This document shows, piece after piece, positions 1-64,000 of a stretch of DNA of 64,000 nt. Under the pieces are notes generated by a model that was not told where the DNA came from, did no database searches, and saw only the letters and a list, made by a program, of their open reading frames with translations. This DNA comes from Alcanivorax sp. 24. GTDB lineage: Bacteria; Pseudomonadota; Gammaproteobacteria; Pseudomonadales; Alcanivoracaceae. Numbering within the stretch: position 1 is the first letter of the stretch; every line of letters starts with the position of its first letter. A program made the translations under genes and the position numbers. Location of the stretch: the NCBI RefSeq assembly GCF_004360225.1, contig NZ_SNUA01000002.1, positions 248,001 through 312,000 on the forward strand. Reading direction: 5' to 3'.

Positions 1-110
1 TGTGACACAGTCGTTATCCTTTCATTTACTACGGAGTGCCGCGCGCGGTACGCCACTATGGAGGGGCGGGAACGGGCCGACGGTTTCCCGTTGCGGCAAC
101 GCGGCAGAGG

Positions 111-139
111 AACCTCAATGAGGTTCGGGTATGCCCGAA
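111..139. repeat. Two overlapping small palindromes
   Basis: AACCTC-AAT-GAGGTT (111-125) runs directly into TTCGGG-TATG-CCCGAA (124-139), giving two adjacent perfect 6-bp-arm hairpins. They lie downstream of the leftward GFA gene and could end or stabilise its transcript. There is no T-run, so a classical terminator is not supported. I see no gene in 1-197. Confidence 0.35.
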
Positions 140-197
140 GGGCAGTATGAAGAGCGTGGGTCAGTCGCTCGGCGGGTTGGTCGGCGAACCGGACCGG

Positions 198-545
198 TTA
201 CATGGAGTGGCCGTCGAACCGCTGCACGGGAACCGAATCCAGGTCGACACCTTCCAGACAACGTATGTTGATCGCGGCCATTCGATTGCCTTCCGGATCC
301 ACCCCCTCACCGTAGGGGTGAATACCGCATTTCGGGCAAAAGCGATGCTGGATCACATGCTGATTGAAGGTGTAGGTGGCGATGTCGTCCTCCGATGTCC
401 GCACCCGCAGGTTGTCCCGTGGAATAAACCACAACAGGGCTCCCTTGCGCTGACAGATCGAACAGTTGCAGGACATGGCGCCGTCCAACTCGCCTTCGGC
501 CTCGAAGGCGACGTTTCCGCAATGACAACTTCCTTTGTAGTTCAT
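198..545 (-). CDS. GFA family protein (Mss4-like zinc-binding fold)
   Basis: A 115-residue protein with the cysteine pattern of the GFA (glutathione-dependent formaldehyde-activating enzyme-like) family: CHC at residues 7-9, CNCSIC at 26-31 and CPKC at 70-73. In this family the cysteines bind zinc. The length is that of a full single-domain member, with start ATG and the sequence MNYKGSCHCG typical of the family. Few members have a proven reaction, so the true substrate is unknown. It stands alone, with about 160 bases to the next gene, and nothing nearby suggests a C1 pathway. Confidence 0.85.
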   Translation of the reverse strand: MNYKGSCHCGNVAFEAEGELDGAMSCNCSICQRKGALLWFIPRDNLRVRTSEDDIATYTFNQHVIQHRFCPKCGIHPYGEGVDPEGNRMAAINIRCLEGVDLDSVPVQRFDGHSM

Positions 546-664
546 CGGTCTCTCCTTTCTTGTTAGTCGTCATTGAGTCGAACGACGTGATCGGGAATTC
601 GACATCGTGTCCAAGGTTAACGTCGGAAAATGACATAGGGAAGACATCTCCGTGGTGATTCTTG

Positions 665-690
665 CTGTGGGAAGCTGCCTTGGCAGCGAA
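665..690. repeat. REP-like palindromic element
   Basis: The stretch CTGTGGGAAGCTGCC followed by TTGGCAGCGAA matches the TGTGGGA...GC(T)TGCCAGCGAA core also present at 4367-4390 and 54582-54605, and inverted at 4321-4344. Such extragenic palindromes are common in Pseudomonas and Alcanivorax genomes. It sits at the 3' end of the LysR gene in a non-coding gap, as expected for REP elements. Confidence 0.6.
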
Positions 691-704
691 TTGGAGTGCT
701 GGTA

Positions 705-1634
705 TCAAACCGTCTCCGGCGACGCGGTGAGCCCGCCGCTTCCCCGGAAGTGTTCGATTTCCGCTACCAGCCAATCCCGGAATAGCAACAACAATGGATT
801 CTCCGCTTTCTGTTCCGGCAGGATGAAATGGTAAGCCCAGGAGCTGCGATAGCTGTGCGGCAAGGGAATGATCAGCCGGCCGGAGGCCAGTTCCTCGCGG
901 ATCAGAAACGGTGGAATCAGGGCAATCCCCATATCCTGCATGGCCGCTTCCGCCAGCATGGTGAACAGCTCGAAGCGTGGGCCGGTCATATCCCGTTCCA
1001 CCCGCAGGCCGGTGGAGTCGAACCACTCCCTCCAGGCGTAGGGGCGAGTGGTTTGTTGCAGCAGGGTGAGGCCGGCGATGCTTTGCGCGTCCAGCTCCCG
1101 TTCCGGGGCGATCAGGCGCGGGCTGCACACCGGCATCGGTTCCTCATGCATTAATAAGGTGGCCTCGGTGCCGGGCCAGTCGCCGTCACCGAAATAGATG
1201 GCCGCGTCGAAGCGGGTCTCGGCGAACAGAAACGGTTTGGTGCGGTTGGTCAGGTTGACGGTGACGCCGGGGTGGGCGCGGCGGAAGTCCTTCAGCCGTG
1301 GCAGCAGCCAGCGAGTGCCGAAGGTGGGCACTACCGCCAGTTCCAGCGTATTGGCGGCGCCGTGGTCACCCATCACCGCCAGCGTATCCCGTTCCAATTC
1401 ATCAAGATGGACGCTGACCCGGCGGCTGTAGTCACGGCCCGCTTCGGTGAGCCGCACTCCCGGACGTGAGCGGCGGAACAGCTTGACGCCGAGAAAGTCT
1501 TCCAGGGCCGCGATCTGGCGACAAATGGCGCTTTGCGTCAGGGCCAGTTCCTCGGCGGCTTTGGTGAAGCTCTGATGGCGGGCGGCCGCTTCGAAGCCGA
1601 TCAGAGCGGCGGTGCTGGGGATCTTGCGTCGCAT
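705..1634 (-). CDS. gcdR: LysR-family regulator, GcdR-like (glutarate catabolism)
   Basis: A 309-residue LysR regulator. The N-terminal winged helix-turn-helix (residues about 5-65) includes the family signature FTKAAEELALTQSAICRQIA, followed by a substrate-binding domain. The ATG at 1634 gives a normal LysR N-terminus; the reading frame stays open far upstream but that extension overlaps gcdH antisense and is not coding. It is divergent from glutaryl-CoA dehydrogenase, the arrangement known for GcdR in pseudomonads, where it responds to glutarate. The assignment rests on context plus GcvA-type similarity, so the effector is inferred. Confidence 0.75.
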   Translation of the reverse strand: MRRKIPSTAALIGFEAAARHQSFTKAAEELALTQSAICRQIAALEDFLGVKLFRRSRPGVRLTEAGRDYSRRVSVHLDELERDTLAVMGDHGAANTLELAVVPTFGTRWLLPRLKDFRRAHPGVTVNLTNRTKPFLFAETRFDAAIYFGDGDWPGTEATLLMHEEPMPVCSPRLIAPERELDAQSIAGLTLLQQTTRPYAWREWFDSTGLRVERDMTGPRFELFTMLAEAAMQDMGIALIPPFLIREELASGRLIIPLPHSYRSSWAYHFILPEQKAENPLLLLFRDWLVAEIEHFRGSGGLTASPETV

Positions 1635-1665
1635 GCGGGTCTTCCCGGTCGATTTTTGTCCACAA

Positions 1666-1680
1666 GTGATAAAATAGCAC
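1666..1680. promoter_or_regulatory. Candidate LysR box between gcdR and gcdH
   Basis: GTGATAAAATAGCAC is an imperfect palindrome with the T-N11-A spacing of LysR-type operators. It lies 32 bases upstream of the regulator start and about 135 upstream of gcdH, in the only intergenic gap the two divergent genes share. It is consistent with autoregulation by the GcdR-like protein but was found by eye only. Confidence 0.4.
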
Positions 1681-1814
1681 AAAGGCGTGCAAGAAAGTGG
1701 CTTGTTCTGACCGCCAGGGCCTGTATAGCATGGCGCCAAACCCGACCAAATAGCGCCTTCGTGCCTGACCGGGCAGTCTCTCATCCCTTCTTGAAGTGAA
1801 AAGGTGGAATAACC

Positions 1815-2999
1815 GTGGCCAATAACGCAGCCTTTGACTGGGCGAGCCCCCTCCTGCTGGATCAGCAACTCACCGAAGACGAGCGCATGGTGCGCGACAC
1901 TGCCTATCAGTACGCGCAGGACAAACTCATGCCGCGCGTGCTCAACGCCTTCCGCAATGAACACACCGATGTGGAAATCTTCCGTGAAATGGGCGAACTC
2001 GGGTTGCTCGGCGCCACCATTCCGGAAGCCTACGGCGGTGCCGGCCTCAACTACGTGTGCTACGGCTTGATCGCCCGGGAAGTGGAGCGGGTGGACTCCG
2101 GCTACCGTTCCATGATGAGCGTGCAGTCCTCCCTGGTGATGGTGCCGATCAACGAGTTCGGCAGCGAAGAGCAGAAGCAGAAATATCTGCCGAAGCTGGC
2201 CAGCGGCGAGTGGATCGGCTGTTTCGGTCTGACCGAGCCGGACCACGGTTCTGATCCGGGCAGCATGGTCACCCGCGCCAGGAAAGCCGACGGCGGCTAC
2301 TTGCTCACCGGTGCCAAGATGTGGATCACCAACAGCCCCATCGCTGATGTGTTCGTGGTCTGGGCCAAGACCGAGGACGACAAGATCCGTGGCTTTATTC
2401 TGGAGAAAGGCTGGGAAGGCCTGAGCGCTCCGGCGATTCACGGCAAGGTCGGTCTGCGCGCGTCCATCACCGGTGAAATCGTCATGGACAACGTGTTCGT
2501 GCCGGAAGAGAACCTGATGCCGGGCGTGTCCGGTTTGCGCGGTCCGTTCACCTGCCTGAACTCCGCCCGCTACGGTATCGCCTGGGGCGCGCTGGGCGCC
2601 GCCGAGTTCTGCTGGCACACGTCCCGCCAGTACACCCTGGACCGTAAACAGTTCGGCCGCCCGCTGGCCGCCAACCAATTGATCCAGAAAAAACTGGCCG
2701 ACATGCAGACCGAGATCACCCTGGGCCTGCAGGGTTGTCTGCGCCTGGGCCGGATGAAGGACGAAGGCACCGCGGCGGTGGAAATCACCTCCATCATGAA
2801 GCGCAACTCCTGCGGCAAGGCGCTGGATATCGCACGCCTGGCCCGTGACATGATGGGCGGTAACGGCATCTCCGACGAGTTCGGCGTGGCCCGCCATCTG
2901 GTCAACCTGGAAGTGGTGAACACCTACGAAGGGACCCACGACGTGCACGCGCTGATCCTCGGCCGCGCGCAAACCGGCCTGCAAGCCTTCACCAACTGA
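1815..2999 (+). CDS. gcdH: Glutaryl-CoA dehydrogenase
   Basis: A 394-residue acyl-CoA dehydrogenase with N-terminal, middle and C-terminal domains. The FAD-binding signature [14 protein letters not shown] lies near residues 136-149, and the catalytic glutamate in [14 protein letters not shown] is at about 372. This is the arrangement of glutaryl-CoA dehydrogenases, which oxidatively decarboxylate glutaryl-CoA to crotonyl-CoA in lysine, tryptophan and glutarate breakdown. The start is GTG, preceded by AAGGTGGAA; it gives MANNAAFDW, a usual N-terminus for this family. The CoA-transferase gene follows after 12 bases, so the two form an operon. Confidence 0.95.
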
Positions 3000-3011
3000 T
3001 ACGGGGCAGCT

Positions 3012-4244
3012 ATGAGCGGCGCGCTATCGCACCTGCGCGTGCTCGATCTGTCCCGCGTTCTGGCCGGCCCCTGGGCCGGCCAGATCCTGGGCGATCTGGG
3101 CGCCGAGGTGATCAAGGTGGAGCGGCCTGACAGCGGTGACGATACCCGCATCTGGGGGCCGCCCTATGCAAAGGACGCGGAGGGGCACGACAGTGATCAG
3201 TCCGCGTATTACTTGTGCACCAATCGCAACAAGAAATCCGTGGCCATCGACATCGCCCATCCGGAAGGGCAGGCGCTGGTCCGTGAGCTGGCCGCGCAAA
3301 GCGATGTGGTGATCGAGAATTTCAAGAAAGGCGGCCTGCGCCGCTATGGTCTGGACTATGCATCGCTGTCCGCGGACAACCCCGGACTGATTTATTGCTC
3401 CATCACCGGGTTTGGCCAGACCGGCCCTTACTCCAGCCGCCCCGGCTACGACTTTCTGATCCAGGCCATGGGCGGGTTGATGAGCATCACCGGCCACCGT
3501 GATGGTGAGCCCGGTGCCGGTCCGATGAAAGTGGGCGTGGCGCTCACCGACATTACCACCGGTTTGTATTCCACCATCGCCATCCTCGGTGCGCTGGAGC
3601 ATCGCAACCAGACCGGCGAAGGCCAGCACATCGACATGGCGCTGCTGGATGTTCAGGTGTCCTGTCTGGCCAACCAGACACTCAATTACCTCACCACCGG
3701 CAAGGCGCCGACGCGCATGGGCAATGCCCATCCCAGCGTGGTGCCGTACCAGGATTTCCCCACCGCCGACGGTGACGTGATCCTGGCCATCGGCAACGAC
3801 GGTCAGTTCGCCCGCTTCTGTGAAGTGGCCGGACACCCGGAATGGGCGGCGGACGAGCGCTACGCCACCAACCGCGCCCGGGTGGATAATCGCGATACGT
3901 TGATTCCGCTGATGCGACAGAACACGGTGATGCGCACCACGCGGGAATGGATCGAGGTGTTGGAACAGGCTGGCGTGCCTTGTGGTCCGGTCAACAGCAT
4001 CGCCGATGTGTTCCAGGACCCCCACGTCCAGGCCCGGGGCATGCAACTGGAAATGCCGCATCCGAGTCTGGGCACGGTGCCACAGGTGGCCAGCCCGTTG
4101 CGGCTGTCGGCGTCACCGGTGCGGTATCGCACCGCGCCGCCGCTCCTGGGGGAGCACACCGATGAGGTGCTGGCGCAAACCCTGGGGCTGTCCGCCGAAG
4201 CGATCCAGCGGCTGCGCGCGGAGCGTATCGCCGGGCAGAACTGA
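3012..4244 (+). CDS. CaiB/BaiF CoA-transferase (probable succinyl-CoA:glutarate CoA-transferase)
   Basis: A 410-residue class III CoA-transferase. The N-terminus LRVLDLSRVLAGPWAGQILG and the LGAEVIKVERP motif are family hallmarks. The expected catalytic aspartate lies in VALTDITTGLYS (about residue 180), and the second conserved block GEGQHIDMALLD is at 203-213. It starts 12 bases after gcdH. Known operons pair gcdH with the enzyme activating glutarate using succinyl-CoA, so this is the most likely reaction; substrate choice cannot be read from the sequence. Confidence 0.88.
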   Translation: MSGALSHLRVLDLSRVLAGPWAGQILGDLGAEVIKVERPDSGDDTRIWGPPYAKDAEGHDSDQSAYYLCTNRNKKSVAIDIAHPEGQALVRELAAQSDVVIENFKKGGLRRYGLDYASLSADNPGLIYCSITGFGQTGPYSSRPGYDFLIQAMGGLMSITGHRDGEPGAGPMKVGVALTDITTGLYSTIAILGALEHRNQTGEGQHIDMALLDVQVSCLANQTLNYLTTGKAPTRMGNAHPSVVPYQDFPTADGDVILAIGNDGQFARFCEVAGHPEWAADERYATNRARVDNRDTLIPLMRQNTVMRTTREWIEVLEQAGVPCGPVNSIADVFQDPHVQARGMQLEMPHPSLGTVPQVASPLRLSASPVRYRTAPPLLGEHTDEVLAQTLGLSAEAIQRLRAERIAGQN

Positions 4245-4299
4245 GGAAGAGGCGTTGCGGCTCGTGAGCCAGTGCTGCCCTGCAATTCGCAGACATGCT

Positions 4300-4430
4300 G
4301 CTTACACGCTGCACGCCGATTCGCCGGCAAGCCAGCTTCCCACAACAGGTCGAGCTACGAAGTCGCTGTGGGAGCAGGCTTGCCAGCGAATACTGTGCCG
4401 CAAGGCTGCGCAAGTGTGTTGCGTGTAGGC
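4300..4430. repeat. REPIN-like element: inverted REP pair inside larger inverted arms
   Basis: Two REP-like units face each other: TCGCCGGCAAGCCAGCTTCC plus CACA (4321-4344) and TGTGGGAGCAGGCTTGCC plus AGCGAA (4367-4390). They are enclosed by weaker outer arms, GCTTACACGCTGCACGCC (4300-4317) and GTGTGTTGCGTGTAGGC (4414-4430). The outer arms resemble the ACACGCAACAC terminal repeats of the element at 49001-49102. The gap 4245-4485 contains no gene. Confidence 0.6.
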
Positions 4431-4485
4431 GGCCCGCTCCACGACTGTGGGACAAGCAGAGGCTCCTGGGCCGCGATTTTTCCCT

Positions 4486-4854
4486 TCAATACCGCCCTTC
4501 CTCGCGCAGTGTCTCCTCGATTGGTCTCACTTCAATCGTACCCAGCCGTGCCGACGGCCAGCCCTGGGCCAGGCGCAGGGCTTCATCGATATCCCTTGCT
4601 TCGATCAGGAAAAAACCACCCAACTGCTCCTTGGTTTCGGCGAACGGACCATCGGTGACCAAGACCTTGCCACCACGGATGCGGGTGGTTTTGGCCCGGC
4701 GCGCGCTTTGCAGCGCATGGGTATCGACAAGGTGGCCGCCGGCGCGCAGGCTTTCCACATAGTCCAGGGTCTCCTGGCGTAGCGCCTGCCATTGTTCTGG
4801 CGTCAGATCGGTGAGGGTGTGTTCCGCTTCATAGGCCAGACAGAGAAATTTCAT
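4486..4854 (-). CDS. YciI/DGPF-domain protein
   Basis: A 122-residue protein beginning MKFLCLAYEAE and containing DGPFAETKEQLGGFFLIEA at about residues 69-87. This is the DGPF signature of the YCII-related family, which adopts a ferredoxin-like fold. The usual length is about 115-125 residues, so it is complete. Members often accompany ECF sigma factors of the SigJ type, but none is next to this one. No enzymatic role is established for this branch. Confidence 0.85.
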   Translation of the reverse strand: MKFLCLAYEAEHTLTDLTPEQWQALRQETLDYVESLRAGGHLVDTHALQSARRAKTTRIRGGKVLVTDGPFAETKEQLGGFFLIEARDIDEALRLAQGWPSARLGTIEVRPIEETLREEGRY

Positions 4855-5049
4855 TTTTTAATCCCATGGATGCTGTTATGACCGAGGAGTAGAGGACGCC
4901 GCACAAATGTTCCAGACGCGCCCCGCCCGGGGGGGTATTGATGATCAATTCCACTAACCGATTTCTGTACCTGTTTCCGTAATAGTAATGACGCCACGGA
5001 GTGAATCCGCTCCAGACAGTGGCAAGGAACGGCAATCACGTCCACCAAT

Positions 5050-5463
5050 TGGGTTGATCTGTCCCGCGATCCGGGAACCGGGATCGAGAGCCTGCGCGCC
5101 CATTTCGAAGGCCACGCTTACGACCCGCATTGGCATGATACCTACGCCATCGGGCTCACCGAGCAGGGAGTACAGCGGTTTCACCTGGGGCGCACCCGCC
5201 ATGAGAGCACGCCGGGCAAGGTGATCCTGCTGGAACCCGGCGATGTCCATGACGGCCACGGGCCGACGCCGGAAGGCTTTACCTACCGGCTACTGTACAT
5301 TGATCCGCAATGGTTGCATCTGCGATTGGGCGGGCTGTTCGAACAACGTCCCGACCATTACCGCATGGCGTTTCAGGATGCCATGAGCAGCGATGCGCGG
5401 CTGGCCCTTGCCATCGGTACCGCCTTCGATGTGATGCATCACGGAGATTTTCGCATCACCCGG
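5050..5463 (+). pseudogene. Remnant of an AraC-family regulator (sensor domain only)
   Basis: The frame reads WVDLSRDPGTGIESLRAHFE, followed by HAYDPHWHDTYAIGLTEQGVQ and then HESTPGKVILLEPGDVHDG. This is the cupin-like sensor domain of AraC-type regulators. It runs to HGDFRITR at about 5463 and then enters heptamer repeats and unrelated sequence. The whole helix-turn-helix half is missing and no convincing start codon lies upstream: the frame opens after a TGA near 4993. I read it as a truncated, non-functional gene. The following stretch 5490-5713 shows nothing recognisable. Confidence 0.8.
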
Positions 5464-5488
5464 CGTCCGGCGTCCGGCGTCCGGCGTC
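5461..5488. repeat. Four tandem CGGCGTC heptamers
   Basis: CGGCGTC is repeated four times without interruption exactly where homology to the AraC sensor domain ends. Slippage or recombination at this repeat is a plausible cause of the gene's decay. The unit is not a multiple of three, so each gain or loss shifts the frame. Confidence 0.85.
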
Positions 5489-5713
5489 CCCTTGTTGCCG
5501 TGTGGAGATCACGCCAGATGTCAGATGGCCCTGGCCGATCAGACCCAGGATGAGGCATACTTCGCGAAGCTGTCCGCGATTAAAACGGCAGCACGATTGC
5601 CCGGCGCGTTCCACTCTAAAATCCAGGAGCACTGTCCGCACAATCGGTGCCACCTGTTGAGGCGGTGCTCCTCACGGCAGACAGTGTCAAATCATGGCCT
5701 GGAAATACTCCAA

Positions 5714-5848
5714 ATGATGAATTGGATCCCCATAGTCTTTTTTACCTTCAAGATTGTCGTGTTTGGTACGGGCATGTTCTTCGCCATCAAGTGGCACTAC
5801 GACAAAGGGAAAAAGAAGAAAGAAAATAACGAAATCAGCGGGCGGTGA
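5714..5848 (+). CDS. Small single-pass membrane protein (hypothetical)
   Basis: A 44-residue ORF starting ATGATG, with one hydrophobic segment (IPIVFFTFKIVVFGTGMFFA, residues 5-24) followed by a very basic tail rich in lysine (KWHYDKGKKKKEN). The layout is that of a small inner-membrane protein with a cytoplasmic C-terminus. I do not recognise it. The lysine-rich, A/T-rich tail is unlike the GC-rich surroundings. Its end overlaps the hairpin that terminates the opposing MFS gene. There is no strong ribosome-binding site, so it may not be expressed. Confidence 0.45.
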   Translation: MMNWIPIVFFTFKIVVFGTGMFFAIKWHYDKGKKKKENNEISGR

Positions 5849-5860
5849 GCGCCCGCTGAT
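5834..5860 (-). terminator. Terminator for the MFS gene (leftward)
   Basis: A perfect 10-bp stem, ATCAGCGGGC / GCCCGCTGAT, with a 7-base loop. Read leftward it is followed by a T-rich run (TTTCGTTATTTTC). It lies 28 bases past the MFS stop codon. Confidence 0.75.
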
Positions 5861-5888
5861 CAGGGGGGCGGTTTTCCAGCTTTGCGCA

Positions 5889-7328
5889 TCAGGCGTTATG
5901 CCCCAATCCGCGCAGCCGCTGCAATAACACACAGGACAACGCCGCCGCCGTCAGGTTATAGAGCATGGCGGTGACGAAAGCGTCCACATGGGCGGTGGCC
6001 GGATCCGCCAGTGGGGCAGCCCGCAAAGTGCCGAGGAACAGGATGCCCATGGCGCACACGCCGAGGGCGGCGCCCACCTGTTGCAGCGTGGAGACCACGC
6101 CGGAGGCCATGCCCGCCTGTTGCCGTGGCACCACCCCGAGAACCAGATTCAGCAACGGCGTCATCACCAGGCCCTGTCCAAAACCCACCGCGATCAATAC
6201 CGGAACCCACCCCACCAGTTGCCCCTCTGGCGCGGTCCAGTGCACTTGCGCGATCAGCGCTCCCAGGGACACCGCGTAAAGACCGCCGCCGGCCACCAGA
6301 GTGGCGGTACCGTAGCGGGCTACCCAGCGTGATGCCAGCAAAGACGACGCCATGAAACCGGCGCTGGCCGGCGCGAACAGTGCGCCGGCCTGGAACGGAT
6401 CCAGCCCCAGTCCGGTTTGCACCAGCAGCGCGAAGCACAGAAAAAAGGAACTGGAAGTGGAATAGATCAGCGTGACCAGTAAACAGCCCAGCGCGAAAGC
6501 CGGCTGTCGCAGTAATGCCATATCCACCAGCGGCAGGCGCCCCCTGCTTTGCCGATGACGTTGCTGAGTGCTGAACAGCGCCAGCAGCAAAATGGACAAC
6601 GCCAGGGCTCCCCAGCACCATAACGGCCAGTGCCGGGTCGGCCCTTCCAACAACGCCACCAGCAACAAGGTCAGGCCCGAGGCCACCAGCAGCACGCCCG
6701 GGCCATCCAGATCCGGTTTTTGCTCCAGGCGCGATTCGGCCAGCCGTCCGCCGAACATCAAGGTCACCAGCCCGACGGGAAGGTTGACCAGAAAGATGGT
6801 GCGCCAGCCCAGGCCAGCCAGATCCAGATGCACCAACCAGCCGCCCAGCACCTGCCCGGCGATCGCCGCCAATCCAAGCGTCATGCCCAGCCAGGCAAAC
6901 GCCCGGCGCTGAGTGTGGGCGTCGTAGAGCACGCGCAGGGAGGCGTAAATCTGCGGAAACAGCAGACCGGCGGCACCGCCCTGAAATACCCGGGCGGCGA
7001 TCAGGGCTTCCGCCGTTGGGGCGATGCCACACAGCAGGGAGGCCAGGGTGAAGAGAGTCATTCCCCACAGATACAGACGCCGGCGTCCAAACCGGTCGCC
7101 GAGGCGTCCGCCAGTGATCAGCAGCGCGCCGAACGCGAGTTCATACCCGGCCAGCACGAAGCCGATTTGCGCGAAACTGGCGCCCAGATCCCGCTGCATG
7201 CTGGGGATCGCCACATTGACCACGAACAAATCGAAAATGGTGACAAAGCCGCCGAGCAACAACACCGGCAGGCCGGGAATACCCTTGTCATGGGGAATGG
7301 GAGAAGCAAGTGGGGGGCGGGACGCCAT
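5889..7328 (-). CDS. MFS transporter, DHA2 (14-TM) drug efflux type
   Basis: A 479-residue membrane protein. The first helix is followed by FDLFVVNVAIPSMQRDLGAS, the DHA2 form of the usual DxxIVNVALP motif. Motif A appears as GGRLGDRFGRRRLYLWG in the 2-3 loop, and there is a long hydrophobic C-terminal half, giving about 14 helices. The ATG at 7328 has a GAGGAGACC ribosome-binding site and is preferred over an upstream in-frame start. It is divergent from an XRE/MmyB-type regulator that probably controls it. The substrate is unknown; drug or solvent export is the family norm. Confidence 0.85.
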   Translation of the reverse strand: MASRPPLASPIPHDKGIPGLPVLLLGGFVTIFDLFVVNVAIPSMQRDLGASFAQIGFVLAGYELAFGALLITGGRLGDRFGRRRLYLWGMTLFTLASLLCGIAPTAEALIAARVFQGGAAGLLFPQIYASLRVLYDAHTQRRAFAWLGMTLGLAAIAGQVLGGWLVHLDLAGLGWRTIFLVNLPVGLVTLMFGGRLAESRLEQKPDLDGPGVLLVASGLTLLLVALLEGPTRHWPLWCWGALALSILLLALFSTQQRHRQSRGRLPLVDMALLRQPAFALGCLLVTLIYSTSSSFFLCFALLVQTGLGLDPFQAGALFAPASAGFMASSLLASRWVARYGTATLVAGGGLYAVSLGALIAQVHWTAPEGQLVGWVPVLIAVGFGQGLVMTPLLNLVLGVVPRQQAGMASGVVSTLQQVGAALGVCAMGILFLGTLRAAPLADPATAHVDAFVTAMLYNLTAAALSCVLLQRLRGLGHNA

Positions 7329-7390
7329 CGTGGTCTCCTCTTGTGGGCGAAGGTTGTACATGGGTTAAGAGACGCTATTCTGGAGATCCT

Positions 7391-7427
7391 TTATCGCATT
7401 ACAATTTAGCTGTTTATCCTATTACAA
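7391..7427. promoter_or_regulatory. Direct-repeat operator candidate between MFS gene and XRE regulator
   Basis: TTATCGCATTACAA (7391-7404) and TTATCCTATTACAA (7414-7427) are 12 of 14 identical, with starts 23 bases apart. They occupy the gap between the divergent MFS and regulator genes, the second copy ending 12 bases before the regulator's ATG. The position suits binding by the regulator itself. Confidence 0.5.
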
Positions 7428-7439
7428 GAGGTAATCCTC

Positions 7440-8234
7440 ATGACCGCGCCGAGGCTACAACGGACCCGCCAGGAACTGGCTGCCTTTCTGCGTGCCCGCA
7501 GGGAAGCGGTCACCCCGGAGCAGGTGGGATTGGCGGACAGCGGGCGCCGGCGCACCCCCGGTTTGCGCCGCGAGGAAGTCGCCACGCTCGCCGGAGTCGG
7601 AGTGACCTGGTACACCTGGCTGGAACAGGGGCGTGACATCGGCGTGTCCGCGCCGGTGCTGGAACGTATCGCCCGGGTGCTCAAACTGGACGGCGCGCAG
7701 CGCCGCCATCTGTTTTTGCTGGCGCAGAACCGGCCGCCGGTGGAGCCGGGTAAAACCTGGTGCTCGGTGCCGCCGCTGGTGCGGCGCCTGATGGACGATT
7801 GGCCCGACCATCCCGCTTATGTGCTCAACTTGCGCTGGGACGTGCTGGCCTGGAACGCGGCGGCGCAGACGCTATTTGATTTCGAGCGGCGACCGGCGGG
7901 GCAGCGTAATCTGCTTTGGCTGTTGTTCACTGCCGAGGATCTGCGTGGCGTGTTCGTCAATTGGGCCGAGCAGGTGCCCGGCATGCTGGCCAGTTTCCGC
8001 CGCGATTTCGTGCGCGCCACCACTGATCCCAGCATCACCGAGCTGGTTCGGCGACTGGAGCGGGCCTCGCCGGAATTCCGCCAATGGTGGCCGTGTCAGG
8101 ACGTGCGGGCTCCGTGCACGGGCAGCCGGGAGTTGCTTTGCGATGGACAGGTCCGGCGCTATCAGCACACCACCCTGACCGTGGATGAGGACCGCCATCT
8201 GCGTCTGGTGGTGTACGCGCGGGACGAGGAATAG
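7440..8234 (+). CDS. XRE-family regulator with MmyB-like ligand-binding domain
   Basis: A 264-residue protein. The N-terminal helix-turn-helix (about 10-85) carries the conserved RRTPGLRREEVATLAGVGVTW and YTWLEQGR blocks. A C-terminal MmyB-like PAS-type domain (about 105-260) includes VLAWNAAAQTLFDF and the closing LVVYARDEE. The MmyB-like domain is known to bind fatty acid in characterised examples. It is divergent from an MFS pump, suggesting ligand-controlled efflux. The ATG at 7440 follows AAGAGG. Confidence 0.88.
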   Translation: MTAPRLQRTRQELAAFLRARREAVTPEQVGLADSGRRRTPGLRREEVATLAGVGVTWYTWLEQGRDIGVSAPVLERIARVLKLDGAQRRHLFLLAQNRPPVEPGKTWCSVPPLVRRLMDDWPDHPAYVLNLRWDVLAWNAAAQTLFDFERRPAGQRNLLWLLFTAEDLRGVFVNWAEQVPGMLASFRRDFVRATTDPSITELVRRLERASPEFRQWWPCQDVRAPCTGSRELLCDGQVRRYQHTTLTVDEDRHLRLVVYARDEE

Positions 8235-8239
8235 AGCGC

Positions 8240-9151
8240 TCAGCGCCGGGGCGTGGGGTGCAGGCGCTCGCCAATCACCGTTTCCAGCCACTGGGAGAAC
8301 ACCTGGAAGCGGTGCGACAGATGGAGGCGCTGTGGATACAGCAAGGTGATCTCCATGGGTTCGGCCCGCCACTCGGGGAGCACTTCGCGGAGCAGACCGT
8401 TTTCCAGATCCTCGCGAACGTCGTAGGCCGGCACCTGAATCAGACCCAGCCCGGCCCGGCAGCAGGCGATATACAGCTCGGTGTTGTTTACCGCCACGGC
8501 ACCGGGTATCTCCATCTCGTGGTATTCGCCATCGCGTTGATATTCCCAGGGTTCAGGGCGGCCCTGGCTCGGTGAGATGTAGTGCACCACCTGATGTGAC
8601 GGGAGCTCTTCCACCGTGGTGGGGGTGCCGTGGCGCCGCAGGTACGCAGGGCTGGCGCAATTGATCAATTCCAATCGCCCCAACGGTCGGGCTATCAGGG
8701 AGGAATCGGCCAGCGGCCCGACGCGAATGACACAATCCACCGCTTCCTGCACCAGGTCCACCTGGCGGTCGGCCACGCACAGATCCACCTTGATATCCGG
8801 ATAGCGGTCCAGAAAATCCGGCAGCGCCGGGGCCAGTACCAGCCGGCCGACACGGGCCGGCACATTGACGCGAATGCGGCCGGCGGGGGCCTTGCCGGGG
8901 CGGAACAGCTCCTCGGTTTCCTCGTAATCGGAAAGCAGTCGCACACAACGTTGATAGAAACGATGTCCTTCCTCGGTGACGGTGACCTGACGCGTGGTGC
9001 GATGCAGCAGCCGCGCTCCGACGCGTTGCTCCAGTGTTTTGATCGCGCCGGACACCGAGGAGCGCGGCAGCGGCAGGGTTTCCGCGGCGCGGCTGAAATT
9101 GCCGCAGTCCACCACGCGCACGAAGATTCTGAGCAGTTCCAACCGGTCCAT
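8240..9151 (-). CDS. LysR-family regulator
   Basis: A 303-residue LysR protein. The N-terminal helix-turn-helix reads FSRAAETLPLPRSSVSGAIK and the substrate-binding domain begins near residue 90. It resembles the large group of LysR regulators with PAGRIRVNVPARVGRLVLAP, often found beside reductases or efflux pumps. It lies downstream of, and parallel to, an MFS transporter with a 115-base gap. That gap contains TACTGTGTTTGTTCC but no clear operator. The target and ligand are unknown. Confidence 0.88.
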   Translation of the reverse strand: MDRLELLRIFVRVVDCGNFSRAAETLPLPRSSVSGAIKTLEQRVGARLLHRTTRQVTVTEEGHRFYQRCVRLLSDYEETEELFRPGKAPAGRIRVNVPARVGRLVLAPALPDFLDRYPDIKVDLCVADRQVDLVQEAVDCVIRVGPLADSSLIARPLGRLELINCASPAYLRRHGTPTTVEELPSHQVVHYISPSQGRPEPWEYQRDGEYHEMEIPGAVAVNNTELYIACCRAGLGLIQVPAYDVREDLENGLLREVLPEWRAEPMEITLLYPQRLHLSHRFQVFSQWLETVIGERLHPTPRR

Positions 9152-9266
9152 GGCGCGCCTCCATTGTTCGTCTGGGCTGACGGATAGAAGGGAATATACT
9201 GTGTTTGTTCCTTTTTGACGATCAACGTCATGGGCGCGTGGTCAGCCCGGCCGGCAAGGATCCCGG

Positions 9267-10739
9267 TTACACCGCGGGTTCCGATACGGTGGCCATGCGG
9301 CGGGCCCACAACAGTAACGCCGCCGTCAGTAGCGCGGCGGCGCCGGCCACGGCCATGGCGAGATGAAAACCGCTGCCCAGGGCGGCAGTCAGTTGAGTGG
9401 CGATAGCGCTTACTCCCGATGCCGGTGTGGCGCCAGTGACGGCTTGCCGTGCCAGTACCGGATCGCCGCTGGCCGCGCTCAAATGACGAATTGCTTGTGT
9501 GCTCATCAGGCTGCCCATCAGGGCGATTCCCACCGCCATGCCGGTTTGCCGCAGGGCGTTGATCACTGCCGAAGCGATGGCCACCCGTTCCGGCGGTACC
9601 GCGTTCATTACCGCCAGCCCGGTGCCCGGTACCGCCAGCCCCATGCCGGCGCCAAGCAGGGCGAACAATAGTCCCACCCACCGGTAGTCGGTGGTGGCGT
9701 CCAGCAGCACCATCGATGTCATGGCACCGCCCATCAACAAGTAACCGGCGATCAGCAGAGTCGACAGGGTGAAACGTTGATGCAGCCGGCCGAACAGGAT
9801 TGACGCCAGCCCGGACAGTACGAATTGCGGCATCATTCTCAGACCGGCCTCGGCGGGACCATGACCTTGAATCCGTTGTAGGAACAGTGAGAAGAAAAAC
9901 AGGCTGCTGTAAGCGGAAAAGCCGAGCACGAAAGAGGCCACGTTGGCACGGGAAAACTCCCCATGGCGGAACAGGGCCAGCGGTAAGACCGGGCGCGCCA
10001 CCCGGCTTTCCACCCACACGAAGGCGATCATGCCGAGCAGGGCGGTGAGCAAGGCGTAGCGGGGCAGGGCGTGCATCCAGCCGTGTTCACCGGCGGCGAT
10101 CAGACCGAAAGTGAGCGTGCCCAACGCCAGCACCGCCAGAAATTGACCGGCCGGATCCAGGGCGGCGTGCCGCGGATGCCGCCGTTCCGGGATGCTGACG
10201 CCGCCCAGGATCAGCACCGCCACGCCCAGCGGCAGGTTGAGTAGAAAAATGCTGGGCCAGCCCACCGTGTCCACCAGCACGCCGCCGAGCAGAGGACCGA
10301 GGATCAATGACAGGGCGCTGAACGAGGACAGCCCGCCGATGGCATGGGCCCGTGAACGCGGATCGGGGAAGGCGTGGGACAGGATCGACAGGGCGCCGGG
10401 AATCAGCAGCGCGCCGGCCATGCCTTGAGCAACCCGGCCCACCAGCAGGACGGTCAGATTGGGGGCCAGGGCGCACAGCCCCGAGCTGACGGTGAACAGC
10501 GCAACGCCGGCCAGCCAGCAGCGTTTATAACCATAACGGTCACTGAAAGGACCGGCGGAAAGCATGAATGCGGAAAGGCACAAGGCGTAGGCGTCGATTA
10601 CCCATTGCAAACCGGCCAGATCGGCGCTCAAAGCGGTCTGCAGGGTTGGGAGCGCCACGTTGACGATACTGATGTCGAGTACCGCCATGAAGGTGGCCAG
10701 ATAGACGGCGGTGACCAGGGCGAAGCGGCGCGAAATCAT
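9267..10739 (-). CDS. MFS transporter, DHA2 / EmrB-QacA type
   Basis: A 490-residue transporter with the DHA2 signature FMAVLDISIVNVALPTLQTA in helix 1 and motif A as GPFSDRYGYKRCWLAG. About 14 hydrophobic segments extend to the C-terminus. The pair with a divergent TetR regulator and a shared palindromic operator (10790-10802) is a standard drug-inducible efflux layout. No periplasmic adaptor or outer-membrane channel is nearby, so it probably acts alone in the inner membrane. Confidence 0.9.
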   Translation of the reverse strand: MISRRFALVTAVYLATFMAVLDISIVNVALPTLQTALSADLAGLQWVIDAYALCLSAFMLSAGPFSDRYGYKRCWLAGVALFTVSSGLCALAPNLTVLLVGRVAQGMAGALLIPGALSILSHAFPDPRSRAHAIGGLSSFSALSLILGPLLGGVLVDTVGWPSIFLLNLPLGVAVLILGGVSIPERRHPRHAALDPAGQFLAVLALGTLTFGLIAAGEHGWMHALPRYALLTALLGMIAFVWVESRVARPVLPLALFRHGEFSRANVASFVLGFSAYSSLFFFSLFLQRIQGHGPAEAGLRMMPQFVLSGLASILFGRLHQRFTLSTLLIAGYLLMGGAMTSMVLLDATTDYRWVGLLFALLGAGMGLAVPGTGLAVMNAVPPERVAIASAVINALRQTGMAVGIALMGSLMSTQAIRHLSAASGDPVLARQAVTGATPASGVSAIATQLTAALGSGFHLAMAVAGAAALLTAALLLWARRMATVSEPAV

Positions 10740-10789
10740 GGAAATTCCTTTTTGAGAATGAGTCTTGTTTGTGAAGTCTAGTTATTGAC

Positions 10790-10802
10790 TGACCGTCGGT
10801 CA
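10790..10802. promoter_or_regulatory. TetR operator
   Basis: TGACCG-T-CGGTCA is a perfect 6+1+6 palindrome inside TTGACTGACCGTCGGTCAAT. It sits between the divergent MFS and TetR genes, 51 bases before the MFS start. AcrR/TetR-type regulators of DHA2 pumps commonly use TTGACCG...CGGTCAA-like sites. Confidence 0.7.
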
Positions 10803-10905
10803 ATTGAATTGACAAGGCGAATCCCTAGGTCCCGTGTTGACGACCCGGTACACTGACACCGTCGTTATCCACTGACGGCGAATCGAATTGGAAGAAGGAA
10901 GTCTC

Positions 10906-11505
10906 TTGAACACCAAGCAACGGCCGCGGCAGGTGAAGCCCGCTGAAGTACGTCTCGATGAGCTGGTAAGCGCCGCCCAGGCATTGTTTCTCGACAAGGG
11001 CGTGGACGCGACCACGGTGGGGGATATCGTCGAGCGGGCCGGTGTGGCCAAGGGGACTTTCTATCACTATTTCAACGCCAAGACCGATCTGCTGCCGGCC
11101 CTGCGCGAGCGCTTTACGCGTCGCTTCCTGGAGCGCGTGAATGCCGCTGTGGAAGCCTGTGGTAGCGACGACTGGCCTGGCCGTCTGAGCGCCTGGTTCA
11201 CCAGTAGCCTGCATGCCTATCAAGCCGATTTCCAACTGCATGATCTGGTCTACGCCGGCCACCACCATGACCGGGACAATCCGGATCTGGACGCGGTGGT
11301 GGGCCAGGTGGAAGCGATTCTCCGCCAGGGCGGCGACGCTGGCGCCTGGCCGCTATCCGACTGGCAGCGGCTGGCGACCATGGCCTACTGGAGCATGCAT
11401 GGTCTCGCCGACACCGCTATTGCCCGCGGTGGCGAGGACAGCGACGAACTCGGCGCTTTTCTCAGCCGCCGCTTCCTGGCCATGCTGGGAGGCGTGGAGA
11501 AGTGA
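10906..11505 (+). CDS. TetR/AcrR-family regulator
   Basis: A 199-residue repressor. The N-terminal helix-turn-helix (about 15-60) contains GVDATTVGDIVERAGVAKGT followed by FYHYFNAKTDLL; the ligand-binding domain follows. The preferred start is TTG at 10906, because GAAGAAGGAAG lies just ahead at ideal spacing. A TTG at 10888 has no such site and no ATG is available in frame. It is divergent from the MFS pump and probably represses it and itself through the operator at 10790. Confidence 0.88.
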   Translation: MNTKQRPRQVKPAEVRLDELVSAAQALFLDKGVDATTVGDIVERAGVAKGTFYHYFNAKTDLLPALRERFTRRFLERVNAAVEACGSDDWPGRLSAWFTSSLHAYQADFQLHDLVYAGHHHDRDNPDLDAVVGQVEAILRQGGDAGAWPLSDWQRLATMAYWSMHGLADTAIARGGEDSDELGAFLSRRFLAMLGGVEK

Positions 11506-11745
11506 TTAGCGCTGTTCACCGAGAGGCCGGTACAACGGCCGGCGGCTGAGGACTTTCAAACCGTCGGGCCCGCTTTCCAGCAAACGGTATTCCTCGCTCG
11601 CCACCTGGATGGTGAGTTGATAGCCGGCGGCTTCCGGGAAACAGCCGCGCACCTGTTCCATGGCCGCCCGGGCGTCGGCGCCGTCGGTTTCAAAATGGCC
11701 CAGGAGCCGGTTTTGGTGATGGATCGTCAAACGGTACTGCGTCAT
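11506..11745 (-). CDS. Small conserved-looking protein (hypothetical)
   Basis: A 79-residue soluble protein, MTQYRLTIHHQNRLLGHFET..., without signal peptide or membrane segment. Its ATG overlaps the stop of the amidotransferase gene by four bases (ATGA), so it is translationally coupled to that operon. Its stop directly abuts the convergent TetR stop codon. I do not recognise the family. Coupling to a GATase and yggS suggests a metabolic role, but no function can be assigned. Confidence 0.65.
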   Translation of the reverse strand: MTQYRLTIHHQNRLLGHFETDGADARAAMEQVRGCFPEAAGYQLTIQVASEEYRLLESGPDGLKVLSRRPLYRPLGEQR

Positions 11746-12452
11746 GGCTGCTGCTCCCATTGGTCCCGCCATTGTGTCATCAGTCGTCGCGCCGCCCGGG
11801 TCAGGGCGCCGCCGTGTTCGGCGGCGTCCCGGCGCAGTTGCTCCAGGTCGATACCGGCCCCTGACAGCTCCAGGGTGTGGCCGATCAGCCAACGTTCCAG
11901 CCGGGCCGGGTCCGCTTCGATGTGAAATTGCAGGCCCAGGGCATGGCGGCCAACGGCGAACGCCTGGGTCGGGCAGGGCGCCGTGGTGGCGAGGCTGGGA
12001 ACGGTGGCCGGCAGCTGAATCCGGTCGCCGTGCCAGTGCAGCACCGGGATGTCCTCCAGAGCAGTCAGTGGCGAGGCTCGACCGGCGCTGGTCAATTGCA
12101 GCGGCGCGAAGCCGATTTCCTTTTCCGGCATGGCGCCAACCCGGCCACCCAGAGCCCGGGCCAGCAACTGCGCGCCGAGGCAGACGCCGAGCAGCGGCTG
12201 CCGTTGCCGCAGACGCTCGCTGATCAGGGCCAGCTCGGTTTTCAGGTACGGGTAGAGGTGGTCGTCGAAGGCGCCGATCGGACCACCGAGGACAACCAGC
12301 AAGTCGGGTGGGCTATCGAACAAATCCTCGACGGTGTCGACGCCGATATCACGGTATTGGATCCGCCATCCCCAGTCGCGCAGCAGGGGTTCCAGCGTGC
12401 CGAGATCCTCGAAGGCCAGATGGCGCAGCGCCACGGCGGTGTGGGTCGTCAT
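11742..12452 (-). CDS. Class I glutamine amidotransferase-like protein
   Basis: A 236-residue GATase domain. The nucleophile elbow LLGVCLGAQLLA contains the cysteine, VVLGGPIGAFDD is the oxyanion strand, and LGLQFHIEAD supplies the His-x-Glu of the triad. It resembles stand-alone GMP synthase-like GATases (YfeJ/GuaA-type), whose acceptor partner is unknown. The ATG at 12452 overlaps the yggS stop by four bases. The 79-residue ORF is coupled downstream in the same way. Confidence 0.88.
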   Translation of the reverse strand: MTTHTAVALRHLAFEDLGTLEPLLRDWGWRIQYRDIGVDTVEDLFDSPPDLLVVLGGPIGAFDDHLYPYLKTELALISERLRQRQPLLGVCLGAQLLARALGGRVGAMPEKEIGFAPLQLTSAGRASPLTALEDIPVLHWHGDRIQLPATVPSLATTAPCPTQAFAVGRHALGLQFHIEADPARLERWLIGHTLELSGAGIDLEQLRRDAAEHGGALTRAARRLMTQWRDQWEQQP

Positions 12453-13258
12453 GGCGTTTGCTCCGATTGTGGTGTGGGAGAGGGCGCGGCGCCCGGCCAA
12501 TAGTGACTGTCGGGCAGGGGGCGGGCGCCGAAGATGGCCTGCCCCACCCGGACCACGGTGGCGCCCTCCTCGATGGCGGTTTCAAAGTCGCCGGACATGC
12601 CCATGGATAACTGCGTCAGTTCAATCCCGTCCGGCGCGTTCTGGCGCAGCCGGTCCCGTAATTGGCGTAACCGCGCGAAGCAGGCCCGGACCCGGTCGGT
12701 GTCGGACGACCACAGCGCCAGGGTCATCAGGCCCCGGACCCGCAAGCAGGAAAACGGCGTCAGTGCCTTCAGAAACGGCGCCACCTGATTGGGCGCCAGG
12801 CCATATTTGCTGTCCTCGTCGGAAGTGTTCACCTGCACCATGACGTCCAGGGCACGGCCCTCCTTTTGCAACCGGCGGTCCAGGGCCTCGGCCACGCGCA
12901 CGCTGTCCAGGGCCTGGAATTCACTGGCGAAACGGGCCACATAGCGGGCCTTGTTGGTTTGCAGGTGGCCGATCACCGACCAGCGCAGGTCGGTCAGATC
13001 CGCCAGCGTCTGATGTTTATGGCGGGCTTCCTGCACCTTGTTCTCGCCCAGTTCCCGGCAACCAGCGGCGTAGGCCAGCCGCAGGCGTTCCACCGCCACG
13101 GTTTTGCTCACCGGCAGCAGGCGCACCGTCGCCGGGTCACGGCCCGACCGGCTGCAGGCGTCGTCGATGCGCTGGCGCACCGACGCCAGGTTGGCGCGAA
13201 TTTGAGCCACCGTCGCCGCCGGCGGATAGGGGGACGTGAGGGTTGGGTCTGATGCCAT
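12449..13258 (-). CDS. yggS: YggS / PLPBP pyridoxal-phosphate homeostasis protein
   Basis: A 269-residue alanine-racemase-fold protein of the YggS/PROSC family. The PLP lysine lies in LLPVSKTV (about residue 52), with GENKVQEARHK, WSVIGHLQTNKARY and LSMGMSGDFETAI as conserved blocks. The family buffers PLP rather than catalysing a reaction. The length is somewhat above the usual 230-240 because of short extensions at both ends. It heads a three-gene coupled operon and is divergent from a PLP-binding MocR regulator, a sensible B6-related pairing. Confidence 0.93.
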   Translation of the reverse strand: MASDPTLTSPYPPAATVAQIRANLASVRQRIDDACSRSGRDPATVRLLPVSKTVAVERLRLAYAAGCRELGENKVQEARHKHQTLADLTDLRWSVIGHLQTNKARYVARFASEFQALDSVRVAEALDRRLQKEGRALDVMVQVNTSDEDSKYGLAPNQVAPFLKALTPFSCLRVRGLMTLALWSSDTDRVRACFARLRQLRDRLRQNAPDGIELTQLSMGMSGDFETAIEEGATVVRVGQAIFGARPLPDSHYWPGAAPSPTPQSEQTP

Positions 13259-13300
13259 TACCGGGCTCCCATGGGAACTTGGAGAGCGCTCAGTCTATAA

Positions 13301-13359
13301 TTGTCACAGGTCAAAATCCATATTGTCATAGGACAAAAAATGGCGATTACAGGACAAAG
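13301..13359. promoter_or_regulatory. Three direct repeats at the ptsJ-like promoter and start
   Basis: TTGTCACAGGTCAAAA (13301-13316), TTGTCATAGGACAAAA (13323-13338) and a weaker ATTACAGGACAAAG (13346-13359) share an AGG(T/A)CAA core. Their centres are 22 and 21 bases apart, two helical turns. The third is inside the coding region. MocR regulators typically bind spaced direct repeats near their own divergent promoters. Confidence 0.6.
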
Positions 13360-14638
13360 CGCGGCGGAGATCGTCGACAGCGTGCGGGCGGAGGTGCGAA
13401 ACGGTGCCCTGGAGCCGGGTCAGGCGTTGCCGCCGGTACGGGAACTGGCGGCGCGGCTGGGCGTGAACCGCAACACCGTGGCCGCCGCTTACAAGCGGTT
13501 GGTGGTGGTGGGCGTGGCGGAAACCCGGGGGCGGTTGGGGACACTGATTCGAGAGCCGGCGGCACCGGGACCACGGGAAGGCGCGGCACCGGACTCGCCC
13601 TTGATGGATCTGGCCAGCGGTAATCCGGACTCGCGCTGGCTGCCGGACCCGCGTGTGCTGGCGTCGGCTTTGTCCGGGCAACCGCGCCTGTACGGTGAGC
13701 CACCAGTGTCGCCCCGGCTGGCGGCCTTGGCGAAAAGGTGGTTTCAGGACGCTCATTGTCCAGACCCGGTCCTGAGCGTGACCCACGGAGCGGTGGATGC
13801 CATCGAACGGTTGCTGGGTGCTCATCTGGTGTCCGCTGATCCGGTGGCGGTGGAAGACCCCTGCTTCCTCAGCAGCATCAATACGCTGCGCTTGCTGGAC
13901 CTGCGTCCCATGGGCGTGCCGGTGGATGGCGAAGGCATGACCGTGGATGGCTTGCGTCAGGCCCTTGCCAGCGGCGCCCGTGCCGTATTGTGCACGCCGC
14001 GCGCCCACAACCCCACCGGATGCAACCTGAGCGCTGGGCGGGCCGCGGCTTTACGGGATGTGCTGGCTGAATACCCGGATGTACTGGTGATCGAGGATGA
14101 CCACTTCGCGCCGTTATCACGGGCCGCCTATCAGCCGTTGGCCTCATCAAGGAGCCGGCATTGGGCGCTGGTGCGTTCAGTGTCGAAATGCTTTGGCCCG
14201 GATTTGCGGCTGGCACTGATGCTCAGCGATGAAGACAGTGCCCGCCGGCTCGGCCTGCGGCTGGCGTCGGGCACCACCTGGGTCAGCCATTTGTTGCAGG
14301 ATATGGTGGCTTGCTGCCTGGAAAGCCGGACGGTCATGGCGCGGGTAATCGAAGCCGCCGCTGATTATCAGCGGCGCCGGGACAACCTGTCACGAGTATT
14401 GCGGGAGCACGGGCTGTGCCCGTGGGATGGCGACGGGCTCAATCTGTGGGTGCCATTGCCGGGGCCGGCGGCGCCGGTTACCGCGGCGCTGGCGCGGCGG
14501 GGCTGGCTGGTGCGCGATGATCGTCCATTCCGGCTTGCTGACGGCGACGGCGCTTTGCGCGTCACCATCAGCGAACTGGAGCCGGAAACGGCGCGGCGTT
14601 TCAGCGAGGATCTGGCGCGGGTGCTGGCGGCCGGCTGA
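13340..14638 (+). CDS. ptsJ: MocR-family regulator, PtsJ-like (GntR-aminotransferase fusion)
   Basis: A 432-residue fusion. An N-terminal GntR winged helix (about 1-75) carries LPPVRELAARLGVNRNTVAA, and a class I aminotransferase-like domain follows. The expected PLP lysine is in RSVSKCFGPDLR. The start at ATG 13340 gives MAITGQSAAEIVDSVR, which matches PtsJ; the 13 codons upstream lie in the repeats. In enterobacteria PtsJ represses the pyridoxal kinase gene. Here the neighbour is yggS, which also concerns PLP, so regulation of the yggS operon is a fair inference. Confidence 0.85.
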   Translation: MAITGQSAAEIVDSVRAEVRNGALEPGQALPPVRELAARLGVNRNTVAAAYKRLVVVGVAETRGRLGTLIREPAAPGPREGAAPDSPLMDLASGNPDSRWLPDPRVLASALSGQPRLYGEPPVSPRLAALAKRWFQDAHCPDPVLSVTHGAVDAIERLLGAHLVSADPVAVEDPCFLSSINTLRLLDLRPMGVPVDGEGMTVDGLRQALASGARAVLCTPRAHNPTGCNLSAGRAAALRDVLAEYPDVLVIEDDHFAPLSRAAYQPLASSRSRHWALVRSVSKCFGPDLRLALMLSDEDSARRLGLRLASGTTWVSHLLQDMVACCLESRTVMARVIEAAADYQRRRDNLSRVLREHGLCPWDGDGLNLWVPLPGPAAPVTAALARRGWLVRDDRPFRLADGDGALRVTISELEPETARRFSEDLARVLAAG

Positions 14639-15280
14639 TCAGACGTAGCCCAGAGTGAAACGCTGATCCAGATGCCGGGGACTTTCCAGCTCATTGATCA
14701 TGGCTACCGCATAGTCCTGCACTGAAATGCGGCTGTTGCCGTCCTGGTCGGAGATCAGCTGGTCGCCGCCGAGTTGAAACTGGCCGGTGCGCTCGCCGGG
14801 GAAGATCTCCGCCGCTGGGGACAACATTGTCCAGCTTTGTTCGTTCTGGCTGCGCAATAATTCCAGAGCCGCCTTGGCACCCTGGGCGGTGGCTTTGTAT
14901 TGCTCCGGAAACTCCGGCGTATCGAACAGCAGCTTGCCGGGAGCCACTTCCAGTGACGCGGCCCCGCCGACGATCAGGAAGCGTTTGGCGTCGATGCTTT
15001 CCAGGGCGCGCAGAATCGACTCCACTCCCCGGATGTAGTAGCCGTAGACGTCATCCTGAGCATGTCCGCTGAACGCGCTGATCACCGCGTCATGGCCGGC
15101 CAGTACCCTGGCCAGAGCCTCGCTGTCCATCACGTCCGCTTTCGCCGGCGTTAGATTCCCATGTTGCGGCAACCGTTCCGGGTGAGTGACCACGGCGGTG
15201 ACCCGATGGCCCCGTTCCAGGGCCTCATTAAGCAGGGCGGAACCGATGAAACCGCTGGCGCCAATCAATGCAATGTTCAT
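14639..15280 (-). CDS. NAD(P)-dependent reductase, NmrA/YwnB-like
   Basis: A 213-residue Rossmann-fold protein starting MNIALIGASGFIGSALLNEA, with the GASGFIG nucleotide-binding loop at residues 7-13. It is a short atypical SDR of the NAD(P)H-binding type, lacking an obvious YxxxK catalytic pair. Start ATG 15280 has AAGGAG upstream. It is divergent from a LysR regulator across a gap with a long inverted repeat. Such pairs often respond to electrophiles or quinones; the substrate here is unknown. Confidence 0.85.
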   Translation of the reverse strand: MNIALIGASGFIGSALLNEALERGHRVTAVVTHPERLPQHGNLTPAKADVMDSEALARVLAGHDAVISAFSGHAQDDVYGYYIRGVESILRALESIDAKRFLIVGGAASLEVAPGKLLFDTPEFPEQYKATAQGAKAALELLRSQNEQSWTMLSPAAEIFPGERTGQFQLGGDQLISDQDGNSRISVQDYAVAMINELESPRHLDQRFTLGYV

Positions 15281-15338
15281 AACCAACTCCTTATGGGGAA
15301 GGGTTTGCTGGAAAGCAAAGCCATGGTGGCATCGGTGA

Positions 15339-15385
15339 TTGATTTGAAAAACCGTTCAATCAATAATTCAGTGTTTTCAAATCAA
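15339..15385. promoter_or_regulatory. Inverted-repeat operator for LysR regulator
   Basis: TTGATTTGAAAA (15339-15350) and TTTTCAAATCAA (15374-15385) are perfect 12-base inverted arms separated by 23 bases. They fill the gap between the reductase and its divergent LysR regulator, and the right arm ends only 5 bases before the LysR ATG. This strongly suggests an autoregulated LysR site. Confidence 0.7.
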
Positions 15386-15390
15386 CAACA

Positions 15391-16314
15391 ATGGGGCAGC
15401 CGATGGCCGCCGTGGAAGATCTCGACTACAACAGTTTGCCGGTATTCATCGCACTGGTGGAAGCGGGCAGTTTCACCGCCGCCGCCGAGCGCCTGGGTTG
15501 CACCAAGACCCGGGTCAGCCTGCGGATCCGGCGTCTCGAGGAGCGGTTGGGGCAGACCCTGTTTCATCGCACCACCCGGCAGGTGCAGCCAACGCCCGCC
15601 GGCGAGATGTTCTATCAGCAATGCCGGCCGTTATGGAGCGGCCTGGAAGCGGCGCTTGGCACCCTGGAAGCCGACCGGCAGACCCTGACCGGTGAGTTGC
15701 GGATCTCCGCCCCCGAGGACTACGCCATGCAGACTCTGGCGCCGGTGGTGGCGGACTTCGGTGCCGGGCATCCAGGATTGCAAGTGGAATTACGCAGCGG
15801 TGACCGGATCACCGATATGGTTCGCGAGGGCATTGATGTGGCCATCCGCCTGGGCTGGCTACGGGACTCCACATTGCGTTCCAGCCTGCTCGGTCATTTT
15901 CAGCAATGGCTGATGGCATCGCCGGATTATCTGCGGAGAAAGGGCATACCGGCTTCGCCGGAGGCGCTGAGTGATCACGACTGGGTGGCTTTCACGCCGT
16001 TGCGCTCGCCGCTGACCTGGACCTTCCGCAAGGGCGAACAACAGTGCCGGGTGCAAATGCAAGCCCGGCTGAGCACCAACGCCACCGGTGTGTTACGGGA
16101 AATGCTGGCGCGTGGCGCGGGGCTGTCGGTCATGGCGCAGCCCACCGCGGAAGCGGAGATTCGTGCCGGCCGTCTGGTACGAGTGCTGGCGGACTGGCGT
16201 TTGCCGGACGGCGGTATCCACGCGGTGTATCCTCCGGGACGCTATATTCCGGCCCGGGTGCGCGCCTTTGTCGACGCTTTTCGCGCCTTTTTGGAACAGG
16301 AGAACCAGCAATGA
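15391..16314 (+). CDS. LysR-family regulator
   Basis: A 307-residue LysR protein. The helix-turn-helix reads FTAAAERLGCTKTRVSLRIR, and the effector domain begins at about 95 with LTGELRISAPEDYA. It resembles the LysR group that controls adjacent NAD(P)-binding reductases. Starts at 15391 or 15403 (MAAVED) are both possible and neither has a strong ribosome-binding site. Its stop overlaps the ATG of the thioredoxin-like gene (ATGA), coupling the two. Confidence 0.88.
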   Translation: MGQPMAAVEDLDYNSLPVFIALVEAGSFTAAAERLGCTKTRVSLRIRRLEERLGQTLFHRTTRQVQPTPAGEMFYQQCRPLWSGLEAALGTLEADRQTLTGELRISAPEDYAMQTLAPVVADFGAGHPGLQVELRSGDRITDMVREGIDVAIRLGWLRDSTLRSSLLGHFQQWLMASPDYLRRKGIPASPEALSDHDWVAFTPLRSPLTWTFRKGEQQCRVQMQARLSTNATGVLREMLARGAGLSVMAQPTAEAEIRAGRLVRVLADWRLPDGGIHAVYPPGRYIPARVRAFVDAFRAFLEQENQQ

Positions 16315-16634
16315 GCTACCACGAAAGCTTTGTGGCGCGGGAGCCGGAACGGCGGGACATCGACGCTGGCGAGGGCAATCTGGTGCTGGAATTCGGCACG
16401 CCCTGGTGTGGTCACTGTCAGGCCGCGCAACCGTTGATCCGTGAAGTGCTGGAGCTGGCGGATACCGATCACATCCGGGTGGAAGATGGGCCGGGCCGGC
16501 GTCTGGGCCGCTCGTTCCGGGTCAAGCTGTGGCCGACACTGATTTTCCTGCGTGATGGGGTGGAAGTGGCGAGAGTGGTGCGCCCCACGGACACCGCCGT
16601 GGTCCGCGAAGCACTGGCACGCCTTTACGATTAA
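16311..16634 (+). CDS. Thioredoxin-like protein
   Basis: A 107-residue thioredoxin-fold protein with the redox motif WCGHC near residues 32-36 and the cis-proline region KLWPTLIFLRDG. WCGHC (rather than WCGPC) is the PDI-like version and usually gives a more oxidising potential. There is no signal peptide, so it acts in the cytoplasm. Its ATG overlaps the LysR stop by four bases, implying co-expression with that regulator and perhaps a shared redox stress role. Confidence 0.9.
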   Translation: MSYHESFVAREPERRDIDAGEGNLVLEFGTPWCGHCQAAQPLIREVLELADTDHIRVEDGPGRRLGRSFRVKLWPTLIFLRDGVEVARVVRPTDTAVVREALARLYD

Positions 16635-16667
16635 AGAAGCCCCTTCGCGGCTGTGGTCGCGAAGCGG

Positions 16668-17279
16668 TCAGGGTCTGTTACGTCGAAGCTCCCGGGCCTG
16701 GTCTTGATAGGGGCGCGCCTGATGGCCGCGGCCCAGCGTTTGATAGAGTGCGGCCAGATTGTCGAGTACCAGCAAACGTTGCTCCACCGGGGCCGCGGGT
16801 TCAGCCTCGAGCAAGGCATTGGCTTCCAGGTACAGAGGTTCCGCCTGCCCGTAATGCCGCCGCAGATACAGGGCCGAAGCCAAACCATTCAGAGCGTCGG
16901 CTCGCAGCAAGGTGTCGTGGTGCTGTTCCAGCAAGGCCAGCACCTGTCGGTAGCTTTGTTCCGCCTCTTCGTAGTGCTGGCGGGCGAGTTGGGTGTCGGC
17001 AATGCTGGCCCGGATCCTCGCTTCCTCGATACTGCCCATGCCGAAGTGTTCTTTCAGCAAGGGGAGCAGTTCCTGGTAGCGTTGCTCTGCTTGTTCGTAA
17101 TCACCTGCGGAGTGCAGCGATAAGGCTTCGTCGTTAAGGGTTTGGATTTGTTGAGGGTCCGCGGCGAACACCGGGGTGCCCGCGAAAAGTATCAGTGCCA
17201 AGTATAAAGGTTTCAGTGTCACGGAACTGCTCCTGAAACGGGCAAGAATATCAGATGAAAGCACGGAGGCGCTGGACAT
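16668..17279 (-). CDS. Secreted or periplasmic tetratricopeptide-repeat protein
   Basis: A 203-residue protein. An N-terminal signal (LKPLYLALILFAGTPVFAAD) is followed by about four TPR-like helical pairs, including DYEQAEQRYQELLPLL, HYEEAEQSYRQVLALL and HYGQAEPLYLEANALL. The likely start is ATG 17279, which leaves a long N-region before the hydrophobic core; upstream starts give an even longer one. It lies immediately downstream of the PKD lipoprotein terminator on the same strand. TPR proteins scaffold complexes, but no partner is identifiable. Confidence 0.7.
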   Translation of the reverse strand: MSSASVLSSDILARFRSSSVTLKPLYLALILFAGTPVFAADPQQIQTLNDEALSLHSAGDYEQAEQRYQELLPLLKEHFGMGSIEEARIRASIADTQLARQHYEEAEQSYRQVLALLEQHHDTLLRADALNGLASALYLRRHYGQAEPLYLEANALLEAEPAAPVEQRLLVLDNLAALYQTLGRGHQARPYQDQARELRRNRP

Positions 17280-17306
17280 GATTAACGCCTCGATAGTGGT
17301 CACGTT

Positions 17307-17338
17307 AAAAGCCGCACGGCCAGTATTTCTGGCCGTGC
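17307..17338 (-). terminator. Intrinsic terminator of receptor/lipoprotein module 1
   Basis: A perfect 10-bp stem, GCACGGCCAG / CTGGCCGTGC, with a 5-base loop. Read leftward it is followed by GGCTTTTAAC. It starts 11 bases past the stop of the last module 1 gene and separates the island from the TPR gene. Confidence 0.85.
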
Positions 17339-17348
17339 GTGACATTGA

Positions 17349-19796
17349 TCAGGGTAGCGGCACCTGCTCTTTGTCATAGTGGAAATCAAAGAAAAAGTCC
17401 TCTCTTTCCTTGATCTTGAACTGCCAGCGGAAGTCCCCGCCCGATTCGCGGATATTAAAATCGGCGGGATAGACCAACGCGAAATTGACGGTTTCACCTT
17501 CTTTAATGACCTGCCCTTCGGTGAGTCCCACCAAGCGAGCCTGTTCGGTGCCACCATGCTCGGTAGTGACGTTGAGGTCGACGATGGTGTAGTCCCCTTT
17601 TGAGGCGGTCAATGCCCAGAGGCGGGTTAAGGCGCCCGAATCGGGGAATGTATTGCTATATGGCAGTGTCATCGAGCCTCCCTGATCAATGTCCATGGTG
17701 GCGAGGTCTGGCGGAACCGCACCTTGGGATGAGCCAGACGAACCATCGACAATGTAGCTCTGATCGCCTTGGATCAGCCTCAAGGTGGGATAATTCTCCG
17801 GAGTGACAACGGGAATGGTGAGGGTATACGGCTCGGAAGTGGCAACGCCATCGCTTACCACCAGGGTAACTTGGTAGGTGCCTGGTAGATCCGCGAGGAA
17901 CATGAAATATTCTCTGTCACCTGCCTCGGTGGCAGTGCTGCCTTCGGGTTTTTTGTCCATGGTCCACAGGTAATACAAAGCATCCAGGTCAGGATCAATC
18001 GCATTGGATGCGAGATAGGCCTGCTGGCCGGTGACCAAGGGCTGTGTTTCGTCCATGCCCAGGTAGGGGTAGAGCGGGTTAATCCGGTTAGTTGCCAGCC
18101 GCGCTGTAGGATTGGTCTCCGGCGGGTTATTTTCAGACTTGGCCAGAACCTTACCGTAGATCAGGGTAGTGGGCCGGTTGGTGACACCATGTGAATCACG
18201 TACCGCTAGCATGACGACGTAGGCGCCGGGCTGATCCGTAACGATCCCAGCGCGAGCATTGACAAGCACCGCTCCGTCGTCGCTGGTAACATTTTGAAAA
18301 GTCAGTTTGGCGCTACTGCCATCCGGTTTGTCGAACAGGGTCCAGATATATTCCAGTGGATCATCATTGGGGTCGCTGCTGTCACGACCATCGAACCAAG
18401 CGGTATCGCCGACCAATACAGTGCCGGAGTCCACGGCCAACGCGGCTCTGGGAGCTTCGTTGGCACCGGTACGGGCAGTGAAGGTGCGTTGCTTCGGGGC
18501 ACTGTCGTCCTCACCGTCATTCACAATCATTTCCACGGTATAGGCTCCGGGAACATCGGGCGTGAACCAAAAAGAGCCCTTGCCCGTCTGGTCTTCCTGC
18601 ACGTAGCCCTCGGGGGTGCTGATCCAGCTATAACGGCGATTGCTGCTGCCGCAGCAGCCGCCGTCCGCGTCGTAGGAATTGCCGCTAGCCCAGATGGTCG
18701 TGCCGAGTTCCACTTCATTACTGTAGCTGCCTTCATAGAAACTCACATGGGGCTCGCCAAACCAGGTGGCCACCGGCGGGGTATTTTCAGCGCCATCGGG
18801 AAGGGTGACATCAATGGTTGCACTGGATTCACTGATGGAAACACCGTCGTGAACAACCAAATAAGCCGTCCATTTACCTACCACATCGGGGGTTATGCTG
18901 GGGGTCGCGGTATCATAATCGACCAGGGCATTCTCCACCGTTAGCAGGGAACCCGCCGGTTTTTGCGCGGTGACTTCCCGGGCTGTGTAGGATGGAGGAA
19001 ACAGATACCAGCGATAGGTGAGAGGATTGCCGTCGGCGTCGCTGCTGCCGTTGCCGTCCAGGGTCAGGGTTTGACCTCGTTCAATAGTGTAAGGGCCACC
19101 GGCGTCAGCCACTGGCTTGGTGTTGGCGGTGCTCGCGATAATGGTAACCGTAAGCGGCGCGCTGATTTTTTCCTGATACCCCACGGTCAGAATGGCGGTG
19201 TAAGTACCAGCCATGTCCGCGTAGAAGCTGGTCAGCCCGGTGCCGGTTTGAGCCAGCGCGGCTGTGCTGCCCGTGGGCAGATCCTGCAAAGACCAGTTGT
19301 ACACCAACTGAGCGGTATCGCCGCCGGTGGGGGGCACACTGTCGCTGCCGTCGAGCATAACGGTGGTGCCGATCAGCACATGGTACTCGGTCTCGGCGAT
19401 GGCCACCGGATCAGGATTGGTGGCGATAATGGTAACCGCGTCATGACCGCTGTCGGCGGTACCATCATTGACCACCAGGTCCGCTTCGTAGGTGCCGGGC
19501 AGATCGGCGGTGAAGGTGGGTTGTGCTCCGGCCTCATCAGACAGCTCGGCGGCACTGCCCTCCGGCTTGCTGGCCAGCGACCAGGTGTAGCTGAGTGTCG
19601 CGCCCTCGGTGGGCGAACTGCTTTGTGTGCCATCAAGGGTAACGGTGGTGCCCATTTCCACGGTTTGATCGGGACCGGCGTTGGCGACGGGGAGAGGAAC
19701 GGAAGCGCCTCCGCCACCTCCTCCGCCACCACCGCCGCAGGCGGCCAGCAATAACGAAGCGCACAACAGCGCGCACAGTGTTTTCAGGCATTGCAT
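17349..19796 (-). CDS. PKD-repeat poly-glycine lipoprotein (module 1, copy A)
   Basis: An 815-residue predicted lipoprotein. The signal peptide ends LLLAAC with the lipidated cysteine at residue 20, directly followed by ten glycines. About six PKD-type repeats then span roughly 33-660, each with (L)DGSxSxxP, YxWxL, KPxGSxA and DxPGxYxxxLxVxDG blocks. A final roughly 150-residue domain runs from YPTLRL through DYTIVDL and EGQVIKEGETVNF. ATG 19796 places the cysteine at 20, as in its relatives. The first 150 residues are nearly identical to copy B just upstream. A surface heme-protein-binding role is inferred from context only. Confidence 0.85.
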   Translation of the reverse strand: MQCLKTLCALLCASLLLAACGGGGGGGGGGASVPLPVANAGPDQTVEMGTTVTLDGTQSSSPTEGATLSYTWSLASKPEGSAAELSDEAGAQPTFTADLPGTYEADLVVNDGTADSGHDAVTIIATNPDPVAIAETEYHVLIGTTVMLDGSDSVPPTGGDTAQLVYNWSLQDLPTGSTAALAQTGTGLTSFYADMAGTYTAILTVGYQEKISAPLTVTIIASTANTKPVADAGGPYTIERGQTLTLDGNGSSDADGNPLTYRWYLFPPSYTAREVTAQKPAGSLLTVENALVDYDTATPSITPDVVGKWTAYLVVHDGVSISESSATIDVTLPDGAENTPPVATWFGEPHVSFYEGSYSNEVELGTTIWASGNSYDADGGCCGSSNRRYSWISTPEGYVQEDQTGKGSFWFTPDVPGAYTVEMIVNDGEDDSAPKQRTFTARTGANEAPRAALAVDSGTVLVGDTAWFDGRDSSDPNDDPLEYIWTLFDKPDGSSAKLTFQNVTSDDGAVLVNARAGIVTDQPGAYVVMLAVRDSHGVTNRPTTLIYGKVLAKSENNPPETNPTARLATNRINPLYPYLGMDETQPLVTGQQAYLASNAIDPDLDALYYLWTMDKKPEGSTATEAGDREYFMFLADLPGTYQVTLVVSDGVATSEPYTLTIPVVTPENYPTLRLIQGDQSYIVDGSSGSSQGAVPPDLATMDIDQGGSMTLPYSNTFPDSGALTRLWALTASKGDYTIVDLNVTTEHGGTEQARLVGLTEGQVIKEGETVNFALVYPADFNIRESGGDFRWQFKIKEREDFFFDFHYDKEQVPLP

Positions 19797-19902
19797 GGAT
19801 GTCTCTCCATTAACACGTTGCTTGTTACTCATGCCGATTATTTGGCGGCGGAAAGGGGGGGACTCTATCCGCTCCCGTTGGTGCTCGGTTGATAGCGGGA
19901 TG

Positions 19903-19928
19903 GAACCAGGATCAAGAAATCCTGGTTC
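19903..19928. repeat. Intercistronic hairpin between the two lipoprotein copies
   Basis: GAACCAGGAT-CAAGAA-ATCCTGGTTC is a perfect 10-bp stem with a 6-base loop, in the 167-base gap between the tandem lipoprotein genes. No T-run follows in either direction, so RNA stability or processing is more likely than termination. The 3' arm continues into GGTTCGAATCCC, which resembles a tRNA T-arm but does not fold as one. Confidence 0.6.
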
Positions 19929-19963
19929 GAATCCCGTGGCCGGTGAAAATCAAATCATCATGA

Positions 19964-22504
19964 TTAGCGGGAACTGGGGGCGTATTCGAAGGTCCAGCCC
20001 GGCTTCTCCGCGATCTCGAAGGTATAGGTCATGCCGATCAGAGCATTGCCCCGGTCATAGCTTCCCTCGGGCAGGTCCGGGTCGGGGCCGACATTGCCCA
20101 TGACTTCATCGGCGTTGGCCGGGGCGGTGAGGATAAGACTGAAATCGATGCTCTCCCCTCGTTGGATAACCTGGCCCTCGGTGAGCCCGGCGAATTTGGC
20201 GGAGAAGGATTCGGTGCCACTTCTTCTCGGTGCGCTGGTGCGAACATTGATGACGGTGTAATCACTGCCAAAGGCGGTCAGCCGGTAATTTTTGATGGCA
20301 TTGTCACCCTCGACGAGTTGAAAGGAGGTTATCGGGAACGAATTGTCGGCGTGATCCCAATAGGGGAAGGCACGCTGCCGTGGGGCTTCGCCAGGCATAC
20401 CGGTGGCGAAACCGTTTTGCATGACACGGTCCCAGCTATTGACCGTGCCGGCCGAGTGATAATCCTCCAGCAAAAGACTGGGGTAGTCAGCGCGTTGCAC
20501 CGTTTTGAAGTTGAGAATGTGAGGTTCCGAGGTATCGATACCGTCGCTGACGATGGCGGTGGCGGTGTAGTTACCGGCGACGAGAGGTTTGCCAACGGTG
20601 AAAGTGGCATCGACGCTGGCGTCGGGCAGTTCGCTGCCTGCCGGTTGTTCCAGTGTCCACAGGTAATAGAGCGTATCGAGATCCGGATCCACTGCGTTTT
20701 GTGTATAGAGCAGAACCGGCTCGCTGCCATCATCGATCACGTAGGGTTGATCGGAATCGTTGAAGTGAGTGTTACGACGGCGATTCACCAGATGATCGTT
20801 GTCGTTGTTGATGCTGCCGATCACTGGCGGATTGTTCCGCGACTTGGCCAGGACTCTTCCGTAATAGGTGGAGGTGAGGCTACTGGTAACGCCATGACTG
20901 TCGGTAACGGCCAGAAGAACGATGTAAATACCGGGCTGATCCGCGACGACTCCTGCGCGGGCGTTATTCAGTACCGTGCCGTCGGTGCGGGTTACATTCT
21001 GGAATTGAAGTTGCGCGGTGCTGCCATCGGGTTTGTCCAGCAGGTGCCAATGGTAGGTCAGGGCGTTGTCGTCCGGATCCGTGCTTTCGGAACCGTCGAA
21101 CCAGCCCGCTTCTCCTACCAGGATGGTCTGCGAATCCACCGTGATACGTGGAGAGGGAGCTCGGTTGGCGCCGGTACGGGCGATAAAGGTGCGGCGTGCC
21201 GGATCGCTGTCGGCCTCGCCGTCATTGACCGTCATTTCCACGGTGTACTGGCCTTCCACGGTGGGAGTGAAACTGAATGATCCCTTGCCGGTAAGGTCTT
21301 CCGCATCGTAACCAGCGGGGGTGGTGATCCATTGATAGCGGCGATTGCTGCTGCTGATATTGGTTCCGTCGATATCGTAGGAATTGCCGCTGGACCACAC
21401 GGTACTGCCCAATTCCACTTCATCAGTGGGTACCGGAGCGATGAAACCAACGCGGGGTTTACTGTAAAAGGACGCCACCGGAGGGGTGTTTTCCGCGCCT
21501 TCCGGTTTGGTGACGGTAATGCTGGCGGAACTGAGATTACTGATGGACGTGCCGTCATGGACGACCAGGTATGCGCTCCAATTACCGGCAACATCAGGTG
21601 TCAGGGTGGGATTGGCGGTATCGTATCCTTGCAAGCCGTTGTCCAGCGTCAACGCCGATCCGTTGGGTATCCAGATAGCGGCGGACGCGGCGTCATGACC
21701 CGGGCTCATCAGGTACCAGCGATAGCTGAGCTGATCGTTGTCGGCATCGCTGCTGCCGGTGCCGTCCAGGGTCAGGGTTTGACCGCGTTCGATGGTATAA
21801 GGACCACCGGCATCGGCTACGGGTTTGCTATTGGCGTTCCCGGCAACAATGGTCACGGTCAGAGGCTCACTGGTTTTTTCCTGATAGTCGACGGTGAGGA
21901 TGGCGGTGTAAGTACCGGCCATGTCCGCGTAGAAGCTGGTCAGCCCGGTGCCGGTTTGGGCTAGCGAGGCTGTGCTGCCCGCGGGCAGATCCTGCAAGTA
22001 CCAGTTGTACACCAACTGAGCGGTATCGCCGCCGGTGGGGGGCACACTGCCGCTGCCGTCGAGCATAACGGTGGTGCCGATCAGCACATGGTACTCGGTC
22101 TCGGCGATGGCCACCGGATCAGGATTGGTGGCGATAATGGTAACCGCGTCATGACCGCTGTCGGCGGTACCATCATTGACCACCAGGTCCGCTTCGTAGG
22201 TGCCGGGCAGATCGGCGGTGAAGGTGGGTTGTGCTCCGGCCTCATCAGACAGCTCGGCGGCACTGCCCTCCGGCTTGCTGGCCAGCGACCAGGTGTAGCT
22301 GAGTGTCGCGCCCTCGGTGGGCGAACTGCTTTGTGTGCCATCAAGGGTAACGGTGGTGCCCATTTCCACGGTTTGATCGGGACCGGCGTTGGCGACGGGG
22401 AGAGGAACGGAAGTGCCTCCTCCACCTCCTCCGCCACCACCGCCGCAGGCGGCCAGCAATAACGAAGCGCACAACAGCGCGCACAGTGTTTTCAGGCATT
22501 GCAT
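19964..22504 (-). CDS. PKD-repeat poly-glycine lipoprotein (module 1, copy B)
   Basis: An 846-residue lipoprotein with the family layout: lipobox LLLAAC at residues 15-20, ten glycines, about six PKD-like repeats, and a C-terminal domain starting YPSLLLEDY with LTAFGSDYTVINV and EGQVIQRGESIDFSL. It is immediately downstream of receptor 1 (31 bases), so it is co-transcribed. The 5' several hundred bases are almost identical to copy A, whereas the C-terminal third differs greatly. That suggests a duplication with diversification of the distal, probably ligand-facing, part. A partner role to the receptor is inferred. Confidence 0.87.
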   Translation of the reverse strand: MQCLKTLCALLCASLLLAACGGGGGGGGGGTSVPLPVANAGPDQTVEMGTTVTLDGTQSSSPTEGATLSYTWSLASKPEGSAAELSDEAGAQPTFTADLPGTYEADLVVNDGTADSGHDAVTIIATNPDPVAIAETEYHVLIGTTVMLDGSGSVPPTGGDTAQLVYNWYLQDLPAGSTASLAQTGTGLTSFYADMAGTYTAILTVDYQEKTSEPLTVTIVAGNANSKPVADAGGPYTIERGQTLTLDGTGSSDADNDQLSYRWYLMSPGHDAASAAIWIPNGSALTLDNGLQGYDTANPTLTPDVAGNWSAYLVVHDGTSISNLSSASITVTKPEGAENTPPVASFYSKPRVGFIAPVPTDEVELGSTVWSSGNSYDIDGTNISSSNRRYQWITTPAGYDAEDLTGKGSFSFTPTVEGQYTVEMTVNDGEADSDPARRTFIARTGANRAPSPRITVDSQTILVGEAGWFDGSESTDPDDNALTYHWHLLDKPDGSTAQLQFQNVTRTDGTVLNNARAGVVADQPGIYIVLLAVTDSHGVTSSLTSTYYGRVLAKSRNNPPVIGSINNDNDHLVNRRRNTHFNDSDQPYVIDDGSEPVLLYTQNAVDPDLDTLYYLWTLEQPAGSELPDASVDATFTVGKPLVAGNYTATAIVSDGIDTSEPHILNFKTVQRADYPSLLLEDYHSAGTVNSWDRVMQNGFATGMPGEAPRQRAFPYWDHADNSFPITSFQLVEGDNAIKNYRLTAFGSDYTVINVRTSAPRRSGTESFSAKFAGLTEGQVIQRGESIDFSLILTAPANADEVMGNVGPDPDLPEGSYDRGNALIGMTYTFEIAEKPGWTFEYAPSSR

Positions 22505-22535
22505 GGATGTCTCTCCATTAAGTTGCGGCGGATAA

Positions 22536-25289
22536 TCAGAATTTCATTGTCAGACTCAGACGCGCGGTGCGGCCTGGTGCCGGCACCAGACCAAGACTCA
22601 GGGCATCCAGGTAGTACTGGTCGGTCAGATTATCGATGTTGAAATCGATGGTCAGGGATTCGTCGTATTGCCAACTGGCGTATACGTCCACCAGCCGGTA
22701 GTCATGCCAGGGCACCGGCCGGTTGAAGCCACGGGAAGTGTCGTCATTGAACGGCGGAGTCGGGGTGCGCTGACCCATGAAGGTGACGCGGGAGCCGATG
22801 TCCAGACGCCGTTTGAAAAGGCGCGCGCCCAGGGTGGCGCTGGCATGCCACTTTGGCGGGATCATGTTATTGAAATAGGAATTGGCCACACCGTAGTCAC
22901 TGCAACGTTCGCGCCGGTAGCTACCGTAGTGACAAACCTCTATATGGTCGTACTTGGTACCGCCGAGTTTGGTATAAGCAAAACCGGCGTCATACTCCAG
23001 AGCCAGTTCGGTACCGTGCAGTGTCACGCTGTCGATATTCCGCATAACGAAGATCTGGTTGCCTTCTTCCCATACGTTCTGAGACGTCCTCGTCAGGTAA
23101 TCGTGGGTAACGTTGCGAAAACGCGATAACTTCAGCGCCAGGCGATCATCATTCAGGAACAGGTCGCGCTGCAGAATGTTCAAGCCAATCTCTCTGTTGA
23201 CGGCACGTTCAGGCTTTAACGGGACATCAAGCGCCGGTTGTACCGACCAGCCCTGGGTAGCCTCGAACAGGCTGGGCATACGCAGGCCCTCGGCATACCG
23301 GGCGTAGAACTGTACACCGTTCATCCAGGGCTCCCAGCTCACACTGACCACCGGAGCGCTACCGCTGTTGCGGGTGCGGTAACGGATCGGGTCGCAGGCG
23401 CCGTCGCCGTTGTTGTCCACGCAGAAAACGCTTTCGACATAAACGGTATCGATGACGTTGCCGTCATCGTCGTAGAGATTCTCTTCCCGGCCTTGTGGCA
23501 CCACCAGTTTGTGATCGTCGGTTTCCGCGCGCAGATAGCGGATGCCCGCGTCCAGGGTCACGGTAGGATGTGGTTGCCATTGCCAGTTAAGAAAAGCGCT
23601 CAGTTCAGTGCGGTCGCCGATGCGGCCGAACCCCGCGTTGCTGATCGAGGTGTCGCCGTCACTGGCAGGAATATCGGTGTCGATTTCTTCTCTTTGCGCG
23701 GTAAAACCGTAGCTGAAGGTATGCCGCCCCCAGCGGTTGAGCAGCATCTCGTTGCTCAGATCACCCCCCCAACGGTCGTAACGCTCTGGCCTGGGTGTGT
23801 CTGAAAAGCCTTCATAGATGTCCTCGGAATAACTGCGGTTTACCGTGCGGGTATGGGTGTGCCACAGGTTGAAATCCAGATTTAGCCAGTTTTTGTCAAT
23901 GGGATTCAGGTTGTAGCGGCTGGTATAGGTATGCGCGGTGACGGTGCTGTTGTCGGTCTGCTTGATCTGATCGAGCCAGATCAGTTGAGAAGGCATCAGT
24001 TCGCCGTATTCGCTGTCGTAGCGCTGGTACCCCAGTTCCCAGGTCTGATCTTCACTGAGGTAAAGATTACTTTTCAGCAGCAGGGTGTTGCTGCGGTTAT
24101 TGCTGTTGACCACCCGTTCCTCGCCGCGAAAACGGGCGACGCCGTCGCGTATCGCCGTGACTTCGGTATAGAAGGGTAATGGCCGGTAGTTAAACTCCAC
24201 CTCCGGGGTGGGACCGTGAGAGCCGGTGTAGTAATTGCCTTGATTCCTTTGTGCATAGGCGGCGATAAGGTCGAACCTCTCGAAACGCTTTGCTACCGCC
24301 AAACTGCCCGCCCAACTGCGCATATCCATCAATGATGGGCGATTCATGCCAGATGTCGCGCCAAAGCTGTCCGGCAATGCGTGTTCGCCCTCGCAAAGCG
24401 CGGGATGGGCGCAGTCTGTCCGGTAAGTGCGACCGGTGCCATTAAGACCGGCCGCGGTGCCGGAAGGTGGTGGCGAACTGCTGTTGCCCATGACACTGCC
24501 GCGTAACCGGATGCCCCAGTCCTTGCCGGGTTTGATGATGTCATTGGCGCCGATGGTGCGCATGCTGACCACGCCACCAGTGGCGCCGGTGCCGTCGGCG
24601 CTCATTACTGGCCCTTTTTGCACCTCGATCTCGGAGATCAGGTCCGGGTCCAGATAGGTGCGCGAGGAAACGCCGGCGTAGCCTCGGTAAACCGTGGTTT
24701 CCTGACGGGCTCCGTCGACCACCACCGGAACCCGCCCCTGGCCCTGCATGCCGCGAATATTGATATCCAGGCCGCCGCTGTTGCGATTCTCGCCCACCAG
24801 TACGCCGGGAGTGCCCTGGAAAATATCGCCCACCGAGGTGCCTCGAAATCGCTCGATCTCCTTTTGTTCGATAACGTTGACCGAGCCGGCGGTGCGGTAT
24901 ACCTGATCGGCCGCGGTGGAATGCCCCTGCACCTGGATAGGTTGCAGTGTGAACGCATCGGCGGTGGTCTCCGGGATGGACTGGATCACCCAGGCGCCAT
25001 CGCCGACCGGCACCGCTTCCAACGGGCTGTCGCGCAACAGGATCGAAAGGGCTTCGGCTGGACGGTAGTTACCGGCCAGCGCGGACACGTTGATGCCCTG
25101 TACCAGACGGTCTTCGTAGGACACAGTGACGCCAGCCTGGCGCGAGTAAAGATCAAGAACGTCCCCGAGATTACCGGCGGGCAGGCTGAACGCCACTGCT
25201 CCGGAAGCCTGTGCCGTCGCCGGCATGGGCTGCCCCAGCCAAAACAAGGTGGTGAGCAGAATCAGAAAGGACTTGAAAGGTTGCGGCAT
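22536..25289 (-). CDS. TonB-dependent receptor with STN domain (hemoglobin/hemophilin-receptor type), module 1
   Basis: A 917-residue outer-membrane receptor. The signal peptide ends PMPATAQA. A secretin/TonB short N-terminal (STN) domain (about 25-100, FSLPAGNLGDVLDLYSRQAG) identifies a transducer that signals to FecR. The plug (about 125-255) has LQPIQVQG as a TonB-box candidate and NSGGLDINIRGMQGQGRVPV, typical of the hemoglobin/transferrin receptor family. The barrel ends ARLSLTMKF with terminal Phe. Cys pairs include TDCAHPALC, a CVDNNGDGACD loop (23391-23423) and CHYGSYRRERC. Start ATG 25289 has AAGGAAA ahead. Heme or a heme protein is the likely ligand. Confidence 0.92.
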   Translation of the reverse strand: MPQPFKSFLILLTTLFWLGQPMPATAQASGAVAFSLPAGNLGDVLDLYSRQAGVTVSYEDRLVQGINVSALAGNYRPAEALSILLRDSPLEAVPVGDGAWVIQSIPETTADAFTLQPIQVQGHSTAADQVYRTAGSVNVIEQKEIERFRGTSVGDIFQGTPGVLVGENRNSGGLDINIRGMQGQGRVPVVVDGARQETTVYRGYAGVSSRTYLDPDLISEIEVQKGPVMSADGTGATGGVVSMRTIGANDIIKPGKDWGIRLRGSVMGNSSSPPPSGTAAGLNGTGRTYRTDCAHPALCEGEHALPDSFGATSGMNRPSLMDMRSWAGSLAVAKRFERFDLIAAYAQRNQGNYYTGSHGPTPEVEFNYRPLPFYTEVTAIRDGVARFRGEERVVNSNNRSNTLLLKSNLYLSEDQTWELGYQRYDSEYGELMPSQLIWLDQIKQTDNSTVTAHTYTSRYNLNPIDKNWLNLDFNLWHTHTRTVNRSYSEDIYEGFSDTPRPERYDRWGGDLSNEMLLNRWGRHTFSYGFTAQREEIDTDIPASDGDTSISNAGFGRIGDRTELSAFLNWQWQPHPTVTLDAGIRYLRAETDDHKLVVPQGREENLYDDDGNVIDTVYVESVFCVDNNGDGACDPIRYRTRNSGSAPVVSVSWEPWMNGVQFYARYAEGLRMPSLFEATQGWSVQPALDVPLKPERAVNREIGLNILQRDLFLNDDRLALKLSRFRNVTHDYLTRTSQNVWEEGNQIFVMRNIDSVTLHGTELALEYDAGFAYTKLGGTKYDHIEVCHYGSYRRERCSDYGVANSYFNNMIPPKWHASATLGARLFKRRLDIGSRVTFMGQRTPTPPFNDDTSRGFNRPVPWHDYRLVDVYASWQYDESLTIDFNIDNLTDQYYLDALSLGLVPAPGRTARLSLTMKF

Positions 25290-25355
25290 CGAAACGGTTT
25301 CCTTTTCTCCGGCCATGTATTGTCTGAGCCGAACGAAATCGGAAAACCCGTAAAC

Positions 25356-25374
25356 GAAAATGAGAATTTTTTGA
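25356..25374. promoter_or_regulatory. Weak Fur-like site before receptor 1
   Basis: GAAAATGAGAATTTTTTGA matches about 12 of 19 positions of the GATAATGATAATCATTATC consensus, mostly in the left two thirds. It lies 67 bases upstream of the receptor start in the 207-base gap after fecR. It may add direct iron control to the sigma-dependent promoter. Confidence 0.35.
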
Positions 25375-25496
25375 ACTGGAGGCCGCGTCATCGATAGTCC
25401 CGCGGCATGAGCCAGTCAGGGGCATGATCTGGTTTTCGGAAATGTAACCCGAGGGGGGGGCTTTTTCGGCGGTGAACAGCCTGCCAGTGCCTGTCG

Positions 25497-26510
25497 TCAG
25501 GCGTTCTGTACTGGCACGATTTCGGCCCACCAGCGAGTGAAGTAGCGGACTTCCGCGTTGGCGGAACGGGCCATGGCTTCCAGGGCGAGCCCGGTGTCGT
25601 TGAGTTGGTAGACACCGGAAGCGAGAAAGGTTTGCAGGCTGGGGTCACAACGCAGGATGCCGGTGCGGTACCGCGACAGCTCCGCCAGCAGTTCCGCCAA
25701 CGGCATATTGCGGACGGAAAAAATACCCTCCACCCAGGCGCTGTAATCGAAGCGCCGACCATCCACCGCGGTCAGGCCGGTATCACTGACGCGGAAAACC
25801 TGGCCGCTTTTAACCTGTGCTGGCGCACCGGTCAGACGCGGCCTCACCATGACGTCGCCTTCAATCACTTGCAGAAGAGTATGGTCCTGCTCCCGGCGCA
25901 CCAGGAAGCGGGTGCCCAGAGTGGTGAGGGAGCCCTGTGGGAAATGCACTTGCAGTGGTCTGGCATCGGTGTCGGTATGCAGATGGATTTCGCCGCGCGA
26001 CAGGTGTACATGGCGCTCGCCGTCATTGAAGCGGACTTTGATGGCGCTGTCGGTATTCAGCCAGACACGACTTCGATCCTGAAGAATGTATTGATGGCGT
26101 TCTCCTGTCCGGGTGGCGTAGTCGGCGTCGAGATGTTGCAGGACTCCCTGGTCGGTGGCCAGCCAGCCAAGGCTGGACAGACCCAGCGCGGAACCGGTGA
26201 TCACACAGAGAGCCTGCCGGCGGCTCAGCCGGCGCCTTTCCTCATCGGTCCGGTGTAAGGTAGTGCGCGCCAAGGCCGGCGCCTTGCCAGCGGCATCGTG
26301 AAAGACACTGTCCAGTTTACCAAGACGCTGCCAGGCCAATTCATGGGCGGGATCGGCATCGCGCCAATGGCGGCAGGCTTGCTCATCCGACGGTCGTGCC
26401 AGACCAGACTCCAGACGAATACGCCAGGCGATGGCGGTTTTGATCACCGATTCAGTTAGCGAGGGCGCGTTTGCTCCAGCGCCTGATGGGTTGGGGCGAT
26501 GGTGTGTCAT
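25497..26510 (-). CDS. FecR-type anti-sigma/transducer, module 1
   Basis: A 337-residue protein. A cytoplasmic DUF4880 region (about 20-65, AIAWRIRLESGLARPSDEQA) is followed by a single membrane segment (ALCVITGSALGLSSLGWLA). The periplasmic FecR domain contains RVWLNTDSAIKVRF and GTRFLVRREQDHTLLQVIEG, and a C-terminal DUF4974/STN-like part ends the protein. It binds the sigma factor and is released by the STN domain of its receptor. The ATG overlaps the fecI stop by four bases. The membrane segment contains RRQAL, a Tat-like pair, as in some FecR proteins. Confidence 0.9.
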   Translation of the reverse strand: MTHHRPNPSGAGANAPSLTESVIKTAIAWRIRLESGLARPSDEQACRHWRDADPAHELAWQRLGKLDSVFHDAAGKAPALARTTLHRTDEERRRLSRRQALCVITGSALGLSSLGWLATDQGVLQHLDADYATRTGERHQYILQDRSRVWLNTDSAIKVRFNDGERHVHLSRGEIHLHTDTDARPLQVHFPQGSLTTLGTRFLVRREQDHTLLQVIEGDVMVRPRLTGAPAQVKSGQVFRVSDTGLTAVDGRRFDYSAWVEGIFSVRNMPLAELLAELSRYRTGILRCDPSLQTFLASGVYQLNDTGLALEAMARSANAEVRYFTRWWAEIVPVQNA

Positions 26511-27037
26511 AAAGCCGGCCGCTCCCCATAGGCGGCGATGTAGCATTTGAGCATGGCCTTGGCCATGTATTTCTCCACCGACGACAAACTGATGCCGAGC
26601 TGCTCGGCGATCTTCCGATAGGGAAGCCCGTCCAGACGTGACATCAGGAAGGTTTTTTTCTCGATCGGCCGCAGACCGTCCAGCAGCGTGTCGATACGTT
26701 CCAATAGTTGCAGCAATTCCCACTGATCTTCGGGGGACGGCTGCTCCTGCTCGGGCAGGGCGGTCAGCAAGGCCAGATAGTTTCGTTCCAGTATTTGGCG
26801 CCGGGCCTGATCAACGGCCAGGTTGCCGGCGGTTTTCGCCAGCCAGGCGCGGGCGTTGCGGATGCCATTCGGAAGCATCGGGCGGTCCAACAAGCGCATG
26901 AACGTATCGTGCGCCAGATCCTGGGCATTGTCGGCGCCGCGGGTGCGTTTCAGCAACCAGCGGACCAGCCAGGCATGATGCTCTTGATAGAGTTTGGAAA
27001 ATCCCGCTTGTTCAGACGTATCGCCATCCACGGTCAA
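26507..27037 (-). CDS. FecI-type ECF sigma factor, module 1
   Basis: A 176-residue ECF sigma. Region 2 (about 12-75) has YQEHHAWLVRWLLKRT and AQDLAHDTFMRLL; region 4 (about 115-165) has LPYRKIAEQLGISLSSVEKY. The start is TTG at 27037 or GTG at 27031; a G-rich stretch precedes both and no ATG is available. A strong Fur box lies 49 bases upstream. It is expected to drive receptor 1 after release by FecR. Confidence 0.9.
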   Translation of the reverse strand: MTVDGDTSEQAGFSKLYQEHHAWLVRWLLKRTRGADNAQDLAHDTFMRLLDRPMLPNGIRNARAWLAKTAGNLAVDQARRQILERNYLALLTALPEQEQPSPEDQWELLQLLERIDTLLDGLRPIEKKTFLMSRLDGLPYRKIAEQLGISLSSVEKYMAKAMLKCYIAAYGERPAL

Positions 27038-27085
27038 GTGCCCCCGGTTTTCCCAAGCCAGTACGAAGCAAGAGGGCTCACATTA

Positions 27086-27104
27086 AATGAAAGTGATTCT
27101 CATT
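27086..27104. promoter_or_regulatory. Fur box before fecI of module 1
   Basis: AATGAAAGTGATTCTCATT is a near-palindromic Fur site (AATGA...TTCTCATT) in the promoter region of the leftward fecI gene. It is the expected iron switch for module 1. The rest of the gap 27105-27323 holds only the hairpin at 27278. Confidence 0.75.
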
Positions 27105-27277
27105 ACAACGCGAAATTGAGAACAACCGTGGAAGGCGTAGAGCGTAGCGGCGGTGCGGGGGCCGACCGAACCAAGACGCTCGGCTCGGACCGCCGAGTCC
27201 TACTGCTTTTAATCCGCACCGTTACCTGATCAAAAGGGGCACGCCGGTGGCATGGTCATGTCAGCCGGGTGTCTACC

Positions 27278-27316
27278 GGTGCCCAGCCCGGCTGATAAAC
27301 AGTCGGGCTGGGCACC
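27278..27316 (-). terminator. Large hairpin ending module 2
   Basis: GGTGCCCAGCCCG (27278-27290) pairs perfectly with CGGGCTGGGCACC (27304-27316), a 13-bp GC-rich stem with a 13-base loop, 7 bases past the stop of lipoprotein 2. No T-run follows leftward, so it may protect the 3' end or work with Rho rather than act as a classical terminator. Confidence 0.6.
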
Positions 27317-27323
27317 GCCGGGT

Positions 27324-29921
27324 TCACGGTAAACGGGTATGAGCAGGGAAAATGTAGGGGATATAGTTGAAAGTCCATTCTGGCCGTTCGGTTATCCCGA
27401 ATGACCAGAGCAGCCCTTCGCCGAGATTGGGGCGTGCGCCTTCCCCGTTCCAGCCATAGAGTGTGGCGGGGGTTTCAAGCACCAGCGAGAAGGTCACCGT
27501 GGTCCCTTTGTTTATTACCTGGCCGTCGCGGAGACCCTCGAAGGCAATCTTGTATTCCTGCTCCGCGCTGATTCCCGTGGAGAGTGCCTGTAGATCGCTG
27601 ATGGTGTAATCCTGATCGAATGCCGTGAGCTGGTAGGTATCAAGAATATAGCGTTGTTCCGGCTCGAGAAAGGACTCAAAGAACGGGAATGCGGAACCCT
27701 TTTTGAACCGGTATGGGAATACTTGCTGTTTTGCATAGTCAGGGGCGGATTCCAATGGTTGTTGCAGGCTGGAGCGATGGGATGAGGTCCGCTCCAGCAG
27801 CATGGTGGGGTAATCTTCGCGATTCACCGCGGGTATGGTGAAGTTGAAGGGACCAGTGGTGTCAATACCGTCACTGACCAGTAGTTGTAATCTGTAAGTT
27901 GCTGCATTGGCGGGGGCCAGATTGAGGTTACTACAGGTCCAGTTACGTAAGCCTATTACTGCCTCATAGAGTTTTTCCATGGTGTCGTAGGGGCCCTGAG
28001 CGTCATAGACATAGCCATTTCCGCACAGGCCGGCCATATAGCGGTCGGGTAAGCCATTCCCTGTTGTGGATGAAGCGAATTGATGTTCTTCGCCAGGATT
28101 GAGCAGCGACCACAGATAGGTCAGTTGATCACCATCGGGATCATAGGCATCAGCGACCAGTTCCACCGAATTATGGAAAGGCATGAACGCCGTATTGTCA
28201 GTGTCCAGGGAAGGTGGGGTGACCGGGTAAACCACCAGGGGTTGTGATGCGCTAAATTGATTGTCCACTATTGCCGGGCGTGCAACTGGTGCATTGTTCG
28301 TGGCCTTGGCGAACACCATGAACCGGGTTGGTGTGCTGGAGAAACCGTGACTGTCGGTAACCACCAGTTCCACGTGATAAGGGCCTGCCTTGTCGGCTAC
28401 AAAACTGGGAAAAGCGGTATCGGTTTTAGACAAGCTGGCTTCACTGCCGTCCGGTCGGCTGATCAATTCCCAGTGGTAGGTTAGCCGATTGTCGTCGGGG
28501 TCGGTGCTGCCTTCTCCGTCGAGATTGACCGTCTGGCCGATGCCGATAGCCGTGCCCACACCGGTTAGTTCAACCTTGGCGATAGGGGGACGGTTTGCAC
28601 CCGTGAGGGCGGTGTAGGTCTGGATTACCGGGTCGCTCCATAGCTCACCGTCGAAGACCTGAAGCTCAATCTCATAATCCCCCGCAACACTGAGGGTGAT
28701 ACTCATGGAAGGGGCTTCGGGGGTGCCATATTGCCCGATCACCATATCCTTCTCCGGGTCAAAGCCGTTTGGGTAACTTACCAGACGCCATTTCTTGCCG
28801 ATGTTATGTACTGCGTAGGGCGGGTTTTCCTGGTCATAGGAATAGGTCGAGGTGGGGCTGATATTGGAACCGAGCTCTATTTCAAAGGTTTTTCCCCAGT
28901 TAGGAGTCAGCGCTGCCACCGGCTTGGTATTGACGTGGCCGGCGGGCAATTGATCGACGACGACTCGTACCGTATCGGTACTGACGGAGGTGCCGTCATA
29001 GACCTGCAACCATAGCGAATAAGAGCCAACCATATCAGGCACGAATGACGGGGTAGCGGTGTCGGCGTTTGTCAGCGTGGCTTGGGATCCCGGCGGCAAC
29101 AGGCCAGTGGTAATGCTTGGGCTGACACCAAAGCCCCAGCGGTACTGAAGAGCGTTTCCATCCGGATCATAGCTGCCACTACCATCCAGGTGCACCCGTT
29201 CTCCAAGTGTCCGTCCCTCCAGAGTGTCTCCAGCGTCCGCCACGGGGAGCCCGTTGGCTTTGGACGCGGTCAGCTCCAGGACGGTCGGTTCGCTGGTTTT
29301 GTCGTCATAGCTGACTTGCAAGGAAAAAGTATAAGTGCCCTCCACGTCAGCTGTGAAACGGGGCATGACATAGGTGCCGTCGTCGAGAGTGGCGGAGCTG
29401 CTTTCCGGTTGGCTTTCCAATACCCAGTGGTACTTCAGCCAGGCGCTGCTCGTCCCGGTTGGCGCCAGACTGGCGCCGCCATCCAATTGATACTGCTGTC
29501 CAACGAGAATGATGCTTGGCGCAACGGGTACCGCGATCGGGATTGAATTTGTCGCGGTGAGGTTCGCGCATTCCTGGCCGCTGGTACGGTTGCTGTCCTG
29601 GACCACCAGGCAGACCTTGTAGTCTCCCGGCAGGTCAGGCAGAAAGAGAGCAGTGGATGAATCCGCATTTTCGGGCTGTGCCGTGCTGTTGCCGGGGGCA
29701 CTTGTTACCGTCCAGGAATACTGAACGGTCGTGCCTTCTACAGCGTTGCTGGCACCGGTGAGGGTGATGGATTCATCATTGCCAATATCGAATTCGGTTT
29801 GGGACGCGGTTACCGTGGCAAGCAATGCCGGTGTGCCGGAGCCACCGCCTCCACCGCCTCCGCAGGCGGTTATCAATGCTGAGATACAAAGGGGGATGGC
29901 CGCCCTTTTTAACGCGTTCAT
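27324..29921 (-). CDS. PKD-repeat poly-glycine lipoprotein, module 2
   Basis: An 865-residue lipoprotein. The lipobox LITAC places the lipidated cysteine at residue 20, followed by seven glycines and SG. Six PKD-like repeats follow with blocks such as LDGSGSYDPDGNALQYRW and DMVGSYSLWLQVYDG. The C-terminal domain starts YPTMLLERT and contains YQLTAFDQDYTISDLQ and RDGQVINKGTTVTFSL. ATG 29921 has GGAGAGT ahead. It is 33 bases downstream of receptor 2 and thus in its operon. Its repeats diverge strongly from module 1, so this is an old paralogue. Confidence 0.88.
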   Translation of the reverse strand: MNALKRAAIPLCISALITACGGGGGGGSGTPALLATVTASQTEFDIGNDESITLTGASNAVEGTTVQYSWTVTSAPGNSTAQPENADSSTALFLPDLPGDYKVCLVVQDSNRTSGQECANLTATNSIPIAVPVAPSIILVGQQYQLDGGASLAPTGTSSAWLKYHWVLESQPESSSATLDDGTYVMPRFTADVEGTYTFSLQVSYDDKTSEPTVLELTASKANGLPVADAGDTLEGRTLGERVHLDGSGSYDPDGNALQYRWGFGVSPSITTGLLPPGSQATLTNADTATPSFVPDMVGSYSLWLQVYDGTSVSTDTVRVVVDQLPAGHVNTKPVAALTPNWGKTFEIELGSNISPTSTYSYDQENPPYAVHNIGKKWRLVSYPNGFDPEKDMVIGQYGTPEAPSMSITLSVAGDYEIELQVFDGELWSDPVIQTYTALTGANRPPIAKVELTGVGTAIGIGQTVNLDGEGSTDPDDNRLTYHWELISRPDGSEASLSKTDTAFPSFVADKAGPYHVELVVTDSHGFSSTPTRFMVFAKATNNAPVARPAIVDNQFSASQPLVVYPVTPPSLDTDNTAFMPFHNSVELVADAYDPDGDQLTYLWSLLNPGEEHQFASSTTGNGLPDRYMAGLCGNGYVYDAQGPYDTMEKLYEAVIGLRNWTCSNLNLAPANAATYRLQLLVSDGIDTTGPFNFTIPAVNREDYPTMLLERTSSHRSSLQQPLESAPDYAKQQVFPYRFKKGSAFPFFESFLEPEQRYILDTYQLTAFDQDYTISDLQALSTGISAEQEYKIAFEGLRDGQVINKGTTVTFSLVLETPATLYGWNGEGARPNLGEGLLWSFGITERPEWTFNYIPYIFPAHTRLP

Positions 29922-29954
29922 ATATACTCTCCATTGGCGTGAATGGACCGTTAT

Positions 29955-32684
29955 TTAGAAATTCCAGGTCAGGCTCAGACGTGCACTGCGCCCTGGCGCG
30001 GGTACCAGTCCAAGGCTCAGGGCATCCAGGTAGTACTGGTCGGTAAGATTGTCGATGTTGAAGTCCACGGTCAGGTCGTCGCTCAGCGCATAACTGAGAT
30101 ACAGATCCAGCAGGGTGTAGCGGTGCCACTGAACCGGCCCGTTAAAACCTTGTTTCGTTTGGTCGTCGAATTCCGGGGTACGGTTGCGTTCGCCCATGAA
30201 CGTGGCACGCAAACCCGTATCCAGTTTGCGTTTGAATAAACGCATGCCAAGCGTTGACGAGGCATGCCAGTTGGGAGGAATCATGTTGTTCAGATAAGAG
30301 TTGGCGATGCCGTAGTCGGTGCAGCGGTCGCGCCGGTAGCTGCCGTAATGGCACATCTCGATATGATGATAGCGAGTGCCGCTGGCTTGTAGATACCAGA
30401 AGCCGGCATCGTATTCGAGGCTGAGTTCCGTACCGAAGAACTCCGCGCTTTCAATATTACGAGTGGTGAAAAATCGCTGCCCGGAGCCTTCTTCCCATAC
30501 ATTGGGGCTGGTACGGGTGAGATAATCGTCAATACGGTTGCGAAAATAGGACAGCTTGACGCGGAAACGGTCATCAGGCTGGATCAGACCATCCTTGAGA
30601 AAAGCTACCCCGACCTCTTTATTATGTGCTCTTTCCGGTTTCAGATTGACATCCAGAGCTGGAGCGGTGGAAAAGCCGGACGTGCCCTCGAACAGGCTTG
30701 GCATGCGCAAAGCCTCCGCATAGCGGCCATAGAATCGCAGGCCGCGTAAAGGCTCCCAGGTAATACTGTAAAGGGGCGCGCTGCCAGAATGCTTGTTCTT
30801 GTAATGGAGCAAATCGCATTCGCCATCACCGTCACCATCCTCGCAGAAGGAACTGCCTTCTTGAACGCTGGTGGCTTTGTTGTCCTTGGAGTCGAAACGG
30901 GTATATCGGATTCCTGCGTCGATAGTTACGCTGGCCACCGGTTTCCACTGCATATTGGTGAAAGCGCTGATTTCCTGACGCTGTCCGTCGCGGCCGCTGG
31001 TGTCACCGGGGATTGCGCTGACATCGGCGTTCACCGATCGGGTGGTGAGTTTTTCATCCTGCCAGGCAAGGCCATAGTCGAATTTCATGTTGGCGGCAAC
31101 AAGCCGGGAAGTGTTACTGATGTCGCTTCCCCAACGCCGATAATTCTCTTTTTCGTCGCTGCCGAAATCCAGTTCGTTGGAATAGTTAGCGTTTTGCTGG
31201 TCTGTATCGGTATGCCAGAGATTGGCTTTAAAATCGATTAAATCGGTGTTGATGGGCTGCCAGCGATAGCGGCTGGTGTAGGTATTGGCTTCGGCCCGGC
31301 TGCCTTCAGTCTCGCGGATTTCACCGAGCCAAAGAAGCTGGGATGGCATCATCTCGCCGTATACGCTTTTGTAACGCAGCCAGGATATCTCCAGGGACTG
31401 ATCCGCGGGTAGATAGAGGAGGCTTTTCAATAGCAATGAGCGGCTTTCGTAATGGGTATTGGCGATACGCTCACCGGCGCGGAACCGCGTGGCGCCACTG
31501 AGGGCGGGGCGAACTTCGGTCCAGAAGCCGCGATCATAGCGTTCGCTAAGATCGAGCTTCGGGGTTGGACCGTTTTTGCCGGCATAGTAGTTGCCTTGCC
31601 GGCGCTGCGCATAGGCGGCCACCAGATCCAGCTTCTCGAAGCTCTTGGCCAGTGCCAGACTCCCGGACCAGCCTTTCATGTCAAGCAGCCCCGGGCGATT
31701 CATGGTATCGGTTGGACCGTACACCCGGCTGAGATCGTAAGGACCTTGGCACAGTTCCGCGGTCACGCAGTCAACCCGATAGGTTGTGCTGTCCTCTCCG
31801 GATAAGCCGTTCACGTTGTAACCGGAGCTGCCGCCAACGGTTGCACGGCTGCCGGAGTTATTGCCGAGAGCACTGCCTCTCAGACGGATACCCCAGTCCT
31901 TGCCGGGCTTGATGATGTCACTGGGTTTCAGCGTGCTCATACTGACCACGCCGCCAGTGGCGCCGGTGCCTTCCGCGGTCATTACCGGACCTTTTTCGAT
32001 GCGCACCGAACTGATCAGATCCGGGTCGATGTAACTGCGGCTGGAAACGCCCGAGTAACCGCGGTAAACCGTGGTCTCCTGGCGGGCTCCGTCGACCAGT
32101 ACCGGCACCCGTCCTTGTCCCTGCATGCCCCTGATGTTCAGATCGAGGCCGCCAGAATTACGGTTTTCACCCACCAGGACACCAGCGGTGCCTTGAAAAA
32201 TATCGCCCACCGAGGTGCCTCGAAACCGTTCGATCTCCTTACGTTCGATGACATTCACGGATCCGGCCGCCCGGTACGCCTGGTCTTTGGCGCTGGATCG
32301 GCCCTGGACCTGGATCGGCTCCAGTACCAGCGCATCGCCGGCGGGCACGGAGTAGATCACCGCGGCGTTGTGGCCAGTGCCGCGCCAAATCAGCTCGGTG
32401 CCTTCCAGCAGGCGGGTGAGAGCCTGCTCTGGAGAAAGAGTGCCAATCACCTGGCGCGATTGACGCTGGCTGGCAAGTTCGGAAGCCACGGAAATCTGCC
32501 AGCCGGACTGGCGTGAAAAAGCATTGATGGCGGAAGCGAGGGGCTGCGCCGGAATGTTGAACGGATGCAGGGTCCGGTCGTTGGCTTCGATGCCGGAAAC
32601 GGGCACCGATTGCGCCAGGGTTGGCATTGGCAGAACAGTACCGATACCAGCAAGCAGCAGGCAGCGTGTCAGCAGCTGCATCAT
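29955..32684 (-). CDS. TonB-dependent receptor with STN domain, module 2
   Basis: A 909-residue receptor. The signal peptide ends PMPTLAQS. The STN domain (about 40-110) has FNIPAQPLASAINAFSRQSG, and the plug has EPIQVQGRSSA and RGTSVGDIFQGTAGVLVGEN. The large barrel ends ARLSLTWNF. It keeps the same three Cys pairs as receptor 1: VDCVTAELC, the CEDGDGDGECD loop (30813-30845) and CHYGSYRRDRC. LRMPSLFE and LKPERAHNKEVG replace the FRAP and NPNL boxes. The pattern fits a heme or hemophilin receptor signalling through FecR. ATG ATG at 32684 follows GGAGCC. Confidence 0.92.
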   Translation of the reverse strand: MMQLLTRCLLLAGIGTVLPMPTLAQSVPVSGIEANDRTLHPFNIPAQPLASAINAFSRQSGWQISVASELASQRQSRQVIGTLSPEQALTRLLEGTELIWRGTGHNAAVIYSVPAGDALVLEPIQVQGRSSAKDQAYRAAGSVNVIERKEIERFRGTSVGDIFQGTAGVLVGENRNSGGLDLNIRGMQGQGRVPVLVDGARQETTVYRGYSGVSSRSYIDPDLISSVRIEKGPVMTAEGTGATGGVVSMSTLKPSDIIKPGKDWGIRLRGSALGNNSGSRATVGGSSGYNVNGLSGEDSTTYRVDCVTAELCQGPYDLSRVYGPTDTMNRPGLLDMKGWSGSLALAKSFEKLDLVAAYAQRRQGNYYAGKNGPTPKLDLSERYDRGFWTEVRPALSGATRFRAGERIANTHYESRSLLLKSLLYLPADQSLEISWLRYKSVYGEMMPSQLLWLGEIRETEGSRAEANTYTSRYRWQPINTDLIDFKANLWHTDTDQQNANYSNELDFGSDEKENYRRWGSDISNTSRLVAANMKFDYGLAWQDEKLTTRSVNADVSAIPGDTSGRDGQRQEISAFTNMQWKPVASVTIDAGIRYTRFDSKDNKATSVQEGSSFCEDGDGDGECDLLHYKNKHSGSAPLYSITWEPLRGLRFYGRYAEALRMPSLFEGTSGFSTAPALDVNLKPERAHNKEVGVAFLKDGLIQPDDRFRVKLSYFRNRIDDYLTRTSPNVWEEGSGQRFFTTRNIESAEFFGTELSLEYDAGFWYLQASGTRYHHIEMCHYGSYRRDRCTDYGIANSYLNNMIPPNWHASSTLGMRLFKRKLDTGLRATFMGERNRTPEFDDQTKQGFNGPVQWHRYTLLDLYLSYALSDDLTVDFNIDNLTDQYYLDALSLGLVPAPGRSARLSLTWNF

Positions 32685-32706
32685 GTGAGGCTCCTGTCTT
32701 GAAACC

Positions 32707-32725
32707 GAGAATGAGATCGATTCTC
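32707..32725. promoter_or_regulatory. Fur-like site before receptor 2
   Basis: GAGAATGAGATCGATTCTC is a palindrome matching about 13 of 19 Fur consensus positions. It lies 23 bases upstream of the receptor 2 ATG. With the terminator at 32795 it shows that the receptor has its own iron-controlled promoter. Confidence 0.65.
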
Positions 32726-32794
32726 TTAAAGTTCAAAGACGGAGAGCCCGACGAATTTTCCCAACTATTGAGGTTTTTTTTAAAAAAACGTTTT

Positions 32795-32819
32795 AAAAAG
32801 GCCCCGGCCGTGGCCGGGG
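32795..32819 (-). terminator. Terminator between fecR and receptor 2
   Basis: Read leftward: CCCCGGC-CACG-GCCGGGG followed by CCTTTTTAAAA. It is a strong GC stem with a T-run, beginning 11 bases after the fecR stop. It separates the regulatory genes from the receptor operon. Confidence 0.85.
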
Positions 32820-32829
32820 AGAATGGACG

Positions 32830-33795
32830 CTAATCGGAGATGATCCGTAACAGCGGTGACAAGGACAGCAAATGACCTTGATGAGTGGCGATCAGATTGT
32901 CCAAAGCCTGATCAGGGGTGGAAAGATCATAAACGCCGGTGACGCGTTTCGTGGCGAGGGTCTTGTCGGCCAGGAAAATATGGCCTCGGTGATAACGTTG
33001 CAACGTGGCGACCACATCGGCGACGGTGGCACCGTTTACGAACAACCGGTTGCCGCGCCAACCGGCCACATCCTCGGTGGCCAGAGTCGATCGCTCCAGG
33101 GTGCCGTCATGGAACAGGGAAATCTGTTCGCCAGGCTGTAGTTGGCCGAGCAAGCGCGGCGAGGATGAACCGGTCTGCTCCACCCTCACCTTGCCGCTGG
33201 CCACGCTGACGGTATCCGACAGACCGCCGATGGCGACGTTGAAACGGGTACCCAGCACGGTGACGTCAAGATCCCTTGCATGAACAACAAAGGGGCGCCC
33301 GGGGTCGGGGGTGACATCGAAGAAAGCTTCGCCACGCAGCAGTGTCACGGTACGGGTGCCGGTGTCGAAGTCGGTGCTCAGGGCGCTGTCCGCGCCGAGA
33401 TGGATGGTACTGCCGTCGGCGAGGGTAAGGGTTTGGTTCACCGCGGTGCCGGTGATGTGATCCGCTTGCCAATGCAGCAACGCGGTGGGACCGACGGCCA
33501 AGAGCAGACAGGCGGCAACGGCCACCGCGCCAACCGCGCGCAACAGGCGCTGCCGGTTTGGAGTGGGGCTGGGGGCGGGAACCGGTTGCTCCCTCCCTTC
33601 AGGGGCCGCTCGCAGCAGCCGCCAGGTTTGCCGTGCGTGGCGCCAGGCCTCGACGTGGCCGGGGCCGGCGTCCAGCCAGGCCTGATGCTGTCGGTGCAGA
33701 TCGGTGTTGGCGGGATCGTCCTGCAACCGCAACAGCCAGTCCATTGCCTCGCTGATGTGCTGCTCCCGGTCTGTATGCGGTGGCTCCAATGTCAT
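32830..33795 (-). CDS. FecR-type anti-sigma/transducer, module 2
   Basis: A 321-residue protein. The DUF4880 region (EAMDWLLRLQDDPANTDLHR) precedes a membrane segment (AVGAVAVAACLLLAVGPTAL). The FecR domain includes TLADGSTIHLGADSALSTDF and GTRFNVAIGG, with a DUF4974 tail VADVVATLQRYHRGHIFLAD. Start ATG 33795 is preferred because AGGAAGG precedes it closely; ATGs at 33855/33858 overlapping the fecI region are alternatives. It should hold the adjacent sigma factor inactive until receptor 2 is occupied. Confidence 0.9.
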   Translation of the reverse strand: MTLEPPHTDREQHISEAMDWLLRLQDDPANTDLHRQHQAWLDAGPGHVEAWRHARQTWRLLRAAPEGREQPVPAPSPTPNRQRLLRAVGAVAVAACLLLAVGPTALLHWQADHITGTAVNQTLTLADGSTIHLGADSALSTDFDTGTRTVTLLRGEAFFDVTPDPGRPFVVHARDLDVTVLGTRFNVAIGGLSDTVSVASGKVRVEQTGSSSPRLLGQLQPGEQISLFHDGTLERSTLATEDVAGWRGNRLFVNGATVADVVATLQRYHRGHIFLADKTLATKRVTGVYDLSTPDQALDNLIATHQGHLLSLSPLLRIISD

Positions 33796-33847
33796 CAACC
33801 CTTCCTGATGGCTGCTCGCATTGTACATGACGAATGAGGCACGGGTT

Positions 33848-34390
33848 TTAATCATCATCGCGGTCATCATCGGCGGCGGATTGGTTGGCCCGGTCGAGAT
33901 GAAGCGCGATCCGGACCAGCCCCTGGTGCACCAGTCGTTGCGCCGTGGAGGTGGAGACATTCAGTGTTTTGGCAATATCGTGTAATCGCGCTTCGCCCAG
34001 ACGATGCATCTCCAATGCCTTTCGGGTGGTCTCGGGGAGTGCTTCCAGGGCCTTGCGCACTTCATCGAGTTGTTGCGTGTTGAGCAGGCTGCGTTCCGGC
34101 TCGGGCAGGGCGCCCGGCGCCATCCAGGCGTGCAATGGCTCTTCGTCATCAGAGTGGCGATAGCGGTTTTCCAGCATCAGTCTGCGGGTCAGATCGGTGG
34201 CCAGATTGCGGACGATACGATAGAGATATTGCGCCGGCTGCCGGGGTGCGGTGGAACTGGCGAATCGCAGCCAGGCATCCTGCACCACTTCCTCCGCGGT
34301 GGCCCGGCTGCCGGTGAGTGGCGTAGCGTAGTTGATCAAGGCCGCGCGATGCTCCAGGTAGACCTTGAGTTTGTCGTTGTCGCCGTGCAT
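33848..34390 (-). CDS. FecI-type ECF sigma factor, module 2
   Basis: A 180-residue ECF sigma. Region 2 includes TAEEVVQDAWLRFASS and YLYRIVRNLATDL; region 4 includes RLHDIAKTLNVSTSTAQRLV. The C-terminus is unusually acidic (ADDDRDDD). The ATG at 34390 is the first good methionine; an in-frame TTG lies eight codons upstream. It closely resembles the module 3 sigma in its opening (KLKxYLxHRxALxxY), unlike the module 1 and 4 sigmas. A Fur box lies upstream. Confidence 0.9.
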   Translation of the reverse strand: MHGDNDKLKVYLEHRAALINYATPLTGSRATAEEVVQDAWLRFASSTAPRQPAQYLYRIVRNLATDLTRRLMLENRYRHSDDEEPLHAWMAPGALPEPERSLLNTQQLDEVRKALEALPETTRKALEMHRLGEARLHDIAKTLNVSTSTAQRLVHQGLVRIALHLDRANQSAADDDRDDD

Positions 34391-34453
34391 GGACGATATC
34401 CCGAGCCCCCTCAAAAACGCGCTTCATGGAATTAATGGGGAAAAGACTTTATT

Positions 34454-34472
34454 GTTAATGAGAATTGTTGTC
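34454..34472. promoter_or_regulatory. Fur box before fecI of module 2
   Basis: GTTAATGAGAATTGTTGTC matches about 14 of 19 Fur consensus positions. It sits 63 bases upstream of the leftward fecI start and 120 bases before the rightward DUF2789 gene, so it might control both. Confidence 0.75.
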
Positions 34473-34592
34473 AATTGGCGCGTTCCCTGGCCTGACCCGA
34501 GGCTCGGACACTCTGGTGCGGCGGGTCGGCCCGGTGACGCCGTCGCCGGGATTCGGGACATTTGATGGCATTGACGAAACCGGAGGAGAACG

Positions 34593-34832
34593 ATGGATAC
34601 GGTACAAGCTCGAATGACCAACTTGTTCCTGCAGCTGGGGCTCGACGCCAGCCCGGAAGGGATCGAACGGTTTATCGCCGGACACTTCCTGCCGGCGGAG
34701 ATGAATATTCTGGAGGCGCCGTTCTGGAGCGATCCCCAGAGGCAATTGCTGCGGGAACTGCTCAACAATGACGCTGAGTGGGCGGTGGTGGTGGACCAGT
34801 TGAACGAATCTCTGCATGAGGAGGACGCTTGA
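34593..34832 (+). CDS. DUF2789 family protein
   Basis: A 79-residue soluble protein, MDTVQARMTNLFLQLGLDAS..., matching the DUF2789 family (NLFxQLGLxxS and ending in DQLNxxLH). It has a strong GGAGGAG ribosome-binding site. The family has no known function. Here it lies between a FecI/FecR pair and heme oxygenase, with a Fur box upstream, so iron-linked expression is possible. The gap of 172 bases to heme oxygenase means they may have separate promoters. Confidence 0.85.
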   Translation: MDTVQARMTNLFLQLGLDASPEGIERFIAGHFLPAEMNILEAPFWSDPQRQLLRELLNNDAEWAVVVDQLNESLHEEDA

Positions 34833-35004
34833 CCGGCCGGCACGAGTGGCCATCGGCCCGATGCGGCACGGTGGAAATGGTCCGATGAAAATAAAAGTAA
34901 GATAAATTCCAATCTCGTTCGTCTTGATAGTACAGGACGGTTCAGCCGGGGTGCCGCGCGCCGCCGGGAACCGCCATCCGATCCATCAGACAGGACGAAC
35001 GAGC

Positions 35005-35613
35005 ATGTCCAATGCCCCCTTATCCACCTTCCTTAAAGATGGCACCAGCCAGGAACATGAGCGGCTCGACAAGCGCATCATGACGCTGGCGCCGTTCGCG
35101 GATCGCGAGCGCTATGCGCTGTTCGTGCGCACTCAGACCCGGCTGCAGAGAGTCGCCTCGCCACTCTATCAATCAGAACAGCTGGAGCAGTGGTTGCCCG
35201 GTCTCGCTGGCCGTGACCGGCTGACGGCGGCGTTGGCCGATTGTGAGGATCTGGGTGTCCCGCCGGAAGCGGTGGAAGAAGACCAGCGGGCCGCCCAAGG
35301 CGTCGGTGCCGGCGACGACTACGCCGCGCTTGGCTGGCTTTACACCGTGGAGGGTTCCAATCTGGGGGCGGCTTTCCTGCTTAAACATGCGAAAAGCGAG
35401 CTGGGGCTGTCCGAAACCTTCGGTGCCCGTCACCTGGCCGGCCATGGTGATGGGCGCGGCCTGCACTGGCGGCGGTTCAAGGAAGGCCTGGATGCGCTGA
35501 TGCTTTCCCACGATGAGCGGCAACGGGCACTGCAAGGCGCGCTCGATGCCTTTGCTTTTGCCCGTCAGGGCGTGGAAGCACTGCTGGCCACCGCCGAGGT
35601 GGACGCGCAGTGA
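35005..35613 (+). CDS. Biliverdin-producing heme oxygenase
   Basis: A 202-residue heme oxygenase of the bacterial HemO/BphO class. The proximal heme histidine is in SQEHERLDKRIM (His about 18), and the distal-helix block YTVEGSNLGAAFLLKHAKSE matches the family's ExGSxxG region. It opens heme to biliverdin, CO and iron in the cytosol, completing uptake by the neighbouring receptors and HmuTUV. ATG 35005 follows AGGACGAACG. Its stop lies within a few bases of exbB, so it leads the TonB-system operon. No convincing Fur box was found directly upstream. Confidence 0.92.
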   Translation: MSNAPLSTFLKDGTSQEHERLDKRIMTLAPFADRERYALFVRTQTRLQRVASPLYQSEQLEQWLPGLAGRDRLTAALADCEDLGVPPEAVEEDQRAAQGVGAGDDYAALGWLYTVEGSNLGAAFLLKHAKSELGLSETFGARHLAGHGDGRGLHWRRFKEGLDALMLSHDERQRALQGALDAFAFARQGVEALLATAEVDAQ

Positions 35614-35621
35614 AGGGGGCG

Positions 35622-36593
35622 ATGATGCACACCAGGGACATTGTCATCGCTGCCCTTTTCCTCTCCGCGCTGTTGGCGGGTGGACGGGTCCATGCGCAGG
35701 AGCAGCCGCGGCCGGAAAGCGGGGCTGAAACCGGGATCATGGAAGCGGCACTCACGGAAACCACCGACGGAGAGAGTCCGGGCGGAGAGGGCATGGATGA
35801 TGAGGCGCGGGTGGAGGAGCCCGCGGCGCAAGTTGGTGAAGGGCCGGTGTTACCCCATGATCTGTCGCCGTGGGGAATGTATCAGGCCGCCGATCCGATC
35901 GTTAAGGCGGTGATGATCAGCTTGCTGGTGGCGTCCCTGCTGACCTGGACGGTCTGGGTTTTCAAGCTGGCGCAGTTGTTTAGCGCGCGCCGTCGCGCCG
36001 GTCGTGTGCTGGCCGCCTTGGTCGAGGCGCCGGATTTCGCCGACGGTGCCCGCCATGCGGTTATCCGTAAAGGCGATGGCGCGACGCTGGTGCGTGCCGC
36101 CGAACACGAATTGGTGTTGTCCTCCGGTGGGCCGGTCACCGACGAAGGACTCAAGGAACGGGTGGCGGCGCGTCTGGACCGGGTCCAGGTAGCGGCTGGT
36201 TCTCACATGAACAAGGGCACCGGTGTTCTGGCGACCATTGGCGCGGTGGCTCCGTTTGTCGGTTTGTTCGGCACGGTATGGGGCATCATGAACAGCTTCA
36301 TCGGTATCGCCCGCACCCAGACCACCAATCTGGCGGTGGTGGCGCCGGGTATCGCCGAAGCTTTGCTGGCCACCGGCATCGGGCTGGTGGCGGCGATACC
36401 GGCGGTGATCATCTACAACCATTTCGCCCGCTCGATTAGCCGTTACCGTGCTTTGCTGGGGGATATCGCCACCGCCCTGATGACGTTGATCAGCCGGGAC
36501 CTGGACCGCCATCATCCTCGGGCCCGTGCCCTGGCGTCGGTGGACAAGGAGGCCGCGCCGGGTGTGGTGACGCTGCAGCGGAGCGGCGGCTGA
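35622..36593 (+). CDS. exbB: ExbB energiser subunit (MotA/TolQ/ExbB family)
   Basis: A 323-residue protein. A signal peptide (IVIAALFLSALLAGGRVHAQ) precedes a roughly 70-residue acidic periplasmic stretch. The first core helix follows (VMISLLVASLLTWTVWVFKL), then the conserved pair of helices with TIGAVAPFVGLFGTVWGIMN and IAEALLATGIGLVAAIPAVI. The N-terminal extension is typical of pseudomonad-type ExbB. The start at ATG 35622 uses AAGGGGG as ribosome-binding site. It forms the proton channel that powers TonB, and overlaps exbD by one base. Confidence 0.94.
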   Translation: MMHTRDIVIAALFLSALLAGGRVHAQEQPRPESGAETGIMEAALTETTDGESPGGEGMDDEARVEEPAAQVGEGPVLPHDLSPWGMYQAADPIVKAVMISLLVASLLTWTVWVFKLAQLFSARRRAGRVLAALVEAPDFADGARHAVIRKGDGATLVRAAEHELVLSSGGPVTDEGLKERVAARLDRVQVAAGSHMNKGTGVLATIGAVAPFVGLFGTVWGIMNSFIGIARTQTTNLAVVAPGIAEALLATGIGLVAAIPAVIIYNHFARSISRYRALLGDIATALMTLISRDLDRHHPRARALASVDKEAAPGVVTLQRSGG

Positions 36594-37027
36594 TGGCGTT
36601 CAAACTACAGGGCGATGACGCTTCCGAGCTGCCGGACAACCACGATATCAACGTCACGCCGTTCATCGATGTGATGCTGGTGCTATTGATCATCTTCATG
36701 GTGGCGGCGCCGCTCGCCACGGTCAGCGTGCCGGTGGATTTGCCGGCGGCGGTGGCCGAGCCGCGCCCGGAGGAGCCGAAGCCGCTATACCTCAGTGTGC
36801 AATCCGATCTGACCCTGACGCTGGGGCAGGATCAGGTGGTGACGCTGGATACGCTGGTTCCGGCCTTGCGCGATGCCTTGCCGGATCAGGAGCAGCGCAT
36901 TCTGCTGCGCGCCGACAAGAGCGTGCCCTATGGTGAATTGATGAGGGTGATGAACCGGCTCAGTGAAGCCGGATACCTGAAAATCGCCCTGATCGGCGCG
37001 GACAAACCCGCGGATTCTACCCCATGA
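36593..37027 (+). CDS. exbD: ExbD energiser subunit
   Basis: A 144-residue protein with one N-terminal membrane helix containing the proton-carrying aspartate (NVTPFIDVMLVLLIIFMVAAPL). A periplasmic domain follows, with DQEQRILLRADKSVPYGELM. This is the standard ExbD layout and length. Its ATG overlaps the exbB stop and its end overlaps the tonB ATG by four bases, so the trio is tightly coupled. Confidence 0.95.
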   Translation: MAFKLQGDDASELPDNHDINVTPFIDVMLVLLIIFMVAAPLATVSVPVDLPAAVAEPRPEEPKPLYLSVQSDLTLTLGQDQVVTLDTLVPALRDALPDQEQRILLRADKSVPYGELMRVMNRLSEAGYLKIALIGADKPADSTP

Positions 37028-37848
37028 CGTTGTTGGCGGGACCCGTTGCGAACGCCTCCACGCGGCAATGGCCGGCGTGGGGGGGGGCGATGCTGGTGGC
37101 GGCGCTGGCGCATGGGCTGGCGGTGTGGCTGTGGCTGTGGCATCCCCGTCAGGAGGTGCCGGTACTGCCGGCAGCGGCACCTCAGGTGGTGGAAGTGACC
37201 TTGATCGCGGCTCCAGAGTCGCCGGAGGCGTTGCCGCCAGGTCCGAAGCAGGTGGAGGCGGCACCCTCGGAACCGGAACCGGTGGTGGAGCCGGAACCGG
37301 AGCCCGAACCCGAGCCGCCGCCACCGGTGCCGAAGGTCAAAGCGGAAGTGGCGTTGCGGGAGAAACCCGAACCGCCGAAGGAGAAACCGGAACCGAAACC
37401 GGAAAAGAAACAGACTCAGCCGGAGCGAAAGGTCTCGCAGCAGTCATCCGAGCAGGCCGCGCCGCAAACCTCGGCCCCGGTGGCGGTGCCTGACGCGCAA
37501 CCTGGTGAGGTGGCGGGGGCGCCGTCCATTGGCGCGCCGAGCCAGAGCGAAATCAACGCTCGCCAGCGCTGGCAGAGCCTGCTGCAGGCTCATCTGGATC
37601 GGCGCAAACGGTATCCAAGGCAAGCGCGAATGCGCCAGCAGCAGGGCGTGCCCTGGGTGTCGTTCATCATGAACCGGGAGGGCAAGGTGCTGAGCGTGTC
37701 GCTGGCCCGCTCCAGTGGCGTGGATTCTCTGGATAAGGAGACTCTTGCTCTGGTGCATCGTGCCGAGCCTTTGCCGACACCACCAGCGGAGGTGCAAGGG
37801 GACAAGCTCACACTGACGGTGCCGGTGGAGTTCTTCATGGATCGCTGA
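37024..37848 (+). CDS. tonB: TonB energy-transducing protein
   Basis: A 274-residue TonB. An N-terminal membrane anchor (MLVAALAHGLAVWLWLW) precedes a periplasmic Pro-Glu/Pro-Lys-rich spacer (about 80-145, with EPEPEPEPEPPPPVPK). The C-terminal domain (about 185-274) has LDRRKRYPRQARMRQQQG and ends VPVEFFMDR. It transfers energy to the four receptors in the island. The position within the heme cluster suggests a dedicated rather than housekeeping TonB. Confidence 0.94.
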   Translation: MTLLAGPVANASTRQWPAWGGAMLVAALAHGLAVWLWLWHPRQEVPVLPAAAPQVVEVTLIAAPESPEALPPGPKQVEAAPSEPEPVVEPEPEPEPEPPPPVPKVKAEVALREKPEPPKEKPEPKPEKKQTQPERKVSQQSSEQAAPQTSAPVAVPDAQPGEVAGAPSIGAPSQSEINARQRWQSLLQAHLDRRKRYPRQARMRQQQGVPWVSFIMNREGKVLSVSLARSSGVDSLDKETLALVHRAEPLPTPPAEVQGDKLTLTVPVEFFMDR

Positions 37849-37874
37849 TGGCGGGTATTGGTCTCTCGGTTTTT

Positions 37875-37893
37875 AATATTGAGAATTGTTATC
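37875..37893. promoter_or_regulatory. Fur box before hmuT
   Basis: AATATTGAGAATTGTTATC matches about 14 of 19 Fur consensus positions, with the right half nearly perfect. It lies 81 bases before the hmuT start and shows that hmuTUV can be transcribed separately from exbB-exbD-tonB. Confidence 0.75.
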
Positions 37894-37973
37894 ATTCATT
37901 GGGGCGGGCTGTTGGGGCCGCGCCCCCTGGTTCGTCTTACTTCAGGGATGCCGATCAACGGATAGGTGAAGAC

Positions 37974-38822
37974 ATGATGAGAAACGTTTTCTTGGGGCTG
38001 GCGCTGTGTGCGACGTGCTGGGCCCATGCCGGAGAACCGCGGCAGGATACGGCGGCGGCGCAGAGAGTGGTGGCGGCGGGTGGGGAAATCACCGAAATCG
38101 TCTATGCGCTGGAGGCCGGGGACCGGCTGGTGGGGGTGGACACCACCAGCAACTACCCCGCCGAGGCCGCCGCCCTGCCAAAAGTCGGTTACGTTCGCGC
38201 CTTGCCGGTGGAAGGCATCATGAGCTTGCGGCCGGATGTGATTCTGCTGGCCGGCGAGGCAGGTCCGCCGCAGGCGGTCTCTCAGTTGCAAGGGCTGGCC
38301 CGGGTGGAACCGATCGATTCGCGATGGAGCCGGGCGGGGCTGTTCGCCCGCATTGAACGGATCGGTGACGTGTTGGGGCACACCGACCGGGCCAGGTCTC
38401 TGAAGCAGTCGCTGCAACAGCGTTTTGATCAGGTGGATCAGAGGCTGCCGCTGGCGGCGCCGCCGCGTACCCTGTTTCTCCTGTCCGCCGGCCGGCGTGG
38501 CACCCAGATCGCCGGGGCGGAAACCCAGGCGCAAGCGCTGCTGGATGACCTCGGCCTGCCCAATGCCGCCGACGGCACGGGTTTTAAACCGGTCAGCGCG
38601 GAGGCACTGGTCGCTCTGGATCCGGAGCTGATCATCGTCGCCGAAACCGTGCCGGGCAGTTTCCACCGGCAGGACTGGCCGCTGCTGGAGCAAACCCGGG
38701 CGGCGCGATCCGGCCGTATTCTGGTGGCCGACGCCATGTTGCTGCTGGGTTTCGGTCCGCGCATGCCGGAAGCGTTGAACCAGGTGTTGGATGTGGCGCA
38801 GGGCCAGGGCGACGGGCAGTGA
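37974..38822 (+). CDS. hmuT: Heme ABC transporter substrate-binding protein HmuT
   Basis: A 282-residue class III binding protein. The signal peptide is FLGLALCATCWAHAGEP. The HmuT/PhuT-type blocks RVVAAGGEITEIVYALEAGD, GVDTTSNYPAEAAALPKVGY and GTGFKPVSAEALVALDPELI follow. The tyrosine of VGYVRAL matches the heme-ligand position of ShuT/PhuT. The start is ATGATG at 37974 after GGTGAAG. It receives heme from the outer-membrane receptors and passes it to HmuU. Its stop overlaps the hmuU start. Confidence 0.92.
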   Translation: MMRNVFLGLALCATCWAHAGEPRQDTAAAQRVVAAGGEITEIVYALEAGDRLVGVDTTSNYPAEAAALPKVGYVRALPVEGIMSLRPDVILLAGEAGPPQAVSQLQGLARVEPIDSRWSRAGLFARIERIGDVLGHTDRARSLKQSLQQRFDQVDQRLPLAAPPRTLFLLSAGRRGTQIAGAETQAQALLDDLGLPNAADGTGFKPVSAEALVALDPELIIVAETVPGSFHRQDWPLLEQTRAARSGRILVADAMLLLGFGPRMPEALNQVLDVAQGQGDGQ

Positions 38823-39850
38823 TGAGCCCGGACCCCCGGCGCTGGCCGGTGGCGCCGACGTTGACCGGCCTGGCACTGCTGCTGTTGATCGGTATGGTGC
38901 TGGCGATGTTGAGCGGGCCGATGACGGTGTCCGTGGCGCAACTGTGGCAAGGGCTGTGGTCCTCCTCCTCGGAGCCGGGCTATCTGGTGATACGCGATTT
39001 GCGTCTACCGCGTATTGTCATGGGCGCGTTGGTCGGGGGCGCGTTGGCGTCCACCGGCGCGGTGCTTCAGGGCCTGTTTCGTAATCCGCTGGCGGATCCC
39101 GGTTTGATCGGCATCTCCGCCGGAGCCGCCCTTGGCGCGGTAGCGGTGATCGTGCTCGGCGCCAACTTGGCGGCCGCCTGGGAGATCCGCCTGCCGACTC
39201 AGTCGATTCCGGTCGCCGCCTTTCTGGGGGCGCTGGTCACTACCATGCTGATCTGGAGAGTGGCCAGCCGTGGCGGCGTCACCCAGGTGTCGATGCTGTT
39301 GCTGGCGGGCATCGCCATAGGTGCCATTGCCATGGCGCTGACCGGTCTGCTCACGTTCATGGCGGACGATCACCAACTGCGTACCCTGACGTTCTGGAGC
39401 ATGGGTTCCCTGGCGCACAGCCGCTGGCAGGACGTGGCACTGGCGGCGCCCTGGCTACTGTCGGGTATCGTGCTGCTGCCGCTGCTGGCACGGCCGTTGA
39501 ACGCACTGATTCTGGGGGAGGAGGCCGCCGTTCATCTGGGTTTTTCGGTGCCCTGGGTGAAGCGGGGGGCGATCCTGTTGAGCGCCGTGTCGGTGGGCGC
39601 GGCGGTGGCCGCCGCCGGACAGATCAGTTTTGTCGGCCTGATGGCGCCGCATCTGGTGCGCTTGCTGTTGGGCGTGGACCACCGCTGGCTGATTCCCGGC
39701 TCCGCCGCCATGGGCGCATTGCTGATGGTGTTCGCCGATGTGCTGGCGCGCCTCCTGGTGGTGCCGGCGGAACTTCCCATCGGCCTGGTGATGGCGTTGC
39801 TCGGCGGCCCGTTCTTCCTGTTTTTGTTGTTGCGGCAGAGGCCGTTGTGA
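38822..39850 (+). CDS. hmuU: Heme ABC transporter permease HmuU (FecCD family)
   Basis: A 342-residue permease with about ten membrane helices. The FecCD signatures LRLPRIVMGALVGGALASTG and FRNPLADPGLIGISAGAALG are present, and the closing GQISFVGLMAPHLVRLLLG block is intact. It forms the inner-membrane heme channel as a dimer with HmuV. ATG 38822 is preferred over the GTG three bases earlier. It is coupled to hmuT by a one-base overlap. Confidence 0.94.
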   Translation: MSPDPRRWPVAPTLTGLALLLLIGMVLAMLSGPMTVSVAQLWQGLWSSSSEPGYLVIRDLRLPRIVMGALVGGALASTGAVLQGLFRNPLADPGLIGISAGAALGAVAVIVLGANLAAAWEIRLPTQSIPVAAFLGALVTTMLIWRVASRGGVTQVSMLLLAGIAIGAIAMALTGLLTFMADDHQLRTLTFWSMGSLAHSRWQDVALAAPWLLSGIVLLPLLARPLNALILGEEAAVHLGFSVPWVKRGAILLSAVSVGAAVAAAGQISFVGLMAPHLVRLLLGVDHRWLIPGSAAMGALLMVFADVLARLLVVPAELPIGLVMALLGGPFFLFLLLRQRPL

Positions 39851-39860
39851 GGGGAGGGCA

Positions 39861-40685
39861 ATGAACGAACCCTTGTTGCGGATCCATAATTTATCCGTGC
39901 ATGCGGCGGGGCGGGCGCTGTTGCGTGAAGTCAATTTCAGCGCGCGGGCCGGTGAGTGCGTGGCCTTGCTCGGGCCCAATGGCGCTGGCAAATCAACATT
40001 GCTGCGCGCGTTGTCCGGTGTCGCGCCAGTGGCCCGCGATACAGTGTGGTTGCGAGGCCGGTCGTTGGAAAACTGGTCCGCCGGGGAACTGGCGCGATTC
40101 CGCGCGGTGATGTCGCAGCAGTCTTCGGTGGCGTTTCCAATTCGCGCTGATGAAGTGGTGGCTTTGGGATTGCCCGGTCGCCGGGCCGGCAACCTCCACG
40201 ATCCGCTGGTGGGCGAGTTGTTGGAGTGGCTGGAAGTGGCCCCCTTGCGAGCGCGTGCCTACCCGTCACTGTCCGGTGGCGAACAGCAGCGGGTGCAACT
40301 GGCGCGAGTTCTGGCCCAGATCTGGGATGCCGAGGGGCCGCGATTGTTGTTGTTGGATGAGAGCACCTCGGCGCTGGACCCGGCCCAACAATATCTGACC
40401 GTGGAGAAGCTCTCCGCGCTGGCCGCCGGCGGCGACTGCCTGGTGGTTCTGGTTTGTCATGACCTGGCCCTGGCGGGCGCTTTCGCGTCCCGGGTACTGA
40501 TGTTGCAGGATGGCGTCCTGGTGGCGGACGGCACGCCGGACAAGGTGCTTTCGCCGCGGCGGTTGGCCGAGGTTTATGGACTGGACAGTTGCCGCGTTGA
40601 CCTGGATACCGGTACCTCCCTGCACATTCATGGTGCGCTGCGGCGCGCTCCACGGCCGCCGGGACGGTCGCCGGGAACGCGGTGA
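39861..40685 (+). CDS. hmuV: Heme ABC transporter ATP-binding protein HmuV
   Basis: A 274-residue ATPase with Walker A GPNGAGKST (38-46), the signature LSGGEQQRVQLARVLAQ, Walker B LLLLDESTSALD and the switch histidine in VLVCHDLALA. The LARVLAQIWD insert after the signature is typical of HmuV. The C-terminus is extended by a basic Pro-Arg tail. It follows hmuU by 10 bases and completes the importer. Confidence 0.94.
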   Translation: MNEPLLRIHNLSVHAAGRALLREVNFSARAGECVALLGPNGAGKSTLLRALSGVAPVARDTVWLRGRSLENWSAGELARFRAVMSQQSSVAFPIRADEVVALGLPGRRAGNLHDPLVGELLEWLEVAPLRARAYPSLSGGEQQRVQLARVLAQIWDAEGPRLLLLDESTSALDPAQQYLTVEKLSALAAGGDCLVVLVCHDLALAGAFASRVLMLQDGVLVADGTPDKVLSPRRLAEVYGLDSCRVDLDTGTSLHIHGALRRAPRPPGRSPGTR

Positions 40686-40722
40686 GCGGCTTTTCCTTAA
40701 TTGCTATGCATTCCTGTTTGCA

Positions 40723-40745
40723 AATGAATCTCGATTGCGTTCATT
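40723..40745. promoter_or_regulatory. Metal-regulator palindrome before sitA
   Basis: AATGAA (40723-40728) and TTCATT (40740-40745) form inverted arms within TGCAAATGAATCTCG...GTTCATTATA, 52 bases before sitA. It resembles Fur/Mur sites but fits the 19-mer consensus poorly (about 10 of 19). Fur, Mur or MntR control is possible. Confidence 0.45.
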
Positions 40746-40796
40746 ATAGGGGGACGATCCGGGCGGCCCCGGTTTGGGGCATTGGAGGAGTGAGTG

Positions 40797-41705
40797 ATGC
40801 TTGGGAAGGCGATTCCACCGGTCTTGGTTCACGTGGCCGGCGCGGCGCTGATCATGCTGTCGTTGGTGACGCCAGCGCTGGCCGGGGACAGGTTCAAGGT
40901 GGTCACCACCTTCACTGTGATCGCCGACATCGCCCGCAATGTGGCAGGAGAGGCCGCCACGGTGGAGTCCATCGTCAAACCGGGAGCGGAGATTCACAAC
41001 TATCAGCCCACGCCTGGTGATATCAAACGTGCCCAGGGGGCACATCTGATTCTCTGGAACGGTTTGAATCTGGAGTCGTGGTTCGAACGTTTCTTCCGCC
41101 ATTTGCGGGATGTGCCCGGCGTGGTGGTGTCGGACGGGATCACGCGGCTGGGTATCGGTGAGGGCCCCTACAGCGGTAAACCCAATCCCCATGCCTGGAT
41201 GTCCCCTGACTCGGCACTGATTTACGTGGATAACATCCGTGATGCGCTGGTGCGTTACGACCCGGATCATGCGGACGTCTACCGGCGCAACGCCGAGCAA
41301 TACAAAGCCCGTATCCGGGCGCTGGTCGAACCGATTCGGGAGCAACTGGCGGCGGTGCCGGAGGCCCGGCGCTGGCTGGTTACCAGCGAGGGCGCGTTCT
41401 CTTATCTGGCCCGTGACTTTGGCCTGAAGGAGCTGTATCTGTGGCCGATCAACGCGGACCAGCAGGGCACGCCCCAGCAGGTCCGCAAGGTGATTGATAC
41501 GGTCAGGACGGAAAATATCCCGGTGGTGTTTTCCGAAAGCACCGTATCCGCCTCGCCGGCTCGTCAGGTGGCGCGGGAAACCGGCGCGGCCTATGGCGGC
41601 GTGCTCTATGTGGACTCCCTCAGCGGCCCGGACGGTCCGGTGCCCTCTTATCTGGATCTGCTGCGGGTCACCGCCGCCACCATCGCCAAAGGGCTGACTC
41701 AATGA
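40797..41705 (+). CDS. sitA: SitA/YfeA-type Mn/Fe-binding ABC substrate-binding protein
   Basis: A 302-residue cluster A-I binding protein. The signal peptide ends LVTPALA. The metal ligands expected from PsaA/SitA are present as His67 (AEIHNYQP), His132 (NPHAWMSP), Glu198 (TSEGAFSYL) and Asp273 (YVDSLSG). The glutamate, together with the absence of a His-rich loop, favours Mn/Fe over Zn. The closing [16 protein letters not shown] is typical of YfeA. ATG 40797 follows GGAGGAG. It heads sitABCD; all four genes overlap by four bases. Confidence 0.93.
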
Positions 41706-42601
41706 ACGCCGTTGCCGCCAGCCTTGCCGAATGCATTGCCCACCAGCATGGCGAGGGGATTGCCGTACAGCATGCCACCGTCACTTACCGCAATGGCCAT
41801 ACCGCGCTGCGTGATGCCAGTTTCCGTATCCCGCGTGGCACCATCGCGGCGCTGGTCGGCGTCAATGGTTCGGGAAAGTCCACGCTGTTCAAATCGATCA
41901 TGGGTTTCGTGCGTTTGGCCCGGGGCGACATCCGTGTGCTCGGCATGCCGATCCGGCAGGCTCTGCGGCGCAATCTGGTGGCCTATGTGCCGCAGGCGGA
42001 AGAGGTGGACTGGAATTTTCCGGTGCTGGTGGAAGATGTGGTGATGATGGGGCGGTACGGACATATGGGGCTGCTGCGCCGGGCCCGCGCCGCCGACCAC
42101 CAGGCGGTGGAGACAGCGCTGGCGCGGGTGAATATGGCCGACTTCCGCCAACGGCAGATCGGCGAGCTGTCCGGGGGGCAGAAAAAACGGGTGTTCCTCG
42201 CCCGCGCGCTGGCCCAGGACGGCCAGGTGATTTTGCTCGACGAGCCCTTCACCGGTGTCGACGTGAAAACCGAGGAGCAAATCATGGCGTTGCTGCGGGA
42301 ACTGCGCGAGGAAGGCCGGGTGATGTTGGTCTCCACGCATAATCTCGGCAGCGTGCCGGAGTTCTGTGATCGCACCGTTTTGATCAAGCGTACTGTTCTC
42401 GCCCACGGCCCTACCAGCGAAGTGTTTACCCAGCACAATCTGGAGCAGGCGTTTGGAGGTGTGCTGCGGCACTTCGTTGTCAATGAGGCGGGCAGCGGCG
42501 TGCCGGTTCCCATTGGTGTCTTCAGCGACGATGAACGGCCGCTGATTCTCAGGGACGGCCGGGCCTCGGCCCGTGCGACAGGGAATGGCGATAACGTATG
42601 A
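41702..42601 (+). CDS. sitB: SitB/YfeB ATP-binding protein
   Basis: A 299-residue ATPase with Walker [10 protein letters not shown] (about 58-66), signature [17 protein letters not shown], Walker [13 protein letters not shown] and the switch histidine in [30 protein letters not shown] is the Q-loop block of Mn/Zn/Fe importers. The C-terminal 50 residues extend beyond the fold. It starts in an ATGA overlap with sitA. Confidence 0.94.
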
Positions 42602-43458
42602 GTGCCTTGCTGCTGGAACCGTTCGGCTATCACTACATGGTCAACGCCATGTGGGTATCCGCTCTGGTCGGCGGCGTCTGCGCGTTTCTGTCCTGTTTCC
42701 TGATGCTCAAAGGCTGGTCACTGATCGGTGACGCGCTGTCGCATTCCATCGTACCTGGCGTGGCCGGGGCCTATCTGTTTGGGTTGCCGATCTTTATAGG
42801 CGCTTTCTTTTCCGGTGGTTTGGCGGCGGCGGCCATGCTGTTTCTCAACCAACGCACCAAACTGCGGGAGGATGCGGTGATCGGCCTGATCTTTTCCGCG
42901 TTCTTCGGGTTGGGCCTGTTCATGGTTTCCCTGTCGCCCACTTCGGTGAATATTCAGACCATCGTGCTGGGCAACATTCTCGCCATCACGCCAGTGGATA
43001 CCCTGCAACTGGCGCTGATCGGGCTGGTCTCCCTGGCCGTGCTGTTGATCAAATGGAAGGACCTGATGGTGACTTTCTTCGACGAGAGTCACGCGCGCTC
43101 CATCGGCCTGAACCCGGCCCGGCTCAAGATCCTGTTCTTCACCCTGCTGTCGGCATCGACGGTGGCGGCGCTGCAGACCGTGGGCGCGTTCCTGGTGATC
43201 TGCATGGTGGTAACGCCCGGCGCCACGGCTTATTTGCTCACCGATCGCTTTCCCCGATTGTTGATGATCGCGGTGGCAATTGGGTCGCTCACCAGCCTGA
43301 CCGGCGCCTACATCAGCTATTTTCTCGACGGCGCCACCGGCGGTGTGATCGTGGTGCTGCAAACGCTGATCTTTCTGCTGGTGTTTATGTTGGCTCCGAA
43401 ACACGGTTTGCTGGCCGCGCGCAAAAGGGCGGCACGGGCCTGCGCGGAGCCGATATGA
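42598..43458 (+). CDS. sitC: SitC/YfeC permease (ABC-3 family)
   Basis: A 286-residue ABC-3 permease with about eight helices. Conserved blocks are [20 protein letters not shown] and [20 protein letters not shown]. The family is specific for Mn, Zn or Fe import. The ATG overlaps sitB by four bases. It is a clear paralogue of SitD and the two form the channel as a heterodimer. Confidence 0.93.
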
Positions 43459-44375
43459 CGTTGATCGATACGCTGTTGGCGCCGTTTCAGTTCGATTTCA
43501 TGATCAACGCCTTGATCATCGCCATGCTGGTGGCGATACCCATGGCGCTGCTGTCCTGTTTTCTGGTGCTCAAGGGTTGGTCACTGATGGGCGACGCCAT
43601 GTCCCATGCGGTGTTTCCCGGGGTGGTGGTGTCCTATCTGATCGGTATTCCTTACGCGGTGGGCGCCTTCATCGCCGGCATGTTGTGTGCCGTGGCCACC
43701 GGCTTTCTCGACCATCACAGCCGGGTCAAACAGGACACGGTGATGGGCGTGGTGTTCGCCGGCATGTTCGGGCTGGGTCTGGTGCTGTATGTGAAGATCC
43801 AGTCGGAAGTCCATCTCGATCATATTCTGTTCGGCGACCTGCTGGGGGCCGCCGGCCCGGACCTGCTTGCCGCGGCACTGATCGCGCTGATCACCACCGG
43901 TGTGATCGGGTTGAAATGGAAGGATCTTTTACTGCACGCCTTTGATCCGGCCCAGGCCCGGGCGGTGGGATTGAAAACCGGCTGGCTGCATTACGGGCTG
44001 CTGGCGCTGATCTCGATGACCATCGTCGGGGCGCTGCAGGCGGTGGGGGTGATTCTCGCCATCGCGCTGCTGATCGCGCCCGGCGCCATCGTTTTCCTGC
44101 TGACACGCACTTTCAGCGCGATGTTGCTGCTGTCGGTGCTGGTGGCGGTATTCGGTGCTTTCAGTGGTGTTTACCTGTCTTTTTTTATCGACAGCGCGCC
44201 GGCGCCGACCATTGTGCTGATCCTGTCGGCACTGTTCGTGATCGCTTTCGTGCACGCCGGCCGCAGGACCCGGCGCCGGCAATCGTCGGAGTGGACCGGG
44301 GCACGGACCAGGGAGGCGCGCCGCCGGGAAGCGGCGGAGTGTTGTCCGTTGATTCAGAATCGACAGGGTTCCTGA
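43455..44375 (+). CDS. sitD: SitD/YfeD permease (ABC-3 family)
   Basis: A 306-residue ABC-3 permease. The start at ATG 43455 ([16 protein letters not shown]) overlaps sitC by four bases; the much longer open frame upstream is out-of-frame sitC sequence. The core has SCFLVLKGWSLMGDAMSHAV and ISMTIVGALQAVGVILAIAL. An Arg-rich cytoplasmic tail of about 40 residues follows the last helix. It completes the four-gene importer. Confidence 0.92.
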   Translation: MTLIDTLLAPFQFDFMINALIIAMLVAIPMALLSCFLVLKGWSLMGDAMSHAVFPGVVVSYLIGIPYAVGAFIAGMLCAVATGFLDHHSRVKQDTVMGVVFAGMFGLGLVLYVKIQSEVHLDHILFGDLLGAAGPDLLAAALIALITTGVIGLKWKDLLLHAFDPAQARAVGLKTGWLHYGLLALISMTIVGALQAVGVILAIALLIAPGAIVFLLTRTFSAMLLLSVLVAVFGAFSGVYLSFFIDSAPAPTIVLILSALFVIAFVHAGRRTRRRQSSEWTGARTREARRREAAECCPLIQNRQGS

Positions 44376-44428
44376 GCGCTTCTATTGAAGATTCTGGCGG
44401 CGGGGCAGGATTGATCGGCTGCTTGTTT

Positions 44429-44447
44429 GTTAATGAGAATTGATATC
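44429..44447. promoter_or_regulatory. Fur box before fecI of module 3
   Basis: GTTAATGAGAATTGATATC matches about 14 of 19 Fur consensus positions. Its first 14 bases are identical to the box before fecI of module 2. It lies 43 bases before the chosen fecI start. Confidence 0.78.
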
Positions 44448-44490
44448 ATCTATACTGTTTGGTACCGGTTTGATTCACGCCAAGAGTGGT

Positions 44491-45021
44491 ATGGGGGAGA
44501 GCTTGAAGTCGGCTGACAGAGCGGTGGGTTACACCGACGGGAAGTTGAAGACCTATCTGAGCCATCGCACCGCTCTGGTGGACTATGTCGCCCGCATCAC
44601 CGGTTGCCGCGCGCGGGCTGAAGATCTGGTCCAGGATGTTTTTTTCCGTTTCGTGCCAGGAAACGAAGGGTCTCCCGCTTCGTCGGGGGTCGGCTACCTG
44701 TACCGTATTGCCCGTAATCTGGCGATTGATTTCGCGAGGCGGTCGGCGATGGAAACCCGCCATCAGAATGAACGGATGGTTGAGTGGCTCAGACCCCAGG
44801 AGATACCGGGGCCGGAGCAAATTGTACAGCAGCGGGCAAACCTGGAGAGAGTCGCGGATATTCTGGATGACCTTCCGGAAAAGGAACGTATTGCCGTCGA
44901 AATGCACAGGGTGGGTGGGTATACTTTCGCTGAAATCGCAGACAGGCTGGGTATTTCCGTTCCCACCGCGCACCGGATGGTGCGTAACGCCGTGATCAGG
45001 ATCGCGGCGGAAATGGAGTAG
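44491..45021 (+). CDS. FecI-type ECF sigma factor, module 3
   Basis: A 176-residue ECF sigma. Region 2 includes RAEDLVQDVFFRFVPG and YLYRIARNLAIDFARR; region 4 includes TFAEIADRLGISVPTAHRMV. ATG 44491 is chosen; TTG 44503 with GGGGGAG ahead is a good alternative. Starts further upstream would place the coding region on the Fur box. Its opening KLKTYLSHRTALVDY parallels the module 2 sigma. It should activate receptor 3. Confidence 0.9.
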   Translation: MGESLKSADRAVGYTDGKLKTYLSHRTALVDYVARITGCRARAEDLVQDVFFRFVPGNEGSPASSGVGYLYRIARNLAIDFARRSAMETRHQNERMVEWLRPQEIPGPEQIVQQRANLERVADILDDLPEKERIAVEMHRVGGYTFAEIADRLGISVPTAHRMVRNAVIRIAAEME

Positions 45022-45064
45022 ACGGGAGGCTGTTCTGCTTAAGTTCATCGAGTCCGGACCCAAC

Positions 45065-46069
45065 ATGCCGACTTTCCACCATCAGGACCCGGATCGGGAC
45101 CGCGAGCCGTCGTCCGTGCCGGATTCCCTTCTGTTGCAACAGGCGACGGACTGGATGCTGGCGCTTGAGGCGGCGCCGGATGATCGGCGTTTGCGCCGCG
45201 AAGTAAGCCGCTGGGTAGCGGGGAACCGTGAACACAAGGCAGCGTGGGATCGGGTCAGCCGGGCCTGGCAACTGATGGGCACGATGCCGGTCGACCGGGC
45301 CTCCTGGCCCGATGCTTCCGAACCCAAGCAAACCGGATGGCGGCGGCCTCCGGTCCGCTGGCTGGTGGGCACGGCGCTGGCGGCCTGTTTGATGATCGCC
45401 GTTCTCCCGGGCCTGGGCCTGCGTTGGCCGTTGTGGGTGGATCATGTTTCCGCGGTGGCGCAGTCCCATATCCTCACCCTGCCGGATGGCACCCGTGTTC
45501 AGCTCGGTGCCGACAGCGCTTTGAATGAGCACTTCGATGGCCGGGAACGCCGCGTGGAGTTGATGCGTGGTCAGGCTTTTTTTGACATCGCGCCGGATGC
45601 CTCGCGCCCTTTTATCGTTACCGTCCGGGGTATGGAGATCCGCGATATCGGTACGGCTTTCGATGTGTTGGCGGGAGAACGTCAAGCCGTTGTCACCGTG
45701 CAGGAAGGCGAAGTGGTGATCTCGTCGCGGGCGGTTGAGCGTCATGTGCTTCCCGGCGAGCAACTGGTTTTAAACCCGGACGGTGGTGAAGCCCGCCTGC
45801 ATCATCTTCCCATCGACCGTGTCGCCGGCTGGCGTGAGGGGAGGCTATTTGTGCAGGACCGCTCGGTGGCCGATTTGCTGGACACTCTGAGGCGGTATTA
45901 CAAGGGGTACATCCTTATCGCCGATGATGACCTCGGCGCTCGCCGGGTCACCGGAAGTTACGATCTGACCGATGTGGACGCCGCGCTGGCGGCGCTGGTT
46001 CGTCCCCATGATGGCCGGGTTATTCATGTCACCCCTTTTTTGCGGGTAGTCCTCGGCCCGTCCTCCTGA
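45065..46069 (+). CDS. FecR-type anti-sigma/transducer, module 3
   Basis: A 334-residue protein. The DUF4880 region (QQATDWMLALEAAPDDRRLR) precedes a membrane helix (WLVGTALAACLMIAVLPGLG). The FecR domain has TLPDGTRVQLGADSALNEHF and GTAFDVLAGERQAVVTVQEG, with a DUF4974 tail VADLLDTLRRYYKGYILIAD. It closely resembles the module 2 FecR over these blocks. It starts 43 bases after fecI and is followed by a 122-base gap before the receptor, which should hold the sigma-dependent promoter. Confidence 0.9.
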   Translation: MPTFHHQDPDRDREPSSVPDSLLLQQATDWMLALEAAPDDRRLRREVSRWVAGNREHKAAWDRVSRAWQLMGTMPVDRASWPDASEPKQTGWRRPPVRWLVGTALAACLMIAVLPGLGLRWPLWVDHVSAVAQSHILTLPDGTRVQLGADSALNEHFDGRERRVELMRGQAFFDIAPDASRPFIVTVRGMEIRDIGTAFDVLAGERQAVVTVQEGEVVISSRAVERHVLPGEQLVLNPDGGEARLHHLPIDRVAGWREGRLFVQDRSVADLLDTLRRYYKGYILIADDDLGARRVTGSYDLTDVDAALAALVRPHDGRVIHVTPFLRVVLGPSS

Positions 46070-46191
46070 ATTTTCTACGTTCCCAACGTCAACTCACGCG
46101 TCTCCGAAAAAAAATTGCCGCCTGATCGTTATATCCCCTGATACCCACGGAATGCACGGCATTTCGATTTAAATGGTGGAGAAGCGACATA

Positions 46192-48939
46192 ATGACAGGA
46201 CGGTGTTGGCGTGCCCGGCGTGGGGCGGTACCGCCCTTGCTCCGGTTTCTGATGATGATGTTGGCGGTGGCCTGGCCCTTGGCCGTGACGGCACAGCAGG
46301 AGAGTCGTGCTTTGATTGACTTCGACATTCCCGCCCAGCCTTTGCCCACGGCACTGGATTCTTTTTCTCGCCAGTCCGGACTACAGGTTTCCGCCGACGC
46401 CGGCCAGTTTGGCGGGCATTACTCCCGGGAGGTTCATGGCAGTCTGGCGATTCAGGAAGCGTTGAATCAGCTGCTTGGTGGCACCGGCTTGCTCTGGTAC
46501 ATCGCCGACGGCAAAACCGTGGTGGTGGAGGCGGGGCCAGCCGCCGGGGACGCCATGGTGCTGGACCCGATCAAGGTGCAGGGTCGCGCTTCGGCGGAAG
46601 ACAAACCCTACACCACGGCGGGTTCGGCCGCGTATATCAGCCGCAAGGAGATCGAGCGTTTCAGGGGGACGTCGGTGGGCGATATGTTCAAGGGCACCAC
46701 TGGTGTGCTGGTGGCGGAGAACCGCAACAGTGGCGGTCTGAATATCAACATTCGGGGTATGCAGGGGCAGGGCCGGGTGCCGGTGCTGGTGGATGGCGCC
46801 CGTCAGGAAACCACGGTTTACCGGGGCTACGCGGGGGTCACCAGCCGAAGCTACGTGGACCCGGACCTGATCGGCGGGGTGGAAATCGACAAAGGGCCGA
46901 CCATGACTGCCGGTGGTACCGGTGCCATCGGTGGATTGGTGAACATGCGCACCATAGACGCTGATGACATCGCCAAGCCCGGCAATAGCTATGGTCTGCG
47001 GTTGCGCGGCAGTTTGATCGGCAACAACAGCGGTTCGCCGGCGGATCTCGGCACCCAGGCGGGTTATAACGTGGGCGGGTTGGGCACGCCTGGCCATTAT
47101 CGTACCGACTGCCAGCCCGGCAGCACCCTGTGTGATGGCAACAACAGTCTGGACAATGCCTATCCCACAGCGAAGACCATGGGCAGGCCGGGCTCCGGTG
47201 ACTTCGAAGGCCACGCCGGCAGTCTGGCGATGACCTGGCGTCTGGCTGGTGCCGATCTGGTGGCCGCCTACGCCCAGCGCAGACAGGGAAACTACTATGC
47301 TGGTGAGCACGGTCCCACGCCCACGCTGGATCTCTCGGAACGCTATGACCGTGGTTTCTACACCGAGATCCGTCCCCGGGTGGACGGCGCCTCCCGCATT
47401 CGTGGCGGCGAGGAAGTGGTCAATACCCATTTTGAAAGTGAATCCACGCTGCTGAAGACCCGTCTTTATCCCAGTGACGACCATATCCTGGAATTCAGCT
47501 GGTTACGCTACGACAGCGAGTATGGTGAGTTAATGCCCTCGGAATTACTCTGGCTGGGCCGCATCAAACAGACCGAAGCCTCCGAGGTCACCGCCAACAC
47601 CTATACCGGGCGCTACCAATGGCAGCCGTTGAGCAGTGACTGGCTGGACCTGGATCTTCACCTCTGGCACACCGATACCGAGAGCCGCAACAACAGTTAT
47701 TCCGAGGAAATGCTGGAACTGCTCGGCGGCGGCCGGCCCGGCACCGAGATTTATCGCCGCTGGGGCGGAGATCTGACCAACACCACTTCGCTGCCGCGCT
47801 TCGGTGATCTGCAAGTGCGTTATGGTGTCGCATGGCAGCGGGAAGAGGTTAAACCGAAAGATGAGAATGCCGGTGAAGCCTTCGCCATGCGTGACGGCGA
47901 GCGACAGGAAACCAGCGCTTTCCTGGCCATGAAATGGACCTTCGTGCCGACCCTGACCCTGGATGCCGGTATCCGCCATACCCGTTACAGCAGTGACGAT
48001 AACAGGCCGGTGGAAGTGAACGATCCGGACAGTCCTCATTGCGTGGATGGTAATGGTGACGGTGCTTGTGACTCGCTCTTCAATGACTTCAGCGGTTCCG
48101 GCTCCGCGCCCATGGTCAGTTTGCTGTGGGAGCCGCTGTCCGGTTTGCAGTTTTACGGCAAGTACGCCGAGGCCTTGCGCATGCCGAGTCTGTTCGAAAC
48201 CACCGCCGGCTTTTCCGTGGCGGCGGTGCCTGGTCAGCGCATCAAACCGGAGCGCGCCAAGAACCGGGAAGTCGGCATGAACATTCTGAAGGATGATCTG
48301 TTCACCGCTGGAGATGCCCTGCGCTTCAAACTGGCGTACTTCGAAAACCGCACCGAGGATTATCTCACTCGCACCATTCCCAACACCTGGGACGACACCA
48401 GCATCGGCTCCAACGGTCTGCTGTTCCGCATGCAGAATCTGGAAAGCGTGGAATTTCACGGCCTGGAGTTATCACTGGAATACGATCTGGGCTGGGCCTA
48501 CGCGGAACTGGGTGGCACCCGCTACAACAATATCGAGCTGTGCCATGAAGGTAGTTACCGTCGCCAACGCTGTACCGACTACGGCGTGGCCAATAGCTAC
48601 ATCAACAACATGATTCCGCCCAACTGGCAGGCCAACGCCACGCTGGGGTTCCGTTTGCTTAACCGCACTCTGGAAGTCGGCGCGCGCAATACCTGGATGG
48701 GAGCCCGTAACCGGGTGCCGGAATACAACGACCAGACCCAGGGACGTTTCGCCACACCTATCCCCTGGCACCAGTACTCCATTCTTGATGCTTTCCTGAC
48801 CTGGAGCCCCAACGACACTTTCTCGCTGGACTTCAATGTGGATAACGTCACCGACCAGTACTACCTGGATGCCCTCAGCCTGGGCATGGTGCCGGCACCG
48901 GGGCGCACCGCCCGCCTTGGGTTCACCTTGCAGTACTGA
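46192..48939 (+). CDS. TonB-dependent receptor with STN domain, module 3 (hemophilin-linked)
   Basis: A 915-residue receptor. The signal peptide is LRFLMMMLAVAWPLAVTAQQ and the STN domain (about 42-115) has FDIPAQPLPTALDSFSRQSG. The plug has LDPIKVQGRASAED and SGGLNINIRGMQGQGRVPV; the barrel ends ARLGFTLQY with terminal Tyr. Cys pairs match the other receptors: TDCQPGSTLC, CVDGNGDGACD (48040-48072) and CHEGSYRRQRC. It heads a run of receptor, PKD lipoprotein, hemophilin-like protein and Slam. It is probably the HphR-type receptor for that hemophilin. Confidence 0.93.
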   Translation: MTGRCWRARRGAVPPLLRFLMMMLAVAWPLAVTAQQESRALIDFDIPAQPLPTALDSFSRQSGLQVSADAGQFGGHYSREVHGSLAIQEALNQLLGGTGLLWYIADGKTVVVEAGPAAGDAMVLDPIKVQGRASAEDKPYTTAGSAAYISRKEIERFRGTSVGDMFKGTTGVLVAENRNSGGLNINIRGMQGQGRVPVLVDGARQETTVYRGYAGVTSRSYVDPDLIGGVEIDKGPTMTAGGTGAIGGLVNMRTIDADDIAKPGNSYGLRLRGSLIGNNSGSPADLGTQAGYNVGGLGTPGHYRTDCQPGSTLCDGNNSLDNAYPTAKTMGRPGSGDFEGHAGSLAMTWRLAGADLVAAYAQRRQGNYYAGEHGPTPTLDLSERYDRGFYTEIRPRVDGASRIRGGEEVVNTHFESESTLLKTRLYPSDDHILEFSWLRYDSEYGELMPSELLWLGRIKQTEASEVTANTYTGRYQWQPLSSDWLDLDLHLWHTDTESRNNSYSEEMLELLGGGRPGTEIYRRWGGDLTNTTSLPRFGDLQVRYGVAWQREEVKPKDENAGEAFAMRDGERQETSAFLAMKWTFVPTLTLDAGIRHTRYSSDDNRPVEVNDPDSPHCVDGNGDGACDSLFNDFSGSGSAPMVSLLWEPLSGLQFYGKYAEALRMPSLFETTAGFSVAAVPGQRIKPERAKNREVGMNILKDDLFTAGDALRFKLAYFENRTEDYLTRTIPNTWDDTSIGSNGLLFRMQNLESVEFHGLELSLEYDLGWAYAELGGTRYNNIELCHEGSYRRQRCTDYGVANSYINNMIPPNWQANATLGFRLLNRTLEVGARNTWMGARNRVPEYNDQTQGRFATPIPWHQYSILDAFLTWSPNDTFSLDFNVDNVTDQYYLDALSLGMVPAPGRTARLGFTLQY

Positions 48940-49000
48940 ACAAGACGGCGCGCAGATGCAGGTTCCCACATCGCCTGGAGACGGTGCTGTGCCACAGTTC

Positions 49001-49102
49001 GCTGACACGCAACACGCTAACACGCCAATCGCGGCTAAAACGAAGGGCCGCCCGGCCGCTTCCCATGGAAGGGGTTAGCGTGCCGGCGTGTTGCGTGTCA
49101 GC
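49001..49102. mobile_element. MITE-like element with 16-bp terminal inverted repeats
   Basis: GCTGACACGCAACACG (49001-49016) and CGTGTTGCGTGTCAGC (49087-49102) are perfect inverted ends of a 102-base non-coding unit. Imperfect pairing continues inward (GCTAACACGCC with GGTTAGCGTGCC). It lies between receptor 3 and its lipoprotein, in a 281-base gap with no gene. Similar outer arms occur at 4300-4430. It looks like a non-autonomous mobile element or REPIN relative. Confidence 0.6.
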
Positions 49103-49163
49103 GTGCAAGCGAATGCTGGGACACGGCCGTGAAATTTTTCCGGCGCTGAATCGTTGTACCAAT

Positions 49164-49176
49164 GAGAATGAGAATC
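49164..49176. promoter_or_regulatory. Partial Fur-like site before lipoprotein of module 3
   Basis: GAGAATGAGAATC matches 11 of the first 13 positions of the Fur consensus, but the right third is absent. It lies 45 bases before the lipoprotein start. It would give that gene its own iron-sensitive promoter after the inserted element. Confidence 0.4.
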
Positions 49177-49220
49177 GCCCTGTTCACGGGCGGGCTGCCT
49201 TATTGCTGGAGACCTTGCCA

Positions 49221-51782
49221 ATGGCTGTGCTGATCAGACCGATATCCCTGTTTTGTATGTTATTACTGCTTGCCGCCTGTGGGGGAGGAGGCGGTGGTGG
49301 TGGCGGCGTCGCGCGCCCGGAGGCGAATGTCAGCGCCGATGTCACCGAAGTGAACGTGGGTGAAGACACGGTTCAGTTGGACGGCAGCGCCAGCAGCTCG
49401 CCCAGCGGCGATATCACCACCTGGCAATGGCGTTTCCTGAGTGTCCCGGAGGGCAGCGAAGCGGCTCTGGACGGCGCCGACACCGATCGGGCCAGCTTCA
49501 CTCCGGATCTACCCGGCACCTACGTGGTGCAACTGGTGGTCAACGATGGTACCGCTGACAGTGCCGACACCGCGTCCAGCCGGGTCACCATCACTGCCCT
49601 CAACCCCAACCCGCTGGCGGTGGTGACGGAAGAAATCAATTGGATCCTGGGCACGGTGCAACTGGACGGCTCCCGCAGCCTGCCGCCGGACGGTGGCGAT
49701 GCCAACCTGCTGGTCTATGACTGGACGCTGACGCAAAAACCCGAGGGCAGCAGCGCCGAACTGGATAGCGGCAATCTGGCTTACCCGCGCTTCACCGCCG
49801 ATGAGGTGGGCCGCTACCAGGCGCAACTGGTGGTGCGCTACGGCGACAAGGCCAGCCAGCCGGCCACGGTGGGCATCAATATCGTCGAGGAAAAAGCCCC
49901 GCCGGTGGCGGCCATCGCGCCGCTGGACGAGACCGTTCCGCGCGGCGAGATCGCCACCGTGGATGGCTCCCCCAGCGAGGATCCCAATGGCGGCGAGCTG
50001 CAGTACCGCTGGCGGTTTACCAGTCTTCCGCTCGGCGCCAGCGGCGAGTTTCTCAATGGCAGCGACAAGCAGGCGCAGGCCCGCTTCGTGGTGGATTCGG
50101 CCGCCAGGGCCTACTACCGTCTTGAACTGTGTGTGTATAACGGTATTTCACGAACTTGTACCCGCCCGTTTCAGGTGAACGTGGCGGCGCCGGAAGACGA
50201 ACCGAACACGCCGCCGGTCGCGGTGATCGCCCCGTCCTACAATGCGACCTGGGAGGCGGAGCGGGGAGCCGCGGTCAATACCAGTGGCGGCAGTTCCTAT
50301 GACCTCGATGGCGATGCCTTGACCTACCAATGGGAGCTGGTGTCGGCGCCTGGCGGCTTTGATGCGGAAGCGAACAGCAGTCTGGACAGCTGTACCAACA
50401 GTACCTGCTGGCCCGGCTTTACGCCCACCGTGGATGGTGACTACGTCGTTCGTCTCACTGTCTCCGATGCTGAATCCAGCCATTCCGTGACCGAAACCTT
50501 CACCGCCATACTGGGGGCCAATCGTCCCCCCTCCGCCTCCGTCGCTATTGCGGGCGCTGCCACGGTGCTGGTGGGCGTGACGGCCACGTTCGACGGCGAA
50601 GGCAGTACTGACCCAGACGATAACCGGCTCGATTACCAGTGGACGCTGTTGGATCGCCCCGATAACAGCGAAGCGGTTTTGCAGGGCGCGAACACCGCTT
50701 TTTCGATGCTCACGCCGGATCAGGCCGGTCCCTACCGGGTGCAATTGGTGGTTACCGATGAGCACGGCTGGTCTTCACTGGCGACCGAGGTCGTGCTGAT
50801 GGCGAAGTCTTCCAATAACGCCCCATTGACACGGATTTCCAAAGTCGCGAGCACCGGGGCTGGTGAGGCTAATGTCGTTACTCAGCCACATTATGATGCG
50901 GAGCAGCCTTTCGCTATCGTTAACCAGCGACGAAAAAGTTCAGATGAAAACCTCGTATGGGGGAGAACCTTTGCCCGAGATGATGTCTTTATACTCAGTG
51001 CTGACAGTTACGATCCGGATGGCGACCCTTTAAGTCACCTATGGTCCCTGGTCGATGGGCCCAGCGGGAATCGCTGGGAATTCAGCGCTGGTTATTCAAC
51101 GGCTGATAGCTGTGTCGAGCCGTGGAATGCCGTTGGTGGAGAGGACCTTCAGGAATATCTTGACCACTTGGCGGCTCTCACCGAGTGGCCCTGCTCGAAT
51201 CTGCACTTGGCGCCCACTGAGCCAGGCACCTATGTGTTCCAGTATCAGGTCTATGACGGCAGTGAATTCGCCGGCCCCTTCACCACCACCGTGCACGCTG
51301 TGCTTAAAGAAGAGTACCCCAGCTTGTTGCTGGAAATTCCGATGACGTACTACTGGGAAGGGGAGCCCCGTGAAGGAGCGCTTCAGGCCACCTTCCCTTG
51401 GGTAAATACACGGGCAACTGGATGGAACTGGGATTTACGATCATGGAATGAGGGTGTCGTGGAACTGGAAAAGGATGGAACTTATCGCCTTACCGCCTAC
51501 GGTGGAGATTACACCTTGATCGACGTGACAACCCACTCGGACAACCCGAGCTACCAGCCTGTCTTCTACGACGTTACCCACGATCAGCCAGTGACCGAGG
51601 GCTATGTGATTCGTGAGGGTGAGTCCATTGATATTCACTATCAACTGGAGATTTCCGGGGAAGCGGAACCAACGGATCAAGACGAACGGGACGCCCTGGC
51701 CGCCCGGCTGAGGGAAGCCAATATCCGTGGATCCTTCCGCGTACAGGAAAAGGAGGGCTGGATCATTTCCCTTGGTGGTTAG
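49221..51782 (+). CDS. PKD-repeat poly-glycine lipoprotein, module 3
   Basis: An 853-residue lipoprotein. ATG 49221 gives MAVLIRPISLFCMLLLLAAC with the lipidated cysteine at residue 20, then nine glycines. The open frame extends upstream but through the mobile-element-like repeat and without a signal. Six PKD-like repeats follow (for example LDGSASSSPSGDITTWQW, DLPGTYVVQLVVNDG). The C-terminal domain has EEYPSLLLEIP, YRLTAYGGDYTLIDV and EGYVIREGESIDI. In this position it separates the receptor from the hemophilin-like gene. Function is unproven. Confidence 0.87.
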   Translation: MAVLIRPISLFCMLLLLAACGGGGGGGGGVARPEANVSADVTEVNVGEDTVQLDGSASSSPSGDITTWQWRFLSVPEGSEAALDGADTDRASFTPDLPGTYVVQLVVNDGTADSADTASSRVTITALNPNPLAVVTEEINWILGTVQLDGSRSLPPDGGDANLLVYDWTLTQKPEGSSAELDSGNLAYPRFTADEVGRYQAQLVVRYGDKASQPATVGINIVEEKAPPVAAIAPLDETVPRGEIATVDGSPSEDPNGGELQYRWRFTSLPLGASGEFLNGSDKQAQARFVVDSAARAYYRLELCVYNGISRTCTRPFQVNVAAPEDEPNTPPVAVIAPSYNATWEAERGAAVNTSGGSSYDLDGDALTYQWELVSAPGGFDAEANSSLDSCTNSTCWPGFTPTVDGDYVVRLTVSDAESSHSVTETFTAILGANRPPSASVAIAGAATVLVGVTATFDGEGSTDPDDNRLDYQWTLLDRPDNSEAVLQGANTAFSMLTPDQAGPYRVQLVVTDEHGWSSLATEVVLMAKSSNNAPLTRISKVASTGAGEANVVTQPHYDAEQPFAIVNQRRKSSDENLVWGRTFARDDVFILSADSYDPDGDPLSHLWSLVDGPSGNRWEFSAGYSTADSCVEPWNAVGGEDLQEYLDHLAALTEWPCSNLHLAPTEPGTYVFQYQVYDGSEFAGPFTTTVHAVLKEEYPSLLLEIPMTYYWEGEPREGALQATFPWVNTRATGWNWDLRSWNEGVVELEKDGTYRLTAYGGDYTLIDVTTHSDNPSYQPVFYDVTHDQPVTEGYVIREGESIDIHYQLEISGEAEPTDQDERDALAARLREANIRGSFRVQEKEGWIISLGG

Positions 51783-51799
51783 ATTTCCTCTTTCCGCCG

Positions 51800-51831
51800 A
51801 ACGCCGGGCCTATGGTCCGGCGTTTTGGTTT
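51800..51831 (+). terminator. Intrinsic terminator after module 3 lipoprotein
   Basis: AACGCCGGGCC-TAT-GGTCCGGCGTT forms an 11-bp stem with one G-T pair, followed by TTGGTTT. It begins 17 bases after the lipoprotein stop and isolates the hemophilin-like gene. Confidence 0.8.
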
Positions 51832-51920
51832 GTGCGGAGACGAAAGCCAGGAATTTTCGCCTTTATCTCCAAAAAAAGGAAAACGGTGAAAATTTTTGTC
51901 GCCGCTCTCGTTTCTTATAT

Positions 51921-51939
51921 GAGAACGCAAATCATTTGT
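51921..51939. promoter_or_regulatory. Fur-like site before hemophilin 1
   Basis: GAGAACGCAAATCATTTGT matches about 12 of 19 Fur positions. It lies 110 bases upstream of the hemophilin-like start and downstream of the terminator at 51800, where a separate promoter is needed. Confidence 0.45.
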
Positions 51940-52049
51940 GTTCTTGCCGGATGAACCCCGGCGGCCGGAGATGGGCTACGGAAGGAGCAGGGATGATCCC
52001 AACCTTCGGCCACTTCCCAGAACGTTTCATTGATCAAGGAGTTTGAGTG

Positions 52050-52856
52050 ATGAAGGTAACAACCAAGAAGACAGCTTTCGGTGCCCTGGTGCTCTCCCTG
52101 TCGCTGTCCTGTGTGGCACAGGCCGCGCCTTTTGCTGGCGATGTCAGTGATGGGACGTATATCGCAATTGGTCAATCCGGAGGGCCCTGGGGGCCACATC
52201 AACCGAATCTTTCTGGTATTGGTATCGATGCTGGTGGAATGACCAAGAGTCAGATCGTTGACATTCGATTCCTGGCTAGTTTGGACTCGACGGGGCAGGC
52301 TCTTCATTATGGTGAAGTGGCCAGGCAACTGGATATGAGAGGAACCGGCCCTGATCCGGATCATACAGGTCTGGGCTATTTCACTTTCGTGGGGGTGGGC
52401 GATATCAGCGATGATGTCTGGTTTGGAGAGTGGTCTTGGAGTGGGCCCTCAGGCTTTAGTGATCGGGCGGTATTCTATGTGGGTGATAAGGACGGTGTGT
52501 CCATGCCTAGTTCAGGAACCGCGGTTTATAGTGTCAATGGCTTGAACCAGTTTGCTGCATCTGGCGATGAGTTGTATGGCTCTTTGAATGCTGATTTCGG
52601 CAACGGCAGCCTTTCAGGGGGCTTCCAGAATGGTGCTCTAGGGATCAGTGTCGACGCCAGTATTGCCGGTTCCTCATTCACCGGCACGGCCGAAGCCTAT
52701 AACCCAGCCACTTCCGCCACCCTCGATGCCAACGGCGTAAGCAAAGGCGAGTTCTACGGCGCCGACGCGGCCTTCCTGGCCGGCATGGCCACCTTTGTCA
52801 ATAACAGCCAGTACGACACCTCCTTCGGCGGTGAACGCGGCGCGATCACGCCCTGA
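52050..52856 (+). CDS. Secreted hemophilin-like protein (TbpB-type barrel), Slam client 1
   Basis: A 268-residue exported protein. The signal peptide ends CVAQAAP (signal peptidase I type, no lipobox). The N-terminal half is rich in Gly and Asp, with possible heme ligands in GPWGPHQPN and DPDHTGLG. FYVGDKDGVSMPSSGTAVYS follows. The C-terminal TbpB-like 8-strand barrel runs through LYGSLNADFGNGSLSGGF to GEFYGADAAFLAGMA. This layout is that of Acinetobacter HphA and Haemophilus hemophilin. ATG 52050 follows AAGGAG. The adjacent Slam should export it. Heme binding is predicted, not shown. Confidence 0.85.
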   Translation: MKVTTKKTAFGALVLSLSLSCVAQAAPFAGDVSDGTYIAIGQSGGPWGPHQPNLSGIGIDAGGMTKSQIVDIRFLASLDSTGQALHYGEVARQLDMRGTGPDPDHTGLGYFTFVGVGDISDDVWFGEWSWSGPSGFSDRAVFYVGDKDGVSMPSSGTAVYSVNGLNQFAASGDELYGSLNADFGNGSLSGGFQNGALGISVDASIAGSSFTGTAEAYNPATSATLDANGVSKGEFYGADAAFLAGMATFVNNSQYDTSFGGERGAITP

Positions 52857-52882
52857 TCCGTGGTGTTCCGACGCTTGAAGTT

Positions 52883-52920
52883 GAGCCGGGGGCGGTGGCA
52901 ACCGCCACCCGGCTCTTTTT
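52883..52920 (+). terminator. Strong terminator between hemophilin 1 and Slam 1
   Basis: GAGCCGGG pairs with CCCGGCTC around an inner GGCGGT/ACCGCC stem, giving 14 paired bases with a single bulge, followed by TTTTT. It lies 26 bases past the hemophilin stop and 36 before the Slam ATG. Slam would be made only by read-through or from another promoter. Confidence 0.9.
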
Positions 52921-52956
52921 ATCTTTCCGCTATTGTCTGCCCGCGAGCTTTCCGAC

Positions 52957-54465
52957 ATGCGCTTTTTCGCGTTATTCCGTGTTGTTCCTCGCCACGCCCC
53001 GTTGCTTTATTTGACCCTGCTGGTTTTCGGGTTGTCGCCGCATTTCGCCATCGCTGATCAGGACACCGAGCTGCGTTTGCAGCAGGGCATTGAGCGCACC
53101 GCCCGGCAGCGTGAGCAGGAGCTGTTGCGGGAGGAACGTGCCAGGGATGAGGCGCTGCCGAACCTGATCATCAATGGACAGGAACATGAAGTGCGCCGCA
53201 ACCGCGACGACCTCGGCCGAGCCTTGTATGTGGCGCTGCGTAGCCGTAACTGGACGGCGGCGGCGCGCTTTCTCGATGTCTATCGGGAGCTGGAGAATCC
53301 GGACCCGATACTGCTGCACTATGCGGAAGGCAAACTGGCCCGGCTGCGTGGTGATCTGAGCCGGGCGGAGCAAGAATTCCGCTCTCTGCTGGCGTTGAAC
53401 GATGCGTTTCTGCCGGGGCAGTTGGAACTGGCCAGGGTACTGTTCGAGAACCAGAAAAATCGCGAAGCCGAAACCCGTTTTCGCGATATTCTGGCCCGGG
53501 TGGAGACGGTTCCCGATCAGGACAAGACCGCCGGAGTCAGAAGCACGCTGGAAAATTTTCTTGAGGCACTGAAAGAACGCCGTGGTTGGCAGGGTCGTAT
53601 CGCCGCCGGGCCCGGTTACAGTGACAATATCAATCAGAGTTCCGAGAATGAAACCTGTTTGATCTGGTTTGCCGAGGGGCTGTGCTACGTCCGCCGCACG
53701 GCGCCGGAGGCGATAGGCACCGAAACCCTCAGCTATGAAATGAGTCTGGAAAAGGATGTTTTCTTGCCGGGCCATCACGGCCTGTTCTTCCGCGCACTGG
53801 CTTATGGTGATCGCTATCGTGATCACAGTATCTATAACCAGGACACGCTCAATGCCAGTGCCGGTTATCGCTTCCGTGACGTCAACGATGTGTACGGTCT
53901 GGCGCCGCTGTTCGAACACGCCCGTTACGGTAACGAGGGGCTCTACGATGCCTGGGGCGGGCGTGCCGAATGGATGCACTATCTGTCGCCGCGCACCGCC
54001 TTCAAGTTCGAGGGCAGTCATAAACGCATGCGTTATCGCGAAGTTTATTCCCGTTTCGATGGCGACATGAGCAGTCTGTACGCCACTGCCTGGCACCGGC
54101 TGGGCGCGGACTGGACCCTGTTCGGCGGCCTTGACGGCGTGGACCGTAATACCGAGGAATCAGTCAGTTCCTACCGCCAGTATGGTGTGCGACTTGGGCT
54201 TGCGAAGCCGCTGATGAGGGGGGTGGAGATGACCCTGCTTGCTTCCCTGCGTGACAAACGCTATGACGCTTACAGCGCTTTGCTGGGTGAACGCCGCGAG
54301 GATAGAGAGCAGCGTTATATCGGTATTTTCAGCTTTCCACGCTGGTCCTTCGCCGGAATCGTTCCTGGTATCAATCTGGAATACACCAGAGTCAAAAGCA
54401 ACGTGGACTGGCTTTACAGCTTTGATGAGAAAGTCATCGGGTTCAAATTAGAGCGCCGTTTTTGA
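52957..54465 (+). CDS. Slam (surface lipoprotein assembly modifier, DUF560) translocator 1
   Basis: A 502-residue outer-membrane protein. A signal peptide (LLYLTLLVFGLSPHFAIADQ) precedes an N-terminal periplasmic helical/TPR domain (about 40-210, with DLSRAEQEFRSLLALNDAFLPGQ). A 14-strand-type C-terminal barrel begins at about 215 (RIAAGPGYSDNINQSSEN) and ends VIGFKLERRF with terminal Phe. ATG 52957 is preferred over an upstream TTG that would start within 15 bases of the terminator. Slams move TbpB-barrel proteins across the outer membrane, so the hemophilin-like neighbour is its client. Confidence 0.92.
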   Translation: MRFFALFRVVPRHAPLLYLTLLVFGLSPHFAIADQDTELRLQQGIERTARQREQELLREERARDEALPNLIINGQEHEVRRNRDDLGRALYVALRSRNWTAAARFLDVYRELENPDPILLHYAEGKLARLRGDLSRAEQEFRSLLALNDAFLPGQLELARVLFENQKNREAETRFRDILARVETVPDQDKTAGVRSTLENFLEALKERRGWQGRIAAGPGYSDNINQSSENETCLIWFAEGLCYVRRTAPEAIGTETLSYEMSLEKDVFLPGHHGLFFRALAYGDRYRDHSIYNQDTLNASAGYRFRDVNDVYGLAPLFEHARYGNEGLYDAWGGRAEWMHYLSPRTAFKFEGSHKRMRYREVYSRFDGDMSSLYATAWHRLGADWTLFGGLDGVDRNTEESVSSYRQYGVRLGLAKPLMRGVEMTLLASLRDKRYDAYSALLGERREDREQRYIGIFSFPRWSFAGIVPGINLEYTRVKSNVDWLYSFDEKVIGFKLERRF

Positions 54466-54581
54466 GCTAAGCACACCATCGTTTCACATCGTAGCGATCG
54501 CGGATTCCCAAGATCAGCCGGAGGCGCGCTGCCAAGAATCCAGAGGCCGGCTCGTTTCCGACGGAGAGAGCCAGGAAACTG

Positions 54582-54605
54582 TGTGGGAACTGCCTTGGCA
54601 GCGAA
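54582..54605. repeat. REP-like palindromic element
   Basis: TGTGGGAACTGCC followed by TTGGCAGCGAA repeats the unit at 665-690 with three differences. It lies in the 221-base gap between Slam 1 and the leftward fecR of module 4, at a convergent junction. The rest of the gap shows nothing else recognisable. Confidence 0.6.
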
Positions 54606-54686
54606 TCAATGTGCAGGCGTACCAGCGTATCGTTTGTCTGTGAAATCCGAATTCCGGCCTTGGGGTGCTTCTCCAAGACGGTGCGG

Positions 54687-55667
54687 TTAATAAATCAGCG
54701 TAACGCCCGCCAGGTGCAGAGTACGCAAATCCAGTTCCTGTTCCAGGGTGGCCCAGGCGCGGTCCAGGTTGTCCAGACGGAATACGGCGCTGATTGGTCT
54801 GCTTGCCTTTTCTGTGTCGAGGAAGACCGCCCGTCCCGCTCCGAAGCGGCGCAGGCGTTCAGCCACGGATGCCAGACTTTGTTGGCGGAAGATCAGCAGA
54901 CCACGGCTCCAGCCGGCTTCCTGGGAGGGGAGCAAGTCGCTGGCGAAAAATTGGCCGGCATTGAACGTCAGGCTGTGGCCCTCGGCCAGATCACGATTTT
55001 GCCCTCTGTCATTGGAAGAAACCCGGATGCTGTGTTCCAGCACGCCGATCCAGCCGCCCTCGGGGTCGTCCAGACGTACCGCGTAGCGGGTTCCTAGGGC
55101 GCGGCTTTCGGTTCCGCCGGCCTCCACGACAAAAGAGCGTTTTTCCTGACCGGCACGGGGTGCGGGGCTGAAAATCGCCTCGCCGCGCCGCAGCCGGACC
55201 CGCCGTTCCTGATCCGAATAGTCAACGTCCAGGGCGCTGTCGCCCGCCAACTGCACCTGGCTGCCATCCTCCAACGTCAGAGTGCGGATTTCTCCGGCCT
55301 GGGTAACGAAATCCCCTGGCTCCTGGATCCAGGGCCCGGTACGCCACACCATCACCAGAGCCAGGAGTGCGGCGGCGGTGGCCAGCGCGGGAGTGAGCCG
55401 GAACCGGCGCGCCCGTCTTGAAGGCGGTGTCTGAAAGACGGGATCATCCGCCAATTGCCCGCTCAGTTGCCAGGCTCGTTGGGCGCGGCGGTAAGCGCGC
55501 TGATGAGCCTCATCCTGTCCCAGCCATTGCCGCAGACGTTGGTGATCAACCTCCGACCAGTCGCCATGGTGCTGCTGGACCACCCACTCCGCCGCGCGTT
55601 GGTCCAAGTCGTCACTGCCTTGTTCGTGGTCCACGATCCACCATTGCGTTTCCGTGTCCGTTGTCAT
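54687..55667 (-). CDS. FecR-type anti-sigma/transducer, module 4
   Basis: A 326-residue protein. The DUF4880 region (AAEWVVQQHHGDWSEVDHQR) precedes a membrane helix (LTPALATAAALLALVMVW). The FecR domain includes TLEDGSQVQLAGDSALDVDY and GTRYAVRLDDPEGG, with a DUF4974-like tail. The C-terminus ends LAGVTLIY. ATG overlaps the fecI stop by four bases. Unlike modules 1-3, this pair is divergent from its receptor. Confidence 0.9.
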   Translation of the reverse strand: MTTDTETQWWIVDHEQGSDDLDQRAAEWVVQQHHGDWSEVDHQRLRQWLGQDEAHQRAYRRAQRAWQLSGQLADDPVFQTPPSRRARRFRLTPALATAAALLALVMVWRTGPWIQEPGDFVTQAGEIRTLTLEDGSQVQLAGDSALDVDYSDQERRVRLRRGEAIFSPAPRAGQEKRSFVVEAGGTESRALGTRYAVRLDDPEGGWIGVLEHSIRVSSNDRGQNRDLAEGHSLTFNAGQFFASDLLPSQEAGWSRGLLIFRQQSLASVAERLRRFGAGRAVFLDTEKASRPISAVFRLDNLDRAWATLEQELDLRTLHLAGVTLIY

Positions 55668-56197
55668 GGTTCGGCCTGCTCCAGTCCGCGGGAAATGGCG
55701 GTGATCGCCAGGACCAGATGTTTCTGCACCGAGCTGGTGGAGATTCCCAGGTGGCTGGCGGTTTCGTCCCGCGTAAGCCCCTGGATCCGTGATAGCTGAA
55801 ACACCGCCCGGGTAACGGGCGGTAGAGACAACAGTATATCCCTGAGCCGGTCCATTTCCTCCTCCTTTCCCGCCAGTTGCTCCGGCCCGGGGTTGGGATC
55901 GACCACCGTGTCCAGAACGAGAGGCGCGAGGCTGTCGGTGGCCCGCGTTCGAGTCTGACGTAAATGATCAATGAGCAGGTTGTTGGCGGTGCGGAACAAA
56001 TAGGAGGGTTGGTTGGCGATGGCGCTCAGATCATGGTGACGAGCGATGCGCGTGAAGGCCTCTTGAACGATGTCCGCGGAGAGATCGGGATCGTTGGTCT
56101 TCTTCTGCAGATATTGCCGCAACCTGTTGGCGTATTGACGGAATAGTTCTTCAAGCACTGGATATCGACCCCGCCGCCCCTGAAAGGTGGGCAACAT
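55664..56197 (-). CDS. FecI-type ECF sigma factor, module 4
   Basis: A 177-residue ECF sigma. Region 2 has RQYANRLRQYLQKKT and SADIVQEAFTRIARH; region 4 has LTRDETASHLGISTSSVQKH. ATG 56197 is chosen because a Fur box (56204-56222) lies directly upstream; the longer frame starting at 56239 would encode that box as an odd run of isoleucines. Neither start has a clear ribosome-binding site. It is divergent from receptor 4, sharing a Fur-rich promoter region. Confidence 0.88.
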   Translation of the reverse strand: MLPTFQGRRGRYPVLEELFRQYANRLRQYLQKKTNDPDLSADIVQEAFTRIARHHDLSAIANQPSYLFRTANNLLIDHLRQTRTRATDSLAPLVLDTVVDPNPGPEQLAGKEEEMDRLRDILLSLPPVTRAVFQLSRIQGLTRDETASHLGISTSSVQKHLVLAITAISRGLEQAEP

Positions 56198-56203
56198 AAT
56201 ATT

Positions 56204-56222
56204 GATAATGATTATTGTTTGC
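56204..56222. promoter_or_regulatory. Fur box before fecI of module 4
   Basis: GATAATGATTATTGTTTGC has a perfect first nine bases and about 14 of 19 overall. It abuts the fecI ATG at 56197, which argues against the longer upstream start. Confidence 0.75.
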
Positions 56223-56304
56223 AAATCTACGTAAGGCATAAAAAAAGTATATTTATTCCCAAAAGGTATATTCGGTCTTCTCTCCGCTTCGTTCTTAAGG
56301 GACA

Positions 56305-56323
56305 GGTAATGAAAATTATTATC
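56305..56323. promoter_or_regulatory. Strong Fur box before receptor 4
   Basis: GGTAATGAAAATTATTATC matches 16 of 19 Fur consensus positions, the best in the window. It lies 22 bases upstream of the receptor 4 ATG and gives that operon direct iron control. Confidence 0.85.
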
Positions 56324-56345
56324 GTTTGATGGGTGGAGTCCCGCT

Positions 56346-59105
56346 ATGCCCTTTGTGTGGTCCGCTGCTTCGCGGATTAGCCAATGCCGTTTTTTTGTCC
56401 TTGTCGTGTTGCTGTGCTGGGGCCCCGGGGGGCAGGCGCAAGATACCTCGTCGGCGACGCTGCTGTTCGAGATTCCGGAATTGCCCCTGGACAGCGCGAT
56501 ATTGATATTTAGTGAACAGGCCAGTGCCGAAGTGATCCTTGATGGCGCCGTGGCGGCCTTGCGCGGTAACGCTCTTTATGGGCGTTACACGCTGGAGCGG
56601 GGCCTGCAACGGCTGCTGGCGGGCACGGGGACCCGTTTCGAGATTCGCGACAACGCGGGTCATCCTCTGATCAGGTTGATTCCGCCTCCGTCGTCGCCGT
56701 CTGATGTGCTGTCACTGGAACCGATTCGCGTACAGGGCGGAGCATCACCCGTGGATAAGGCTTTCCGCACGCCTGGGTCCGCCTCCCATATTGATCAGCA
56801 ACACATAGAACGTTTTCGCGGCACCTCGGTGGGGGACATTTTTCAAGGAGTACCGGGCGTGCTGGTGGGGGAAAACCGCAACAGTGGCGGGCTGGACATC
56901 AATATCCGCGGCATGCAGGGGCAGGGCCGGGTGCCGGTGCTGGTGGACGGCGCCCGCCAGGAAACCACCGTGTACCGCGGCTATTCCGGGGTGGCCTCGC
57001 GCAGCTACATCGATCCGGATCTGATCGGCGGCATTGACATTATCAAGGGGCCGAGTCTGAGCGCTCAAGGCACCGGGGCGGTGGGTGGTCTGGTGTCGAT
57101 GCGCACGCTCAATGCCGAGGATATCGTTCGCGATGGCCGTGATTTCGGCATGCGCGTGCGTGGCAGCGCGATTGGCAATAACAGTGGTTCGGCGGTCAGT
57201 CCGGGCACGCCGGCGGGCTTGTTCACCGGGGATTTTGGTGGCGCCGACCCGGTCTACCGGACCGACTGCGTCAACGAGAGCCTGTGTTCTGGTGATCAGG
57301 CCATGCCATCGGATTGGGGGTATCCCGATGGCATGGATCGCCCGGACTGGTATGAGGCGAAGAGCTGGGCCGGCAGCCTCGCCTTGGCCAAGCGCTTGGA
57401 AAGCGTCGATCTTGTGGCCGCTTACGCGGAGCGGCGTCAGGGAAACTATTACGCCGGAGAGCATGGTCCCTCGGCCTGGGTCGACCTGTCGGACCGGCGC
57501 AAAACGCCCTTCTATACCGAAGTTAGTCCGGTGATTCGCGGTGCATCGCGGTTTCAGGCCGGCGAACGGATTCCCGGTACCAACTTCGAAAGCAAATCCG
57601 GCCTGCTCAAAGCGAAAATGTTCCTTCCCGAGGACCAGGAGCTGGAACTGAGCTATCTGCGCTACGAAAGCGTTTATAGCGAAATCATGCCGTCGCAGAT
57701 TATTCGTTTTGCCAACTTCTCACCGGTTTCGCAGCCACGCGACAGCGACGTTACCGTTGATACGTACACCAGCCGTTATCGTTGGAACCCGGCGGCCTGG
57801 CCTTTGCTGGATTTCAAGGCCGGCCTCTGGCATACCCGGGCCCGCTCCACCAATAACAGCCCCAGCGCCACCGAGGCCAATCTCTACAACAATGAACGCG
57901 AGACCTATAAGCGCTGGGGGATGGAGCTGGAAAATACTTCCGATTTTCTTCATGGCGCCTGGGGGGAGAGCCAACTGCGCTATGGCTTGTCCGGGCAATG
58001 GGAAGACGTGGGCACCACCGCGCTTACCGAGGATACCCGTGGCCTTGCCGGGCGCAACGGCAAGCGTGATGAGTACAGTGCCTTCGCTGCCTGGCAGTAC
58101 AAGCCGGTGTCCAGCGTGGTACTCGACGCCGGCCTGCGCTATACCCGCTTCAAGTCGCGTGATGACAAACCCATCACTGTCTATGATCCCCGCAGTCCCA
58201 ATTGCGTGGACGGTGACGGTGATGGGGAATGCGATCCGCTGCCCAATCGCAACCGCCGAAGTGGCACCGCACCGATTGTGACACTGAGTTGGGAACCGGG
58301 AAACGCCGGGTTGCAATTTTATGCCCGCTACGCGGAAGCGTTGCGCATGCCCAGCCTGTTCGAAAGCTCCAGTGGCTTTTCCTTCGAAACCGCACCGGAT
58401 GTGGTACTGAAACCAGAGCACACCCGTAACCGGGAAGTGGGGATTAACTACCTCAAGGACGGCCTCTTCCTCGAACGGGACAAACTGCGCCTCAAGCTGT
58501 CGTATTTCCGTAACCATACCCGGGACTACCTGACGCGCACCTTACCGAATCTGTGGGAAGAGGGGGGCGACACCACCATCGTCTCCCAGTTCACCATGCG
58601 TAATATCGATAGCGCCCGCTTCCATGGCGTGGAGCTGTCCGGTGGTTATGACATGGGGGTGTTCTTCACTGAGTTCGGCGTGACCCGTTACAACCATATC
58701 GAGATCTGCCACACCGGCAGCTATCGTCTTCATCGCTGTAACGATTACGGCATCGCCGCCAGCTACATCAACAACATGGTGCCACCACGCTGGCATGGCA
58801 GTCTGACTCTGGGGATGCGTTTACCACGCCCGGCACTGGTGCTTGGTGTACGCGGTACCTTCATGGGAGAGCGTAACGAAGCGCCGGAGTATAACGACGA
58901 CACCGCTCGCAGCTTTCTGGAGGTGGTGCCCTGGCATTCCTATCGGGTGTACGACTTCTTCGCCAGCTATCAGGCCACTGACCGGATCAGGCTGGACTTC
59001 AATCTGGATAACTTCACCGACCGCTATTACCTGGACGCCCTCGGGTTGGGGCTGATTCCAGCGCCCGGGCGCACCGCCCGGTTAAGTCTGACCTGGCAAT
59101 ACTGA
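56346..59105 (+). CDS. TonB-dependent receptor with STN domain, module 4 (hemophilin-linked)
   Basis: A 919-residue receptor. The signal peptide is FFVLVVLLCWGPGGQAQD and the STN domain (about 38-110) has FEIPELPLDSAILIFSEQAS. The plug has LEPIRVQGGASPVD and NSGGLDINIRGMQGQGRVPV; the barrel ends ARLSLTWQY. The same three Cys pairs recur: TDCVNESLC, CVDGDGDGECD (58203-58235) and CHTGSYRLHRC. The operon continues with lipoprotein, hemophilin-like protein and Slam. Heme-protein uptake is expected; the exact ligand is unknown. Confidence 0.93.
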   Translation: MPFVWSAASRISQCRFFVLVVLLCWGPGGQAQDTSSATLLFEIPELPLDSAILIFSEQASAEVILDGAVAALRGNALYGRYTLERGLQRLLAGTGTRFEIRDNAGHPLIRLIPPPSSPSDVLSLEPIRVQGGASPVDKAFRTPGSASHIDQQHIERFRGTSVGDIFQGVPGVLVGENRNSGGLDINIRGMQGQGRVPVLVDGARQETTVYRGYSGVASRSYIDPDLIGGIDIIKGPSLSAQGTGAVGGLVSMRTLNAEDIVRDGRDFGMRVRGSAIGNNSGSAVSPGTPAGLFTGDFGGADPVYRTDCVNESLCSGDQAMPSDWGYPDGMDRPDWYEAKSWAGSLALAKRLESVDLVAAYAERRQGNYYAGEHGPSAWVDLSDRRKTPFYTEVSPVIRGASRFQAGERIPGTNFESKSGLLKAKMFLPEDQELELSYLRYESVYSEIMPSQIIRFANFSPVSQPRDSDVTVDTYTSRYRWNPAAWPLLDFKAGLWHTRARSTNNSPSATEANLYNNERETYKRWGMELENTSDFLHGAWGESQLRYGLSGQWEDVGTTALTEDTRGLAGRNGKRDEYSAFAAWQYKPVSSVVLDAGLRYTRFKSRDDKPITVYDPRSPNCVDGDGDGECDPLPNRNRRSGTAPIVTLSWEPGNAGLQFYARYAEALRMPSLFESSSGFSFETAPDVVLKPEHTRNREVGINYLKDGLFLERDKLRLKLSYFRNHTRDYLTRTLPNLWEEGGDTTIVSQFTMRNIDSARFHGVELSGGYDMGVFFTEFGVTRYNHIEICHTGSYRLHRCNDYGIAASYINNMVPPRWHGSLTLGMRLPRPALVLGVRGTFMGERNEAPEYNDDTARSFLEVVPWHSYRVYDFFASYQATDRIRLDFNLDNFTDRYYLDALGLGLIPAPGRTARLSLTWQY

Positions 59106-59149
59106 CCGTGATAAAGCCGACGATTCAAACACTGGAGGACTCTTTACCC

Positions 59150-61693
59150 ATGAAACCCTCATTGCGTCATTCCATGGCGGGCCTGATGGGCATCGCTATC
59201 GTGCTACTCGCCGCCTGCGGTGGTGGTGGTGGTGGCAGTGGTGGCGGAAGCGCCCCCAAGCCCACCGCGGTGGCCAGCGCCGACGCCGACAGCGTGGCCA
59301 TCGGTACACGCATCACTCTTGATGCCAGCGGCAGCAGCACCCCCAACGAGGGTGAGTTGAATTATCAATGGTCGCTGTCCAGTACGCCACTGGACAGCAC
59401 TGCCGCGCTCTCCGATGCCACCTCCGAGAATCCCTGGTTCACACCGGACCTGCCCGGTGACTACGTGGCCGACCTGGTGGTCAGTGACGGTACCGCCAGC
59501 GGCAGTGCCAGGGTGACCATCACCGCTACCAACCCTGACCCGCTGGCGATTATTCGTCCGCTGGAGCAAACCGTGTATCTGGGCAGTGAGGTCACACTGG
59601 ACGGCAGCCACAGCCTGCCGCCCACCGGCCTGGACGCGGCGGAACTGACCTATCAATGGATATTGACCGAGCAGCCGGAGGGGGATGAGGAAGGCAGTAT
59701 CGCCACTGAACTGGAGGATCCGGCCCAGGCGCAAGCCCGTTTCTTCGCCGACAAGATCGGTATCTATCGGGCCACCCTGAGCGTGCGCCATGGTGACCGG
59801 ATCAGCGCCCCGGTGGAAACAGTGATCACGGTGAACGCCGGCAACAGTCACCCGGTGATTAAAATCGAGGAGCCGGAAGGGTCCAGCTATGACAGCCAGG
59901 GGCGGCTGTTGATGCCGGGAACCTTGCATCAACAGGTGGTGCTTGACGGTAGTGGCAGCAGCGACCCGGATGGTGACGCCCTCGGCTATCGCTGGCGTTT
60001 TCCCGCCGATGCCTCGTTGCCCCAGGGTGCGATGGCTTCCATTGAGGATGCGGGCAGTGCCCGTGCCAGCTTTGTTCCGGACGTTGTCGGTAGCTATCCG
60101 GTGGATTTCAGTGTCTATGATAACCACGTTGCAGTTACCCAACGTGTCATCGTTCAGGTGACAAAGGCGGAGGGCGACACGTCAAATGCAGCGCCTGTAG
60201 CGGCAAGCAGCAGAGAAGGCAATCCTGAATGCGAGCTCGGCGGCAGTTCGACGTATTGGCCCTATTGCTCAATCTCCGGCAGTTACTCTTATGACCCTGA
60301 CGGTGATCCGCTGACCTATGCCTGGGTTTATTGGAATGAGGCGCAGCCGGACAACCGGCTGACGTCATCCGACAGTACGGTGTATATCGATGCCTCCGCC
60401 GTCGGAATCTGGCATTACCAACTGACGGTTAACGACGGTCAGGAAGACAGCGCGACCACATCAGGAACGATGACCATTAAGATCGCCGCCAACCGCAAGC
60501 CGGTGGCTAAGACTACGATGGAGGTTAGTAAAGTTCTGGCTGGAGAAACACTGACTTTTGACGGTAGCGAAAGTTCGGACGCGGACGGAGACCGGCTTGA
60601 GTACATCTGGACTCTTGTTGAACGGCCTGATGGCAGTGACGCAAAGGTGCAACAGGACGGTGGCATACATGATTCTAGCGCCTATGTAGTAACCGATAAG
60701 CCAGGCCGTTACAGCGTCTTTTTGGAAGTGCGTGACTCTCGTGGTGCCGTAAGTAACCGGCTGGGAACGACGACCACTACCGATGGCTTTGCCAAGCTGA
60801 CGAATAACCCCCCGATACTGACGAATTTTACGCTACAACAGAAAAAAACGGGCTATTACAACAGCACTGATGTTGGGGGCGATCTGAACAGTGAGTCCGC
60901 ACCGGGGCAGGCGGTTATTCCTAACGACATATTCCGGCCGGGTATCTTCGGTTATCTTACTGATCCGGATCAGGACGCACCACTGTACTACGCCATCACC
61001 GTAACTCGGCAACCGGAAGGGAGCAATTTGCCATCTTATTCGTGTGCCGTCGGAGAGGTAGGCTGGTATGCGTGTCACCCTCAGGATATAGACAGTCGGG
61101 AGCTCATCCCCGGGGAATACGAATACGAAGCCATTGCCAGCGATGGTGTAGCTTATTCCGACACAAAAAAATTGGTTTTTAACGTGGTTGCTGATCGCGC
61201 GGATTACCCGTCCTTGCTGCTTGAACGGCTTCCTTCCGACGTCTATACCTCTGAACGCCAGGTGTTTTTTCCTTTCCGAGCGACGAATCAGACACGTAAT
61301 GACGGGGTCATGCCCGTTGCCCCAGGTGAGGAATCCACTCCTTTGGTGGTGGACTCTTTCCGTCTTACGGCCTATGACCGTGATTACACCATAACGGATC
61401 TGAATGTGGCCTCGGCGATGGAAGAATTCCGGCCCGCTTTCGTTGGGCTACGTAACGGGCAGGTGATCAAACAGGGAGAATCGGTGGAATTCTCTTTGAC
61501 CCGACCTCCAATTACCGATGAAGCGAGTCTTTATGCGGCTCTTCAAGAGGTCATTGACGAGTATGGCTATGACGAAGAGTACAGGGCGGAGCTGGCGCGG
61601 TTATCGAAATTGGTCAGCGCCTACCAGTTTACTTGGGTGTTCCGGGTCGAGGAGAGAGAGGGGTACAGCTTCCGTAGAGGGCCATTGAATTAA
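59150..61693 (+). CDS. PKD-repeat poly-glycine lipoprotein, module 4
   Basis: An 847-residue lipoprotein. ATG 59150 gives a lipobox VLLAAC with cysteine at residue 23, then GGGGGGSGGGS; a GTG at 59108 would add 14 residues without a signal. Six PKD-like repeats follow (for example LDASGSSTPNEGELNYQW, DLPGDYVADLVVSDG). The C-terminal domain starts YPSLLLERL and contains FRLTAYDRDYTITDLN and RNGQVIKQGESVEFSL. GGAGGA lies upstream. It is 44 bases past the receptor stop, so part of the same transcript. Confidence 0.88.
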   Translation: MKPSLRHSMAGLMGIAIVLLAACGGGGGGSGGGSAPKPTAVASADADSVAIGTRITLDASGSSTPNEGELNYQWSLSSTPLDSTAALSDATSENPWFTPDLPGDYVADLVVSDGTASGSARVTITATNPDPLAIIRPLEQTVYLGSEVTLDGSHSLPPTGLDAAELTYQWILTEQPEGDEEGSIATELEDPAQAQARFFADKIGIYRATLSVRHGDRISAPVETVITVNAGNSHPVIKIEEPEGSSYDSQGRLLMPGTLHQQVVLDGSGSSDPDGDALGYRWRFPADASLPQGAMASIEDAGSARASFVPDVVGSYPVDFSVYDNHVAVTQRVIVQVTKAEGDTSNAAPVAASSREGNPECELGGSSTYWPYCSISGSYSYDPDGDPLTYAWVYWNEAQPDNRLTSSDSTVYIDASAVGIWHYQLTVNDGQEDSATTSGTMTIKIAANRKPVAKTTMEVSKVLAGETLTFDGSESSDADGDRLEYIWTLVERPDGSDAKVQQDGGIHDSSAYVVTDKPGRYSVFLEVRDSRGAVSNRLGTTTTTDGFAKLTNNPPILTNFTLQQKKTGYYNSTDVGGDLNSESAPGQAVIPNDIFRPGIFGYLTDPDQDAPLYYAITVTRQPEGSNLPSYSCAVGEVGWYACHPQDIDSRELIPGEYEYEAIASDGVAYSDTKKLVFNVVADRADYPSLLLERLPSDVYTSERQVFFPFRATNQTRNDGVMPVAPGEESTPLVVDSFRLTAYDRDYTITDLNVASAMEEFRPAFVGLRNGQVIKQGESVEFSLTRPPITDEASLYAALQEVIDEYGYDEEYRAELARLSKLVSAYQFTWVFRVEEREGYSFRRGPLN

Positions 61694-61735
61694 ACCCTGT
61701 AAGCAAAAGCAGCTTTGAATTAAGGAAGTGATGGT

Positions 61736-61765
61736 CCTCTTTCGGGCTCATGAGCCTGAAAGAGG
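61736..61765. repeat. Long perfect hairpin before hemophilin 2
   Basis: CCTCTTTC-G-GGCTC-AT-GAGCC-T-GAAAGAGG forms a near-continuous 14-bp stem (one G-T) in the leader between lipoprotein and hemophilin-like gene. No T-run follows. A smaller GTGTGC-AAA-GCACAC hairpin lies at 61779-61793. These may stabilise the hemophilin message after processing. Confidence 0.65.
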
Positions 61766-61814
61766 GCGTTCAGCAACCGTGTGCAAAGCACACATTCTCG
61801 TAGGAGTAAGACTC

Positions 61815-62615
61815 ATGAAGAAAGCAGTTCTCATGACCGCCCTGATGGTGGCCGTTACTGGTGCTCAGGCTGTTACTTTGCAAAGTGGTACTGCCGGTCC
61901 GGATATTGTGGATGTCGGTGGGGCCACCATCGGTGGCTTCCATGGTCCCTTGGGAGCACCCGCGATTGGTGTACACGATAGTGGCGAACTAATCAGCTTG
62001 CAAAGTATTGAATCCTTTACCTTTCATGACTACGTGACCTCGGAAGGTGTCGATTTTGCGCACCATCAGTTGGCGCCAGGATTTATTCATACCAACCCGC
62101 AGCCTGGAGAAGAAGCCCTGGGTATCGGCATGGACGGGATCAAGATTCCTGACGTGGGCAAGGATGTATACTTCGGCCTTGCCAGCGTGGAAGGTACCAG
62201 TGCGAACCAGCATCAGGCATGGTACGTAGGAGATCAGGATGGTTTTGTTTTGCCCACATCCTCCACGGATTATGCCGCCGTGGCGCTGCTGGCGTTGCCT
62301 ACAACCTCCGTCAACTCACCTGAAATTCTCACCGGTGAGTTGACGCTGAACGTTAGCGGCACGTCATCACTGTCTGGCACCTTGACCAATGGCAGCGGTG
62401 CCACCCAAAACAACCTGCTTATTCAAGCAACCGGAAATGATGCCTTCAGCGGTACCTCTACTTATTACGTAGGTACCGGATCGGCTCCGTCCTCCAACGG
62501 TTCGGTGACCGGCCACTTCTTTGGAAATGGTAGCACAGGCAATAGTGCGCTGGCGGGTGTGGCCGAAGGAAACTCTGTCGACTACGTCGCCTCCTTCGGT
62601 GGCGTCCAGAAATAA
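61815..62615 (+). CDS. Secreted hemophilin-like protein (TbpB-type barrel), Slam client 2
   Basis: A 266-residue exported protein. The signal peptide LMTALMVAVTGAQA is followed by a His-rich N-terminal half (GGFHGPLG, FHDYVTSEG, DFAHHQLAPGFIH). WYVGDQDGFVLPTSSTDYAA matches client 1. The C-terminal barrel-like region reads LTGELTLNVSGTSSLSGTL to GHFFGNGSTGNSALAGVAEG. ATG 61815 follows TAGGAG. It is clearly related to client 1 in the second half but divergent in the first, where ligand binding is expected. It may be a different heme-binding specificity; this is unproven. Confidence 0.82.
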   Translation: MKKAVLMTALMVAVTGAQAVTLQSGTAGPDIVDVGGATIGGFHGPLGAPAIGVHDSGELISLQSIESFTFHDYVTSEGVDFAHHQLAPGFIHTNPQPGEEALGIGMDGIKIPDVGKDVYFGLASVEGTSANQHQAWYVGDQDGFVLPTSSTDYAAVALLALPTTSVNSPEILTGELTLNVSGTSSLSGTLTNGSGATQNNLLIQATGNDAFSGTSTYYVGTGSAPSSNGSVTGHFFGNGSTGNSALAGVAEGNSVDYVASFGGVQK

Positions 62616-62689
62616 CAGCAGCACCATTTTTTCCGAAAAGCCATGACATTCAGCCATTCGGGGTTTGCTTTGATTAATGAAGCCTTTCG

Positions 62690-62720
62690 AACCTGCCTTC
62701 GGGCAGGTTCCTTTCGTCTT
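62690..62720 (+). terminator. Terminator-like hairpin between hemophilin 2 and Slam 2
   Basis: AACCTGCC-TTCG-GGCAGGTT is a perfect 8-bp stem with a UUCG tetraloop, followed by CCTTTCGTCTT. It is T-rich but interrupted, so probably leaky. It lies 75 bases past the hemophilin stop and 30 before the Slam start. Confidence 0.75.
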
Positions 62721-62739
62721 CTGAATGGATATTTCCCCC

Positions 62740-64000
62740 ATGACCGTTCCTGGCTCCCTTTTCGTACGCGGCCTGATTGTGCTGCTGCTGGTTTTTGTCC
62801 GCTTGAATGCCGAAGCGCAGCAGGACACGGCGGACCGCCTGTGGCAAGGCTCCGAGCGTCAATGGCGGCAGCAAAAAGAAGAGGCCGAGCCGGCGCCTCT
62901 GGAGCAGCAGGAACAAGGCCCGGAAGGGCAGGCTCCGGTTATCGATTTGCCGCCGGGATTGAAGTTACAGCAATTGCTGTTCGCCATTCTCAATGCCGTC
63001 AATCGCAGGGACTGGGACGCCGCCGAGCGCTGGCTGCGCCTGTACGCCAGTATTCCTCAACACGATCCGGCACTGTTCGATTTCGTCGAAGCCGGCCGGG
63101 CGGCCGACCAGGGTCGCTATCGCGAGGCCGTGGCGGGGTACAAAAAGGTGCTTGAGAGCAACCCTGGGTTTACCCGGGGACGGCTGGATCTGGCCCGCGC
63201 CTTGTATGCCGACAATCGGTTGCGGGACGCTGAAACGTCGTTCCGTGCGTTGCGGGATATGCCCTTGCCGGAGCAGGTTCTGGATCATATCGATGACTAT
63301 CTTGGCGCGCTGGCTCAGCGCCGCCGTCCCCGTCTGTCCTTATCCCTTTCGGCGGTCCGTGAAGACAATGTGAACCGCGCTTCCACGGTGGTGGATGCGT
63401 GCGCTCTGGTGTTCCACGGCGTATGCCTTGCCAACAGGCCCGGGAAGGAGATCAGCGCCTCCGGTACCTATTTCGAAGGCACCCTGAACAAACTCTGGTC
63501 GCTGCCCGGCAATCACTCGGTGCTGTTGCGCAGTATCAACTACGGCAATGAATACCGGCATGGTGACGATTACGACAACCTGGTTTCCACCACTTACCTG
63601 GGATATCAGTACGCCAACGTCAGGACCCGCTTTCAACTTCTGCCTTTATTCGAATATGACCGCGAAGGCGGCCGCGACATTTATCAGGCGTTTGGAGTGC
63701 GGGCGGTGCTGGCCCGGCAATGGCGACAACGGACCGAACTTGAGCTGAGTTACGAGCATAAGGAGCGCGACTTTTCCTCGGCGCTGGACAGCCTGGAAGG
63801 TGACTCGCGCCGTCTTTCCGTGTTCGCCAATCATGCCCTGCGCCGTGATCTGATGATCTATGGTGGCCTGATCATGCATGACAGCGACGCGCGCCTGGAT
63901 ATGTTCGCCTACCGCGAGCGTATCGCCCGTTTCGGGGTGTACAAGGCCGTCGCTGATCTGGCCACGGTGAATCTGTCATACAGCTATCGCAAAAAAGTGG
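62740..64000 (+). CDS. Slam (DUF560) translocator 2, 3' end beyond window
   Basis: A partial gene of 420 visible codons that runs off the window. ATG 62740 gives a signal peptide (LFVRGLIVLLLVFVRLNAEA); an in-frame ATG at 62725 is an alternative. A charged Gln/Glu-rich linker (about 30-65) precedes a periplasmic TPR domain with AVAGYKKVLESNPGFTRGRL. The barrel starts near 198 (RLSLSLSAVREDNVNRAST). A Cys pair DACALVFHGVC at the first barrel loop matches TCLIWFAEGLC of Slam 1. About 80 C-terminal residues are missing. Its client should be hemophilin 2. Confidence 0.9.
   Translation, partial: MTVPGSLFVRGLIVLLLVFVRLNAEAQQDTADRLWQGSERQWRQQKEEAEPAPLEQQEQGPEGQAPVIDLPPGLKLQQLLFAILNAVNRRDWDAAERWLRLYASIPQHDPALFDFVEAGRAADQGRYREAVAGYKKVLESNPGFTRGRLDLARALYADNRLRDAETSFRALRDMPLPEQVLDHIDDYLGALAQRRRPRLSLSLSAVREDNVNRASTVVDACALVFHGVCLANRPGKEISASGTYFEGTLNKLWSLPGNHSVLLRSINYGNEYRHGDDYDNLVSTTYLGYQYANVRTRFQLLPLFEYDREGGRDIYQAFGVRAVLARQWRQRTELELSYEHKERDFSSALDSLEGDSRRLSVFANHALRRDLMIYGGLIMHDSDARLDMFAYRERIARFGVYKAVADLATVNLSYSYRKKV

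Follow-up and report, generated by a model that had tools for sequence, protein, structure and literature searches.

The window, a 64,000-nucleotide stretch of the Alcanivorax sp. 24 genome, contains four modules in which a HasR-like receptor gene is followed, on the same strand, by a gene for a long lipoprotein with PKD domains. The features, in order, are the following.

17349..19832, minus strand: PKD lipoprotein of module 1, distal tandem copy, 827 aa
19964..22504, minus strand: PKD lipoprotein of module 1, receptor-proximal tandem copy, 846 aa
22536..25391, minus strand: HasR-like TonB-dependent heme receptor with an STN-like N-terminal domain, module 1
25497..27037, minus strand: FecR-like anti-sigma factor (25497-26723) and FecI-like ECF sigma factor (26507-27037) of module 1, from translation and named by resemblance
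27324..29921, minus strand: PKD lipoprotein of module 2, 865 aa
29955..32684, minus strand: HasR-like receptor, module 2
32830..34414, minus strand: FecR-like (32830-33960) and FecI-like (33848-34414) genes of module 2, from translation and named by resemblance
34999..37848, plus strand: heme oxygenase, ExbB, ExbD and TonB, between modules 2 and 3
37848..40685, plus strand: ABC importer (periplasmic binding protein, FecCD permease, ATPase), assigned by family
44440..46069, plus strand: FecI-like (44440-45021) and FecR-like (45065-46069) genes of module 3, from translation and named by resemblance
46192..48939, plus strand: HasR-like receptor of module 3, with a Cys-bounded loop at residues 617-626
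49221..51782, plus strand: PKD lipoprotein of module 3, 853 aa; putative lipid-bearing Cys at residue 20, Gly tether, PKD-like domains and a C-terminal domain from about residue 697
52047..52856, plus strand: hemophilin (HphA_N and HphA_C) of module 3, optional in the family
52933..54465, plus strand: Slam (T11SS outer-membrane protein) of module 3, optional
54687..56239, minus strand: FecR-like (54687-55667) and FecI-like (55664-56239) genes of module 4, pointing away from the receptor gene, from translation and named by resemblance
56346..59105, plus strand: HasR-like receptor, module 4
59108/59144..61693, plus strand: PKD lipoprotein of module 4, 861 aa from the GTG at 59108 or 849 aa from 59144
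61728..62615, plus strand: hemophilin-like Slam cargo of module 4, optional; C-terminal barrel family only, below cut-off
62725..64000, plus strand: second Slam, a 492-aa open frame running past the window end

Receptor and lipoprotein genes are 31, 33, 281 and 2 bases apart in modules 1 to 4, and in module 1 the lipoprotein gene is a tandem pair. The first-pass annotation had claimed that every receptor has a lipoprotein, which holds for all four window receptors; five lipoproteins are present, two of them in module 1. These receptors are the only members of their class in the whole genome (4.76 Mb, 99 contigs), with scores of 1670-1696 bits and a next best match of 162. Hemophilin-like genes and Slam genes accompany modules 3 and 4 of the four. 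The ABC importer probably handles heme, judging from its position. A strong hairpin lies at 51799-51825, 3' of the module 3 lipoprotein gene; a scan for promoters and terminators returned counts near chance.

Build of the PKD lipoproteins

The five window lipoproteins (827-865 aa) have the same build, namely a putative lipid-bearing Cys, a Gly-rich tether, about six PKD/Ig-like domains and a C-terminal domain. In the product of 49221-51782, the lipobox reads LLLAAC and its Cys is followed by nine Gly. The other four align with this protein end to end at 37-42% identity, and both PF18911 and PF22352, the PKD families of Pfam, score above the curated cut-off in all five. The single architecture described in the first-pass annotation is thereby borne out by Pfam and by the alignment. 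Reading the boundaries from strands and alignment, we count six PKD domains in the rod. At about 4 nm per PKD domain, such a rod would be roughly 25 nm long. An AlphaFold2 model of the mature 834 residues of the 49221-51782 product, based on 36 sequences, is beta-rich all along (mean pLDDT 86.8). With the full rod model as query, Foldseek matched chains of Ig domains such as those of titin and Robo2, with TM-scores to the query of at most 0.18 among the best 50 matches, so that the result informs on the kind of structure only.

The C-terminal domain comprises about 150 residues and, modeled alone, reached a pLDDT of 91.0 and a pTM of 0.84. Searches for relatives of it were negative in Pfam (E <= 0.001), among PDB sequences (E <= 5) and in Foldseek (E <= 0.001). 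The best Foldseek match had an E of 0.01 with low TM-scores and, as the PDB sequence search was empty too, we rejected assignment to a known fold. The alignment of relatives contains no conserved His in this domain and we therefore rejected heme ligation by it; one Tyr (745 of the mature protein) is conserved at 97%. Neither the TbpB_B_D or HpuA families nor a SusD/RagB-type domain was found in the five proteins by Pfam at E <= 0.001.

The first-pass annotation had also defined the class by its poly-Gly tether. A tether follows the Cys in all five proteins, but it is not a distinctive mark and was rejected as such. Gly runs were found at 18 places in the genome, against 27 in a backward control. 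Besides the five, nine of the genomic runs are preceded in frame by a lipobox-like stretch (L117, L124, L127-L131, L133, L134), and one of these proteins (L134) is another PKD protein. In the relatives, the tether varies from GGSS to as many as 11 Gly. A further Gly-run place (L126) looks spurious.

The two lipoproteins of module 1 diverge along their length. Their identity is 100% in PKD1, 90% in PKD2 and 62-65% in PKD3-5, and falls to 41% in PKD6 and to 26% in the C-terminal domain. In A. marinus, the tandem pair of another module gave 97, 92, 48-63, 53 and 40% in the same order. From PKD3 on, the two copies of module 1 have different closest relatives (L077 and L052). These gradients fit a conserved membrane-proximal base with an exchangeable tip, though gene conversion confined to the first 730-795 bases would explain them as well.

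Pairing and co-inheritance beyond this genome

Two peptide patterns from the window's own receptors, scanned against a genome collection, yielded 54 loci. These include Alloalcanivorax, Microbulbifer, Pseudoalteromonas, Marinobacter and Solimonas, as well as Comamonas, Pigmentiphaga, Hydrogenophaga and Lampropedia. Together with four receptors from a family search, they supplied a table of 59 receptor rows, with 350 bits as the lowest score admitted. The lipoprotein gene lies downstream on the same strand in all 38 rows that score at least 1091 bits and in none of the 21 that score 831 bits or less; no row lies in between. The pairs are spread over Gamma- and Betaproteobacteria. In 33 of the 38, the open frame of the lipoprotein starts within 67 bases of the receptor end or overlaps it; in the other five, the two genes are separated by a divergent ExbB-ExbD-TonB set. 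The co-occurrence with the receptor that the first-pass annotation expected elsewhere is therefore found well outside this genome. The rows are not independent, as some are near-identical (L055/L057/L065; L067-L069; L049/L050; L043/L044), and a few are incomplete: the downstream side of one L087 row ends with its contig, L044 ends soon after the lipoprotein and L080 is split in two frames.

Two further samples were searched. In the family sample, which shares five contigs (L043-L046, L052) with the pattern scan, 14 receptors of this class occurred in eight of 46 genomes, and all 14 had a lipoprotein within about 5 kb. The C-terminal domain was matched 27 times in 12 of the 46 genomes, 16 times beside a receptor of the class and 11 times away from one. 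Of these 11 stand-alone matches eight were fetched and seven viewed; all seven are PKD lipoproteins, six of them adjoining an XRE-type regulator. Among 229 genomes sampled evenly across the class, the same two contained both the receptor and the C-terminal domain, namely this genome and one other, in which the two lie side by side on one strand. Each receptor of the class that we saw thus has its lipoprotein, and a looser family of such lipoproteins exists without the receptor. A plasmid search gave partial matches, below 40% identity, in 5 records.

Receptor and lipoprotein also share much of their history. Tree distances of the two proteins over 41 pairs correlated at 0.894, while none of 999 label permutations exceeded 0.186 (L046 was left outside the lipoprotein alignment and the trees). 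Such a correlation alone is less telling, since any stable operon would show it. The four window pairs fall into four different groups in both trees. Three of the groups contain L052/L054/L077/L097, L082/L104 and L043-L045/L047, and the fourth contains betaproteobacterial Slam modules. Among the 24 possible pairings of the window proteins the true one ranks first (0.914, next 0.803). Deeper branches partly disagree between the trees (e.g. L053, L048-L050), and partners may at times have been exchanged between modules.

The nearest solved relative of the window receptors is HasR (E 1.8e-86), in an alignment that includes the N-terminal signaling part. Of two window receptors scanned, both passed the TIGR01785 cut-off and both stayed just under that of Pfam STN. 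According to the excerpted text of PMC6981324, the heme ligands of HasR are His189 in the plug and His603 in L7. Neither is retained in the alignment of the four window receptors, where Tyr213 stands in place of one and a gap at the other; the column of a HasR ligand His is Tyr in 41/41 paired and 18/18 unpaired receptors. His counts for the FRAP/NPNL segment were discarded, since this segment was recognized in 28 of 41 paired and 4 of 18 unpaired rows and the counts include a trailing His away from the HasR position. With both heme-ligating His missing, heme is not proven as the substrate of the window receptors. It is the likely cargo nevertheless. A heme oxygenase gene lies near 15 of the 38 paired and five of the 21 unpaired rows, and hence is not tied to the lipoprotein.

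Paired and unpaired receptors differ in one loop. At least two Cys occur in the stretch 592-650 of all 41 paired receptors, and none of the 18 unpaired receptors has any Cys there (counted without L080 and two L087 rows). The stretch precedes the L7 region and we take it for L6, which in HasR is counted in CA1 according to the excerpted part of PMC6981324; CA1 we take for the HasA contact area. HasR, for which no lipoprotein partner is known, itself has a pair of Cys in the aligned stretch, spaced by nine residues, and the Cys loop is for this reason not exclusive to paired receptors. Its reading as a docking site for the lipoprotein is only a lead. A calcium-binding (DxDxDG-like) reading of the loop matched only 24 or 25 of the 41 receptors, depending on which of two patterns was used, and was dropped. 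The paired receptors may all belong to one clade, in which case traits that they share may reflect ancestry only.

Hemophilin and Slam as optional parts

A hemophilin-like cargo and a Slam follow the lipoprotein in 14 of the 38 modules, as found by phmmer with the window proteins. In the other 24, this combination was not found within 11 kb, a distance limited by the contig in L044 and some others. At the genome level, 13 of 17 pair-bearing genomes had no Slam (SlipAM) match, in a set that consists of 14 genomes chosen for their Slam-less modules, this genome and two relatives, with completeness reported for three only. The four positive genomes are this one and three Pigmentiphaga-type genomes, which also have Slam modules. 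We judged the absence of a hemophilin system on Slam because HphA_C misses divergent cargo: it was detected in three of 22 genomes and missed three whose cargo phmmer recovers. The reverse case is a locus of Allopusillimonas (L083), which combines a receptor and TonB with a hemophilin (HphA_N and HphA_C) and a Slam but has no such lipoprotein. What stays constant in the paired modules is the receptor with its lipoprotein, to which hemophilin and Slam may or may not be added. The name "hemophilin-type", given to the receptors in the first-pass annotation, therefore does not suit them, the more so as their nearest solved relative is HasR.

The same annotation stated that known hemophilin systems come without such a lipoprotein. 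This agrees with L083 and with the published Acinetobacter locus, whose excerpted description mentions TonB and heme oxygenase besides hemophilin, receptor and Slam, but not a lipoprotein of this kind. Two of the four window modules share hemophilin-like cargo and Slam with HphA-HphR-HsmA of Acinetobacter and with hemophilin of Haemophilus; unlike in those systems, the lipoprotein is constant here and the hemophilin optional. A search of the open-license part of PubMed Central, preprints excluded, found no paper on this receptor-lipoprotein pair, and "PKD" occurs 0 times in the main text of PMC12282271, PMC8406197, PMC8560813, PMC5449769 and PMC7857515.

Function of the receptor-lipoprotein pair

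The best-known lipoprotein partners of TonB receptors belong to Slam systems of the Neisseria type or to Bacteroidota. As in the HpuA-HpuB, TbpB-TbpA and LbpB-LbpA systems of Neisseriaceae, the lipoprotein gene of the window pairs adjoins that of a TonB-dependent receptor, and the theme is iron or heme. Lipoproteins of the HpuA, TbpB and LbpB type extend outward and act with the transporter as one receptor (PMC7857515, in excerpt). The five window proteins differ from these in having PKD domains in place of a TbpB_B_D or HpuA family, and in that most of the pair genomes searched gave no Slam match. The HasR of Serratia shares the signaling part but not, in the window receptors, its two heme-ligating His, and receives its heme from soluble HasA (excerpted text of PMC6981324). 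In the XusAB system of Bacteroidota, a surface lipoprotein passes the substrate to a TonB-dependent transporter, as the excerpted source has it. The hand-over proposed here would resemble that of XusAB, SusCD and other Bacteroidota pairs, although those belong to a different phylum and the window five have no SusD-type family. We know of no lipoprotein partner of HasR. With other PKD-domain proteins (PF18911, PF22352) the window lipoproteins share the rod, and not the C-terminal domain, which is without a Pfam, PDB or Foldseek match.

The pair most likely works like HpuA-HpuB, yet outside that family, and the PKD lipoprotein is probably a surface arm that catches a heme source for receptors of marine and soil bacteria. 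We lean, at slightly better than even confidence, towards a bipartite and Slam-independent heme receptor, in which a HasR-like receptor works with a stalked surface lipoprotein capturing a heme carrier. A HasR-like TonB-dependent receptor with ECF-type signaling genes would here have as its partner an outer-membrane lipoprotein in which a tether rich in Gly and Ser carries a rod, about six PKD (Ig-like) domains long, that ends in the C-terminal domain as its tip. The lipoprotein would stand at the surface beside the receptor and extend past the LPS. Its fast-diverging distal domains would catch the heme carrier, which may be an external heme protein or, where the module makes one, the secreted hemophilin, and would pass it on to the receptor. 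Heme would then enter by means of TonB and be opened by heme oxygenase. A wider claim is more tentative, possible but clearly below even confidence: that this is a receptor class of Gamma- and Betaproteobacteria needing neither Slam nor hemophilin, with a tip of undescribed fold that is swapped on a conserved base and provides alternative arms per receptor.

The arrangement of the same parts could be different. Lol sorting to the outer membrane leaves lipoproteins inside by default, and the residue after the lipobox Cys is Gly in 37 and Ser in one of the 38 paired lipoproteins (by a simple pattern that would permit Asp), which, as far as sequence can tell, fits outer-membrane sorting of proteins that would be lipidated. 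The lipoprotein might therefore be anchored in the outer membrane facing inward, with the rod spanning part of the periplasm and aiding TonB or the STN/FecR arm of the receptor. The missing Slam matches in 13 of 17 genomes would suit such a location, as would the FecI- and FecR-like genes beside 37 of the 38 paired receptors and the FecR-like gene alone beside the remaining one. We nonetheless regard it as unlikely. FecI/FecR-like genes are also present at 19 of the 21 unpaired rows, so signaling does not need the lipoprotein, and the divergence of the tandem copies peaks distally, as expected of a protein meeting variable ligands. That the lipoprotein, as the first-pass annotation proposed, positions or retains a Slam-secreted hemophilin near the receptor is improbable: the 14 modules with cargo and Slam downstream, two of them in the window, would agree with it, but the 24 modules without this combination and the 13 genomes without a Slam match speak against it, and L083 has hemophilin, Slam, TonB and receptor and manages without the lipoprotein.

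The remaining explanations need no ligand. If the lipoprotein were a chaperone or assembly factor of the receptor, tight gene coupling and co-inheritance would be equally expected. The 21 related receptor rows without a lipoprotein argue against this role, which also leaves the divergent tips of the tandem copies unaccounted for, and we hold it to be quite improbable. Least probable in our estimate is a mere sharing of the operon by an adhesion or envelope lipoprotein of the larger PKD family. Stand-alone relatives do exist, six of the seven viewed lying beside an XRE-type regulator, yet the 38/38 versus 0/21 distribution across Gamma- and Betaproteobacteria, together with the matching trees, is hard to explain without a shared function.

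If the bipartite surface receptor is real, free-living Proteobacteria have a further, unrelated design of lipoprotein and TonB receptor, with which hemophilin combines independently, and the C-terminal domain is an unclassified domain open to testing. It would also raise the question of how, with no Slam to help, so long a lipoprotein gets to the cell surface. For the lipoprotein PulA, the T2SS is a known export route (PMC7857515, in excerpt), and GspD was above cut-off in 22 of 22 genomes.

Tandem lipoprotein copies

Tandem pairs of PKD lipoproteins occur in the window and in a relative:
window 17349-22504, minus strand, two lipoproteins of module 1
L043:15097-20392, the pair of the relative

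In both pairs, the first 730-795 bases are near-identical between the copies (94% DNA), and the copies differ beyond this stretch. Because a shared start is followed by a diverged remainder, the sequences suggest gene conversion or domain exchange.

Neighbours of the modules

Two features adjoin the modules of the window:
16668-17345, minus strand, TPR-repeat protein near a lipoprotein-receptor module
40794-43458, ZnuABC-like zinc importer between the heme-oxygenase-adjacent ABC importer and module 3

A TPR-repeat protein gene lies near 15 of the 37 pair-bearing loci (besides the window, L048-L052, L054, L071, L077, L078 and L097 are listed), and directly 3' of the lipoprotein in several Slam-less modules.

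Within the locus set, L089 and L093 carry Gram-negative-type TonB receptors in records titled Bacillus subtilis; these assemblies are probably mislabelled or contaminated.

Lipoproteins and a Slam outside the modules

PKD lipoproteins also stand alone:
L106-L113, 648-979 aa

An XRE-type regulator adjoins six of the seven inspected, and in most stand-alone proteins the C-terminal part is partly similar to the receptor-linked domain.

The genome encodes a third Slam, about 10 kb past the window end:
L116:13816-15381 (G000:C2:321816-323381)

Close to it lies a further lipobox protein rich in Gly.
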